Assembly (NCBI RefSeq): GCF_008831285.2
Contig: NC_045150.1
Span: forward strand, 2,554,001-2,618,000
Direction: 5' to 3'
DNA: 64,000 nucleotides
Source: Nymphaea colorata
Taxonomy: Eukaryota; Streptophyta; Magnoliopsida; Nymphaeales; Nymphaeaceae
The first letter of the stretch is position 1, and each line of letters starts with the position of its first letter. Shown one piece after another: positions 1-64,000 of this stretch. The notes under the pieces were generated by a model. The model saw only the letters and a list, made by a program, of their open reading frames with translations, had not been told where the DNA came from and did no database searches. The position numbers and the translations under genes are program-made.

Positions 1-363
1 ATTTCATGTAAAGACCAATTGTAAGCTAGCAAGACCCAGTTTCAGTTTGAAAAGGAAGTCAGATCTAGCTCCGAACAACCAAACCAAATTCAAGTAGGTG
101 AGTCAAGATGGACTCGGTAAAGCCTTGCCGCCTTGGTCTGGTCTGCTCCAAAACCATCAGCAGCCCCACACAGGAGTGACGCCATTGTTAAGTAAATGCA
201 CAACTATGACCAGTCACATGGTCCATCTCTTATAGGCCTCATATGTAACTCAGTTTTAGGATGAGAGTCCCATCCAACTGCTAGCTCCTCCTCCTCCTTC
301 CTCAAAGCCTTTTTTGGCCACAGAGGAAGACAGAGTTGCAGTTGCAGAGGAGAAGCATCATCC
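1..363. other. upstream region of first gene
   Basis: I see no gene here. The last hundred bases before the ATG at 364 would be the 5'UTR and core promoter of the membrane-protein gene. A TATAGG-like stretch lies at 231-236, but it is a weak match and I do not claim it as the TATA box. Confidence 0.4.
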
Positions 364-1332
364 ATGGACAGGGAACCGGAGCAGCTCCGATTCCTAGGCT
401 TCTTCGGCATCTACAAAGAAGCCCTCAAGATCATCCACTCGCGCAGACGGCTCTTCGGCCTCGTCTCCCTCACCCTCATCCTTCCCCTCTCCGTCATCTT
501 CCTCGCAAACTATGAGATCTCAGCAGCCATATTTGCGAAAATCAATCAGACTGAGGCGACTCCAAACACGGCCCACGACAAACTTAGAGGGGAGTGGGCT
601 CAATTTTGGCTGTTCAAGTTGGGATACCTAATCATCGTAGTAATCTTCTCTCTCCTATCGACCTCAGCCGTCGTGTACATGGTCGCCTGCGTCTACGCAG
701 GCAAGGACATGACGTACAGAAAGATCATGGCGGTCGTCCCGAGAGTCTGGAAGCGATTGATGGTAACCTTCTTCTGGTTGTTCATCATCGGTGTCGGATA
801 CAATCTGACATCGCTATTGGTGATCGCGATGATCATAGTTTTTCTTAAAGGTGTTGCGGAACTTGTACTAGTCATTGTGCTAACAGTGCTGTATCTTGTT
901 GGGCTGGTATATTTGTGTGTGGTTTGGCAATTGGCCGGCGTGATTTCTGTTCTGGAGGAGAAGTGCGGGTGGGCGGCCATGGCGAAAGGCAAGGAACTGA
1001 TCAAGGGGAAGTTATTCGTAGCGAGTGCGATATTCGTCGTGCTTTCCCTGATAGATGCCGGAATCCATGTCGGATTTGTTGCATTGGTTGTTCAACCCTA
1101 CTGGGCCGAGGTCGGGCCGAGGGTGGGGTGTGGGTTCATGTTTCTCTTCCTCCTTTGTGGGATCATATTGCTGGGGCTGGTGACTCAGAGCATCATCTAC
1201 TTTGTGTGCAAGTCCTACCACCATGAGAGCATTGACAAGTCAGGGTTGTCTGATCACCTAGAGCTCTATGGGAAGTATGTGCGCTTGAGCAGGCAAACAG
1301 CGCAGACGGATGATCAACAGTCCCATGTTTGA
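364..1332 (+). CDS. plant-specific six-span membrane protein
   Basis: This is an uninterrupted 322-aa open reading frame. The start MDREPEQLRFLGFFGIYKEA resembles the opening (MDRxPEELQFL) that I recall for an uncharacterised plant membrane-protein family including Arabidopsis At1g31130, At4g19950 and At5g44860. Hydrophobic stretches at about residues 30-50, 84-112, 133-161, 166-198, 217-243 and 253-282 predict six membrane spans. A polar loop at 60-80 and a hydrophilic tail after 285 flank them. There is no cleavable signal peptide, so the first span would act as a signal anchor. The start is the first ATG, in CATCCATGG context. No biochemical function is known to me and none can be read from motifs. 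The gene is intronless and isolated from its neighbours. The coding call is strong; family membership is from memory. Confidence 0.85.
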   Translation: MDREPEQLRFLGFFGIYKEALKIIHSRRRLFGLVSLTLILPLSVIFLANYEISAAIFAKINQTEATPNTAHDKLRGEWAQFWLFKLGYLIIVVIFSLLSTSAVVYMVACVYAGKDMTYRKIMAVVPRVWKRLMVTFFWLFIIGVGYNLTSLLVIAMIIVFLKGVAELVLVIVLTVLYLVGLVYLCVVWQLAGVISVLEEKCGWAAMAKGKELIKGKLFVASAIFVVLSLIDAGIHVGFVALVVQPYWAEVGPRVGCGFMFLFLLCGIILLGLVTQSIIYFVCKSYHHESIDKSGLSDHLELYGKYVRLSRQTAQTDDQQSHV

Positions 1333-1360
1333 ACCTTCTGTGATATTTTTTTTGCCTTGA

Positions 1361-1412
1361 GATATTGTGAGTTTGAGTTACTTGTGAGATATTGTGAGTT
1401 TGAGTTACTTGT
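1361..1412. repeat. 27-bp tandem duplication
   Basis: Two near-identical 27-bp units start at 1361 and 1388, each containing GATATTGTGAGTTTGAGTTA. They lie just after the stop codon of the membrane-protein gene, so probably in its 3'UTR. Confidence 0.85.
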
Positions 1413-4400
1413 ACACAATTACATGGTGTAATATTGTCATGAACAATTGAATTATTTACAAGGATAGAAGGTTTCTTTTCCGTGCTAAAATGTGTTTTTT
1501 TGAGGTTTTTCTTTTGATCTTCTATGCAGTTCACCATAAATCCACTTTTTAGTTATGATTCTGGTCACATGTACGCATGTTGTTCCAGCATTTGAAAGAT
1601 AAGAAGATGTTCATTTTTGAACTTTTCTTCCCTTTTTTTTGGTAAAAAAAAGGGTTACGTCTACTAACAAAATACACAGAATAAATGGTGGAACTTTCAT
1701 TTTTGCACTGAAAGAAAATGAAGAACAAAATAATTTAGAGGCTATATTATTTTGTACTTATATATATCCACTATTGTATACATTAATTTTTTTTAAAACC
1801 CAATGACTCGGGACTTGATATGTGATATCTCTGGGAACCTAGTTTGGTCTGGTTCAACTAGGATCATAATTCCTGAATTTGTAAGTGAATCAAGATTGAG
1901 GAAAGGAAGTCTCAGTATCACTAATTCAACCCCATTGTCGACTCATTTATTATCAGATCGTGTCTGATCAGTAGGTCAACTTAATGGTTTCAGCAATTTT
2001 TATTAACTATTGTTTTTTTTTTTTTGAAAGAAAACTATGTGCAACTTACCATTTAAACATAATAAAGATGTAGAATGAATTGATTACTTGTAGCAATAAG
2101 TTAAATTAAACATCAAGTAAAGTCATGACTAAGTCATATTTATTCTTATAATAACAAGAAACCCGATCATTAAGTTACTCTATTTATAAGTGCATACCTC
2201 AACATAACTGAATATCAACTATCAGTATATATAAAAAAAAAAAACGCTCTACAAAAACAGGCATTAACATTAAGATAACATCTACTGCCAAATTTTGAGC
2301 GAGTCAAACAAGTTCTGTTAACATTAAGATAAGTTCTAGGCTGATCAAACAAGTTGACTCGGCGAGCCAAATGAGCTCTTGGCAATTAAAAGAAAAAAAA
2401 AAAGCAACTTATTTTGAGTTTTAAATATTGCATAAGTCTAATTGCACAAAACTTGAGCTAGAAAATATTGCACCTTTGATTTGACTCTATGGATCTCAAT
2501 ACTTCATGAGTGTATTAATGACGCTCACATTTGTCAAACGTTTACAGAAACCGTTCACATTATGTTTCCGTCCACTTGTCTTCAACCAACAAAAGGGGCC
2601 TCCACTTAATATTTTTTTTTCCTGGATCAGATCGTGGATCTACATCCAGATTTGACAATGTCGGGGTCGATCTCATATTACTTATACAAGATTTTATGGA
2701 CCAATCATAAACAGGCAGGGGAGGATCTTGTGGAAAAACTGAATCCAGTTCCTTGTCAGGCACGTTAAGTTGGCTACGAATTGCCCACCGAACATACTAA
2801 ATAAAAAATTGCACCGGTTCAGATTTGGGGTGGAGTCAATCGATCTACATTCCATGTATTTGATCCATATTTGGTGGATCCGGTACCACATGATCTACAA
2901 TCCATGTATTTGATCCATATAATTTGGATCCATTTTTAAGGTAAGATTTATCCATAAGTCTCATTCGTTTACTTTTATATTTCCTGCTAAGGATGTCAAT
3001 AACCTGAGAGATTCAGGGTACCAAATCAAATCTTTGAAGGATGTTTTCAAATACAAGTGTAAAAGCATATAATAGAGACACTAGGAACTTTGTACGAAAT
3101 AGGATAGGAAGATTATTTAGAATTTACATATGGGTACTTAGGTTTTAAGAAAATTGGGAAAAAGGGTGATTAGGAAGAAATTTAGAGACTACAGGAGGCA
3201 TTTCTTTACTTATTTACGAGCAAAAGTAGTTGCAAAATGGAAGTTTATAGAATACTGGGAAGAAAAAAAAAAGAGTAGAATATCTTACTTATAGAGCATT
3301 TGGGTATAAAGCATTTAAGAGAAGAAACTATTCGTTCTGCAAACACTGGTAAATAGTGCAAGACTTCTTTATTCGCTTTGTCCCTGCCTTATTTGTTGTT
3401 CTTTATTCATTCTATCTCTGACGAATCTGCTTTTCTTTATTCACTCTTCTTTTATTCACTCTCGAATTCGCTAATTGGGGCAACAGATAGGGCGAGAAGT
3501 GGTAAGCCACTAAGCCTATAAAGTCTTTCAATGGAATGACATGGATAAAAAACTGATTGACCATTGGGGGAACCATGGTCTCATCTGTTCAAATGTAGTC
3601 GAAGATGTTTGCATCTTAGATAAATTGTATGTCATCACCATGATCATCAAATGCAAAAGAATAGTAGTAAGAAGGCTCAAATGCTAGTATTGAAGGAGTT
3701 TTGTCTCTAAAAGCATGCTATGGTGTAGATGATGCAGAATTTAACATTCTTAGGTGGGGGAAACCATGCTTTCCACCAGCCCGGTGTCATCCATTCCAAC
3801 AACAAAGGATGGATTAGATGCCTCAAGTCTATTATTGAAGGTGGAAGGAACTGACTTAAAAGATGGAGCTTTTTAGCTGACCACAACTGCCACGAAAAGG
3901 CTCAAAGATGATACAATTCCTTTTAACAACGGTTCTTTGGACTCCACAAGCTGATCCTCTTATATGCTCAAGTCTGTTTTCAGGTAAAGGCTGTTTCAGG
4001 CCTCTTCTTGGCTTTGCCTGGTTTTTTTATTACTTGTGAGAGGTTGTTGCGTTAGCAACTCTTTTTTTTTTTTTTCTTTCTACTTACCAGATAGATACAT
4101 GACATCCTTGTCACTCTTGGTTTTTGTACATTTTTTTTGTCGTGTACATATGATTTTTTCTTTATAAATGGTGGGGAGCCTACCTTCCAGAACCCATCAT
4201 TGGAACTAGTCTCCATTTCAAAGCTCTGGTAGCATCAACTTTCTGTGCCAAGATTTGCCAAGGAAAACTGGATATGCCAAGATACTTTGGTGTTTGGAAC
4301 TTTGGATCTTATCTACTATGCTATGCAAAGGTTATGAAGCCACTTAGCTCAACGTTAGACATTGAAGAACCGCTGTTTGCGGACTTTCTAAGATCAGATC

Positions 4401-5126
4401 GGTCAAAGCAGTCGCAACTGTCAAGGATGCATTAAAGGAACGAGAAAAGTGTATCGTGTCATGAGAAAAAACCCTATGCAAGATTCTCCCAGCCCTCTTT
4501 TTACGTACCAGTGCCAGTTTGAATTGAATCGGCCCTAGTTGATATTGCTTCCTCTTCCCACATTACCTGTACCCAAACCTTCTAATCAACTGAAAGGAGG
4601 ATCAAAACACATGAACCAAAATTTTTAGCACGGGTTCCGTCTGGCCAACATCTGTGTGGACGTAACTCTCTCCAGGATCATGCCAGGCAACACAGGCAAT
4701 TGGTGCAGTGGATGGGAAGCCATCTTCCCAAGGATATATTCAACATAGGTCCACACCAGGAGGATTACCTGTGGGTGTTCTTTAAGACCTAGGGCACCCA
4801 TTTGGGTTGACCATTATAGGAGGAGCCAAATTGAGTAAATCCTGTTTCTGTACAAATATTCCCATATTAAAATGAAATGAAGAAAAAAGACAGCCACTGG
4901 TCGTCTTACCTTCCTGTTTGAAGGCCCAACCTGTCCACATAAGTTCTGTAGAGATGGAACCACTGAAAGAGAAAATCGAAAGTAACAAGAATGAAATATA
5001 ACACGCAGACAATCACTGAAGAGTGCAGAAATGAGCTAAACATGGAATGAATCAAAAGACAATATCCATAAATCAAATATACAACAACGCAGGAACATGA
5101 ACAGTGAATAAATATGATCAGGGAAT
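1413..5126. other. intergenic AT-rich spacer
   Basis: No gene or intact mobile element is recognised. The stretch is AT-rich with poly-T and poly-A runs. It includes a GATC-rich segment (about 2620-2935) holding a 50-bp duplication. A T-rich segment near 4070-4190 ending in TTTATAAATGGTGGGGAGCC faintly resembles the 3' end of plant LINEs, but no LINE coding sequence is visible next to it. Confidence 0.5.
2842..2920. repeat. 50-bp tandem duplication
   Basis: The phrase GATCTAC(A/T)(T/A)TCCATG followed by TATTTGATCCATAT occurs at 2842 and again at 2892, an exact 50-bp offset. The intervening bases are less alike. Confidence 0.75.
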
Positions 5127-7883
5127 TTACACTGCTACCAACATCAGCATGAAGCCATCAATAGGAAGACCACTAGTAGAAGGGTACACTTTGCAACAGC
5201 AGCCACTCGTGGCAGCCTCTGGTTGAGGTTTCTGCTTGAAAATATTCCGTTTTACAACAGAGGGGCCTTCTGCTAAGAGGCTTGGCGTGTCTAAGATCTG
5301 CAACAAAAATAGTTTATTAGAAATCAAAACTGAAGTTAACAAGAGAACTCAAGTTTGTGGGTTCATCCACTTTGAACTCCTTTTCCTTCTGTTATTGGTC
5401 CAAGCCAGAAAGCACATCAAAAAGTTTCAAAAGGACTAACAGAAACTAAACTTCAAAAAGAAGAACATTTGACAGGAATACGTCTGCTACGCATATTAAT
5501 TCAGTAGTTCACTGTCATACAGTTATCTTCCAAGGGCCCGTACACTGGGGCAGTCCTACTGCTGCTGCAAGCTTTGGTATTGCTCTGCTTGCAAGGCATG
5601 CAGAGGCATCGGTAGAGAACAATATGTGTCTGTGCGTGAGAGAGAGAGAGAGAGAGAGAGAGAGCACAATCATCTTATATTAAAAAGAAGACTACACAAT
5701 GGGTGTTTGGAGGCTTTTAGGGCCACACTTATGGCACAACCAATATGGCCCTTCAGGCACTTGGACTGAACAAAAAAGAGCATAATATTCCACGAAGACT
5801 GGACAAGACCAAGCGCACATTAACTCAAGATTATGAATTAGATGCCAATGAACATGCGAATGTCAAATTTAATATCCATGTGAATTAAATCAATCATGAA
5901 CTAGTGAAGAAGAGAAACAACTCCACATTGGGCTTATTCATGCCATAAACTACCTAAGATAAAAATTTGGTTTATCCACCATGTCTAAGTTCTATTTGCA
6001 GGCCAAGGTGTAACTAATTTAGCAACATAACAGACTAGTGAATAACACCCCCCATGAATTACCATTTCCAGTACATAAGAATGAGTAGTCTAACTAAAAG
6101 TTGAAAAAAGGATGAAAATTTTAAAAAATCCTATAAACTTGATTCATAGGAATCACGTTAAATTTGATTCTACCGTTACTACCTTGTCAACTTTGTTTCC
6201 AACAAGCATTTTGATGCAATCTTGATTAGTAGAATATAGATCAATTTCCTTGGCCCATACATCTGAAAGGCTCGTTAATGTTTCACGTCTTGTCACATCA
6301 TACACTGCACGAATATCAGAGAGAACCGGTTATCATCAGTACCAAATCAAGATAAAAAGGAAATCTATTAATACTTGTCAAGAGTGAAGTGTGGTACATG
6401 TATTAAAACTCACAATTAAACAGTCCATCAATTATTTGACTCACAAAAGCTACATGTACAGCATCATAGATGAACCAGAAGCAATTCAACATGGAAAGCT
6501 GATCGCCAAAAGGTTTTACCTTTCATTATTTTCACAATTGGAAACCAAAAAATTCATTGCCTTAGGTACATCCTAATGATTAACCACTTCCATAATTAAG
6601 AGTTCACTTATTATAAGCATCAAATACTTGTGCGAGAGAAAATCTTAGTGAAGTTAGTTGGCATCTATCACCTACCATGTAGATGCACCAAATCTAAAGT
6701 ACACAAAAACTTTCCCTTAAGCTACTTATCCCTTGTCTGAAACTACCGTGCTTTATTCAGAGAAGGCGTGTTTGGATGTAGGGCAAGTGGGCAACATGTA
6801 CCACATGGTGCATAAGGGTAACATTTCCAAATGCACCCAGACAATATCCAGAAAGAGAGTTAAAAATTGAACCAAAAGGAGTCGCATTTTTTTTTTTTTT
6901 GCCCTGCCTCTCCTTTGGCAATCAAGTTTTTTCAACTCCTTTGTGCATTTCAACCTTATTTTCAATGGATTTTATCCACCCTCCAATTCAAACAAGGTGA
7001 AATTTTCTCTGTTTTGAAAATAATTTCTCTTCCAAAGTGAACCTAGTGGAATGTTTGCTGCTTTTTGTTTCAATTTGCATCAAGTCTCAGTTTTAAAACC
7101 CATGAAAAGGCTAATGCAAATAGCAAAAAATGATTAAACTTACCCATTATTATTCCTTGAGCTCCTCTATAATGTGAACTGGTGAATGTTCTGAATCTCT
7201 CTTGTCCAGCTGCAATAGCAACATGAATCAATTGGTAAAGCAATAAATTGTTCCAGTTAAGTTCAAGGTGCTACGGTAATTGTAATAAAAACGGGCGAAA
7301 GAACAGCGTAACAGAAGCAGGCATTGGATGGAGATTATCACTTCTACAGATAATAATATTCCTTCAGGAATTTGGTGCTTGTTAACAACAAATAACCATA
7401 TAACACAACCAACTCAATCTTTTCCCACCAACATTCACCAGCTTGACCTTAATGTCGACACCTAGAGATGCAGCATGGTTCCAATCACAAAGACGAAGGA
7501 AAACTGAGAAGAAAGAAAAACAAAGATACCAAAACATAAGGTAGTTTTATTGGTGCTAGCGTTGCAGATAAGGAAAACTCCTCAGGGTTTTGTCCTTAAT
7601 AAAGTTTGGTGGCATCAGTTGCAGTAAAGACAGAAACAAGAACAAAGCATAAAAGATGCAAATGAGCATCTATCTAACATAGCTTTCCACAAGGAAAATA
7701 GAAAAGCAACACAAGGCTCAAAACAGATCAAAACTTGAAGCCTTAACCTATTGTTGGTGAAAGATCTTCAAAAGTATTTGAAGTAAAGCTCAATAGAAGA
7801 CTGCTCTTTCCAACGCCTGAATCGCCGATAAGTAGCAACTTGAAGGAATAATCAAACTCTGGCGGCGTTGGAGATGCATCCAT
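5127..7883 (-). pseudogene. RABC/Rab18-type small GTPase, decayed
   Basis: Exons on the minus strand read as a plant Rab18 (RABC) GTPase, a family of membrane-trafficking switches. Exon 1 (7883-7748) starts [20 protein letters not shown] and has the P-loop GDSGVGKS and switch-I SPTI. Exon 2 (7461 to about 7414) reads VDIKVKLVNVGGKRL. Exon 3 (7209-7144) reads GQERFRTFTSSHYRGAQGI. Exon 4 (6304-6183) has VYDVTRRE and the guanine-specificity motif NKVD. The last exon (5297-5127) has ILDTPSLLAEG and NIFKQKP. Three defects are visible. (1) After KRL the expected KLTIWDTA is not found, so the G3 aspartate is lost. (2) The roughly 40-codon exon with the SAK motif (G5) is absent between 5300 and 6180. 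(3) The C-terminal cysteines are followed by about 20 further residues (KVYPSTSG onward), so they are not terminal for prenylation. The remaining exons still join in one frame of about 180 codons, against about 208-210 for the family. A young pseudogene or a mis-assembled locus is most likely. Confidence 0.75.
5638..5664. repeat. (GA)n microsatellite
   Basis: A pure GA run of about 27 bp, located where the missing SAK-motif exon of the Rab-like locus would be expected. Confidence 0.95.
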
Positions 7884-8640
7884 CAAGTCTAGCTCTTACC
7901 AATCCCACGGTAATGCTGATCTTACCTACACATTCACATTGTGAACCGCCAAGGAGAGAAACCGGTCACCGCAATACGATGCAGAGTAATTTAGCATACA
8001 GCCAGAACGAAGAATTGTGTTTAATTAATAACTTTGCACTGTGTGCGAATAAACTGAAGTTCTTCATGGAAAAATTAAAATACTATATCATTCAAAGAAA
8101 TCCTTATAGCCCAAAACTTCTAACATACTGAATGGTTACAAGCAAACTAACTGAGAGCACATTCTCACATATGTAAACGAAGTTGCCATTATTGAAATCA
8201 GATAGCCTTCAGTTTACCAATTAAAAGAAAGTCTTCGCATATATATGTATCACGGTAACAAAAAAAGCCACGAAAAAAATTCCCAACTGAGACCAAATCG
8301 ATCAGAGAAGAGAGAAAATGTAAGAGGGATAAAAAATCTTTGGTCTTCAGACTACAGTTGCCGGAGGAACAGAGCCAACAACAATAACTACCCCTTTAAT
8401 AATCTACAAAACCCGCTCTAATGGACCCTAGACCAGCCGCCAAAGTCCCACCAATTCATGAATGGACACCACCAAGAGAAGAATACACTGCGACAACGGG
8501 AGGAGGCAAACAAACAAAACCAGAATATATCACGTAAAAAAAGATGTGAAAGAGCACGAATTCCACATACCTCTCTAGAAGGACGAAAACAAGTGAGGAA
8601 GGAGAGGTGGAAGATCAAGAATGCTGAGAAATTGTCTTGA
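7884..8640 (-). other. probable 5'UTR and UTR intron of Rab-like locus
   Basis: On the minus strand a good donor, AGAG|GTATGT, lies at 8571/8570. A possible acceptor GCTAG precedes the ATG at 7883 by a few bases. This suggests a leader exon above 8571 and a UTR intron of about 0.7 kb, a common arrangement for plant Rab genes. No transcript evidence is available. Confidence 0.35.
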
Positions 8641-9874
8641 TGGTATTGAAACGTGTTGATCTATGTTGAGGGTTGTCATGCGAGACTAATGTGGACATTT
8701 TTTGTATAGTAAAAGAAGATTTGCACATACAAGACCCAACTTGGAAGCACTGTATTGAATAAAATCCAAAAAGAAAAATGATATGCAATTATTAACAAGA
8801 CATTTAATTTTCATAAGTAGTATAGTAAAAATGAAACAACGTCTGGCCAGAACTCTTAGACCATGCGATGATGTACCATACATTTCTCTTATAAGACACT
8901 TGCAACTCAAGAAAGGTGAAAAAGAACAAAGTGAAATACTTGCAGTCAAAGGAATGTGAAAAAGAAGAAAATAGAATCTAAAATAGAAACAGAACAAAAA
9001 GGAACCTAAAATTTGTCAAAAAATGAGACTATGAGTAGTGATCTTACAAATCCTTTTGCTGGAAAAGTGGAAATTGACAAACAAGAGGATTTATGGATGA
9101 ATTTATAAATTCAGAAGTTCAACAAGCAACAATCAGTAGTTTTTTTTTTTAAAAAAAAAAAGAAGAAAAAAAAACAGTTTTTTTCCTACTAGAGGTTTTA
9201 TGTTAATGTTTTGTGATCTTTTGGCTTATACATTAGGCCTATGTAAAACTTTTGCAAATTATAGTCGAAGATTTGAGCAACAAAGTTATCATGTAATGAA
9301 AATAAAGTTCATAGATCATGTTGAAGGACTAGAAGAAAGCACGAAAAAATTTGGCTCTACGATAATGGTAGTTGCTTGGACTTTTAATGGTACAATAAGG
9401 ACGGTAATTAACTTTCTTAAAAAACATTCCGGCACAGTTTTCTTACTGTCTTGTGATATTAATGAAGTAAAATAGACATTTAATGATTTGGTACATGGAA
9501 GCAAATAAAGAACTTAAAAAAAACAAAATGTAGCTCAAGTAGTATATATATATATATATAGAAAAAGAGAGAGAGAGATAAATTGGTAAAAAGTACACTT
9601 AGGTCAGGGATAACACCCAGACCCATTGATTTTTTGTTAAAAAATTATTTGAAATACAATATAAACATCTTAATATGTTTCTAAATACTATTTTGGTATA
9701 AAACATGCTTTGATTCAAGTTGTTTTAATGAAAAAAGTTGATTTTTTTTATTATCATGTCATGGGATCCGTTCATTTTTTTTGTTATAAGAAAACTACTA
9801 AAGTTTAACAGATGAACAACTTTATGTTTTGCATCAACCCACTCTTAAAATCATCTCAATAAGGTTAGATTGCA

Positions 9875-9878
<4 letters not shown>

Positions 9879-9928
<50 letters not shown>
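9879..9928. repeat. (AT)n microsatellite
   Basis: An uninterrupted AT dinucleotide run of about 50 bp. Confidence 0.95.
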
Positions 9929-9931
<3 letters not shown>

Positions 9932-10009
9932 CACCCCCAAAATTTTCCAAAGACTGTATTCCATTTATTTGAACAAGATTTCAATTATTTCAACTTTTTT
10001 TACAATGAT

Positions 10010-10420
10010 TTGGATCTAATTTCGGACCCTTGGCCCAAGTTCACCCTAAAACAGACTTCTAGATCCATATCCAAATTTGAATCTGGACTCTAGTGACAGA
10101 CTTCTATATCCATATCCAAATCAAATTATCGATCCTAGATCCAAAACAAACCTTTAGATCTATGTACAAATTCAAATCTCGATCCTAGATCCAAAACAAA
10201 CCTTTAGACCCATATCTAATCCAAATGCAAGGTTTAAATTTAAAAACCAACTTTAAATCTATATCTTAGATCCAAAATTCACACCTGGATCCATAATACG
10301 AAGCTAAAGTCTGTAATTGAACCCAACAAGCGAAATCAAGTTCAAATTAGGAAGATAGATCCATAAAGCCGCTTTTGGATCCAAATTAGATCCAAAACCA
10401 ATGTTGGATCCAAATCAAGA
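10010..10420. repeat. degenerate GATCC-word array with 50-bp duplication
   Basis: The segment reiterates variants of GATCCAAA, GATCTATAT and CCATATCCAAAT. Its clearest unit, GATCCTAGATCCAAAACAAA, occurs at 10131 and 10181, exactly 50 bp apart. It could be the body of an unrecognised element or a decayed satellite. Confidence 0.7.
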
Positions 10421-11353
10421 ACTTCAAATCAAAATAACAATTTGCAACCCTATTTAGCACTGCATGGACACATGCAAACCCCTCTTTTTTTGTTTTCATC
10501 TCAACCTTGGGCCAAAATTTTAAATATATGTTTTAAAACCAAAACGCCCATCTAACCCTTGATCCGAGCCTTGGGCAATCAACCGAAACACTCTCGCGAT
10601 CAACCAAGCTTGGGACAACCCAAAACGAGCTCGGAACAACCCAAAAAGTAGCCGGATCCATTTTTTATAAAGAGATCATTTTACCCTTCAAAATATACAT
10701 TTTACAATAAATTTTAAATTAATTTTAGTTGGGACCCTCTTGGGAGGCAAAAGCCACCCTTAGTGGCTCATTTTTTAACCAATAGGGGGGCATTTTGCCC
10801 CCATCAGCATGCCCTCGCTAAGGACGTGCTGGCCTGGTGCGCCGAGACAGGTCTGCACCTTTCGGTTTTTTTCCTTTCCTTTCTTTTCCTTTTCATTTAT
10901 TAAAATCATTTTTTTCCCTTAAATCCAAAGATAACCTCCCTGAAAACAGCACAAGAAGAAACTGAAAAAGATCTGCAATTTTTTTTTCTGCCATCTTTTA
11001 TGAATGGCTGACTGGATCGGCATCGACCAACAACAGCAACACAGGCATGATCAGGTCTTCTTAAATAGGAAAACCTGTCAACCTTCGCATTTTTCACAAA
11101 CCAGCTGTCATAAAAAAACATAATTCATAAAAACCTCGTTCTCTGTAATCCAGATGGACCTGATTTCACACTCCAATACCAAAAAATCTAGAAAAAAAAT
11201 CGAGTTTTTTGTGTCCACCCAGACGGCCCCCAGTATTTCCTTTCGGGAGGAGAGAGACGTGGCACCTGTTGGTCGCAAAAGCGAAATTTTCTTTCCAATG
11301 GTGTAATTTCGAAATGTATAATGTCAGAGAGAGAGAGGATTCTCCACTGACGA

Positions 11354-14300
11354 ATGATGGGTGCCTTCAGAATGGTTCCATTTATGGGCGCTCTAGCCGA
11401 TTCATCGTTGCCTTCTACATTGCTTCAGGTGGCTGTTATCCACCACAGGACTGCCGCCTCCCTATCGCCACCGCCCCTGCTGTCTACGAGGCGGGTTTTC
11501 CTCACTTCTCTTCCCATGAGCACCGTTCTTCTTACGTTTGCAGCTCCGCCGCTACTCCTCGCCGCTCCTCCGCTCCCGACTTACGACCCCGTCACCTCGT
11601 CCGAGAGGGACGCCAGCTCTGTGCTCCAAAGAAGGGTCGCCGAAGCCGTTGAATTGCTTGATAAAGGAAGGGAGTTTCAAGCTAAGGGCGAGTTTAGTAA
11701 CGCCTTAGAATGTTTTTCTCAGGTACCCTTCTCGCCTCTCTCTCTTACCCACTTCGATCAATTAGCAAAGATTTTGACTGTCTATCTGTTTGTAAACTGT
11801 GCTGGATTGCTTCTGAAACAACTAAAGAAGTACTACAAATTATGGATGGATTGCTTCCTAACCAACTAAAGCTGTAATGATTCTCCAATTGCTCCTTTTT
11901 GGGCATCCATTTGAGAAAGAACAAAAAAGGGAAATGCTGTAGTAGCTCGCATTGCAAGATATCTCAATCTTTTATTATTTAAACTTTGTGCCGCGAGGGA
12001 CCTTGCAACGCAACTTGTTGCAGTAAAGCGAGCTCACAAGTTTTAAGTGCTATTCTTTTCCCAAATATATTCCATGAGTCATCTTCAAATGTGTCGTCTA
12101 GATCTTCATTTTAATGTATTTGGAATCTTATGCTATGGAATATCCATTCATATGCTTTCTTTCGTTATTCAGTCTTTAATGCAGGATTCTATTCTTTTTG
12201 CTTCAAAGAAAACAAAAATTGCTTTGCAAATTATTTTCATCGTATTTTTATTGCATTTTTGTCTTCCTTGACCCTCATAGAAGTTAAATATTGTTATTTT
12301 TAAGTTCTAACTGCACCGTAATTCCTCTTCTTTCCTGTTCTGAATACGTATATTGATAAAAACCATTTTAATGCTTAGAGCAGCCATTGAAAACCAAGTT
12401 TTAGAGATCAAATTTTTGTGTTTTATGGTATAATGGATGACATAGGTATCAGTTTGCTAGCATGAATTAAACTTTTGGGATGAAAAAGATATTAGCAATG
12501 AATATATAAGTTGATTTGGTTCTGATGAATAGAGTTGAGATATGATTCCATTCTTGGATTCACTCTACGTTTGAGGACCTTTTGTTCTGATTACATGTCC
12601 ACGCTCCTCTTTGGGTTGGAGTTCTGGCATAAATTTTTGTTCTCCTGGATGCAGTGGGCCTCTGGCTTGATGAATTTCTATCCGGTAGCTGTATCATTGT
12701 CTACAGAAAGTCCAGTATGCAGTTCGAGATGTTGGGTACAGTCAATTAACAAATACCAAGAGGACGTTTTAGTTGATTAGCTACTCATCTTGCATCGGAT
12801 TAACATCAGTTAGATTTGCAGTAAAACATCTTCTTCATAATCAGTACCATGTTCATCTTGGATTGAAATAGAAAAATAAGGTTTCAACTTTCAACTGTAG
12901 TTGTAGGATCTCGCTGCTATGCTAACTGTGGAACGTCTGTGTCACTAGCAACACTTATGGTATATATTTGATGATGATAATAGATGTTTATACTGTGCAG
13001 TTATTGGATCAGTCAAAACTCAAACAAGTAGTATACCCTTCACATGTCATTTCACAAGTTATGATGAAGAATGTGGCTGTAGATACAAATATTTTCAAAA
13101 TTTTGTCTGCAAGGTCTTTCTTGAGTATTGATAGAGTTGCTTTTATTGAGAAAACCTTAGGAATCCAAAAAACTAAAAAATACAAAATTTGTGAAATCGA
13201 AAGTTCTCTTCTAACTTTTTTACAATTATATTGCTGAAGTTACAACATAATGTTTAATTTTCAAATAAACAAAAAAGTGGGGGCATACAATAAAAGCAAC
13301 TTAAAGTGGGTTTTTGTGCAAAAGGAAAAATATTGCTGTAATATCGCAATAACATCTCAATAGTATTGCGAGAAATAAATTTGGTGATCTTGTAAATATC
13401 AGGAATTTTCCTGTTAAAAATGTTTCATATTGTTTTGGCCCCCAAAAAAGGGACCTTTTTAGATATCGAAAAAATTTGTGCCTTTGAGTGGAACTTCTCT
13501 AGGTTGCAAACTCACATAACCATGGTTGCGGTGTTACACAGGTGCAGGTGTTATATATATATATATATCAGATGGATCTAATATTTGGCATTGGGTGGGC
13601 ATGATTAAATACAATACTTGATATGTTATTTGGGCAGTGTATTGTGAAAGGCCCGAAGTCTCCATTCAAGTGATGGTTTTATCAATGGTTTAACGAAAAA
13701 GAGAGCAAATTGTTCATTTCCACCATTTTCACCTATATTGAGTCATGTCGACTTGGGTGAGGCAACTTTCTTGAAGCGTCCATGTTACTAGGATGGTTCC
13801 TTCCATGTGGCTCTGGCGGTGATGAAATTCATGCATGTTGGCAATTCAAATATATTGATTCATTTTCAGCTAGGGGATCAATCTAAAGATTCAAAACTCT
13901 TGTTCACTTAGGTTCTAGTGCTGAATCTGTAATGATACTGTGTGCAGTATGACATGGCAAATACCACAACAGAGTTAGTTTGGGGATCTTTTAATGAACC
14001 ATAAGTGAACCTGTTTAGGAGCCCTTTATGTGATGGAAAAAGTGTAGCTATTTGCTAGAGTTGTCATCAGGCTTTATCTAAATGATACCTTACTCTTGAC
14101 ATTTTCGTACCCGGAAAGAAAAAAAGGGAGCTTCAGTGGTGGATCATTATGACTATAGATTGTTTACCAAATTCCAATTAGGCAAAGTCATTGGTTTCAT
14201 GGTTCCATATCTTGAGGTTCTTCCCTAGCATGGCAACTGTGAGACGCCACTTGTACCCAAACAAATCAACCACTATCGTTTAGTGTTGATTGGATGTGTC

Positions 14301-15145
14301 GCCATTTTCAGGTCAGAGAGATCATGTATTAGCGGTTTGGTATTCTGAACTTGCTGCAAATTGATAGCCCTTGGTTCTTGTTCTCTGTATTCATGAGTTG
14401 TCTCAGTTTTTTTTTTCCTCCTATTACAAGTAAGAAAAACTGCAGCAGCGTTCTCGAAACACAATCTATATGTACGAATGTTGGTAGAATGAGGTACTGC
14501 TTTGGAATTAATAGGAAGAAACTTAACAATTAACATTCTTCTGGTACTTTACTTCTCCGTCACTTTTAGTGATTTTCTTCTACTGTTACGTCTTGTAAAG
14601 ATTTTATGCTACACGTCCTTTTGCCCATCTTTGCTTGAACTTTTAGTTATGAATACTCAGCCAACACCATCCGCATTGTTCACTTAAACATTTTCTCTTG
14701 TACCATCATAGGTGGCTACTAATTACAAAGATTTTGCTTTCTCGGACTATGCAAGAGTTGGAAGAGCTCTAGCTTTGTATGAGCTTGGTGACAGAGATGA
14801 AGCCATCATTGAGATGGAAGATGTTTCTATCTCTCTGAAGGGATATCCAGGTACAATAACTTAATGCTTTTTTCTTCTTCTTCCTGTTGGTTGATGACTT
14901 GGTGCTTGTAAGAGCTGAAATGTTCTATCTTCTTTTCTCTTCATTGAATGTGTGTTGCAGAAGTACATGCAGCTCTTGCAGCAGCTTTATATGCAGACAA
15001 ACACGCTCCTTTGCTAGCTGAGAACCAGTTCACAATTGCTACGCTAATGGATGCTCGCTATACAGATCTGTCATATGTAAGAGACACCAAGCATTGGCCT
15101 CCTAGTTTAGTTGCTTCTTTGCAACGCTTCATTACGTTGTCCTAA
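11354..15145 (+). CDS. TPR protein, predicted thylakoid lumen
   Basis: Three exons join in frame to a 230-aa protein: 11354-11722, 14712-14850 and 14961-15145. The splice sites are CAG|GTACCC, CATAG|GTGGCT, CCAG|GTACAA and TTGCAG|AAGTAC. Residues 1 to about 46 form a Ser/Thr-rich, transit-peptide-like leader. A twin-arginine (TRRVFLTSL) follows, then a hydrophobic core (STVLLTFAAPPLLLAAPPLP). This is the bipartite arrangement of thylakoid-lumen proteins that use the Tat pathway. The mature part holds TPR-like helix pairs (AVELLDKGREFQAKGEFSNA; ARVGRALALYELGDRDEAII; HAALAAALYADKHA) and ends HWPPSLVASLQRFITLS. It resembles the uncharacterised plant chloroplast TPR proteins. TPRs bind partner proteins; the partner here is unknown. 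Intron 1 is 2,989 bp. The ATG at 11354 is chosen because it gives the complete leader. An overlapping frame from 11209 has no continuation across the introns. Confidence 0.82.
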
Positions 15146-15194
15146 ATACTGTTTATACATGAAACTGTATTTTGTACAACAGCCAATTGTAATG

Positions 15195-15198
<4 letters not shown>

Positions 15199-15226
<28 letters not shown>
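15199..15226. repeat. (CT)n microsatellite
   Basis: A pure CT run of about 28 bp, some 55 bp after the TPR stop codon, probably in the 3'UTR. Confidence 0.95.
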
Positions 15227-15231
<5 letters not shown>

Positions 15232-16493
15232 GGAAGGTCCAATCTTGTGCAAACACAGAAGGGAGAAAAGAAAACAAAAAGAAAGAAAATGAGAGAGAAG
15301 ATGTTGGTTGGAGAATGGTCTGGTCCTGCTCCCAAGTCGCATGAATTCACACCATGTTTTTCTTCAAAAATGTCATACTCGTGCTTAAGGCGGCACTGGC
15401 ACCAACACCCATGACATAGGTCTGGTCTTTATGGAATCGATGGGCAACATTAGGATTCTTAACTGATTTATTTTCGGGTCTAAATTAATTAGAAAAACTA
15501 AATTAGAACATGACTTTTTTGTTGATATTTTTGGAATATAAATATTACTTTCCTTTACATATATATAATATGCTCTAATAAAATTAGTTTGATTTGGGAT
15601 TGTTTTGGGGTGAATGGGCCCGAGTGAGAGGCCGAAGTTTCCCTTCTCAGTCTTAGGACTTGGGTGGATGCACCATTCAGCTAAGTGTGTATATTATTAT
15701 TTGCAATTCAGAATATCACCTATGTGAATATCAAACTGAGGACACAATGCTCGCCACTCACTCTGGTTGTTGATCTTCCTTAATGTAATATAGACATACG
15801 AACCACAAAGGAACTTCATCTCATAAACTCTAAATTAAACTTTGGCCATCATTTATCCACAATGTTTGGCTGCTTCTCTTTCCTTTTTGAGGAAAACAAT
15901 GAAGTTCTTTTTAAGCATTTTATTCTATCACCAAATGGATACTCAAAGTGGAATTCGGAAATCAGCCTCAAGAAATGCTATGAATGTAGAAACAAAACAA
16001 TTGCATAAGCCAAAAACTAATGTAATTGAAAATATTATAAATATATATAAATAAATGCAAAACAAGAAAATAAGCATAAAGTGAGATAAATCTGTACAAA
16101 TAAATAAATGAATAAGTACCTGGCGCTATGACACACTCGTGAGGTAAAAAATATGCGCGTCAAACGTTGATTGAAAAATATAAATCTATATCCGTAATGA
16201 TAAAATATCATACATATATTTTTGTAAAGAAGCTTCACCTGCACTGAGGAAAAACAAGGGTAAAGCAACTGAGAAATGGTATGTGCAAGAAACTATTCTC
16301 AGGTAGCATTTGACAGTACCAAGATTAAAATCGTAGGGTCAAAATCACAGGATTTTAATTTTGGAATCAGTTGAATAGGGATTTTCATCCACATTCCAAA
16401 ATAAGCTCGTGTGTGACTGGGCGGGATTCTAATTTCAGGGATTATTTTGCAGTGTTTGATGACACAAGTGTGCAAACATGTCAGATCCATAAA

Positions 16494-16620
16494 ATTGCTA
16501 CCACTCAAAAAATAATCAGTTGAAACATGTTTTGAGTATACATAGATTGCTACCACTCAAAAAATAATCAATTGAAACATGTTTTGAGTATACATAAATT
16601 GCTACCGCTCAAAAAAAAAT
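16494..16620. repeat. 52-bp tandem repeat, about 2.3 copies
   Basis: ATTGCTACC(A/G)CTCAAAAAA recurs at 16494, 16546 and 16598, each 52 bp apart. The intervening segments (ATCA(G/A)TTGAAACATG and TTTTGAGTATACATA) are nearly identical. The third copy is truncated. Confidence 0.88.
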
Positions 16621-17469
16621 ATGACGTGTATAGACGCAATCCAAATGGAGACTCATGTCAGATCCATCGAATAGAGCCCACATAATACTTGTTCAAACAC
16701 CCAAATACATGCTGCAAAATGCAACCTCGTCTGGGGCATGGCAAAATTAAAATAGGCTCATTATAGGTGGACTAATGAAATGTTATAAGTCAAATATTTC
16801 CTTGGAACAGCCAAATAGCATCTGGGTGAAGCGATAATAATTGAACGAGTAACCACAAACCATATATAAAGAGTTCTAATCCAAAACAAAGCGATACTGT
16901 ACTCTAGTTCATCAAAGTGAGATTGTGATCCAGTTCCCACAACAACAACAAAAGTGCAACATATTAGTACAGGCCAGTAAATTAATTCATCATGTACAAA
17001 CCGAGTACATGATAACAAAAATTAGTCAAAGGACACATATCCACAAACACAATTTCAATGATTTTCTATCTCATTCTTCTTCTTATTCAAGTAGGCCTTC
17101 AAATGTACGTTCCCTGCTTCAAAAGAGGGAAAGACTTGTATATTGAAATTTGATCCTTTATAACAATATGCTTGCGGCTGGCAATGCTCCCAACTGCCTT
17201 TAAATAAAACAAAGTACTTTTTTGGGGACTCCATCTTCAACACCCCATAGAAAATAATGAATTAGGCCCATACAATGATAATGAAAAACAGTTTTGCAAA
17301 TAGAGTCAACACAATACGATGCAATATATATATATAACAATTTTATCGAGTAGTCACATGGAACACACTTACTATTATGATAATTAGTGGACTTTTGAGT
17401 TGTCATGGATGGATGCAACTTATTCGTTAAGTTGTTTGCATTGGAATTTGATGTTCACCTGTGAAAGGT

Positions 17470-17830
17470 GTAGATGAAGCCATCTCACTTGATGGACCCT
17501 AATCAACACCAAATTTCTCAGCATTATGACTATGTTGTAAAATAAACTTATGCAATACACAAGTCGCCGGTATAATATGAACTTGTTTGTGCAATGGATA
17601 TTCTACTTGACATTATAATATGGGGAACCTCCCTTTCAACAATCCAAATTCTCTTTCAACTATGGTTTGAAACTGTGAATGTCAATGATTGAATAGTTCC
17701 TCTACAGTTTTAAGATTTTGCGTAGCACCTGCTACGTTCAAATATGATAACGATGACCTCAATAAGGTGTTAAAGGGTCGAGAACATTTGGATAACCAAC
17801 ATCGGCAAGATAACATTTTCCTACATAATA
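17470..17830 (-). mobile_element. PIF/Harbinger transposase relic
   Basis: Read on the minus strand with frame jumps, the segment contains pieces typical of the HARBI1/ALP1-like nuclease of PIF/Harbinger transposons, in the family order. They are KCYLADVGYPN near 17820, GHRYH near 17755, ELFNH near 17700, a block equivalent to ERxFGxLKxRFPIL near 17650-17620, and a final CVLHKFI near 17550. Stops and frameshifts interrupt every block, so it is dead. No terminal inverted repeats or 3-bp target duplication were found around it. Confidence 0.72.
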
Positions 17831-18851
17831 TAATTTTATTACTAGTACATTCCATTGTTAAGCGATAGTTTTACCTGTATATAAAAGAAAAAGAAGATAT
17901 GGCCAAGTTTCTCATTCCATTCAACATCACTGAAAAGGCTTCGATTTCGGTCGACATCCTTGCCCTGTTAGACTTTCTCCTTAAATTACCTTTTCTTGAT
18001 GATCTATTTTCACAATTAAACGGCCACTTAGTCCAATGTTAAGTGAAGATACAGATGAATAGTATATCTGCTTTGGAACTCAAAGATTAAACTTTTTAGA
18101 ATTTTAGTAGGAAAGACTACCCTGAGCTGAGAGGCTTCATTGCCCGTTGAAGCATGAAGCTCCATGGCCATTCTCCCACCTCAATTATCTTTCGCAAGGG
18201 GCCAGCGCCCTACCAACCGCTGACCCAATCAGGAATGCCAAACCCCTTGGAGAAAATTTTTTAAATAGATAATTTAAACATTGAAGTGCAAGTTGTGATG
18301 TATTTACAATCCACAGGATGAACGCTTTAGGATCTGTATTTCCTTTAGCCATACATGTGGAAGCCACCATGAATAGTTGACAGAAGATGATTGAAACTTA
18401 GCTTTACCTCAAGAGCGAAGTCATACCTTCCCTATCTTAAGATCCATGATGGCATCGGCCGAAAAATCCACAAAAAGACACTATGGTTTATGTATAATCC
18501 TTAACTCGGAGCTAAGATTCACAGTATTACACTGTCAGAATACCTGATCAGCTATCAGTGGGGAAAAGGTCTGATTTAAACCCATGGATTTCAACTTCTG
18601 AATATATGAGATACGAGCATATCTGAGGCAAATAAAACACCCTCCACGTGTATAGTATCCTAGAGGAATATTTCCTTTTATTCGATTTCAAACTGAGCAA
18701 CCTGTTCATGCAGGACCAATGTGGTCAGGCAGAAGAAAGCACAGGTAGCAGCGCCACGGACCTGAAACTGAACCAGATAGAAACTGAACAAGGCTGGATA
18801 TCTGTTCTTTTCTGAAAGTTTGGAATCAACCAGAATAAATTTGGTGATCAA

Positions 18852-18885
<34 letters not shown>

Positions 18886-18886
18886 G
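18852..18886. repeat. (GA)n microsatellite
   Basis: A GA run with one AAAG interruption, in the 3' flank of the F-box gene. Confidence 0.92.
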
Positions 18887-19249
18887 AACTGATAAATTGT
18901 TTCCAAAGACCCTAGCAGGCATGAATTCCCTACACCAGGCCGAATTCTAGCAGCAACCTACATAATAACTTTGTCCATAGATCGAAATACTTCCAATTGG
19001 CTTACAGATTCGTGGTCCTGGTACTTGGCTGCACAGCATTTCGCATATATACAGACCCAACACTATAAGGTATTCTTAAACTAAAAGTAACACCAAACAA
19101 TGCTGGTTAGAGACGCTATCTCATCACATCTAGCCCGTGTACGTGTAATATTTCTATACAGAGATGCCTCCCTTCCTTTTATTCAAACCTCATAAGCAGT
19201 CCCTTATATATACACTCATGAAGAGCAATAGTTTACCTCGCTCAAACTG

Positions 19250-21218
19250 CTACTGAGCAATGGTAGCCTTTCCTGCAGACCTCCATGGCTGAAGAGCACA
19301 AGCGCAGTGCACAGACGTAAGGCTAAGGCAGCCACTGATGATGAGTGAGTGCCTGTCTGGGCATGTATGGAGGGCTGGGAAGGAATCACAGACTGCCTGG
19401 ACAGCTGGAGCTGTAAGCGCAGTGCACTGGCTGATGTTCAGGTTCCTCAGGCCTTCTCCGTGCTTGGTCAGGACCGACTCCCAGACTTCATGATTCCTTC
19501 CATAGCGGCTGTTTGCTAGAGAGTACATGGCCCTGTCAGTAATGTTCTGGCAGTAATATAGGCCAAGGGACCTCAAGTGACGACATCCATTTGCCAGAGA
19601 AACCACACTATCATCTACAACCAAAAATGAATAACAGAAAGTCAATGAGGAGCACAAGAGTGTGATGAAGAATATGAAGACCAAGAAAGAAGAGATATGA
19701 GGGAACTCATAAAGTTGATGGTACTATAACCAGTTATTAGCACGCATCCACACAAATCCAAAGCCCTCAAATCTGGACATCCTCTAGCCAAGCTCATTAC
19801 TCCAACATCACCAACTCCTTCACACCAACCTAAGTTCAGGAACTGCAACTGGTTGCAGCTATAAGCAAGAGCCTGCAGAATGAGATTCAGAGGTTAGAGA
19901 ACAATTCCATGATACGAAGCCATCATCAGATAGTAAACATAACCTGTAAGGCCTTGTCAGATGCTGCCTTTGCACATCCGCAGAGGTTTAGGTGCTTCAA
20001 GCTTCTGCACTGGCTAGCCAGAAATGCAAGGGCATCATCACTGAAGTCAGAACAGCCACTGATATTTAGTTTAACCAGCTGGGTGCAACCATTTGCCACA
20101 GCATACAATGCACGGTCGGTGAGCTTGAGGCTTTTGCTCAGGTCAAGGTGCTGAAGATCAAGGCAGTGATTAGCCACCGCCTCCACAGCTTCATCATTCA
20201 GCTGAGGCTTGTTCTGGCGCAATATTAACGTCTGTAGATTAGTGAATTTGGGAACAAGAGATTGCACTAGGTTATTCATGTTGGCCTTGCACCTGCAACA
20301 AAGAATAATATTATCATTCCAATCCATGCAGGAAAGACAGCTGATTTGAGTGTTCATATGCATGAAAAGCAATCTGGTTCAGAACATAAAATGAACACAC
20401 ATCCAAATCCATAAAGTTCGATCAGCAAATTGAGGGAGACAGCAGCAGATATCAGGACCCAATTGCTATTACTTGGACAAACTTCCTGCGGGGATTCAAA
20501 AGAAAATATCACCCCCCTACTTATGGAAGGAAAATGTAAGAATTTTTCCAACTTAAACAACGGAAAATGATGGTTTGATGAGTATGAGCATAGGCTTACA
20601 TGCATGTTGAAATTCTTGAATGAGACGAGAGATACTTGTAACTGCACATACAAATTTCAGATTCTAATGGGTATTATGAACCCATTCAAACCATACGAAA
20701 GGACAAAGTTACCAAACTTTTAGTATCTAGAAGATCACGATAAATCACTGATCCTGATGATCCTCCTGCTGGCCCTTCTCCTGAAGTGGTATAATTATAT
20801 GTTCTACATGTAGGATATTGGGTCCTTTCCCTGACTATCACGTAGAACTATACATTGGGCACAAGAGGCATATACAATCACCCCTTTATTTGGCACAAGA
20901 ACATAATCCAAATCACCTGCTGCTTTATGTGATCTAAAATAATAAAGCCAACAACTATAAGGATGTGAGAACGACCCACTACCTCTACAGAGAATTGCAG
21001 TTTTCTGGAATTAGCAAGCTATTATTGCAGATACTAAGAATTTTCTATAACTGCTTCCCCTTGACTTGTCTAAGTTTCTAACTACTATGCCAAATGGACT
21101 CCTTAAAAAGAGTGCAGAACCATCTGTTATTCCCTCTCAAAAAATTTTTTCTTCTCTCTCCTCCTCTGTTTATTTATTTATAGTAATAAAAGTAAAAAAA
21201 AGGACAAATTAAACTAAG

Positions 21219-21302
<84 letters not shown>

Positions 21303-24300
21303 ACGTTATCACTGGCATAACGTATCGTGTATCGGTCGGGCCGACCTATACGCTGCATCGTAACGTATCGTAGATGTACCGTAACGTATCATAAAATCGA
21401 TTTGTTAATTTAAAAAACACTTAAAAATTAGTAAAAAATCAAGAAAATAGCCAAAAAATTAGAAAAATTAAGAACAATGCATTTCATATAAAAAAACTCA
21501 TCATGCATAAAGAAAATTAATGATTCATCATTCATAAACCATAGGCATATATAACATCAACAAATTCGAAAAATGAAAAGTAAGACTAAGAGATTCAAAA
21601 TAACATATTAAAACATTCATGATCTTTCACAAGTTTGAAGAGCATCTATCATATAGTTTAGATTTTAGAGTGTTGTAGAGTTTAGTAAACTACATCGCGA
21701 CTCCATCAAATCGATGGTTTCTTCCTCAAATCAGTGATTTTTGCAGAAACCAGCAAAATCTCTCCCTCTCACAGGCTTTAGAGAAGTTCAGAGAGAGGGT
21801 CTCGGTTTAAAAGAATGAAGCAAAAAGGGCCTTGGGCCCCATTTTAATATTTAACCTCGTATAGCAGTGGCGGAGCTAGAAAAATTGGCTGGAGGGGCAC
21901 TCATATAAAAATACTCATATCTTGTGGGGCACTTATATATATAAGGATAAATGTTCAAATATGCCTATTTAAAAATAAAGACATTTTAAGAGACTGGTGC
22001 TGCCCACACCAGTCTCCATGTGGCTCTACCACTGCCATATAGTAAGATACGGGGTGTATCGTATGACACACCACCTATATCGTACAATACACTTGATATG
22101 GGTGTGATTCGTAGGCATATCATGTATTGAACCCATATTGTTTGAGATTTCTTCATCCAGACGAGTCGTATTGTATAATACGGGTCCGTATCGTACAATA
22201 TAGATAACACTACTATGAATATATATATTTATATATATAATAAATATATATCTAGGCGCACCCCAGCTCCCAATTTTTTTGGGATGTGTCGCACCTGCAT
22301 CCGCACCGCACCCACACTCCGCATCCGTGTGCCATAGTCTAACTAGAAATGTTGTGAAGCTTGAATTGATGATATGTGAGGGAGCAAAAGCTTGCACCTA
22401 TTCTAGTACTCACTTTTGCTAAGGAGAGCATCACTTTTTTGTTTACAGTGATACTTTGCGCAGTGGTTTGCGTATGCAGAATAATATCCTTATTACATTA
22501 TGCCTCCTACCAACCATGAAAATACACAGAAAATTATCCTATGCATGATTTGGAGTTAGCAGTTGCAATATCTACTTTAAAATTATGGAGGCACTATCTG
22601 TATGCTGAAATCTGTCCAGTATTACAGACCATAAAAATCTAAACTATTTGCTCATTCAAAGAACATTCAACTTGAGAGAAAGAAGATGGCTAAGGATTAA
22701 TTAAGGATTATGACTGCAGAGTAGATTATGAATTGATCTTACCTGCATTCATTTATTATAAACCATAGTCATAAATATTGCCCATATTTTGAGAATATCA
22801 CAATTTTATTGCCAAAAATTAGAAATTTCATTTTATCAGGTAAATATTGTGACATTTTGATACGATCATCAGAAATGAATACTGGGATATTGTTGTGATA
22901 TAGTCCCTTAAGATGTAATCTCTTTTAAGAGATGGGAATGAGATGTGTCTATGTCCTTTCTATCTGTGTTTTTCTCTACTCCATCCGGTTTATTCTCTGC
23001 GTCATATTCGTTCGTCAAGCATCGAACAGTGATGAATCATCAAGACGTGTTAAAAAAAAAGGTGCTGAACGTCCTTTTCTATTCCTCCTATTTTCTGCTC
23101 TCTTTTTCTTCAACCTAAAACAGAGTTGAATCTGTCTATAGAGCCGTTTTGAAATAACTAAGACATGCTCTAAGAAGCATTGATTTTTTTTTTAATCATT
23201 CATTCTATTCTCTGCCATCTTTCCTTCAGCCTATATTAGAATCAAATTTGTGTATGTTCTGCCTTGTTTTTAATCTGCTCATAGAATTCCATATCTTTAT
23301 ATTCTGCCCTATTTTTCAGCAGAATTAAAGATCCATTGTGCTGTTAATTTCATATCTGTTTCACACGGTCTCAGCTCTCTGCATAGCAGGGATTCTACTC
23401 TGTGCATAGCAGGGACTTGATAAGCCAAAAAAAAAGAGAGAAAAGAGCGCTAACGATTGCCTTTCTTGTGACATTCTGTTTGACGACATAAGAAAGTTTC
23501 CCTTCCCATTTATTCATGGATTCTACTTCTAACAATGGCATTTCTTCTGGTTTCTTGACCCAACTTGTGCACCAAAAGCTTACCCATATTAATTATCTAA
23601 CCTGGAAACGACAGATAGTTCCTTTTATAAGGAGCCATGATCTATTTGGGCATCGAGATGGAACTTCCTTTGCCCCACCACAGTTTATCTTTCAAGAAGT
23701 GAAGAATGATAAGGGAGAGTCATCTATCACAACAGAGAAATATCACAATATGTTAAGTGGATGAGGAGTGGCCAATCTCTCGTACTATATTTCACTTACA
23801 CCCTTCAGATGAAGTAGTTGCTACTAATTCTGATGAACTTAGTGCAGCAGAGTTGTGGGACATATTTGTAGACACATATTCTCAAATTTCAGAGATGCGA
23901 GTTTTATAATTAAAGTGAGAATTTCAAAATCTCAAGAAAGGATCAAAACTCGTTATGGAATATTTGACACAAATGGAGTGGATCACATATCAGCTTGCCA
24001 CAATTGGGAATGCAGTTTCAAACCGTGATAAGGTTCAACAGATTCTAAGTGGGCTAGGCCCAGAGTATGATATGTTTTGTACTGCTTTAGAAGTTTTTCA
24101 TACTCTTCCTAGTTTTGAAGAACTCAAGGGTAAACTTCTTCAGCATGAGTTGAGTAGAAAACAAATCTTCGAGATTAGTGATGAAGGTTCTCACAATGTG
24201 CTAAGACTGATAGTAGATGTGGATATGGTCGTGGAGGTAGAGGTTACCAAGCAGGACGAGGATGTGGTCATTTTGGTCAAGGTGGCAAATGAATTTTACC

Positions 24301-27300
24301 AACTCCTAATATCCCTCGAGTAACCAAGAATCACAGGAGAATTCCCACCTGCTTCCTATGCAACAAGAAAGGTCATGTAAAGCCAGATTGTTGGTATAAT
24401 CCGCAAAATAAGGGAAAAGACATACCAACAAGAGAACAAGAAGGGAGGAATGCAGATAACACAAAGTCAGCCTTCTAAATCTGTGCCCAATGATCTGCAG
24501 CAAATACTTATGACAGCTCTTTCAAAGATGCATTTCAAACAAAATGATCAAGGACAATGATACATAGACTCTAGGGCTGCTACACACATCACTAGAGATG
24601 TACGTAAATTGTCTAACTTATTCCCTTATTTTGGAAGAAGATTTTCACGTGAGATGAATCATATCATTCCATTACTCATACTGGAAATGCACAAATTCCT
24701 ATGACTTCGTTATCCTTGTCTAATATTCTACTTTCCCCAAATATAAAGAAAAACATTGTTTTTGTGTCTAAACTTGTTGACGATACATATTCTTATGTTG
24801 AATTCAATTCACTCCCCCTTCTGCGTATGTCAAGGACCTTCGAACGAAGAAGACGTTCGATAAGGGACATCGACAAGGGAATATGTACGCTTTCAAGGAA
24901 GCTTCGGTATCGTCAGCCATAGCCACTTCTTTGATTGGCTCAACAGTTCCTTCTCAAGTCTCTAATTCATCTTCTAAGCTGCAGGTTCAGAGTCCAGATG
25001 TCTTGAATTTGTTGCAATGTAAGAAGCCTGATTTATGACATAATCGTTTGGGTCATTGTAGTCAGAATTTTATTGAGAAATTTGTTGCAGATGATCTTAC
25101 TCCAAGGTCTAGTTCAGAGTTTGTCTCAGAGGTCAATTAAGTGTTCAAATTGTCAACTTGTAAGAGTCATGTTCTTCCATTTCATACTTTGAATAAGAAA
25201 GCTTCTAAACCTTTTGAGAGTATTCATTTTGATGTATGGGGACCTGCCCCAATTCCTTCATTGTTCGGCAGCCGTTACTATGTTATTTTTGTCGATTCCT
25301 TCTCGTGTTATACTTGGATACATTTTATGAAGTATAAATCTGAAGTCTTCAAACTTTTCCAAGACTTTCACGCCCTAATTTGAAACAAATATTTGTTTAG
25401 TATTGTGCATTTTCAGTGTGATGGTGGAGGAGAGTATCTTTCCCAAGATTTTACTGAATATCTTCGAAATAATGGGATAACTAGACAAATATCTTTCCCC
25501 CATACTCCTCAGCAAAATGGGATAGCGGAGTGAGAACACTGACATATTGTAGACACAGCTTTGAGCATGATACATGATGTCAATGTGCCAACCAGCCTTT
25601 GGGCAGAGGCTTTTCATTTTGCTGTCCACATCATAAATTAACTGCCCATGAGTATTTTGGAAAATAAGTCTCATTATCATGATCTTTATGGTCAACATTC
25701 TGCTTATAATGACCTTCGTGTGTTTGGTTGTGTTTGTTATATTCACATACATTCTTCTTTGAGAAATAAGTTTCAAGATAAAGCTTTCAAATACAAGTTT
25801 GTCGGACACACCACTGATTATAGGGGATATCAATGTTATGATCCTAGCAGCAAGAGAATACAAAGTTCACCAAATGTGGTATTTGATGAGTATGAGTTTG
25901 ATAAGAAATGTACCCCATTCATTAAGTCTTGCTGCAGAAGGAAATCTACAGCCCGTGGTTGAATTTAGAACTCTTGTGGAGAGAAAGTTGGTCATGCACA
26001 TCCTCTTGTCTGTGCAGTCAGAAATGGTTCAATCCAGTGATGATTATAATGTAGATATACCCGAGCGGAATGATGGTTCTTATGTGCAACAAGCTGCACC
26101 TCACCGGTTTTTTGGTTTTGTCTATCATAGAGGAGATCAGGACACAAGTCATGAAGGAATCAAAGAGTCTATAAGAAGATCAGAATGCATTCGTCATCCC
26201 ATTGATCATTGGGTTAGTTATAAAAAATTTTCCCTAGACTTTCAGTTGTTTATGGCTCAAAAACTAAACATGAAGAACCTGTTTCTTACAATGAAGCCTC
26301 CAAAACTCGTCAATGGGTAGAAGCTACGAATGAAGAAATGGAGGCACTCTATGAATGCAAGACTTGGGAAATTGTTCCAAGGCCTCAAGGGAAGAATGTA
26401 GTTGGCTCCAAGTGGGTTTATAAAGTCAACACAAACCGGATGGAAGTATTGATAGGTATAAAGCGAGGTTGGTAGCTACATACAGATACACAATAGTTTG
26501 AAGAAGACTATGACAAAACTTTAAGTCCAAGGATGAAAATGGGCACAATTCGCATCGTCATCTCGTCGGCAGTTGATCATGGTTGGAAGCTTAGCTCTTG
26601 CATAGAGAGTCAAAAGAAGAGGTATACATGGAACAACCGCCAGGGTATGTAGAGAAAGAATGCTGCAAATTGGGTATGTAGGCTTCACAAGTCCCTTTAT
26701 GGTTTAAAACAAACTTCTCGATCGTGAGTTGATAGTTTTTCCCAACAAATTCAACAATGTGGTTTTCATAGAAGTACTCTTGACCATTCTCTTTTTATTT
26801 ATCAAAGCAAGAACATCTCTACTTGGCTTCTTATATATGTTGATGATATTGTTATCACTAAAAAATTGTAATAACCATATTTATGAAGTAAAGAATTTTT
26901 TGATGAAGAGTTTTAAAATGAAAGATTTGGGAGAGTTAAGATATTTTTTGGTGTGAAGGTTGACAAACAACAAGATACTTTGACATTGACACAATAGAAA
27001 TACTCTCTGAATCTTTTGAGCAAGATAGGCATGACAAATTCCAGACCTGTTAGTACTCCTAGTGTATTAAATCAAAAGTTGAGCTCAGAGGAAGGGAATC
27101 TATATCATGATCCTACAAAGTATCGCAGCATTCTTGGCATGTTACAATATCTTACCTTCATTCGGCCATATATTGTATATTATGTGAATCAAGTGTCTAG
27201 TACTCCTAGTGTATTAAATCAAAAGTTGAGCTCAGAGGATGGGAATCTATATCATGATCCTACAAAGTATCGCAGCAGTCTTGGCATGTTACAATATCTT

Positions 27301-30300
27301 ACCTTCATTTGGCCATATATTGTATATTATGTGAATCACGTGTCACGATTTATGCATGCTCCTAGAAACAATCATATGGATGTTGTTAAACAAATCTTAA
27401 GGTATTTGAAAGGCACAATTGGAGATGGCTTGTCTATTGCAATAGTGATTCTTGTAAAAGGCATGAGCTAATTACTTACACAAATGTAGACTGGGCAAGA
27501 GATCCAGATGAGAGGAAATCAGTTTTAGGCTATTGTGTTTTTACTAGAAAAAATCATGTTACTTGGGGTAGTCAGAAACAAAAGGCCATAGCCCGATCTA
27601 GTATGAAAGCTAAATATAGGTCTATGGCAGCAGGGCTTGCCAAAGCTACATGGGTGAGAAATCAACTGGGCGATTTAGGAGAGCCTATTATTCAATCCTC
27701 CTTATTGTGTGAGAATCAAAGTACCATCAACATAGTTTTTAATTCCCATTCTTCATGGTAGGATGAAGCACATTGAGATTCATCAACACTTCATTTGTCA
27801 AAAGGTTAAGGACAAGGAGATTGAATCATGTCACATTCGCAACAATAATCAATTTGTTGATTTGCTTACAAAGGGTTTGACTAGTCATCAATTTTGGTTT
27901 CTCAAGAGCAAGTTGTGCATGGTAAAAGGAACATGCACAACTTGACGGAGGATGTTAAAGGATGACCAGACGGGTTTGGATCTTGGTCCAGGTCCAAACC
28001 CATCAGAAATAAGCGTTGTTTCATTTCTGTTTTATTTCTCACGTGCCTTTATGTTTCATTAATGGCATATGAAGTAATTTGGTGTACCCTTTTGGTGGCC
28101 TTGTATCTAACAAGAGATTATAAAGTTTAGGGTTGAGACTGCATGCAGTTATGGCAGTCATCTCCCTTCTCTCCTCTTGTCTTCTTATTCCTTATTTTCT
28201 GCAAGACTAAATTGTGGTGAATATCAAGACTGATATTCCAAAAAACTGACATCCACTTCTCTTCCCACTTCGCATAACCAAGCCCCTTCTCTCTTGCTAA
28301 ACAAGTCGCTTTCCTGCACAACCATCTAGGCAAACGTGTCCAACCTCATGGCACCACCGCCACCCTACTTTTGCACTTTCTCTGTCATTCCTCCTTACCA
28401 CGATACCAGCTCCATTCCCTTGCACCCCATGTCACAAAAAACACATTTTTTTCGAAACAAACACAATCAATTAAATTGCCGTTTAAAACTTAAAAAAAAA
28501 ACCATTTTTTTGAAAAGAAGCATTAAAAATGAAAACAACGTGTTTTTCGTTTTTTCATTTTTTTCATGCTTTTTTAATGCCAAACAGTTTTTTTTCATTT
28601 TTTATTTGTTGAAAATCTACTTATGTTTTGATGTTTGTGTTATTAGTTTCTCACTTATTTTGTTTTCCCCACAGTTTTTAGTTTTTTTTAATTTTTAAAA
28701 GTTTACCATATTTTTTCTTTTTTTTCCCCTTTTTTTTCAAGCTCGCCATATTATACCCGAGACAAACCTCACCGTTTAAAACTCTAAAACGTTATTTGTG
28801 ACTATGCTTGCACTCATATGAACTCTAACACAGCCAAACCAAAATAATTTTAATGATAGTTGCTTCACTTTTAAAATTTTGAAAAGCTTTTCTATATTTT
28901 TTAAATATTTTTGAGAGAAAAATAGCAAAAAACATAGCTTTTCACAAAATTCTACTATTATCCTTTACATATTTTTAATTTTTTTGAGTTCCTGAGATTT
29001 TTCCAGGAAAAACAACTTTATCAAAAAATACCTGAAAAAAAAAGCTCAACATTAAAGCTCGACAACTACATTCATGTCTATATTTCATAGATCTGAGAAC
29101 TTCAGATTCTCAGAGACCAGAATAAATCAGCACCATTAGGACTTTAAATGTAAATACACGTTCTGCAGGAAGATGACAAAATATAATCTTGAAAGGATAC
29201 TTTCCACCACTGCTGCCATTCTGCACATATGTAGAGTAGTGGGAGTATGAAAAAAAAAAATCAGTTTGTTGATCACATACCTGGAATCTCTACAATCTCA
29301 ACAGCCTTTAAGAATGTGGAAAGAATTAGAAAGGCCAGACCTGGAATCTCTACAATCTCAACAGCCTTTAAGAATGTGGAAAGAGTAAAAGTGGTCGGAC
29401 AGTTTCATGTACAGAAAGTTCAGGATTAGCTTATTTAGTGGAACAATCAGCCATACATAGGTTGAGTGAAATTTTAAGCTTGAGAAAGCAACAGACAGAC
29501 TGCATCTTAGAATGCTTTCAAATACACAAGCACCTACCAGCAGATACATTAAGATCAGACCCTGTCGCACAAGTTGTAAATTCATTAGGTAGTAATATCC
29601 TTATCCCAACCACTATAAATACCAATAAGGGTAGATAAAAGGGCAATCGGGACCTTAGAGTTCCGCCACAAAATTGTATCCATTCTCCATTTTATCCTTT
29701 TAAGCTCCATAGTTCTGAAGAATGGATAAAATAAGTCGATCAATGACAGATGAAATGGAGCATGGATTCCCCAAGTTATCCTTTCTCCATTCTAAACTTC
29801 TAAGCACCACAAGAAAGTACGAATTGATAGATCTCATGACAGAAACCTGGTGGAAGCAGTGGAGATCAAGAGACCAATGATTTCCCCTAGCTACCATAAT
29901 TCCAAAGGATGCAAGCATCAAAAGTTTAAAATGCTGTTCATGATAAAAGTTTGAAAGGATTAATCTCCTTTCTAACAATCATACTTTAATCCTTCAAAGG
30001 TTTTCTTTACAACCTTGAAAGGATTACAATATGACTATCAGAAAGGTGATTAAGCAAGAATCCATTTTAACTTTAAACTCATGTTCTTTGCAGATTACAT
30101 CTCTGTGAGACATTTAGTAACTCAGTAACTGTACCAGCTAGACACTCAATGCTATTGCCTGTTATGCCTTGGAACTAGGTGAACAAGGCAGACTAGAAAT
30201 AGCAACAAGAATATCTACTTGGGAATAAAAGGACTATATGAGGTTTTTAATTCAATACCTTCCATCTGACTGCCTTCTACTGCTTCTGGCACAACAAACA

Positions 30301-32147
30301 ACAGTTGCTGCAGACTTCCACACTTTAGGATGTGGAAGACAATGGTAAACAATGTCTTTCATTGCAACCCATTCACAAATCCTTCTGCCCATACTAAAAG
30401 CCACTTTGATGACCATGATGATAATGAAATGCAGCTTCAAGTCCTAAAGTGCTTAGCATTATTAGAAGAGTTTGCTTAGGTTTGTCTTGTTCAGAAGTTG
30501 ACATGGCTGTTTTGATTTCCCTACATCAAAGTGATGTTTTCCACATAAATGGAATCATGATCTATCTGCTAACCAAATACTTGGTTCATCAATTTTAACT
30601 CAGGTTTCTAAAATTTCCAGATATTAATGGCCATGCATAGAGTCGTCTACATATATTGGCATATTTTGTTTCTTTCTTCATATTCAAATGTTATCAGCTA
30701 GGTAAGCAATCTTGAACCTATTTATTCGTACAAGGAACAGCTGCTCCATGGCCTCCATTAATGCAAAGAAGTTCCATGTACTCACACTTTCTCGTAACCA
30801 TAATCAATCACTCCACATTCCTTAAAGCATCATAGCTATACTCCTGTCCCTCATGGGACCTTGAACTTTATGTGACATTTTGATCAAACAGGATCAGATG
30901 GTAAATGGTAATCCCTCCTTCTCCAAACTTTTGAACTAGCTATGCCTTTATCTACCCATTTGCAGTAACATCGGAGGTACAAACTTTTGCTTTCATAATC
31001 TGGTTGCATGTTTTTCAGAACTCAAACACAAATATGCCAGATTGCTTTCCATAAAAGGAACTAATAAAGAATGAGCGGCAGAATATTGCCACCTGCAGGG
31101 AAAATGAAGGTTGGCTATTTGTCCACTTGATTGAATAGGTCACTCGCAAGATTGGTCATTGGAGAGACTAGCTAAAAGTGATTCTCTTACAAACTCATTG
31201 TAGTTAGGTGGATGGAATGCAAAGCAAGCATAGGTTACCTATTAGAAAAAACTTCACGATGGAATACAAAACAAGCATAGGATACCTATTCGAAAAACTT
31301 CACGGGCTACATTCACTGGAGAGGTACCTCCATGAGTGCAGCCAAAAACTGCTAAGCTAATGTTTTCAAGAAATGGTCTCCATAAGCCAATGATTTTTAT
31401 ATTTTTAGACTAACAGTGTGCTTCATCCCTTTAATAATCAATGCATTAGGAGGTCCAAAATAAGGTTTAAAAAAAGCTTAAATCTATAATAGAATACCAA
31501 AGGAGTACTTTGCACTCTAAATCAGGAGGAAAAAGTATAAAAATAACTTAAGAGCAAGTTTAACACACAGGTGAAAAGTTGACTTTCAGGCCCATAAAAA
31601 ACACAGGAGTGATCGAAAAAGAACATTACTGAAGAGGTAACAGATGATGAGAAAGAAAACCAGAACTACCACCCGTAAATTACAGTACATCTTAGACCAC
31701 GGCAGTTGACTCCAAGGCCAAAGTCCTACTAAAGAAATATTGGATAACTTTTCAAATTTCAATCATGCAAGTGGAAGCACAAATGGAATCCATGAGTGCA
31801 GTTCCATGTTAGAAGCGTTCAACGTTATATCTGAGGTTATTCAAGAATTAAATCACAAATACCAAAGAGATAAGGAAGCCACTATCCGAAGGAAAAGTGA
31901 CAACGAATAGATGAACCAAAGGGCAGTATATTCTTTCTCACCATGACAAGGAGAGGCTAGAGAGGCCTAAGCTGATGGCATCCCTCCAGCACGTACACAC
32001 ACCAGATGCCACAATAACAGTACGGTCATCTGCAAGCGATAAAATCCGCAAAATAAGCTCTGGAGGAAGGTCCTTCCATTCGCCAGGCAAGTTGTTCCCA
32101 ACAACAGCAAGTTGCTCCAGCTCCATGGCCAAGATCTCTGTTGTCAT
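19250..32147 (-). CDS. SKP2A-like: SKP2A/B-type F-box and leucine-rich-repeat protein
   Basis: Four minus-strand exons join to a 353-aa protein: 32147-31942, 20292-19944, 19872-19731 and 19614-19250. Phases agree and each junction uses GT-AG (for example TCATG|GTGAGA to TTGCAG|GTGCAA). Residues about 24-65 are the F-box (EWKDLPPELILRILSL ... CTCWRDAI). Residues 70-350 are cysteine-type LRRs (KLNISGCSDFSD, FLNLGWCEGV, ALDLCGCVLIT, SLGLYYCQNITDRAM, NLNISQCTALT). The order and length match plant SKP2A/SKP2B (Arabidopsis SKP2A about 360 aa). These are substrate receptors of SCF ubiquitin ligases in the nucleus, linked in Arabidopsis to turnover of cell-cycle regulators such as E2FC and to auxin response. 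The first ATG in frame is at 32147; a second is at codon 8. An acceptor (ATTACAG) at 32162 implies a 5'UTR intron. Intron 1 is 11,649 bp and carries transposons; no exon appears damaged. Confidence 0.92.
21221..21300. repeat. (AT)n microsatellite
   Basis: An uninterrupted AT dinucleotide run of 80 bp, directly abutting the TATCGTA-word region. Confidence 0.97.
21304..22210. mobile_element. probable element with TATCGTA-word arms
   Basis: The left arm (21315-21400) reiterates ACGTATCGT and GTAACGTATC. The right arm (22040-22210) reiterates ATACGG, GTATCGTA and CGTACAATA, largely the reverse complement. The left end reads ACGTTATCAC and the right end ATAGATAACACT, sharing only a short inverted GTTATC. 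A hAT-like element (21865-22034) sits inside it. Target duplications could not be identified, so the boundaries are approximate. Confidence 0.45.
21865..22034. mobile_element. hAT-like MITE, CAGGGGCAGAGCC family, copy 1
   Basis: The ends are inverted: CAGTGGCGGAGCTAG on the left, CTCTACCACTG on the right. Flanking 8-mers TCGTATAG and CCATATAG match at six of eight positions, consistent with an old 8-bp target duplication of a hAT element. The 170-bp interior has no coding capacity. It contains the GGGGCAC segment shared with the other copies. Confidence 0.7.
22250..22340. mobile_element. partial element related to the 55485-55741 MITE
   Basis: The sequence TTTTTGGGATGTGTCGCACC, then CCGCACCGCACCCACACTCC and GTGTGCCATAG, parallels the right end of the element at 55485-55741 (TTTTTGAGATGTATCGCACC ... 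GGTGACATAG). The left end is not seen, so this is a one-ended fragment. Confidence 0.55.
27052..27345 (+). repeat. 147-bp in-frame tandem duplication inside copia copy 1
   Basis: The block beginning AGTACTCCTAGTGTATTAAA at 27052 is repeated at 27199, a period of 147 bp or exactly 49 codons. Both copies remain open in the same frame (STPSVLNQKL ... YIVYYVN). They differ at only a few bases, so the duplication is young relative to the element's other damage. Confidence 0.92.
27953..28200 (+). repeat. 3' LTR of copia copy 1
   Basis: The LTR starts TGTTAAAGGATG just after a purine-rich stretch (GACGGAGGA). Its later part (AGGGTTGAGACTGCATGCAG, then GTCATCTCCCTTCTCTCC) matches the 5' LTR of copia copy 2 (AGGGTTGAGGCTGCAATATG, then GTCGTCTCCCTCTTTACC). 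The right end is not resolved; homology fades near 28200. Confidence 0.75.
28431..28802. mobile_element. GTCACAAA-TIR repeat, copy 1
   Basis: The ends are inverted (GTCACAAAAAAC on the left, GTTATTTGTGAC on the right). The body is T-rich on the plus strand. It aligns by eye with 48959-49379 through shared phrases AATGCCAAAC, TTATTAGTTTCTCA, TTTACCATATTTTTT and CACCGTTTAAAA. There is no coding sequence. The superfamily is uncertain; Mutator-like is possible because copy 2 may have a 10-bp target duplication. Confidence 0.68.
28803..29280. other. intronic AT-rich spacer
   Basis: Nothing recognisable; it is AT-rich DNA between the GTCACAAA repeat and the 60-bp duplication. Confidence 0.5.
29281..29390. 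repeat. 60-bp tandem duplication
   Basis: CTGGAATCTCTACAATCTCA begins at 29281 and again at 29341. Identity continues through AACAGCCTTTAAGAATG and GAAAGA, about 50 bp. The near-perfect match suggests a recent event. Confidence 0.93.
31211..31310. repeat. 47-bp tandem duplication
   Basis: GATGGAAT(G/A)CAAA(G/A)CAAGC starts at 31211 and 31258. Both copies continue ATAGG(T/A)TACCTATT and AAACTTCACG. The period is 47 bp with a few differences. Confidence 0.85.
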
Positions 32148-32161
32148 ACCTCTCACAGCTC

Positions 32162-32445
32162 CTGTAATTCAAACCCAAAAATTGTAATTGGCCCCCTTCT
32201 CCCACCCTAATACGAAACACCAAGAGACCAGCAAGGATGGAAAAAAGAACAGGCGTACACAGAACAGGGCGAAAAAAAAATGGTAAACACCCAATTTCTC
32301 CCAGCCAACTATACGAGTCCAGAAGTAATATAAGGAAAACCCAATCAGAGAATAGCCATCGATAACAAATCGTCAAACGAATCCTCTGTTCGTACATAAC
32401 ACACACGCGCGCGCAGAGCGAGCGAGAGAGAGAGAGAGAGAGAGA
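32162..32445 (-). promoter_or_regulatory. possible leader region of the SKP2-like gene
   Basis: On the minus strand an acceptor (GAATTACAG) ends at 32162, 15 bp upstream of the ATG. A CT-rich run with GCTC repeats sits at 32410-32445. CT runs are frequent in plant 5'UTRs, so a leader exon may lie here or further upstream. No clear TATA box or donor was found. Confidence 0.3.
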
Positions 32446-33523
32446 AGGTTATAAGTGGCAACATGCATGACCGTGGACTACTGCCCTGCCGAAACGTGGT
32501 GCTAGACTTAGCTACAATAGCAAGAAAAGACAAACCCTGACAGTCAGGGTTTCTAGTCAAAGACCACAGAATCCCAGCATGATCCAATGAGAGTCTTTTC
32601 TCAAAGAAACTAGTCATGTAGACGAAACCCTGTATATGTCATAGGTCAGAAGGAATTCATCAAATGACGCAACCGTGCCAATGGAGAACCAAATTCTGAA
32701 GGACTTGAAACCACAGAAGATCATCGTCACCGGCCAAAGGATAGCTTCCTGAAGAGCATGACTCATCCGGTAGTTGATACTGACGGCTCACCACATAGAG
32801 AAACTATGATATCTAGAAACCAGTATACCAATGCCAACCCTGAAATTCAATCGACAAGAAGCACTTCTGATGGAATGTAATGAGTTTCACGGCTTTGCAA
32901 ATAGCTTACAGACCAGTTAAAGCATCAAAAGAGGAAATTCTGCACTTTAGGTACAGGAAGACCATATACCTGAACGACACAACAAGCAAAAGCATCGGAA
33001 CGAAACGATCCATTAACGGGAAAAGAATAAGAAAAGGAGTTGAAAAATCGATTTCTTTCAGCAACAAGGATCCCATTTTGCATGCATGGAAACGAAACCA
33101 TCCCAATATCACCAAGCCAAACACCCAAAAAATACCACCCAAAGAAGCCCAAGATATCAAAACATCTTTTTGAAGCCCCACCCTAAGACGATTATCTCAG
33201 GCAACACAGACCCTAATTCAGCATGTCATAAGCAGCAATACAACAAACGAGTCTCTAAACCGAAAACCACTAGCTCTCAAGACAAAGTCCCTACAAGAAA
33301 CGAGAGTGAACAGAAGAAGGAGAAGCAACGAGGGAAGAAAAAATGAACTGAACAATCGGGAAAAGGATCGGTTGACTACGTGTCCGATATCCGGTGACGT
33401 GGGGCCGCCGTAAAACTTCAGGTGCACCCTTCTCGTACAGAGGATTGATCAGAACAGCGACCACCTTTTGCCAGAGGGAGAGAGGGAGGGGGAGAGAGAA
33501 AGGGGAGGAGTGTGCGGAAAGCT

Positions 33524-33660
33524 AGGCACGCGTTTCTCAAAATAAATACAGACATAAACAGGGTGGGCATCCGTTTGTGAACAGAAAGACAGAGATAAAC
33601 AAGTTGGGCATCCGTTTCTCAACAGAAATACAGAGATAAACAAGGTGGGCATGCGTTTTT
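33524..33660. repeat. 41-bp minisatellite, about 3.3 units
   Basis: The motif GGGCATCCGTTT with a following ACAGAAA(G/T)ACAGAGATAAAC recurs with starts at 33565, 33606 and 33647, 41 bp apart. A diverged first unit begins near 33524. On the minus strand this generates the repetitive open frames seen here, which I do not regard as genes. Confidence 0.88.
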
Positions 33661-34468
33661 TCGTACACAGAGAGAGACAGAGAATGAGAGAAAAAACGTT
33701 GATGGTGGGAGTTGAACTTGCCAAGAGGGAGGGAGGACGGGCGCGGTTTACCACGGCGGAATAAAATAACACGAGAAGGTCGGCGGATAGCACGTGGCTT
33801 TACCACGGCTCACCATTGTAGGATGGCAGAGGACCTCGCCTGAGCCCAAAAGCGCAGGAATGAAGTGGACGCTAAACCTCTGATCCATGGAGGGGAGGAC
33901 CCACCGCAGAGCTCCTTCTTTGGTAGCCCCAGAAGAAGTTATCTTTGATCTCGTTGGCTCTTGTGGAGGTGCTTTGTTCCCCAGGAGAGTCAAAAGCCCT
34001 GGTCGCAATCCTGTCTCACGCCTGGACACTCGCCTCTTCTGCCCGCAGCAACCGAGAACCAGTAGTTCACTGAGCCGGACAGTGTGCAAAACCACTCATG
34101 TTCTAAATTTACTGTCATGAGCGCCACTTTCAAGCTGCAAATTAAGTTTCATTCTCTTGCACAAGAGCAACTCATCGGGTGAGTAGGAAGGTTAACTAAT
34201 CTAGTGAAAACGGAAGTTTCCCTTGAAAAGATGGTGAGATCTTATATGCTTCAACTTCAACTTTGTACATAAAACTCACCTTCTCTTACCATACATGAGC
34301 ACCATTCTTTTACCATGAAAAAGTTTAAATTAGTGGTTAAACTTAAGTGAATTTAGGTCCAATATAGGACAGTTTCACTAAACTCATGTCACTAAACTCG
34401 GGTCACTGCTTCATAACAAATTAAAAATTTGTTAGCTATACATTTACTGCTCATTTAATGCTCAATGG

Positions 34469-34495
34469 AAAAAAAAAAAAAAAAAAAAAAAAAAA
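34469..34495 (+). repeat. poly-A tract
   Basis: A run of 27 A residues. It could be the tail of a retroposed sequence, but nothing recognisable lies upstream. Confidence 0.9.
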
Positions 34496-35218
34496 TTGGC
34501 TTCACTCCTATCCCCACAAATCTAACATGTGAACATATCAAATAACATGTCTTACTGCCCTTTTGACCTATACCTCTCGAGGTCTGAAATAGAAACTTAT
34601 GTAGAAGAAGTCGTCTAAATAATATTTGAATCTAATCATAGAGAAATCTTTGAATACGTGTGTCAAAGAGAAATCTTTGAATAACAGTTTTAGGTCCAAA
34701 AAGATGAGCAGCGCTCATTTTGGACCAGAGCATGGACGAATTTGTGCAACCTCCTCTCCTAGTCCCGACTTAATACAGTAAAAAAAAATGGAATAAAAAT
34801 AAAATAAAGACCATGCCTTACTAACATCCGATCCGATAGCCTCCATTGAATTCCGTTTATTGTTGTCAAATTTGTAGCAGAATTTTATTTTTGTTCCTTT
34901 CTTTTGTCTGTAATCTTAAAAACTCAAATTGTGTATTCTAGTTTTTTATAAAGTCCACAAAGTATTCGTCAAAACTGTCAACTAAGAGCTGAACGTGTAG
35001 CTTTAGCTTTTCCTCAATATTATCTTTTATCATTAAATTATCATCAGAATATGTTAAGTGGTTTATTGTTAATGAAGATTTATTTTAAGGCTTTTTAACA
35101 TTCTTTTTTGCAAATGCAACTTAAGAAAAATTTGAAAAGATTATTTTTTTTAAAGTTATAGGCAAAACATAAACCACAAAATGAAAAATTTTTCCTTTTC
35201 GTATTGAAAGGAGATGAA

Positions 35219-35270
35219 GGCGTCATCATCTTTCAAAGGCGTCATCATCTTTACAAGGCGTCATACAATA
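35219..35270. repeat. 19-bp tandem repeat, 2.5 units
   Basis: AAGGCGTCATCATCTTT recurs at about 35218, 35237 and 35256 with a 19-bp period; the last unit is partial. Confidence 0.85.
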
Positions 35271-36238
35271 GACAAGGAAGGAAGAGGAGAAATAGGAAAG
35301 CGTAGTCCTCAAGGCAATTTTCAAATGGGCAAGTCGATTCCTATAGAATTGACATCAAACGGAGCTGACCCAAGAGTGCCACTTGTGAAATTTTAATATA
35401 TATTTTTTAAATTTTCTTTTGTGAGTGATTTTATATTGTTCATTTATTTTTGACAACAAGTAATTTGTTTTAATATTTTTTGTTGATGCAAAATCTATTC
35501 AACTGAATAGGTTATGGGTGAACACGGTTTCCCACCTTCTACTGAAGTTGCCACCCAACTTTTTATTTTTCCATGATATAGGGTCTGCTTGAATTGGTCG
35601 CCTCTTGGCCTCCACCCCAATTGTTGCGCCAACCCCTTTGAAAATATCGACACTCGGGTCGAACTCTTGGGTGCATTTTAATTCGGTGTAGCTAAAAAGG
35701 CCGAAATCTCGAAAACAAAGCCTATCCATTTACAATGTCCCCACCTCATGCAGGTTCTCTATGCATCATTAGCATGATTAATAACACAGTCTCAGGGAGC
35801 TATACAATTTAGATTATTTGCATACTAGTGGCTTCAAATAATTTTGTTTATTACATGTTGGTGTCCCTCAATTCTAAAGTTTTCTATAAGTTTTAAAATT
35901 GGGTCGCTGGTGTGGGTGATATGTAGGTAATTGTCTAAGCCTGACCAACAAAAAAATGCTTATTTTTATATTGATATTTCAAAGCAATTTTTTTCGTTTA
36001 TATATTGGTGCCCCTTAAAAATTTATAAGTTCACAATTAGTGTCCACTGACCATAATTTTTTGGCTCCATTCCTGATGTTAGCATTTTTCAGCCAAAAAA
36101 AATCTGCTTTTCCCACTTTTTATAAATATCTAAATACAGCACCATAAAAAAGTTTATGCAACAAAATGAAGATTGTAACTCGATCTAAGGTTTTAGCTTG
36201 ACACCATTTACATTTCTCCGTCAACCCTTGCTGCCATT

Positions 36239-36532
36239 AGGGTGTTTGATTCCCTAATGTCAAAAATCAGAGGTGATTTTATGATTCTGGGATCTTAAAT
36301 CCAAATATTTCAGATCAATTTAGGGTCTTAAGTACTTTGCTTGATTGATGCATGGATTACATGATGAATTTGTCGTCCTCTCATTTCAAAATCCACGAAT
36401 CTCAAGTCAGACTATCTCCTTTAATTTGTGATTCATGCATAATGTCTATCTTAAATTCATGATTTTCATTAAAGCCATGGTTCCACCTTAATTCAGCCTT
36501 CAGGTTTAAGATCCCTAGTAGCCAGACACCCC
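36239..36532. mobile_element. probable MITE with GGGTGTTTG-type ends
   Basis: The left end reads GGGTGTTTGATTCCCTA. The reverse complement of the right end reads GGGTGTCTGGCTACTAGG. The non-coding interior of about 290 bp is typical for a MITE. A clear target duplication was not found, so the family is uncertain. Confidence 0.5.
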
Positions 36533-36615
36533 CTTGTCTTATCCATCTCATATATTCTATGTAAATCCATTTATTATTTTCTTTTATGGTAATAGTACTT
36601 GGTTTTAGTATCCAC

Positions 36616-36799
36616 TTAGGAGAGGAGCCAGAAAATTTGGTTAAGGGGTACTACTTATAAAATTTTAAGGGGCACACCAAATGTATAAATGAAAAAGCAA
36701 AATTACCCAGAATTATCAATATAAAAAATAAACATTGTTTTTTAGGTCTGTGTGGGCAAGTGCCCACACCTTCCTCTGGCCCAGATTCCGCTATTGCTT
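36616..36799. mobile_element. hAT-like MITE, CAGGGGCAGAGCC family, copy 2
   Basis: The left end TTAGGAGAGGAGCCAG and the following AAAATTTGGTTAAGGGGTA match copy 5 at 46786. The right end GGCCCAGATTCCGCTATTG is a degenerate inverse. The flanks show no convincing target duplication, so it is an old copy. Confidence 0.6.
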
Positions 36800-36831
36800 A
36801 GAAAAGGATGGTGAACAATGGACCTTGTCTG

Positions 36832-37145
36832 TAGGGATGTCAATATATCTGATTTGAATTGGATATTCGACCGATCCGATTCGAAAAAATCAGATATGGA
36901 TAAAAATTTAATATCCGATTAAGAAATCGGATCGGATTTGGATTTAATAAATGACATCCGATCGGATTCGGATTCGGATATAAATATAAAAATTGGATTC
37001 GGATCGGATTCAGATTGTAAAATCGGATTTCGGATTCGGATATGACTTTGCTTTATTCGAATTCGAATCCGAATATATGTATATCCGAAAAAACGGATAT
37101 GATTGAAGATGTATCTGATCCGAATCCGATCAGTTGACATCCCTA
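36832..37145. mobile_element. hAT-like MITE with GGATTCGGAT-word arms
   Basis: Perfect 12-bp inverted ends TAGGGATGTCAA / TTGACATCCCTA are flanked by a perfect 8-bp target duplication CTTGTCTG (36824-36831 and 37146-37153). This places it in the hAT-type class. The 314-bp element is filled with reiterations of GGATTCGGAT, ATCGGATCGG and their reverse complements. It encodes nothing; the Ser/Asp-rich open frame on the minus strand is a by-product of the repeats. Confidence 0.9.
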
Positions 37146-37402
37146 CTTGTCTGTCTATTTCAACAGTTAGTGCTCATCTCCAACTAGAGGAGATCACGAG
37201 GGGACTGGTTTAGTTTCCAGTTCATGCTAGAGATAGTCCATGGGATTCGAAGTTCTTTCTCTGTTTTCACTAATTCAAGTTCTTGATTTGCTTTTTTATT
37301 AATTGTTTTGCATATATAATGCAGTAGAGTTGTAGGGGTTCAGGTTCCAGGCCGGTCAACTTGAATGAAGATATTCTGGTCCGGGTGAACGTTAAAGTAG
37401 AC

Positions 37403-37643
37403 GTGGGGGCAGAGCTAGGAATTTTTGTTCGAGGGGCATGTATACAAATTAACTAAATTTTAAAGCATTCAAAAAATTTAGATTTAAATTAATAGTAAAT
37501 TGAATTTTGGGCACAATATACACATAAATAAACAAATGTTAAACTGACAAATTTTGTGAGATGATCCAATATGTGTGAATAAACAAAATTGTGGGACTGT
37601 ATGGGCAACAGTCCACACAAGCCCAAATGTTGCTTTGCCCCTG
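37403..37643. mobile_element. hAT-like MITE, CAGGGGCAGAGCC family, copy 3
   Basis: The left end GTGGGGGCAGAGCTAGG and the right end GCTTTGCCCCTG (reverse complement CAGGGGCAAAGC) are inverted. The interior includes the GAGGGGCATG segment common to the family. No target duplication was recognised. Confidence 0.65.
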
Positions 37644-38136
37644 GGTGGGCGTGCCCGAGTCAAACGTTTTGGAGCCCAGCCAATTTGTGTCATGCATCAA
37701 CGTCATTCAGCGGTAGTAGAACATCACTCTGGAAACATAACACCTATGGGAATCAAATGAGCGTCATGTCATTTTCATGCCATCAACATAATCGTTATGT
37801 TATACTATGCACCTTGGGGCTCAAATTTGGAAGCATTCAAGCTCTACTTCAAAAATGTGGCTTTCAACAATCTGAATTTGCAAAAAAAAAGAAAAAAAGA
37901 TTCACTAATTATAAAAAAATAAAAAAGAATGAAGATAAGGCCGGTTACCTTCCTTCCACACAAATAAACAATGGGAGTATGATCTCATGTGAGTATCACC
38001 AGTGCCGTTCACTTGTTTTGTTGCCCAACCATGGCTGCAGAATATAAAATGCGGGAACTTTTGATTTTTCAGACCTTCCTTTTGCTTATGTACAAGTTTT
38101 TAGTAAGGATTATACTTTTCAAAAAGGTGGCGTAAC

Positions 38137-38290
38137 CAGGGGCAGAGCCAAGGAAGGGTCTGCTTGGGCCGCGGCTCCACTTCAACTTTTTTTATAAAAA
38201 AAAAATTGCAAAAACGATATTTCGGCTCTAGTCAAAATTTAGAAACTTTAATTAGGTCCCTCTAATGAAAAATTTCTAGCTCTGCCTTAG
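38137..38290. mobile_element. hAT-like MITE, CAGGGGCAGAGCC family, copy 4
   Basis: The left end is CAGGGGCAGAGCCAAGG; the right end is CTAGCTCTGCCTTAG (reverse complement CTAAGGCAGAGCTAG). The interior is 154 bp and non-coding. A clear target duplication is not visible. Confidence 0.7.
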
Positions 38291-38637
38291 GAATAATAGA
38301 AGAAATGGAAGCTAATAGGTCTGAATTCCCTAGTGTCAACTCTACATGTGATAAAAAAGGTGTAGAGGAAAGGAAGGTGACACAGATATATAAGTTGAAG
38401 CATGAAGAGATCATCACTTTGAAACATCAAAAACAGTCTCGAATCCTATGAAGATGGATGAAGGGATTTCTTTCTGCTCAGTGAAAGATTCAGTGAAAGA
38501 TTAAGAATTAAATTTGAGCAAAAGATCGAGAATTAAATTTCTGATAACTTGAAAAACAAAAATCGTTAGCTAAAAGCATAAAATAAAATATAGTCATGGA
38601 AGGTAATATTTGACTACTTTAAGAGATACACTTAAGA

Positions 38638-38659
38638 AAAAAAAAAAAAAAAAAAAAAC
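38638..38659 (+). repeat. poly-A tract
   Basis: A run of about 22 A residues with no recognisable retroposon upstream. Confidence 0.85.
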
Positions 38660-38847
38660 AACGCTGGTCTGCTCGTCAACTAGAAACAGTGTTGCGTGCT
38701 GGATGATGTCATCTGAACAATGTTTATTGCCAGAAAATGACTGAAGAAAAAGAATAGTAGTCTCTATATAGAAAACGATGATATGGTACGAATTGGCCAT
38801 CTAACCTTCACCTTTGTAGCTAAAGTTGGTCGGCAAATAAATGCTAA

Positions 38848-38977
38848 AGGACCTGTTTGGATGACACCTGAATTCATGTCGAAAAACTTGTTCAGCATGA
38901 GAACAACATTTGAAAAACCTGTTTAGATTCTGATATCTGGAACTTAACATGATTTACAGACCATCCAAACAGACCAT
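38848..38977. mobile_element. Tourist-like (PIF/Harbinger) MITE
   Basis: Inverted ends AGGACCTGTTTGGATG and CATCCAAACAGACCAT agree at 13 of 16 positions. They are flanked by TAA on both sides (38845-38847 and 38978-38980), the 3-bp target preference of PIF/Harbinger. The element is 130 bp and non-coding. Confidence 0.78.
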
Positions 38978-39286
38978 TAAGTGGGAAAGAGGGTTTGGGT
39001 GGCCGAGTGTTGCCTTTCCCAAGTGAATTGTAGGTCAAAACTCACGGACCACCAGTCGTTGAATTTGGCTGAGTCTGTTAATGAAGTTCAAGCCAAATAG
39101 CTCAGTAGAAATATTGTAAACAATCGGCTCGCATAATGGCTGATGCACGAATGGTTTTAAATGGGTTTTTTATGTTAATATAAATAAAAACAATTTAATA
39201 TTACCTCATTAATATATTTAATTGATTTGATATTATATTAGTCATAAGGCACCATATATATCAGCTCCTTCATTTTAGTGCCCGTT

Positions 39287-39745
39287 AGAAATGTCAATGG
39301 ATCATATTTAAATTGAAAAATATTTTTATCCAGTATGCAGTTTGTCGAATGTTTTAAATGCTCAGATGTGTATATTGTATCTGACTCTGAAAATTAAATT
39401 TGAAATCCGAAACAGATCTAAACCCAACTTTTATATTTACAATGGAATCTGATTTTAAAATTCACAACTGAATCTGAACTGCAATATTATATGCTAAAAC
39501 GCAGGTTCCAAAATATATGGATAGTAGATATAAGATATTTATTTAAAATTAAATTTAATAAATCCAACCGATTATATATTTTGAAATTATATGTCCAACT
39601 GATCAGATGCTCATTCCTTATATCTGAATTTGATCCTATTTTTCAGTCGAATGTTACAAATTTTTCTGTATCTGACTTGCTTGAAGCAATTCAGTTGGGC
39701 ATTGGATTCAGATTCGATCTGAATCCGATTCATTAACATTCTTAT
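39287..39745. mobile_element. old relative of the 36832 MITE
   Basis: The left end AGAAATGTCAATGGAT and right end ATTCATTAACATTCT are degenerate forms of the TAGGGATGTCAA ends. The interior carries diluted GGATTC and GAATCCGA words. No target duplication survives. Confidence 0.6.
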
Positions 39746-40480
39746 TACCAATATAATACACATCAAACACCGCATACGGAATATGGCCAACATTTTCTTA
39801 AAAGGTATCTTCACGCAAATCGTTCAGGTTTAAGAACATCTAAGCGCATTTAGATGACACTCTAAAACGTTGTTTTGAAGACAAAACCAGTGAGTGATCA
39901 AAACTGGGTTTGATACACACCCATGTAGACAACACTGTTTGAAAAATTCAAGCCCAGCTGATCCACACCACTGTTGACAACATTGCTCTTTCCTAAATCT
40001 GGGCGTATGTTCAATCATGATGGATCTTAGATCAAAGGCTAATCTGAAATCCACAATTTATGAGACTCACTGTAGATAGTTTAAACAAATTGTGAATATC
40101 AGCAGTCAGGATTTTATATCCACTAAGGATTCAATTGACATTACATCTTTGGACTCAAGATCCTCAATGATCTCAAATTACCTTAGATTTCAGATCCAAA
40201 GTAAATAAACATAGCCTATGAGTGTAAGGATGTACCTTTTACTAGAAAAGCTGAAACAGTTTATCTGCAAATATATTGCTGGGTTTCTGCCATTCTAATC
40301 AGCAAGGTTCTGCACATCTTAGCACCACCCGATGCTTTCAAGTATATGGCTACAGATAAATGATACAGGAATATTTGATTTGAGAAACGGAGTTTCTTAT
40401 TCTTTTCTTCTCTCCCTTATATGGATGTCAATAAGAATTCCAAATGCAAATCTCCCCGTGGATACACGTAGAGAGGGAAG

Positions 40481-40580
40481 ATAATACACTAATGACACAT
40501 ATATGTCACAGTAAGAAATGTTGTCGTGAGATAATACATTAATGACACATATATGTCACAGTAAGAAATATTGCCGTTTG
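40481..40580. repeat. 50-bp tandem duplication in the ACR3-like 3'UTR
   Basis: ATAATACA(C/T)TAATGACACA begins at 40481 and 40531. Both copies continue TATATGTCACAGTAAGAAAT. The second copy ends within about 10 bp of the stop codon of the minus-strand ACR3-like gene, so it should lie in that gene's 3'UTR. Confidence 0.92.
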
Positions 40581-40588
40581 TTGCACAT

Positions 40589-43500
40589 TCAAGGCAAGAA
40601 TTTCCAAAATAATCTTCCAAAAGAGAAGCTGAATTTAGCCGTCCCCACAGACTGCGAGGGTTTGTCCAAGTCTGGTGCCTTCACATTAAGCAGCATGGTA
40701 TGGCCTATCTCCTTGCGCAGAGACTCAATGGTCTTCATATCCACCGGGTTCCCTGATGCATCCCTCACATAGAACACATTCACAGCTTTGGCACCTACTG
40801 TTGACACCTCCGCACGCATCACAGTGAGCCCGTTTTCGCGTAAGACTCGAGTTACGTCTGATAGCAATCCCACTCTATCCTTGGCACTCAATTCTAGGCT
40901 CACACCCTATGCAAATGACATGAGACAAGGAAGAACTGCCTTTAGTTATAAAAAGGGAACAAGATGTAAAGGGTCTGCATGTATCATGCAGTATGTGAAG
41001 ATTCAAATGTCCTTTGCTTGGGCTGGACCAGTAAGTAGTGAGACAATGCATAAATGTGACTTAGTACAAAGATGGCATACAATTATATTGATCAACCTGG
41101 TAGAAATTCGGTAATTAGTCCCAGACCAGGACTTGCCTTTAGGTGATCAAATGTCGTGTTTTAGGGATCTAAATGAAATTATTGTAATATACAAGGAACA
41201 GTTGGAACTCCAAGCAGAAATCAAGAGACAGGCCAATGGAGAGAAATCAGAGAGACTTCTATGCAACCAAACTTGAAGCAACTCAAATCTAGATCGAAAC
41301 GGAGAATCATACATCTTGCAACAACTTATAATGGCTAAGGGAAAAACAAGGGATTGTTTTTTTCTGCAAACAGTATACGTATATACATACTAATGCAAAA
41401 GCACATTACAAGAGCATGCAATGCACAACCCATGATAATATGAAAATGAATGAGGTCGACTAAGAGCATTATAAAGCATCACATGAAAGTGATGTTATCA
41501 CATTTGACATAATGATACAGATTTTTTTTTTCCTCAATGGCCATGGAACTTGGGGAAAATGGGGGAGATAGAATCCTATTCAAGCAACTGTTCAAAGGAC
41601 AAGTGAATGGGTAACAAAATTCTCATCTCAATATCCAAGAACACCTTATAAACAACTAAAAGGGCAACATAGGAATTCATTAGCATGGAATTTCATGCAC
41701 ATAAGCCCACAAAAATGTTTCAGAGATCTATTACACAAAATAGGAGATGACTCGACATATTATTCAAACTTCAAATGTCCGAGATCATGAATTCAAATGG
41801 CTTTATGTAATGATGTTCAAAGATCAATCAGCTAGTGAAAAGTTCCGCTGATTTTCACCAATCAGGTAATTCAATTGGTGAACAAGGTTTTGTCATTTAC
41901 TCACATCAGATACTCTACGCAGAATAGCAGCCTCGAGACTCCGGATGACATGGTTTTTCTCTGCCTCTGAGTTGAGAGTGCAACCATCCATATGCCTAAT
42001 GTAGTACTCCTGAAAAGTGAAAGCCCAAGTAACTTGCATTAAGTTTCTTGGTTGTCATAAAGAATCTTTTTTTCAGAGAGAATTCTCCTTTGCCCACACT
42101 TGCAGAGATTGGAATCCCTCTCTGAAAAATAATACTGCAGAATTTTCTTCTCAGTTTGATCAAGTAGAGTACATGTTTCATAATAGGAAGAAGTTCACAA
42201 GAAAATTCTTGATTCTTTAAAACAAGTTTTGAAATTCCATCTACCAAACTTGGTCAAGAATCGCTGTGAAGTCCAATTCGTCATCCAAATACCCAATTGC
42301 AAGTCATGGTGCATCTAAGGTGGTCGACTTTGCTGACTTCTGTATCTGGAAGTCTTGGTCCAGCAGAGAGTTCTGGATCAAATAATTCCAGATCCCACAA
42401 CCTGATACAAACCAGACCATAATGTAGGGTATTTTTGCATGGCACAGGAATAGTGCTTTATGCAGCAATGAGCACCAAAGCCTCTTCTGTATTAGCTTAG
42501 TTGTCAAGGTGGCTAGGCGCTGCCTGGTGCCTAGCCTAAAAAGGCATCCAAAAGTTGTTGCAATTTTGCTTATTTATTTTTAATTCTAAAATGTTAGCTT
42601 TATGTTTTATATGTCAAGTTAGCATGTTAGAAAGTTAGGATTAGTCAAATTCAACTTATAAAACTGCAAAATAAAATGTTTAATGCATTGAATTTAAACC
42701 AGATGATAGACTTCTCATGGTAGAACTGAAAATGACCTTTAGACAATATACATGAAACAGAAAATAACCAAAATAATACCTACTTCGAATCTGTGCTCTC
42801 TAAACTGGACCTATGGTAGATGGCAACTGAATATGAACAAATGTGAAAGACTGTAAAAGACGCCCACACAACCCTGACTTAAGTTGTTTAATGCATACAT
42901 TAGCAGAACTCAAATCACACCTACAATCCTAACTCAATCAATTCAGGTGAAAGATAGACCTTGCAAGCAATCTAATTTCTGCACAAATTGTAATTTTCTG
43001 AGATACTTATAGCAAAAATTCTCTGTTTTCAACATAAATTTTGCAACCATTGGGTCAAATCAGAGTCCCTGCAATAAAATTAAGCTAAATTCAAGGGATA
43101 ACATGTCTTGGGAAGCCAAATATCAGAGGCTAAAATCACCCAAACTTCCAAATGGACTAGGCACCAGCACACCTAGTCCTGAGTAGGCACTCCTAGGCGC
43201 TAGCATGGGATATGCACTGATAATTAGCCTATGCCTAGGCGTCGCGTTAACAACTAAGTGTATTAGACTTGTACACCCTTCAGTATGATCACCGAAAGTT
43301 ATCAGGATGCACCGTGTACATCATGAAGGCAGGATAGTGTACAAATGCTTTTATCTAGAAAAGGTATAATTTAGTTGAAGTTTGCATTACCTAATGCCTA
43401 ATTCTAACAGCTGCAGGCATTCAAATACCACCAGTATCCTTTAGGGAACATGATGTCTAGCATGATTACTTATCCCCTATGTCACAGTGGTACGTGGGAA

Positions 43501-46500
43501 GGACCCACGTACCGGTACCTGCACTGCGGTACGTCTTGGTACATTCTTCCTCCTTCTTTCTCATACATAATACTTATGTCACTTTAAATGAACCTATTTT
43601 TTCCTGACGCCTCTTCCTCTTTCTTCCTTACCTTCATACAACATATCTACAACAAAAATGACATCATATATTTATGTTACTTTTTTTGCTGATTTCATTT
43701 GTAATAATTAATTAAAAATATATAACTATTGTCGTACCACCGTACCAAAATTGGCGAAAACGATGTACCCATACCCACTTCCCCATACCAGCACCCGTAC
43801 CCGTACCTATGTGACATAGGTTATCCCATGAAAACCAATACAATGGATTAGAGTCATTAGACTAATCAGAACTTAGAAAAAGCCAATTGAATATGATTCA
43901 AAATACATGGGAGTTGGCCATGTAAACAAAGACAAGAGTAACCGTCCATTCCTGCATCTTAATCACCTAACATGTACTTGATGGACACAACATTCACCTC
44001 TGTGAGGATTGCTTTTCTCTCTCTGCCTCAAACTTTCTTTGATCAAGTTCCTTAAAAAGAAGCAAACCTGAAGGCCCTCTCTCTAGCCCTATCAACAGAC
44101 TCTCCCTTGTAGAATGTAATCTATTAGATTCATGGGTGTGTTATTTATGAGCAAGTTTCACCAATTAGCCACCCACAAAAGCTTCAGCAATTGATAAATT
44201 TGTTAACCAATTAGTGGGTGAAATAATTGAGAGCTAATGCTTAGTCAACTTTATATCCACCTAAATTGTATGTTCGTGTAAACATTGGTCATGTTGGGTC
44301 TTTCTTATATTTTGTTTGATGTGCTTTCCCTGATAAGTTACCAGCATTAACTTTCCTTCAATATCTGTGTCATGGAAACATATTTACAACACTTTAATCC
44401 ATCCCAAGTTCAAAGATATTATTTTCAAATATTTATCTTAAACATATAGTTGGAACTTGGAAGTACTCACTATGCCATCTATGGCACATGAACTCGCCTG
44501 GAAGCGTGCCCACTTGTGTCGACATGGGTGTGGACAATAACCATGTACACTATTGAAAACATTCAGGTTTAGATATGCAAGTGTCTCAATCAGTTTCATT
44601 TGACACAAATTTACAAAGCTATACCTAACTAGCAAACCACGCAGAATATCTTTCGATGTTTCACATCCAAATCCAAAATGTCCCCACCTAGTTAACATTT
44701 AGAGCCATCTACTAAAAATATCAACTACGAACAAATCAGCAAAAACGAAAGCTCTTATACATTAGAACATTCATTGTACCATCTTCTACTTGTTTTACAC
44801 TCCTCAGATTTAAATGAATGATTTTCGGAAAAATAAACAAAATAGAAAATTTTAAAAGAAAACGAATATGAAAAGTCAAAAAGTAAGGTACATGTTTTGT
44901 AAGCTACAGAGATGGAGGAGCAGGACACAGCAATTACCTCTACAACATACAGTAAGCACTCATATAGTGAAAGGGTGAAGCCACTGGGGGGTCTATTTAC
45001 CTGGAGGGCGTAAGGCCCATCGGACACGATGGAAGCGTGGAACACCACGTATTTCATGTCGGTGAGAGTGCACACAGTGTCAAACAACAGCTTGGGGCGG
45101 TCCTTGCACCTTACATTTACCACTGAGTATCCCTTCTCGTCGCATCCCTCCACCGTGATCCTCGGCCGGAAATCACAGCACGGGCCCGCTTTCTCCCCAT
45201 ACCCTCCATCAACCACCAACTCATTGTCCGGGTCGTCGGACATCATCCGATGCAGCCTCCGATCGGTGCGGGTAAGGTCCGTAGAGACGTTTGTGTGGGC
45301 GACGCCGTCCCCGCCACGGAGCACATTGCGGAGGTGTTCCTGGATGTCGGCGAGGCGGGCAGGGTCGTCGAGGCGCCGGGAGCTGGCACTGTCGGTAACG
45401 TAGAAGACGCAGGCAATGCGGGTGTTATGAGACCAGGCTTGTGCAGCCACAACGTTGCAGTTGAGGTCGGCCAGCACCGCGGAGATCTCGGAGAGGAGGC
45501 CCGGCCGGTCGCTGCCCATGAGCTCAATCGCTGTGTACTCTCCCCCGACCGACTGGACGCGCGTCTTAGGAGACCCATTTGCCCCCAGTGCCTGTTAAGG
45601 AATACCACCATCATTTATTTCAAAGGAAAGAAAAAATGAAAGAACGACAAGAATCAGAATTGCACAGGGATTGAACCTCCAATATCATTAAGCAAGAAAT
45701 AACTCCATGAATCATGATACAAACTTCATGGAGTGCACCGGAATGTTCGGTATCTGTCAATGTACCATACTCCTACTCACATACCATCATATACCGTTCT
45801 GTTTTAAACTTCACAAAAAGACTGACTTGATATACAGAACATAAGCTACCATTGATCTTGCTTTATGAACCAGGTAGGGGCAGAGCCTTTTTTTTTCCAT
45901 CAAATGCTGAGCATCTAGTTAACAAATTTTTAATTGGCCATGTGGCAGTGACTTGGGTTTCATGGAGTTGTTTTATATAACTAGACCCAAATTATAAATT
46001 TAAAGTTTTATAAAACTGGCTAGACATAGTCACATAGACCCATTGAGCTCCAACTTGAACCACGTTAGAGAGAACAATTTGGTTGGTACGATTCGCTATG
46101 GAACAACTTTGAACCGGACGTAAACCAGTCTCTCCCCTATCTTTATCATGACTAATAAGTTGCCGGACTTACATGGGCCATGGTGAATAAAATTTTACAG
46201 GGGATCCGAGCTTAAATGCCTAGGTTGATCAACCTCAAATTTTTCGGTTCTGCCAGCTAGATGCATTTTTCTGGTACGTGTTGCGATATCATACTATGAA
46301 AGAAATACGGTGTCAGTTAAGGTCCTCACCTTTTCGATCTGTTCGATCATCTTCGGGTCTGTCACTTTGTTTCCCTGCTGATCCGTGACATGGAAAACTG
46401 CCCAAGGACAAAGCAATACATGCAGTCAGTGACATGCAAAACCGCGCCAAGTAGTTGGTACCCACAAAAGAATCCCAAGCCGTGGCTTGCTTTCCCCTTG

Positions 46501-47392
46501 GTAAGCCACAATTACAGGCTCAAGAATCACAGGTTTGACTTCTTATTCTACGATTGTTGGTCACAAGGTCACACCTGCGATTGAGAGGTAACAGAGAACT
46601 ACGGGCGCAACAAACATGTGGTTGTCTTATGCATCTTACCATAAGAAATCATTAGAACTAAAGGCAAATAAACAGTCATAGGGCAAAGCAAGCAGCAGGA
46701 AAAGTATAGATCAGCCCATGCTGATGTGTGTGTGTGTGTGTGCGGGGGGGGGGGGGGGGGGGGGGTGTGGTGGTGGTGGTTTGACCATTGGCAGAACTAG
46801 AAAGTTTTGGTTAAGGGGTAATAATTAACAAAACTTTGGATCATTTAAGCATATAACAAATAGTTAGAGGCACCACATATAAATACCTAAATGCTTACGG
46901 GCATCTTAGATATACATTTTGGACCCTTTAAATAAATTTTGGACCCTATAGATATGCGAATGTTTGTGGTCAACAGATATGTAAAATTATATGGGACTCT
47001 ATAAGCAACTGTCCTCACATGCCTACATCTGTTTCCACCCTTAGGTTTGACACACTAGCTTGGGCTAATTACTGACGGACGGCCAGTTACTAGCTCAAAT
47101 GACACGGGCATCAAAATCTCTTCTCCCCATAAAAGGTAAATGGTGCGCTAATTGAAGTGCAGCCCGAGCTCCAATGGAGCCCATAACCCTTGGGCTTCCG
47201 GAAGAACTGACCCTTGAGGGCTTCAAAACAGAAAATACTCAACCAGTATTGAGCATCAAATTTTCAGCCTACACAAAAAAGTTTCCTATTTCAATGTCAA
47301 AATACCCAGAACTAACATAATTAATGCAGAACCTACCATCCGCAGTCGATCCAGTAAAGGGTCGAGATGCACAACGAGCCTTTCAACCTCAG

Positions 47393-47424
<32 letters not shown>

Positions 47425-50400
47425 GTCTTTGCAACCAAATTGGACCGTGTAGAAGTGATCTCCATTGGTTGATTTGAATTGTTTGGCTCATGTAGAAATC
47501 AACTTAAAAGTTTGTCGCCCCAGTAATGATATGTTAGTTTACAAGATATGTATGTTTAAACCACTAAATTTTAGCATTTTCATGGGGCTGACTTCTGACA
47601 TACTACGAAATCCTACATACATATCACATTCCAGCAACTTCATGGTAGCTTCTAGTAAAACTCAATTGTGTAAATCACATCTATATGATCAAATTTTATT
47701 ACTGAATAGGTCCGAATCGATTTGCAACTATTCAGGGAAATCAGCAAGTTTTCTTTTTGGACATGAATGACACACACAAGAACAGGCTATTTTTTACCGG
47801 AAAGACTTACACAAGAGGAGCAAGTTGCGAACATAGGCATTTCAGGCCATTTTATAAGTTCGAAATCCAGCTTATACTATGCGTCAGGCAACGTCGTAGA
47901 TGATCGTGAATTTTCCACCATGGCCGGAAAAGGGGGGTCCCAAGCTGCTAATAGTTTCCAACAGACGAGGAACCTCCTTTCCCAGGAAACCAAACAAGGT
48001 GTGACAATTCTCCTTCACCCACTTTCTATTTTTATTTTTCAATTTCCTTACCATCCATGAACCATCCTCCATCAGAGGAGATGTACGCTTTGGAAATGCT
48101 GAGATCAAGGTCGGTCAGGACCTGAACAACTTCCAGCAGTATACCATGCTTGTTCACGCTGTCAACCTGCAGCACGCGGAAAAAAGGAAAAAGGCCAAGT
48201 TCAAGTCAGTACTTGCTTCAATTTTTTGGCTGCCGGAGACAAATTTACGCACATATTTTTCGTTTTTTGGTTTCTTTTCTACACTTCCACGTCTTCTAAG
48301 TTCATAATATTGGAGCTCTGTTTTCTAGGAGCAATAAATAGTGAACCAACCGAACTTTTCGTCTAACACAGGTCAAAGCCCAGTAGATATAGTCAAATGA
48401 GAACACTAGCCATACTAAAAAACATAATGAAAATTTTATAAAAACGTGCCTAATCTTTTAGTGAATAACAAAAACATGTTTAAGTTTCGATTTCGTTCAT
48501 TTAATTGCATATGTTATATAAGAAAGGATGAATGTTCTAGTAACATGAACAAAACTTGATAAAAATACAAACATTAAAGTTTACCATTAACAAAACGTAC
48601 GATGAACGTGAAACTGCAGCGCTTTTCAAGAACGATATATTAAGCAAGAGAAAAAAAATTGTCATACATGAAATATTTCTAAAATATGATATTCATGTAA
48701 GGCACCTTTCGAGATGCTTATACAACGACTTGCCTGCTTCATAAATTTAAAGCTTCTAGCTAGGAATTCGAGATGCTATGCTACAAGTAAGGTTATTGGT
48801 CAGACCGTCAAAAACCAGTACTGGCATGGAATGTCACAAGAAACGAAATGTGATTATTGATTCTCTTTTCACCATCTTATGTGCGTTTTCAGGGTGATGT
48901 TTAACCTCAACTTGTTATCTACATGTGCAACCTGATCACCATTCTTACTTCTACCCTTGATCACAAAAACACATGTTTTTCTTTTGAAAAAATGCGTTAA
49001 AAATATGAAAAAAAGTCGGCTGAATAAAACATAAAAAAAATGATTTTTTTTTTTAATTTTGGTTTTTTTCGTTTTTTTCCCATTTTTTCCATTCTATGTG
49101 TTTTCATGTATTTTCACATTTCCCCCCTTTTTTTTTTGTTCTATGTGTTTTTTCACGTTTTCTTTAATACCATGCCAAACTGTTTGTTTCTATTTTCTAA
49201 TTTTTAAATATACTTATATTTTCATGTTGTTTTATTAGTTTCTCATTTTATTTTTTTCCCCAATTTTTAAGATTTTTAAAATTTACCATATTTTTTTCTG
49301 TATTTTCCATTTTTTAAAGCTTGCAATATTATATCCTAAAAAACTTCACCGTTTAAAATGTGAAAATGATATTTGTGACTGTTTTTACCATTTCCATTGA
49401 GGAAACTGTTGTCAAGGACTTGGCTTTTCACTCAAATCTCAAAAAGGAAGCCTTAGGGTTTCAAATTTATTGAAGAAACTGCAAAGTTTTATGAACTGCA
49501 AATCAATAACGTACAAGCACTATTCTCATGCTTAACTCAAGATAAAATTTCAGAGTAGATTGACTAAGAGATAATCATGTAAAATGTTGTTGTTTAACGT
49601 GTTCTACAGTTATGATAGACAATACGAACGCCTTTAAAGAGTCCTTGACCCAAGACGGACACATATACACCCCAAGGGGTTGGCGCGGTGGGCCTTTAAA
49701 TACCAAGAAGTCAGGGTTCCACTCATGGACACCATGGTCTGAAGAAGCTTAAGTAGGCTTAGGCCTTAACCACCAAGTTACCTTTCCTAGAGTTTTATGC
49801 CGCCAAGAGCACGCTAAGTTTCGTGTTCTGGTATCTCTTCCCCTTGTTACAAATGGACAAATAAACTTTAACCACCACAAAAATATATTGAATTGATGAA
49901 GTTTTTTATGTAATTAGGGGCTGTACATTAGCATTCAAAGAAATTCTTACCAGTTGAGTCCCATTCACTTAAAAAAAAAAAAGTCAACTGTTTCCACGTA
50001 ACTGAAAGGTTAACAACGCCTGGAAAGAGCCCTAAAGGCCTCCTCATCCTCCTATTTCAGGGGCCATGAGCTGCTTTGGCGTCAGCAGCGACAGTAGTGT
50101 ACCCTTTAACATGTCCAACCACTTAAACATGCAGAGCATAACACCCATAACTAGAAACTTGCCTTTAAAGAGGACCTTAGCCCGACCAACTACACAGCCC
50201 AACCCTACCTTGGATCCAAGGATTTTGCTACGAAACATAAATTTAAAATCTACTGTGATGAAATCCAGCTAGTCGTCAGGCTATGTTTCAAACACTGGAG
50301 AGAAGGAGATGAATGCAGCACATTGTCACTCAGGCTTATTGGACGCCCAATTTTGGCGCCCACTAATTAAATTCATCAACCAACTCAAGCTGACTAGATC

Positions 50401-53400
50401 CGACCTCTCAAATTGGATGAGAAATCGGTTGGTAATCCTAGCGACGGCGTTATCAGTTTCAGATCAGCAATTGATATGGAATTATAGATCAGTCGAAGGT
50501 GGAGGAGGGTGCTCAAACAGGAGCTTCAAGAGACGCTAGATGAAGAAGTGAGTGCCCAGCATCAAAAAGCTCGAATCAAGTGGTTGTCCAAGGAGGATCA
50601 TAATATCCCTTTCTTCAAGGAATGGCGAAAGGTTGCACACCAATAACTGCATACACAGAATAGCAGGCAATTAAGACCCCACGAAAATCAGAAACACTTG
50701 TGATGCTTTCTTCTGCGAGCTTTTGGCAATGCTGGAAGACAACGGTGAGACTCGTGGGAGCAGAACAGGGATCTCAAGTCATGGGGGAGGAGAATAGCAA
50801 ACACCTCCATTCTACGACCCTTGAGGAGACAAGAGACATCGTATTTGCATCTGATCCCTACAGGACTCCTCGACCTGATAGTTTCCCAGGTTCCTTATAT
50901 CAGAACCATTGGGAATGCATAGGAAGAGATTTCACAGAAATGGCTAACTCCTTTCTCAGATCTGAGAAAATTAAAAAAAAGTCAAAAGGACAGAAATTGC
51001 CGGATTCAGGACTTTCGGCCAATAGCCTTGTCAAACTCTAAGTACAAATTCCAGTCAAAGTTTTTCGTGGTCAGGATGAATCTGATTTTGACCAAATTAA
51101 TGGAACATAGCTAGCCAGCTTTCTTGCTAAGGCGAAGCCTCGAAGACGCTGTTATTCTACGTCACGAAATTATGAACACACTGTGACACAGTTCCCGTCC
51201 AGCCTGCTGCTTGAAGATCGACCTAGTGAAGGCATATGATTGCGTTAATTGGGAATTCATAAAGTCATCCTTTCGTGCCTTTGAATTTGAAGGAAGAGTG
51301 GATTCAAAGGCTATCAGCGTGCTATTCTACTGCTTCGACTTGTATGATGATCATTTGCTCTCCAGGAGAGTAGTTTGACATGAATTGAAGACTGTGATTG
51401 TGAGGTGGTCCTTTGTCGCCTTAAATTTTTATTATCGTTACAATTTCTCACCTATGTAGCTTCAGTTGTCCCGACCACACATAGTTCTGTATTCCGCTTC
51501 CATGCTAGACAGAGCTGCGACCTTCTGTTTCCAACTACTCCACAAAACAAAGATTTTCTTCAGTGAAAACATAATAACCTGATACTCCTCATGTGAATCT
51601 CCAACTTAGTTTGCATCTGTATAAGCAACAAGATTTTGTCCCTTACAAGAGTAATGATCTTTGTGGTAGAGAAGACCATCCCAAGTTGGCTACTCATATA
51701 TGTCGGTGATATTATTACTACTAGAAATTGTGATAGTCACATTTGTGAAGTGTTAAGGAGTGTCTAAATGTGTTTAGCTCTGGACCTAACTCCAAACATG
51801 TTAGGTCTAGGTGATTTCTTATTTCTCTTATTGTTCTCATGTGTTGTTATTCTCTCAATAATGGCATCTTCTGTAAATTTCAGTAATTGAGGGCATTATT
51901 GCTCAACTTTTAAAGGTCGATATATATATATATATATATATATATAGGTGTGTTTTAGGGTTGAGGCTGCAATATGCAAGCCAGTCGTCTCCCTCTTTAC
52001 CTCTTCTTTGTCTCCTTCAATTTCTTCTATGCTAAAGTACCACTACGATGGACATGCAAGGCTGATGCATCAAAACTTATATGGTATCAGAGCAAAGGTC
52101 TTGTGGTTTCTCCAGAAGGAATGCCCAAAGAAATCTGATTTGTTCTTCCAAGAAAGATAACTATCTACTTAATTTCATCATACCTCTAGTCACCTCATTC
52201 ATCCTTATTCATTGTTTCTCCCTCAGAGATTTCATCATTGCCTCATTTTTCTCACCCTATTCTCCTTTTCTAGTTTGTGTTAATCTCCAAGCTATTTCTT
52301 ATATCCATATCTCTCTTTAATGTCGCAACTTTAACGTCTGAAATATCTCATTCTGTTAATTTCTCTTATGTCCTCACTCTTCTTGACGTCAGTTTATGGT
52401 GTTGAACACTTTCTTCTTCTCTTGCACGTAATTTTCCTTGAAACGTTTGTCGTCTTACTGTATTCAGTCTGCCACTCTGTGTTCAACCACTTGTATTTTG
52501 ACGATATACCTAGAGCTACTTTCCTTGTCCGGTCTGCATTCACTTATTTTATCCTAAAAGATACTTTTATAGCCACAACAATGTCTTTTCCTATGCTTGC
52601 ACAATAACAGATTTATGCACAATTGTCCATCGGTTGAAAAACAAAACATCGTCTTTTAGTTACTGTTGCTTGTGGCACATCATTTACATTAACTTTTGAT
52701 TCTTGTTGCCGGCAAAAATGTTCACTCTCTCACCTAATATTCTTTTGTTTTTGTCTCTTTCATGAATTTCACTTCAAACAACAATTCTTTCAGTTTCTTG
52801 ACCCAACTTGTTTTCCAGAAACTTATGCATACAACTTACCTGACCTAAAAGTGGCAACTAGTTTCTTTTATAAGGAGTCATAATCTATTTGGGCATCTAG
52901 ATGAAACTTCTGTAGACCGACTGCAGTTTATCTTGTAAGAAAGTAAGGATGGCAAAGGAGAATCCATCATGAGGGAGAAAAATCCAGAATATGTCAAATG
53001 GATGAAAAGAGACCAATCGCTTGTGGCATACATCACTTCAACACTTTCAGAGGAGGCACTTATTATTTCTGATGATCTTACTGCAGCACAACTATGAGAT
53101 ATTCTCAAGTGTCAGAGGCAAGAGGTCTAGAGCTGAAGCGAAAATTTCATAATCTCAAGAAAGAATCAAAATATGTTGTGAAATATTTGACTCAGATGAA
53201 AAAGTCACGGATCAGGTTGCCATGATTGGGAGTGCAGTTTTAGATGACAACAAAGTTCAGCAAATTTTAAGTGGACTCAAACCAACATACACGTATTTTG
53301 TACTGCTCTGGTGTTCCTGCTCTGCTCGGTTTTGATGAACTCAAGGCTAAACTGCTTCAGCATGAGATGGATAGGGAACAAATTTCAATGCAGATGATGA

Positions 53401-56400
53401 AATTTCTCATAATGTCTTGATGGCTGGTACTTCAGTTGGGTATGTTTGTGGAGGAGGAAGTTATGAAGGAGGACAAGGGCAATGTCAATTTGGTCAGGTT
53501 GAAAATTTCCTACTCCTAGTATCTCTACAAGAATTAGAAATCAAAGAAGGATCATGACATGTTTTCGATGTAACAAGAAAGGGCGTGTTAAGGAAAATTG
53601 TTAGTAAAATCCACAAAATAAAGGGAATGCTTACGAGGGAGGAGTGTAGAGAACTCAATATAAACACATAAATCTATACCAGATGATTCACAACATATAC
53701 TTATGATTGTGTTTTCAAGATGAACTTCAAACAAAATGATCAAGGACAATAGTAAGTGGATTTTGGGCAGCCATTCATGTCACTAGAAACACAGGTAAAA
53801 TTGCCTAACTTATCTACTTATTCAGAACAAGGATCGATCATCACATTAGATGGATCATATCATTCCATCACTCATACTGGAAATGCACAAATTCTCATGT
53901 CTAATTCTTCATTATCCCTGTCTAATGTCCTCCTTGCTTCAAATAATAAAAAAAATATTGTTTCAGTGTCTAAACATGTTGATTATACACATTCTTCTGT
54001 CAAATTCACTCCCTCTTTTGTGTATGTCAAGGATCTTCAATGAAGAAGACATTTGGTAAAAGAGAATAATATATACTATTTCAAGGAAACTCTACTAACC
54101 ACAGTTCCAGTTTCTTCTTCAATTGATTTACTAGTTGCTTCTTTAATTATTAGTGCATCCACTCAGTTGCGTATTCATAGTTCAGATGTTTTAAATTTAT
54201 ACTAATGTAATAAGCTTGATTTATAACACAACCTTTTGGGTCATTGTACGCGAAGTTTTAATGAAAGACTTATTGCAGGTAATTTCGCATAGAGTCTAGC
54301 TTAGAGTTTAACTCAAAAGTCAAACAGTACCGTAGTTCTCAACTCTATAAAGCCATGTTCTTTTTTATATTTTGAATAAAAGAGATTTTAAATCATTTGA
54401 GATTGTCTATTCTGATGTGTCAAGGCCTACCCCAATTTCTTCATTGCCTGGTAGTTGTTATTATGTTATCTTCATATATTCTTTTTCCCATTATACCTGG
54501 ATACATTTTATGAAAAATAAATCTAAAGCTTTCAAGTTTTTCTGGAACTTTCATGTCTTAATTCAAAACAAACTCTCCTCCAATATTGTGCATTTTGACT
54601 GTGATGGTGAATGAGAGTATTAATCCAAAGACTTTATTGCATATCTTCAAAATAATGAGATGAGTAAACAAATATCTTGCCTGCACACTCTCTAGTAAAA
54701 TGGGGTAGTTGAGTGGAAGCACCGACACATTGCAGAGACTACTTTGAGAATGATGCTAATATGTCAGCTAGCCTTTAGGCAGAGACTTTTCAGATGTTGT
54801 TCATATCATAAATCGATTGCCTATGATTATCTTGGAGCACAAGTATTCTTATTGAGTTCTTTATGGGCAACATCCTGCATATAATGATCCTTGCATATTT
54901 GGTTTCACATAAATACATCTTTGAGAAATAAGTTTTAAGACAAAACATTAAAATGTAGCTTTGTTGAATATGCAGATGAGCATAAGGGATTCAGATGCTA
55001 TGATCCAGGCAGTAAACGAATATAGACTTCGTAGAATGTGGTGTTTGATGAATTTAACTTTCATAAGGAATGTGGCCCCACCGACCCAATCTCACTATAG
55101 AGTAAGATCTATGATCCTATAACTTTGACAAGAAATGTGGCCCCACCGACCCACTCTCATTATAGAGTAAGGTCTATGATCCTTGGTTAAGTTGGGAGCT
55201 TTTGCCCATGGCAGCTCAGCCATGTATCTTCTTGCCCTCTTGTGAGTGCACATGCAAGAAATGTTCAGTCCAACCATGATTGATCTACCATGGAACAAGC
55301 TAAGCCTAGCAATGACTTTTAACATAAAGTAAGCTGCCATTCAACAATTTTTTGGGCTAGTCTATAGTTGAAGAGATCAGGACATGAATGATGAACGAGT
55401 TAGTCAACATGTAAGGAGATCTAAACGAGTTCGGCACCTCATTGATTGATAGATCAGTTATGAAAGCTTCTCTTTGGTTTTCCACTATGTCACCAGGGTG
55501 CGGCAACCCTGGTGACGCACTCGCGTCGACGCGACGCGGGTGCTGGTGCGACCCAGATTCGCACCCAACCCGCACCCTATTGATTTCAGTTTTTTTTAGT
55601 TTTTTTTATCAAATTTGATATTATTAATATATTATAATAATAAATTAATAATAATAATAAATACCCTCGCCGCACCGCTGCAAACGTAATTTTTTGAGAT
55701 GTATCGCACCCAAACCCACACCCCGCATTTTGGTGACATAGGTTTTCCAATTATTTATGTCAAACCTATAAACCTAGTTAATGGCTAAGGGCTATGAATG
55801 AGTAGATAGAAACATTCTATAAATGTGAAACTTGGGAAGTAATATCGGTACCTCAATGGAAGACTACAGTAGGTTCCAAGTGGGTTTAAAGTCAAGTATA
55901 AACTGGATGGTAGCAATGAACTATATAAAAACCACACTGTTTGCCAAATGTTTCACACAATATTTTGGGCAAAACTACGACGAGACTTTCAATCCAGTGG
56001 TTACAATGGATACGATCAGGGTGGGCATCGGGCCTGGGTCTGGCCCCAAAAAAACCAGCCCAGGCCGGTCCAATGGGGCCCGATTCAGCTCAGTAAATTA
56101 TTTAATATTATTTTATTTTATTAACAATATATTTTATTATTAAAAATATTGTTTACACTCAAAATATTTTATTTAATATTTTAAAAAATATTTTTTTTAT
56201 TTAGCTGGGCTGGGCCGGGCTCGGGTTTCTAGCATCGGACCGGGCCGGGCTAGGTACGAGCATTTCTCCCAATGAATTCAAAGGTGCAGTTTTTGTGGAA
56301 GCTTTCTTGATCATTCAATTTTTATTTACGAAGAAAAGATATCTCCAGTTCTTAATAGTTCAACCTCAAATCCATAAATTTCAAGACTTCCGCTGATGTT

Positions 56401-59400
56401 AGATCCTTTGCTTGATATAACTTCAAACCTCTCACAATATCCAAGGTCGGATCTAAGATCTCGGACTATGAAACAACCCTATAGAATTTTACATTGTTTG
56501 AAGCCTCCCAACATAACAATGGTTTTTATAAAAAAAACAGCACAAAAATTGTTATAGGCAGCGTAAAAAAAATCTGAGGAAATTAGCTTGTATTGGTCGA
56601 CCATTCCCTTGCCGACACCATGCTAGTGGAGACGTGGGCACCAGCATGTAATTGTTTATCAGGGGCAACGTATAGTAATAAGGGAGGACTTAAATAAATA
56701 CAAAATTATAAAGGAGCCCAACATTTGAGCCAATAATAAATAAACAAGCCCTCAACCTTTAAAAGACCACAAATGAGCCCACAACCTTCGCATTAATGTT
56801 GAAGGGTTGTTTGTGATTCTAAGTAAAAGTTGACGGCTGGTGGACACTTGGGGAGGACTAAAATAAATTCAATATATATATAAACATTTGAGGCCCCCAA
56901 CCTTCAAGGGACAACAACTAAATCATCAACTGTAAAGGCTTATTTATGGTACAGAGCGAAGCTCCCACCCACTCCCTAAGCCACCTAACTAGATCGATGT
57001 AAACTTTTTCTTTGAAATACTTAGCCTAATCTACTTTACGCAGTTGATATCTTGACTATTTTATAAATTTGCCTAAGGCAAATCAGTGATAGCAACAAAG
57101 CATAAAGGTGAGGTAAAGGTTGAAAACAAAACTGAGTTCGAATTTCTTCTAGAAAGAGTGACGGGTCCAGTGGCTTTACATAGTCCAGTGAAGCACCCAC
57201 AATGTGGTAGAGAGTCCGGATAGAGAGCCTCATCCCTTACGAAGGGATAAGGATCAAAGCGAACGCCACCGGTGCAAAAGCTGGATGTGACAAGGGCTAA
57301 GCATATCTCGGCAGAACCTATCCTACATTCAACTAGGCATGGTTAGGACAGTGATATGACATACACTCGGAGCCAACCACAGATACACATGTTTTTTTCC
57401 TTCTTCTGGAAAGCTAAGTTCAGACGTAGGAAAGAGAATTATATGACAAATCAAGATACCATATGGCCTCAAAGGCGTGGATCTGCACAGCCCTTTCTCC
57501 TTTACTCTTCTCATTTTCCATTAATAGTTGAAATGGATTTCTAGATCAAACTACTGGACAAGAAGATCCGAGAATTGACAAAATTGGATCAAGTAGGAAA
57601 TCATTTAAGCGGAAAAAATAGTAAATTTTCAAGGATCTTGCGATAGATAATATCACGGATCTTTTTATTAAGTAGGGGAAAACCTAAATTGTCTTTTTTA
57701 TAATATGAAAAAAACTTGCGGTTCTGTTGAATAAGACCCGAGAATTAGCAAAATTGGATCAAGTAGCAAACCGTTTAAGGGGAAATGATAAATTTTCACG
57801 GATCTTAGGATAGATAATATAATGGGGTTTTCTAATCAAGTCGGGAAAAACCTAGTTGTCCTTTTTATAATATAAAACACTTAAGGTTGTATTAGATAAC
57901 ACCTTTTAAAAAACAACGTTTTCTGAAAATCGGGTTTTGTGGAAAGTTACTTTGTAACAGGAGAGAGTGGAGACAAGTTATTCATTTCCTTTTAAAAAGG
58001 TGGTTTTTCCAAAACTGGTTTTTTGTAAAACCAGTTTCAACCGTCACCGAAGCATGCCTTAGATGCAGTTTTAGATGAGATTTTGGTATTACTAAATCTT
58101 TAAATGTGTTTTCAATTTTATACAAGAACATAAAATAATTAATATATTTTAAATAAGATGAGCTTAAATCAATTTAAATATCCTTTAAATATCCCAGGCA
58201 GAGCCACATGTGGGAGAGTGTTAATGGTTACCCACACCAGGCCCACAAAAAATCACTATTTTTACACTACTGCTTTCAAGTAATTTCATCATTTAAGTAT
58301 ATCAGTGTCTCTAAAGTTTTTGAATGAATGTCCCTCTACCCAAAATTTCTGGCTCCACCAACGGTTAAATACTTACTCTTTGTCCAACTCAATTTGAAGT
58401 ACACTGATTTAGGAATACTTCAATCGAATTTGATCACAATATTGCTTCTAGTCTTGTTGTTCAAGAATCATAACACAGTTGAAAGATGAAACTTTTCAAT
58501 TCAGGGCTGTTTTTTGGAATTCCACGTAGCTCATCGAGGAAAAAAGTTTTCAGAGGATTGTATTCTTCGGAACCCTCCCATAATTCCATTCACAGACCTC
58601 AGGTTTTTTACTTATGTGGGCCCTATTTTTGCTAACAACTATCACAACCAACCCCATAAACCATATACTGGTGAAAACAAGAGCTTCTATGTCTTCCGAC
58701 GATGTCTTCTTAACTTGAAAAGTGGTTTTCTCTTTTGTAAAACGAGGGAAAACACTTATCTTGACAAATATTTTAACTGGAGATAAAAGTTATTTGATAG
58801 CAGTCCTACTCAAAGCAGGTTAGATGTTATGGTCCCTAACAGGGGACCATGTGTCATACTTACTACCGAAAAAGTTTAAAAAGAAAAGAAGCTCATATTC
58901 GCAATTATGACCAAAAGGTGGTCCTTTGAACAAAACTTGTTATAGAAAAGAAAAAACACCGAATTTCGCTTTTCAGTTCGGGAGGAAGATTCCCGGTTGC
59001 CGGTAGCTGTCAACGGATCTCACCTTTTGCCGGGCATCATTTCATTCTCCTATTCCTCATTACATTCGTGCGTCTAAAGAAGCGTGGGTTCGCGTGGAAG
59101 AGGGGGCAGAGATTACCTTGACGAGCGTGCAGTCGCTGCAGGTGGCGTTATCAATGGATACCCTGCAAAGTGAAGAGGACGCAGGTCAGCACCAACCCAA
59201 AAGAGACTCGGTCTCTACAAAGAACCGAGTCCACGACGAAGAATCGGGGGCGATCCAACTTGGGTCTATCGCTAAAATCCGGTTCTGCATGGACCTGCTG
59301 CTGCACAAGTGGGTCAAGATGCCTAGCTAAGAGAGTGAGTTGGGTGCACCACTGATATATTGCAAAAAAAAAAAAAGGTTAAAATTGGGGTATTCTGAAA

Positions 59401-60685
59401 ATCATTTTAATCGTTTAAAATTTTTTCGATTTCTTTTTTTGTATTTACAAAAAGTTCTCTTTAATAGCATTAAGCATATTAATGCATAAAAAAATTATAC
59501 ATGGACAAGTGCATACAACCAGCTCCATGCACCTTTGCAAAGATTCATTATACAGATTGTTCAGATTGAAGTAAATATTATAGGCCAAAACACAAAAATG
59601 CCTTTCAATTGAAAAGAACAAAGACAAAAGAAAAAACACTTGTAAGGACAAACTCGAAAGAAAAACTCCAAAGAAAAAAAAACGACAGGGATGAAAATAC
59701 CCTTAAACAAACAAAAAGTACCCCTCAATAAAAGGTAAGAAGAACGAACCATTCTCCTGACTTCCAGATGTAACACCTTTATTTCTATACAAGAATGAGA
59801 TTGACAAAAAAACAAAAAAGAAAAAAACCTCCAAAAAGTTGCATGCGGGAGCGAAATAAAGAGCCACCTTTTCAATAACGGAAGATCCCGCAAATAACAA
59901 GCCATCGTTTCGATAATGGAAGACTCCAAATCTGAATGTTTCGGTTTAAGCGTGGAGCGCAATTACATAAAAGGACCATAGTATCCTAACGTCCGCCCTT
60001 TTCTTAGGTAGGCCGAGAAAGTTGATTTCACCAAAGCTGAGACCAAAAAAAAAAAAAGAGTAAAATTTTCAACAATGGAAGATCCTTAATTATCTTAATA
60101 TCCCCGAGTCAGAGTGGAGTTCAACCACATAAAAGAGCCATACTGTCACTAATGCCTGTCCTTTCTTAGGCAAGTTGAGAGTTGATTTCTCCAAAGCAAG
60201 TTGGGATGGAAGGAAAGTGGGTGCTTCTGAATACATAAAAAAGAGACAAACGCCTAAGTGAAGAAAGTATTTTCTTTCACATTCCAAAGTTACTCACTAC
60301 GTACGAATACTTTCAGTACAAGAGCAGTTCATCCCATTATTTCCCTGCAATTTTCTTTGCCGCTCTCTAACTCTCTTCCTCCTTCAACCAAGAAAATCTT
60401 CTTGATTCGATGCAGTTCTCATGTTGTCAAATTAAAAGAACTTCTAGATAAAGGGGCGTCCAAGCAAGCCCACAACCTAGAGATTCCAATGATTGGGACA
60501 AAGAGGAAAGGAAAAAAGGAGCGCATAAAATTGCAAGTGTCAAAATCAGCGATGTCTTCGGAGCTAGGTGGTTGACTTTAAGCGGGAACCGTGGGAAGGA
60601 AGCAGGAGGCCTACCTCGGGGGATTGATTCTCTGGTTTAGTGTCTCGTACTCAGGATCAAAGTAAGGCCAGCAAATGCTCCCCAT
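40589..60685 (-). CDS. ACR3-like: ACT domain-repeat protein, ACR3 type
   Basis: Seven minus-strand exons join in frame to 437 aa: 60685-60615, 59162-59117, 48166-48052, 46397-46330, 45591-45001, 42009-41905 and 40906-40589. All use GT-AG and all phases agree. The N-terminus (MGSICWPYFDPEYE ... INPPR) and C-terminus (FSFGRLFWKFLP) match ACR3 of Arabidopsis (433 aa) as I recall it. Four ACT domains are visible at about residues 37-100 (HGILLEVVQVLTDLDL), 117-195 (DRPGLLSEISAVLADL), 255-330 (DRPKLLFDTVCTLTDM) and 334-405 (DRVGLLSDVTRVLREN). ACT domains bind small ligands, typically amino acids. Plant ACR proteins are proposed regulatory sensors resembling the C-terminus of bacterial GlnD, but their ligand is unsettled. 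Exon 5 is markedly GC-rich compared with exons 6 and 7. Intron 2 is 10,950 bp and packed with transposons. The ATG at 60685 begins the conserved reading; an overlapping ATG lies 4 nt upstream. Confidence 0.93.
42496..43258. mobile_element. hAT-like element with CTAGGC-word arms
   Basis: Ends CTTAGTTGTCAA and TTAACAACTAAG are inverted, and the flanks carry a perfect 8-bp target duplication TGTATTAG (42488-42495 and 43259-43266). Both arms reiterate CTAGGC/GCCTAG words (GGCTAGGCGC, GGTGCCTAGC on the left; CACTCCTAGGCGC, ATGCCTAGGCG on the right). The 763-bp element has no transposase. It lies in intron 5 of the ACR3-like gene. Confidence 0.9.
43477..43819. mobile_element. hAT-like MITE with GGTACG-word arms
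   Basis: Inverted ends CTATGTCACA / TGTGACATAG are flanked by 8-mers CTTATCCC and GTTATCCC (seven of eight match), indicating hAT-type insertion. The left arm reiterates GGTACGTG and CGGTACC; the right arm reiterates CGTACC and GTACCCATACC. It is 343 bp and non-coding, in intron 5 of the ACR3-like gene. Confidence 0.9.
46726..46765. repeat. (TG)n followed by a 22-G homopolymer
   Basis: A TG run at about 46726-46742 is followed by C and then 22 consecutive G residues (46744-46765). G runs this long are rare in plant DNA and hard to sequence. On the minus strand, the sense of the ACR3-like gene, it is a C run within intron 4. Confidence 0.93.
46786..47043. mobile_element. hAT-like MITE, CAGGGGCAGAGCC family, copy 5
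   Basis: The left end CATTGGCAGAACTAG and right end CTGTTTCCACCCTTA are degenerate inverted repeats. They are flanked by a perfect 8-bp target duplication GGTTTGAC (46778-46785 and 47044-47051). The 258-bp interior is non-coding. It lies in intron 4 of the ACR3-like gene and gives the clearest superfamily evidence for this group. Confidence 0.85.
47394..47424. repeat. (ATTT)n microsatellite
   Basis: A TTTA tetranucleotide run of about 31 bp in intron 4 of the ACR3-like gene. Confidence 0.93.
48959..49379. mobile_element. GTCACAAA-TIR repeat, copy 2
   Basis: This is homologous by eye to 28431-28802 over most of its length. The ends are GATCACAAAAAC and ATATTTGTGAC. Flanks TTCTACCCTT and TTTTACCATT agree at eight of ten positions, suggesting an old target duplication of about 10 bp. 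That would fit a Mutator-like element. No coding sequence is present. Confidence 0.65.
49660..49760 (+). mobile_element. possible tRNA-derived SINE head
   Basis: TGGCGCGGTGG (49681-49691) matches the RNA polymerase III box A pattern. GGGTTCCACTC (49714-49724) resembles box B, about 30 bp downstream, as in tRNA-derived SINEs. No poly-A or T-rich tail or target duplication was recognised, and a tRNA cloverleaf cannot be folded convincingly. Confidence 0.35.
50280..51370 (+). mobile_element. LINE (L1-type) reverse-transcriptase relic
   Basis: In several frames the plus strand shows L1 ORF2 landmarks in the correct order. A block equivalent to RWLxEGDxNTKFF is near 50575-50630. A degenerate KAPGPDG region (RTPRPDSFPGSLYQNHW) is near 50865. 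FRP and FRTFG-like pieces are near 51005. LEDAVILRHEIMNTL is near 51140 and KIDLVKAYDCVNWEF near 51215. Multiple stops show it is dead. The 3' end and tail are not visible. Confidence 0.8.
51450..51686 (-). mobile_element. Ty1/copia RNase H fragment, reversed
   Basis: On the minus strand the segment reads GLLYHKDHYSCKGQNLVAYT ... WKQKVAALSSMEAEYRTM with stops. This corresponds to the copia RNase H domain (AYSDADWAG ... KKQKVVARSSAEAEYRAMA). It faces opposite to copia copy 2 and has no LTR attached. Confidence 0.78.
51687..51750 (+). mobile_element. Ty1/copia reverse-transcriptase scrap
   Basis: The plus-strand frame reads WLLIYVGDIITTRNCDSHIC, equivalent to the YVDD region of copia reverse transcriptase (WLLIYVDDIVIT in copy 1), with the first catalytic aspartate changed to glycine. 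It ends exactly where the 5' LTR of copy 2 begins. Confidence 0.7.
51751..52093 (+). repeat. 5' LTR and primer-binding site of copia copy 2
   Basis: The LTR runs from TGTTAAGGAG (51751) to about GATGCATCA (52072). An AT run lies within it at 51922-51946. TGGTATCAGAGC at 52082-52093 is the usual copia primer-binding site for initiator methionine tRNA. The start and the GGGTTGAG segment match the 3' LTR of copy 1. Confidence 0.85.
55071..55200 (+). repeat. 65-bp tandem duplication inside copia copy 2
   Basis: TGTGGCCCCACCGACCCA starts at 55071 and 55136. Both copies continue CTC(A)(C/T)TATAGAGTAAG and TCTATGATCC. The preceding bases (AACTTT ... AAGRAA) are also shared, giving a 65-bp period. 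Confidence 0.9.
55485..55741. mobile_element. hAT-like MITE with GGTGCG-word arms, nested in copia copy 2
   Basis: Perfect 10-bp inverted ends CTATGTCACC / GGTGACATAG are flanked by a perfect 8-bp target duplication GTTTTCCA (55477-55484 and 55742-55749). The left arm reiterates GGGTGCGG, GGTGACGC and GGGTGCTGGTGCG. The right arm reiterates CGCACC and CCCACACC. The ends equal those of 43477-43819 but the arm word differs. The 257-bp insertion splits the copia linker between integrase and reverse transcriptase. Confidence 0.93.
56020..56266. mobile_element. GGGCC-word insertion inside copia copy 2 RT
   Basis: Starting GTGGGCATCGGGCCTGGG, the segment has GGCC/GGGCC reiterations at both sides (GCCCAGGCCGG on the left; GGGCCGGGCTCGG and CCGGGCCGGGC on the right) around an AT-rich core. 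Compared with copy 1, about 160 bp of reverse transcriptase is missing at the junction, so insertion went with a deletion or later loss. End structure is degenerate. Confidence 0.65.
57568..57905. repeat. 170-bp tandem duplication
   Basis: CCGAGAATT(G/A)(A/G)CAAAATTGG begins at 57568 and 57738. The copies share GATCAAGTAG, TAAATTTTCA(A/C)GGATCTT and GATAGATAATAT, and end in related TTGAATAAG / TTAGATAAC. The period is 170 bp with moderate divergence. Confidence 0.85.
57884..58058. mobile_element. possible Tourist-like MITE
   Basis: The left end AGGTTGTATTAGATAACACC and the reverse complement of the right end (AGGCATGCTTCGGTGACGG) are loosely inverted, with TTA beside each end. The interior has AAACAACGTTTTCTGAAAA and ACCAGTTTC, a common MITE style. 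It overlaps the end of the 170-bp duplication. Confidence 0.4.
58193..58364. mobile_element. hAT-like MITE, CAGGGGCAGAGCC family, copy 6
   Basis: The left end CCCAGGCAGAGCCAC and right end GGCTCCACCAACGG are inverted. Flanking 8-mers TTAAATAT (58185-58192) and TTAAATAC (58365-58372) agree at seven of eight positions. The element is 172 bp and non-coding. Confidence 0.72.
59860..60160. repeat. degenerate tandem duplication of about 162 bp
   Basis: Phrases ACATAAAAG(G)A(G)CCATA, CTTTTCTTAGG and AGTTGATTTC(A/T)CCAAAGC recur with an offset near 162 bp (for example ACATAAAAG at 59965 and 60127). The units also share TTTTCAA(T/C)AA and GGAAGATCC. It lies in intron 1 of the ACR3-like gene. Confidence 0.6.
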
Positions 60686-60689
60686 GCAT
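60657..60689 (-). promoter_or_regulatory. overlapping upstream ORF at the ACR3-like start
   Basis: On the minus strand the leader reads GCGCATGCATGGGG. The main ATG is at 60685, but another ATG sits 4 nt earlier at 60689 in a different frame. It opens a 10-residue frame ending in TGA at 60659-60657, inside exon 1. Scanning ribosomes would meet it first. Its context (C at -3, C at +4) is poor, so leaky scanning to the main start is likely. Confidence 0.6.
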
Positions 60690-60736
60690 GCGCCTTGGCT
60701 TCCTTTTTTGTCCACTCTACTTCTTAGCCGAGGCTC

Positions 60737-63185
60737 CTGCATGTGGGGCATAAAGCAAGTGAGTACTGAAAAGGTGAAGAGCCCAAAGTTACAATTGCCA
60801 CCGCCCATCATGACCATCCATTAGAATTCGGATATGCGGAGGAAGACAAGAATAAAGCCCTCTACGGTTTATCATGTCAAAAAAGAAAAGAGACAAACCT
60901 TATCTCGGAATCAAGGTCGCAGATCTTGCTCTCGGAAAATCTGGGAAAGTGATATGTAATCTCACGATTCTTCTTTTTCGGAAATCTCAAGCAGATGTCT
61001 ACGCACATGGAAAGGAAGACAGAACAGGTACACATAAAAGTCTAGAAATAAAGATCATATAAAAATTCATTAGTACCTCAACAAGAGAAGACTAGTTTTA
61101 AAAACTGAAGATACTATACCTCTGGATAATCAGTTATGATGTATAGCATGACTGTATGAGCCATGCATGATGGAACGACAGCTCTAACCACATTTAACGA
61201 CATCACTGATGTCAGAGAATGTTACCATCTTCATCATTTCTCTTTCTTTTTCCTTTGTTATGTTTAAGCTTACGTCTATATTTGTCAAACTTTTACTTGG
61301 TTGGTTCCACATTCCGACAATATTTTTACTTCATTTTCCAATTAAAAAAACGCAATGGTACTCGAGTTTTTGTATCGCAGCTTGTTTGTGCGTTTGACAA
61401 ATGTGCACAGGAAGAATTTTAAAACGTGTTTAATAATCGAGATTCTCTTACTTTAGATGATCATCGACGCTTTTCATGTCAACCACTGGTGCCGTTTTAT
61501 TTATCTTTTGCAGCACGAACACACTGGAGAACAAAGTGATAGCCTAATCGAGATAGAATCCCACTCCTTTTCATGATAAACATATAAGATGCATTAGTCA
61601 GAATTAGACTCGTTGCCGGATCCAGTTTTCATGTCTGTCCGGCATTCTAGCCATACGACATGCCAGCCATCATATTGCCTCGTACGATATTTTTATTTTT
61701 TAAAATTTAATAGATAAATATTTTAAAATATTTAATAAATTGAAAAACAAATAATATCGTAAGCTTCGCGATTAGGTTGTCATTTTAATAAAAATAAGCA
61801 CCAATGGTCGACCACTCAACCAGACGGAATGGCTAAACAGAAAGTTGCCACTCTTTAACATTCCCTGTCTGATGCGAGAGAGAGCGAGTCAGAGAGAGAG
61901 AGAGAGAGAGAGAATAAAATAAGGGCAACGATCGATTCATCACCAGCCGAAAATTGAGACGGGAAGCTGTGCTAAGAGAGGGGAAGCCAACAAATCGATA
62001 ACCCACGGATTATTCCTGAAACTCTTCATCGATTGGGACACACTCGGAACCGGAATCTGCCAACAGGACTGCACGTTCCTTCTTCAGATACACCAAACCA
62101 CGGATAGGAGGTAGGCCAAAGGATGGGGAAAAAGTCGGATACTTGGCCAAAGAGGGGAGAGGTGAAGAGGGACCCTTTCATTTGCCGTACGGTCAGCTCG
62201 AATCCATCACACTCGGAGCGGTGGCTCAAACAGACAAGAAAAGGGAAAACGAATAGCCGGGGCACAATGAATTCGAGGCTGACGAAGAGGGCGAGAAACG
62301 GAAGGTGGGATTGACAGGGAAGACGGCGTAACTGCTAGATTTCCAGAGAAGATATCAAAACTTTCTCCACAGGCGGCCATCCAAGAGAGGCGGGAAAGCA
62401 AGTAGTCTAGTGGACACGGATGTCTAGTCGGCTCTCCAGACGCCTTAGATGCGACGGCAGCTTAACAGAGGGAAACAAAATGACGAACTTCCGGAACTCC
62501 ATATTTCTTTGACGCATGAGAAAAACGTAGAAGATCACTCTGGCGAATGGAAATTGGACTTCTTCCATAAACAGAACCGTGAAACTAGCAAAACTTCCAT
62601 TGAAATTTGTGCGAAAACGCTGAACTGGAAATAAAAGGAGCGGATTTCTCAGAAGAACAAAAAACAGAGCAAGCAACAGGGAAGACACTAAAATTACGCG
62701 AAAGAAGAGGCATTCTAGCGTAAAATTCCGTAGACGATGGAGAGGAATGCATCGAGCACGGAAACACGGAAGGAAAATTTAATTATAAACGAAAAGGGGG
62801 AAGAACCCGAAACGGTGTAAAAGGCCATTCCGGGAAAAGGAGAGAAAGAGAAGAAATGCTCATAAAATCCACAGGCGACGCCGACAGGAAGCAAAAAATC
62901 TGGTATGAGAATGAGTTCGATCCCAGTAGGAACCCCAGAGAGCAGTCAAACTCAAATCCACAACAAGAACGAAGAAGAGAAACACGGAAATCAAAGGAAT
63001 TCCTGCAAGAAAAACGTAAGGCTCGCCACCGCCTCGACGAAGAAACAAGAGATCATTCATTCACAAGCCCAATGAAGTAACCGGGAACGAAGAAAGGACA
63101 CCGCAGAATCTCCGCAAAGCCAGTCGGAATCTCAAAAAAAATGTCGAAAAACGTCACGGAATAAGAAGATCGGGAATTCACTGAC
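60737..63185 (-). other. probable 5'UTR intron of the ACR3-like gene
   Basis: A donor GAAG|GTCAGT lies at 63186/63185. An acceptor CACATGCAG|GAGCC lies at 60737/60736, about 50 bp before the start codon. The leader exon above 63186 is GC-rich and its inferred start fits the TATA-like motif near 63455. Inside, 60850-61850 is AT-rich and unrecognised, and 61850-63180 is GA-rich. The short open frames in this stretch show no similarity I recognise. Confidence 0.4.
61872..61913. repeat. (GA)n microsatellite
   Basis: A GA run interrupted by CGAGTC, about 40 bp, within the proposed 5'UTR intron. Confidence 0.92.
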
Positions 63186-63281
63186 CTTCACACTTCTCTG
63201 GCACTTTTCCGGCGGCGCGGCCCTTGTTTGCAGACGGAACGGCGTAGGAGGAAAGACGGGGGCGGCTTTGCTAGCGCACAT

Positions 63282-63320
63282 AAGAAGCAGAAGCAGAAGC
63301 AGAAGCAGAAGAAGACAGCC
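63282..63320. repeat. (AGAAGC)n short repeat
   Basis: About six units of AGAAGC in the proposed 5'UTR exon of the ACR3-like gene. On the transcript this would be a TCTGCT repeat. Confidence 0.92.
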
Positions 63321-63452
63321 GCCTAACGAGTGTCCGGTAACGGCATTCGCCCACTCCTCCTTTCGACGTCGGAATCGCACTCACCAGAACGAAGCATCGT
63401 CGTCATCAACATCATCATTCCTCCCTCTTCGCATCACCTCCTCCCACTCTCC

Positions 63453-63459
63453 TAATATA
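63453..63459 (-). promoter_or_regulatory. TATA-like box of the ACR3-like gene
   Basis: The minus strand reads GCCCTATATTAGGAGAG, with TATATTA at 63459-63453. This is followed by a CT/GA-rich leader and about 270 bp later by the proposed UTR donor. Position and sequence fit a plant TATA box, but no transcription start is known. Confidence 0.4.
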
Positions 63460-63539
63460 GGGCAAACCATAATACCATTTCTGCCCTCAGTCGAATCAAC
63501 GGTTCACATAACTGAGCTTTGCTCGGAGCGTTAGAATCC

Positions 63540-64000
63540 AAATGAACAATTGATCTGATGAGGCCCACGCTCATCTGTATACTGGACGAGCTACTTTTTA
63601 GTTTACCAGCTAATCAGGGGCCAAAAGGGAGGGCTCTTTGGGCATTTCCCTTCCAGTAGAAACACGTGCACAGTGATGTGGAGATGCTCCTCCCGAGATG
63701 GTACTGTTGTGGCGTGGCGACTGGAACTCGACGCGTCGCTGTCAGGGACAAGTTGCTCTTTCTTACACTTTTTTTTTCTTATACTTTTTCCCCCAGACTT
63801 TTTGTCTCCGGACAAAAACAGACTGTCCCGGTGCTTCTCGGTATTCTTTTTTCTTATTATAATGTTATTATTCGTTTGATGAATTAAGGCATAATGTCGT
63901 CCTTAATACCTAATGCAAGTCAAACCTTTTTCTTTGTTCCACAACTTGTCTTTCGTAGAGATATAATGCCTTTAAAAGTCAAAATAAAGATTTTAAATAA
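63540..64000. other. right-end flank
   Basis: Upstream of the proposed ACR3-like promoter. No gene, RNA gene or element is recognised to the end of the window. Confidence 0.5.

Follow-up and report, generated by a model that had tools for sequence, protein, structure and literature searches.

Four short elements in one stretch of DNA most probably belong to several separate families of non-autonomous hAT-type MITEs, in each of which a family-specific subterminal word serves as a putative transposase-binding repeat, with no switch of word inside a family (probability of roughly 0.8). This reading draws on the ends of the elements and their 8-bp target duplications (TSDs), an empty site, genome copies with the same word, array differences by whole units, and two unlike ends in the families with CTATGTCAC ends. 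The elements are real and ordinary in kind, and they are unusually clear in form. The stretch analyzed, referred to as the window, comprises 64,000 nucleotides (NC_045150.1, positions 2,554,001 to 2,618,000), and genome searches were carried out against the 407.8-Mb assembly (783 contigs).

As the initial annotation of this DNA had claimed, the elements E1 to E4 (Table 1) have inverted ends and 8-bp duplications. The terminal inverted repeats of the four window copies match at 10 to 12 of 12 bases (E1, 12/12; E2 and E4, 11/12; E3, 10/12), and the TSDs match at 8/8 positions in E1, E2, and E4 and at 7/8 in E3. For the E4 duplication, an extra G matches on the right only when the last base of the element is counted. 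A blind scan of the window, requiring ends that match at 10/12 bases plus a TSD of 7/8, returned six hits, four of which are E1, E2, E3, and E4; run on eight first-order Markov versions of the window, the same scan found 0 to 3 hits in each. Among the most clustered 6-mers in the window, E1 ranks first, E4 third, and E3 seventh. Further clustered 6-mers, GAAGCA at 63281 among them, are located elsewhere in the window. The proteins in the window point to plant nuclear DNA; they include an ACT-domain protein that weakly matches ACR9-type models from plants, a Copia-type gag, and an LRR protein.

Table 1 Positions and characteristics of the elements and their parts in the window
Feature	Position	Strand	Characteristics
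E1	36832..37145	+	hAT-type MITE; ends TAGGGATGTCAA; TSD CTTGTCTG; word CGGAT(T)
E2	42496..43258	+	hAT-type MITE; ends CTTAGTTGTCAAGG / CTTAGTTGTTAACG; TSD TGTATTAG; word CTAGGC (GCCTAGGC)
E3	43477..43819	+	hAT-type MITE; ends CTATGTCACA; TSD CTTATCCC/GTTATCCC; word GGTAC/GGTAT, 6-bp steps
E3 hairpin end	43489..43513	+	GGTACGTGGG-5-CCCACGTACC, immediately internal to left terminal repeat
E4	55485..55741	+	hAT-type MITE; ends CTATGTCACC; TSD GTTTTCCA; word GGTGC, 6-bp steps
E4 hairpin end	55489..55543	+	Two neighbouring stem-loops; first starts within terminal repeat
E4 array end	55697..55741	-	Inward from 55741: terminal repeat, GGTGC-type hexamers, anchor GATACATCT
P1	about 21301..22215 (initial annotation, 21304-22210)	+	Repeat-family member, CGTATCG-type words; limits approximate
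N1	21865..22034	+	Nested within P1; ends CAGTGGCGGAGC / CAGTGGTAGAGC; absent in other P1 copies
P2	39286..39744 (initial annotation, 39287-39745)	-	Old reversed E1-family copy; ends TAGAAATGTCAA / TAAGAATGTTAA; words CpG-decayed
P3	56016..56270 (initial annotation, 56020-56266)	+	GGGCC-word element; member of diverged repeat family
F5	22216..22337	+	E4-like array end, GGTGCG words; right end 22337, left limit uncertain; not in initial annotation

The elements show the 8-bp TSD, the short terminal inverted repeats, and the subterminal word repeats by which hAT elements are recognized. The E1, E2, and E4 families are short, multicopy, and similar in length, and thereby qualify as MITEs. The terminal consensus of hAT elements has an A at position 2 and a G at position 5; TAGGG fits both positions, and CTATG and CTTAG fit position 5 only. 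Mutator-like elements produce duplications of 9 to 11 bp and CACTA elements duplications of 3 bp, and the 8-bp duplication agrees with neither. The earlier assignment to hAT-like elements with words as candidate transposase-binding sites fits these findings and has close published precedents, discussed below.

E4 is inserted in one of two Copia-like copies in the window, whose identity is 70.5% across 2416 aligned bp. When E4 and one TSD are removed, the joined flanks align at 67% to the paralogous Copia-like copy, in an alignment that extends 16 bases beyond the join, and a second aligned piece resumes after a 32-bp shift. The paralogous copy is the empty site for E4.

To assess the words, the best 6-mer present in both arms was compared with 1000 random window pairs and 1000 dinucleotide shuffles. 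For E1 to E4 in order, 0, 8, 1, and 1 of the random pairs did as well, as did 4, 6, 0, and 0 of the shuffles. These tests rule out, at the 6-mer level, chance microsatellite composition, an origin of the words that had been considered at the outset. The 7-mer version is weaker (60, 43, 45, and 11 per 1000 random pairs; 424, 44, 64, and 0 per 1000 shuffles) and is nonsignificant for E1. A word and its reverse complement had been described in both arms of each element; the arrangement departs from this description in E1, E3, and E4. The E1 word is spread through the whole element, beyond the arms: TCGGAT occurs 17 times in total, and 10 of the 16 placed occurrences are more than 100 bp away from either end. 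Exact E1 words have identical absolute orientation near both ends and the opposite orientation in the middle. In E3 and E4, the right arm carries the word in a single orientation and the left arm carries it in both.

The probable relatives P1, P2, and P3 all turned out to be members of repeat families, but none has a TSD at the ends first assigned to it. The 6-mer word of P1 is weaker (27 and 112 of 1000 for random pairs and shuffles, respectively), and its family comprises 1465 first-look candidates in the assembly. P3, with 139 first-look candidates, has no significant 6-mer word (381 and 303 of 1000), though the filter of the test excludes two-letter words such as GGGCC. The 6-mer word of P2 is likewise weaker than those of the four main elements (5 and 12 of 1000). 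P2 aligns nearly end to end, in reversed orientation, with E1-family copies (best, 62% over 448 columns). At the CG sites of these copies, P2 has CA in 151 cases, TG in 97, and CG in 59 (CA or TG, 248); these counts combine 23 non-independent alignments, made with the first 20 of the 29 E1 copies. Judging from these alignments, the P2 word is largely a decayed CGGAT.

To view the families across the genome, the best 40 first-look candidates of each query were scored, so that the families are seen through copies that resemble the query; candidates are not equivalent to confirmed copies. The queries gave 3303 first-look candidates for E1, 687 for E4, 372 for E3, and 145 for E2. A TSD of at least 6/8 was found in 29 of 40 distinct fetched places for E1 (43 rows, 3 repeating L005, L007, and L008), in 28 of 30 fetched copies for E4, and in 19 of 30 for E2 (no ends in 8/30), and 8 of 10 fetched E3 copies have a TSD matching at 7/8 or better; these counts are somewhat raised by an end-finding preference for pairs whose TSD reaches 6/8. 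Fetched copies with one common duplication (L094, L097, and L101; L036 and L038) are probably copies of a single insertion. Copy lengths are 237 to 287 bp in 28/30 E4 copies, 307 to 462 bp in the E1 family, and 713 to 858 bp in the 22/30 E2 copies having ends. E1 itself is a shortened member, most of its fetched genome copies measuring 380 to 462 bp.

A genome search for the shared word in other copies had been called for, and the fetched copies of all four families carry their own family's word, worn in some. Copies with TAGGGATGTCAA ends have CGGAT(T), those with CTATGTCAC ends have GGTGC and GGTAY hexamers, and those with CTTAGTTGTCAAGG ends have GCCTAGGC. Among the ends listed, 2 of the 11 TAGGGATGTCAA-like ones and, by eye, 2 of the 24 CTTAGTTGTCAAGG-like ones are without a word. 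The word and end patterns had no matches in viral and prokaryote contig collections.

In E4 copies, the array end runs from the terminal repeat through NGGTGC units to GATACATCTCAAAAAATTA. Array lengths range from 19 to 62. Of 30 copies, L037 is without the anchor, and 22 of the other 29 have an array length of 2 modulo 6; E4 arrays differ between copies by whole 6-bp units. Over the first 60 bp of 28 E4 copies, the mean pairwise identity is 0.83 at the hairpin end versus 0.61 at the array end. The 83 NGGTGC units of 20 in-phase arrays vary freely at their first base (entropy, 1.41 bits) and are conserved over the GGTGC core (0.16 to 0.91 bits). The hairpin zone of E2 also varies, measuring 12 to 56 bp in 16 of the 19 copies examined (commonest length 19, in 5 copies) and 104 in L054, with 2 copies lacking the anchor. 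The CGGAT-class arrays are nearly fixed in length, with 34 letters from core to anchor in 53 of 55. These 53 arrays depart from the reference form 74 times; CpG positions, which make up 8 of the 19 in the array, account for 56 of the departures, 48 of them transitions. This CpG concentration is the pattern expected for methylated repeats.

Such variation raises the alternative that the words are tandem repeats grown in the arms by neutral satellite or hairpin slippage, with no role in movement. The 6-bp phase of the E4 arrays, the variable length of the E2 hairpin zone, and the strong stems at the E4 hairpin end (see below) all agree with it, and the length steps support the slippage that the initial annotation had suggested. 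However, neighbouring units in the GGTGC arrays are not more alike than in position-matched shuffles (2712/5000 reach the observed value), and there is hence no sign of local homogenization; local slippage copies are thus not seen, despite the 6-bp length steps. The alternative also sits poorly with the same word in both arms across all four families, with a conserved GGTGC core next to a free between-unit base, and with the near-constant CGGAT-class arrays, and we regard it as unlikely.

A further alternative, put forward in the initial annotation, is a specificity switch, in which the word is replaced within one family while the ends are kept and a new or altered transposase recognizes the new word. 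Fetched copies that differ in their ends also differ in their words. The comparison that most favors a switch is that of E3 and E4, which share CTATGTCAC ends yet have GGTAC and GGTGC in ratios of 11:1 versus 0:7 (Fisher P = 1.6e-4; both strands counted, with the palindromic GGTACC counted twice). However, these are two families with CTATGTCAC ends, whose right ends show no likeness past the terminal repeats (293/2000 shuffles reach the observed value), and single arrays mix units. The L059 array (CTAAGTCAC end) contains GGTGCG, GGTATG, GGTTTG, GGTGTG, and GGTACG, and the L045 array (CTATGTCAC end) contains GGTAC, GGTGT, and GGTAT. In 42 phased units from 11 E3-family copies (one copy yielding no unit and two without a TSD), GGT is followed by AC in 23, AT in 10, GC in 7, GT in 1, and CA in 1.

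The flanks of 68 loci, which lie around hAT-type copies and do not sample the genome at random, contain 19 CTA[TA]GTCAC ends (18 with distinct letters; 2 are E3's own). Phased GGT units accompany 8 of the 19 rows (7 distinct), compared with 1.1% of stretches drawn at random from these flanks; 11 of the 18 distinct ends are without a phased GGT pair. Taken over the flanks of these 68 loci, E3, and 10 E3-family copies, the CTATGTCAC words form a graded range round a GGT core. Mixed arrays, together with the CpG decay that largely accounts for the deviant word of P2, rule out a switch within a family as the main reading, and we consider such a switch distinctly improbable.

The second observation on the side of a switch concerns the E1 and E4 families, which have the inner terminal core ATGTCA and the 9-mer anchor GATACATCT in common around different words. 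E1/E4 copy pairs share a word of at least 9 letters at the anchor end in 393/812 cases versus 77/5000 shuffled pairs, and in 0/812 at the other end. The word-blind pattern ATGTCA-N15..45-GATACATCT occurs at 201 genome places versus 6 for the reversed pattern. The 83 sequences listed for this pattern comprise 55 of the CGGAT class, 14 of the GGTGC class, and 14 others (one of them the E4-family copy L030); the pattern was derived from the E1 and E4 families, so that the presence of both classes is expected. No third reiterated word was seen among the 83 sequences listed. The words shared by copy pairs at the anchor end are suggestive of a common descent of the E1 and E4 ends but do not prove it. 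Given common descent, the end might be modular, with the array swapped as a cassette between the fixed ATGTCA core and the GATACATCT anchor, which we put forward as a doubtful possibility.

The two ends of an element were compared by folding the first 60 bp against shuffles. In the E4 family, the hairpin end has a mean z-score of -5.08 (25/28 copies below -2) versus -0.08 (1/28) at the array end; in the E3 family, the values are -3.06 (6/9) and 0.03 (0/9). The two ends of E1 copies have means of -0.64 and -0.29 (3/29 and 0/29 below -2), and those of E2 copies -1.38 and -1.86 (4/19 and 8/19). Based on these family scores, the asymmetry between hairpin and array is restricted to the CTATGTCAC families, E3 and E4, and its extension to all families, including E1 and E2, finds no support in them. 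The E1 window copy alone folds at both ends (z of -2.75 and -4.04). Compensatory changes at the E4 hairpin end amount to 0/308 cells in stem 1 and 5/336 in stem 2, with no pattern that would indicate hairpins maintained through base pairing. Although the hairpin ends of the E3 and E4 families and both ends of the E1 window copy fold strongly, it is very improbable that the arms act as RNA or DNA hairpins, for example in small-RNA production with the words as foldback by-products, since the opposite ends in E3 and E4 are at chance level, the 29 E1 copies show no folding excess, and the E4 stems show no pattern of compensatory change.

hAT dimerization domains (PF05699) are abundant in the assembly: the best 150 of 1113 candidates were scored, all 150 lie above the cutoff, and 15 of them are in open frames of at least 600 codons. 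As for an autonomous partner, none of 40 downstream 901-bp flanks of the PF05699 matches listed (taken from the best 150 of 1113 candidates and including several near-identical copies) combines these ends with words; the flanks contain three weak matches to the ends, all of them without words.

Under the preferred reading of separate hAT-type families, the word is most likely a candidate binding site of the transposase, by analogy with Ac, Tag1, Herves, Kat1, and Hermes. It would be bound by the transposase that mobilizes the family, through its N-terminal zinc finger (BED), and word differences between families would follow from different transposases. The unlike arrangement at the two ends could aid the pairing of one end with the other, as for Hermes. 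Arrays may turn over through gain and loss of whole units, by slippage or repair synthesis, and old copies would lose the word via CpG decay. Several hAT-type families with distinct words and many copies in one genome constitute a set for testing how transposases recognize ends and how words change, and the hexamer arrays, with their variable unit number, offer putative binding sites in naturally graded doses. Where single copies differ in their word, CpG decay can be the cause, and the difference should not be taken as a switch.

SIMPLEHAT of Arabidopsis comprises non-autonomous hAT elements rich in simple-repeat words, and the likeness of the present elements to it is one of general description. 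Among the literature matches listed (titles and abstract openings), no description of variable hexamer arrays in plant hAT MITEs was found, which is no proof of absence, and a search on end motifs gave nothing relevant among the matches listed. Tandem repeats within a MITE are on record in a Xenopus case, cited in PMC2872659. The initial annotation knew of no named description of the word pattern; family-specific subterminal words are nevertheless known for Ac/Ds, Herves, Tag1, Kat1, and Hermes (PMC3260210, PMC3143072, PMC4763223, PMC10368747).

The Ac transposase binds AAACGG hexamers, which according to the cited passages most likely confer specificity (PMC3260210). As in Ac/Ds, the elements described here are short, with conserved ends, 8-bp duplications, and a repeated 6-bp word near the ends; in Ac/Ds, that word is bound by the transposase, and non-autonomous members vary in their interior (PMC3260210). 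The word, the ends, and the array form differ from those of Ac/Ds, with head-to-tail hexamers in copy-variable number at one end of the elements here. Three or more hexamers are missing from 314 of the 331 maize Ds1 elements, and some of the elements that do move possess a single hexamer or none at all (PMC3260210), which indicates that the word array need not be essential.

Herves transposase binds CG/AATTCAT, and Tag1 has two related motifs, AAACCC and TGACCC (PMC3143072). Both resemble the present elements in having an element-specific short motif at both ends, there bound by the transposase; the passages cited from that source mention no hexamer array for them (PMC3143072). In the Kat1 element of Kluyveromyces lactis, AATTCA/TGAATT is repeated between the ends with a polarity that differs between them (PMC4763223); Kat1 is a domesticated single locus, unlike the multicopy families described here. 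With Ac, Herves, Tag1, and Kat1 each having its own word in these accounts, a different word per hAT element is a known state of affairs.

The subterminal repeats of Hermes are bound by BED domains, and at its left end two of them form a quasi-palindrome near the tip that is cooperatively bound by two BED domains (PMC10368747). Like Hermes, the elements in the window have words near both ends in arrangements that differ between the ends, and the hairpin end of the CTATGTCAC families resembles the quasi-palindromic pair at the Hermes left tip (PMC10368747). In contrast to the scattered AAG(T/C) site described for Hermes (PMC10368747), the words in these elements are tandem, with long stems in the CTATGTCAC families.

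The family member at 21301-22215 (P1, approximate limits), which carries CGTATCG-type words, holds a nested element, N1. Its flanking 8-mers, TCGTATAG and CCATATAG, match at 6 of 8 positions when compared by eye. Query positions ~574-745 are missing from at least eight other P1 copies, in which the sequence continues across the gap, and N1 is therefore a later insertion into P1.

Similarity between F5, an array end, and the hAT-type MITE at 55485-55741 (E4) extends past the ends and was reached by none of 2,000 shuffles. F5 was absent from the elements listed in the initial annotation. The blind flank scan, which contributed two further elements, yielded seven matches outside the query elements; a single Markov copy of the complete set of 68 loci gave five.

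Nested, array-end and flank-scan features. L041 and L058 are genome loci fetched with flanks; other positions refer to the window.
Feature	Position	Ends or words	TSD
N1, nested in P1	21865-22034	CAGTGGCGGAGC / CAGTGGTAGAGC	
F5, resembling E4	22216-22337	GGTGCG	
Blind-scan element	L041 2793-3087	CTATGTCAC / CTAAGTCAC	7/8
Blind-scan element	L058 2358-2726	CTATGTCAC / CTAAGTCAC	8/8

Two other repeats were seen in the window: GATCCAAA and AGATCCA recur quasi-periodically at 10040-10430 (period 25 or 50 bp), and a Copia-like copy contains a 147-bp tandem duplication (27051-27344; halves 97% alike).

The open frame at 9140-9472 matches DUF659 weakly (E = 8.8e-5; 22.7 bits, under the cut-off of 34.7) and is perhaps a decayed piece of a hAT-type transposase. 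Elsewhere in the genome, four hAT copies (L109-L111 and L123) are at least 99% identical across 901 bp downstream of their hAT domains, where the word CTTTGA is reiterated; their frames span 657 codons in three copies and 592 in one. These copies probably represent a recent hAT family of a different kind.
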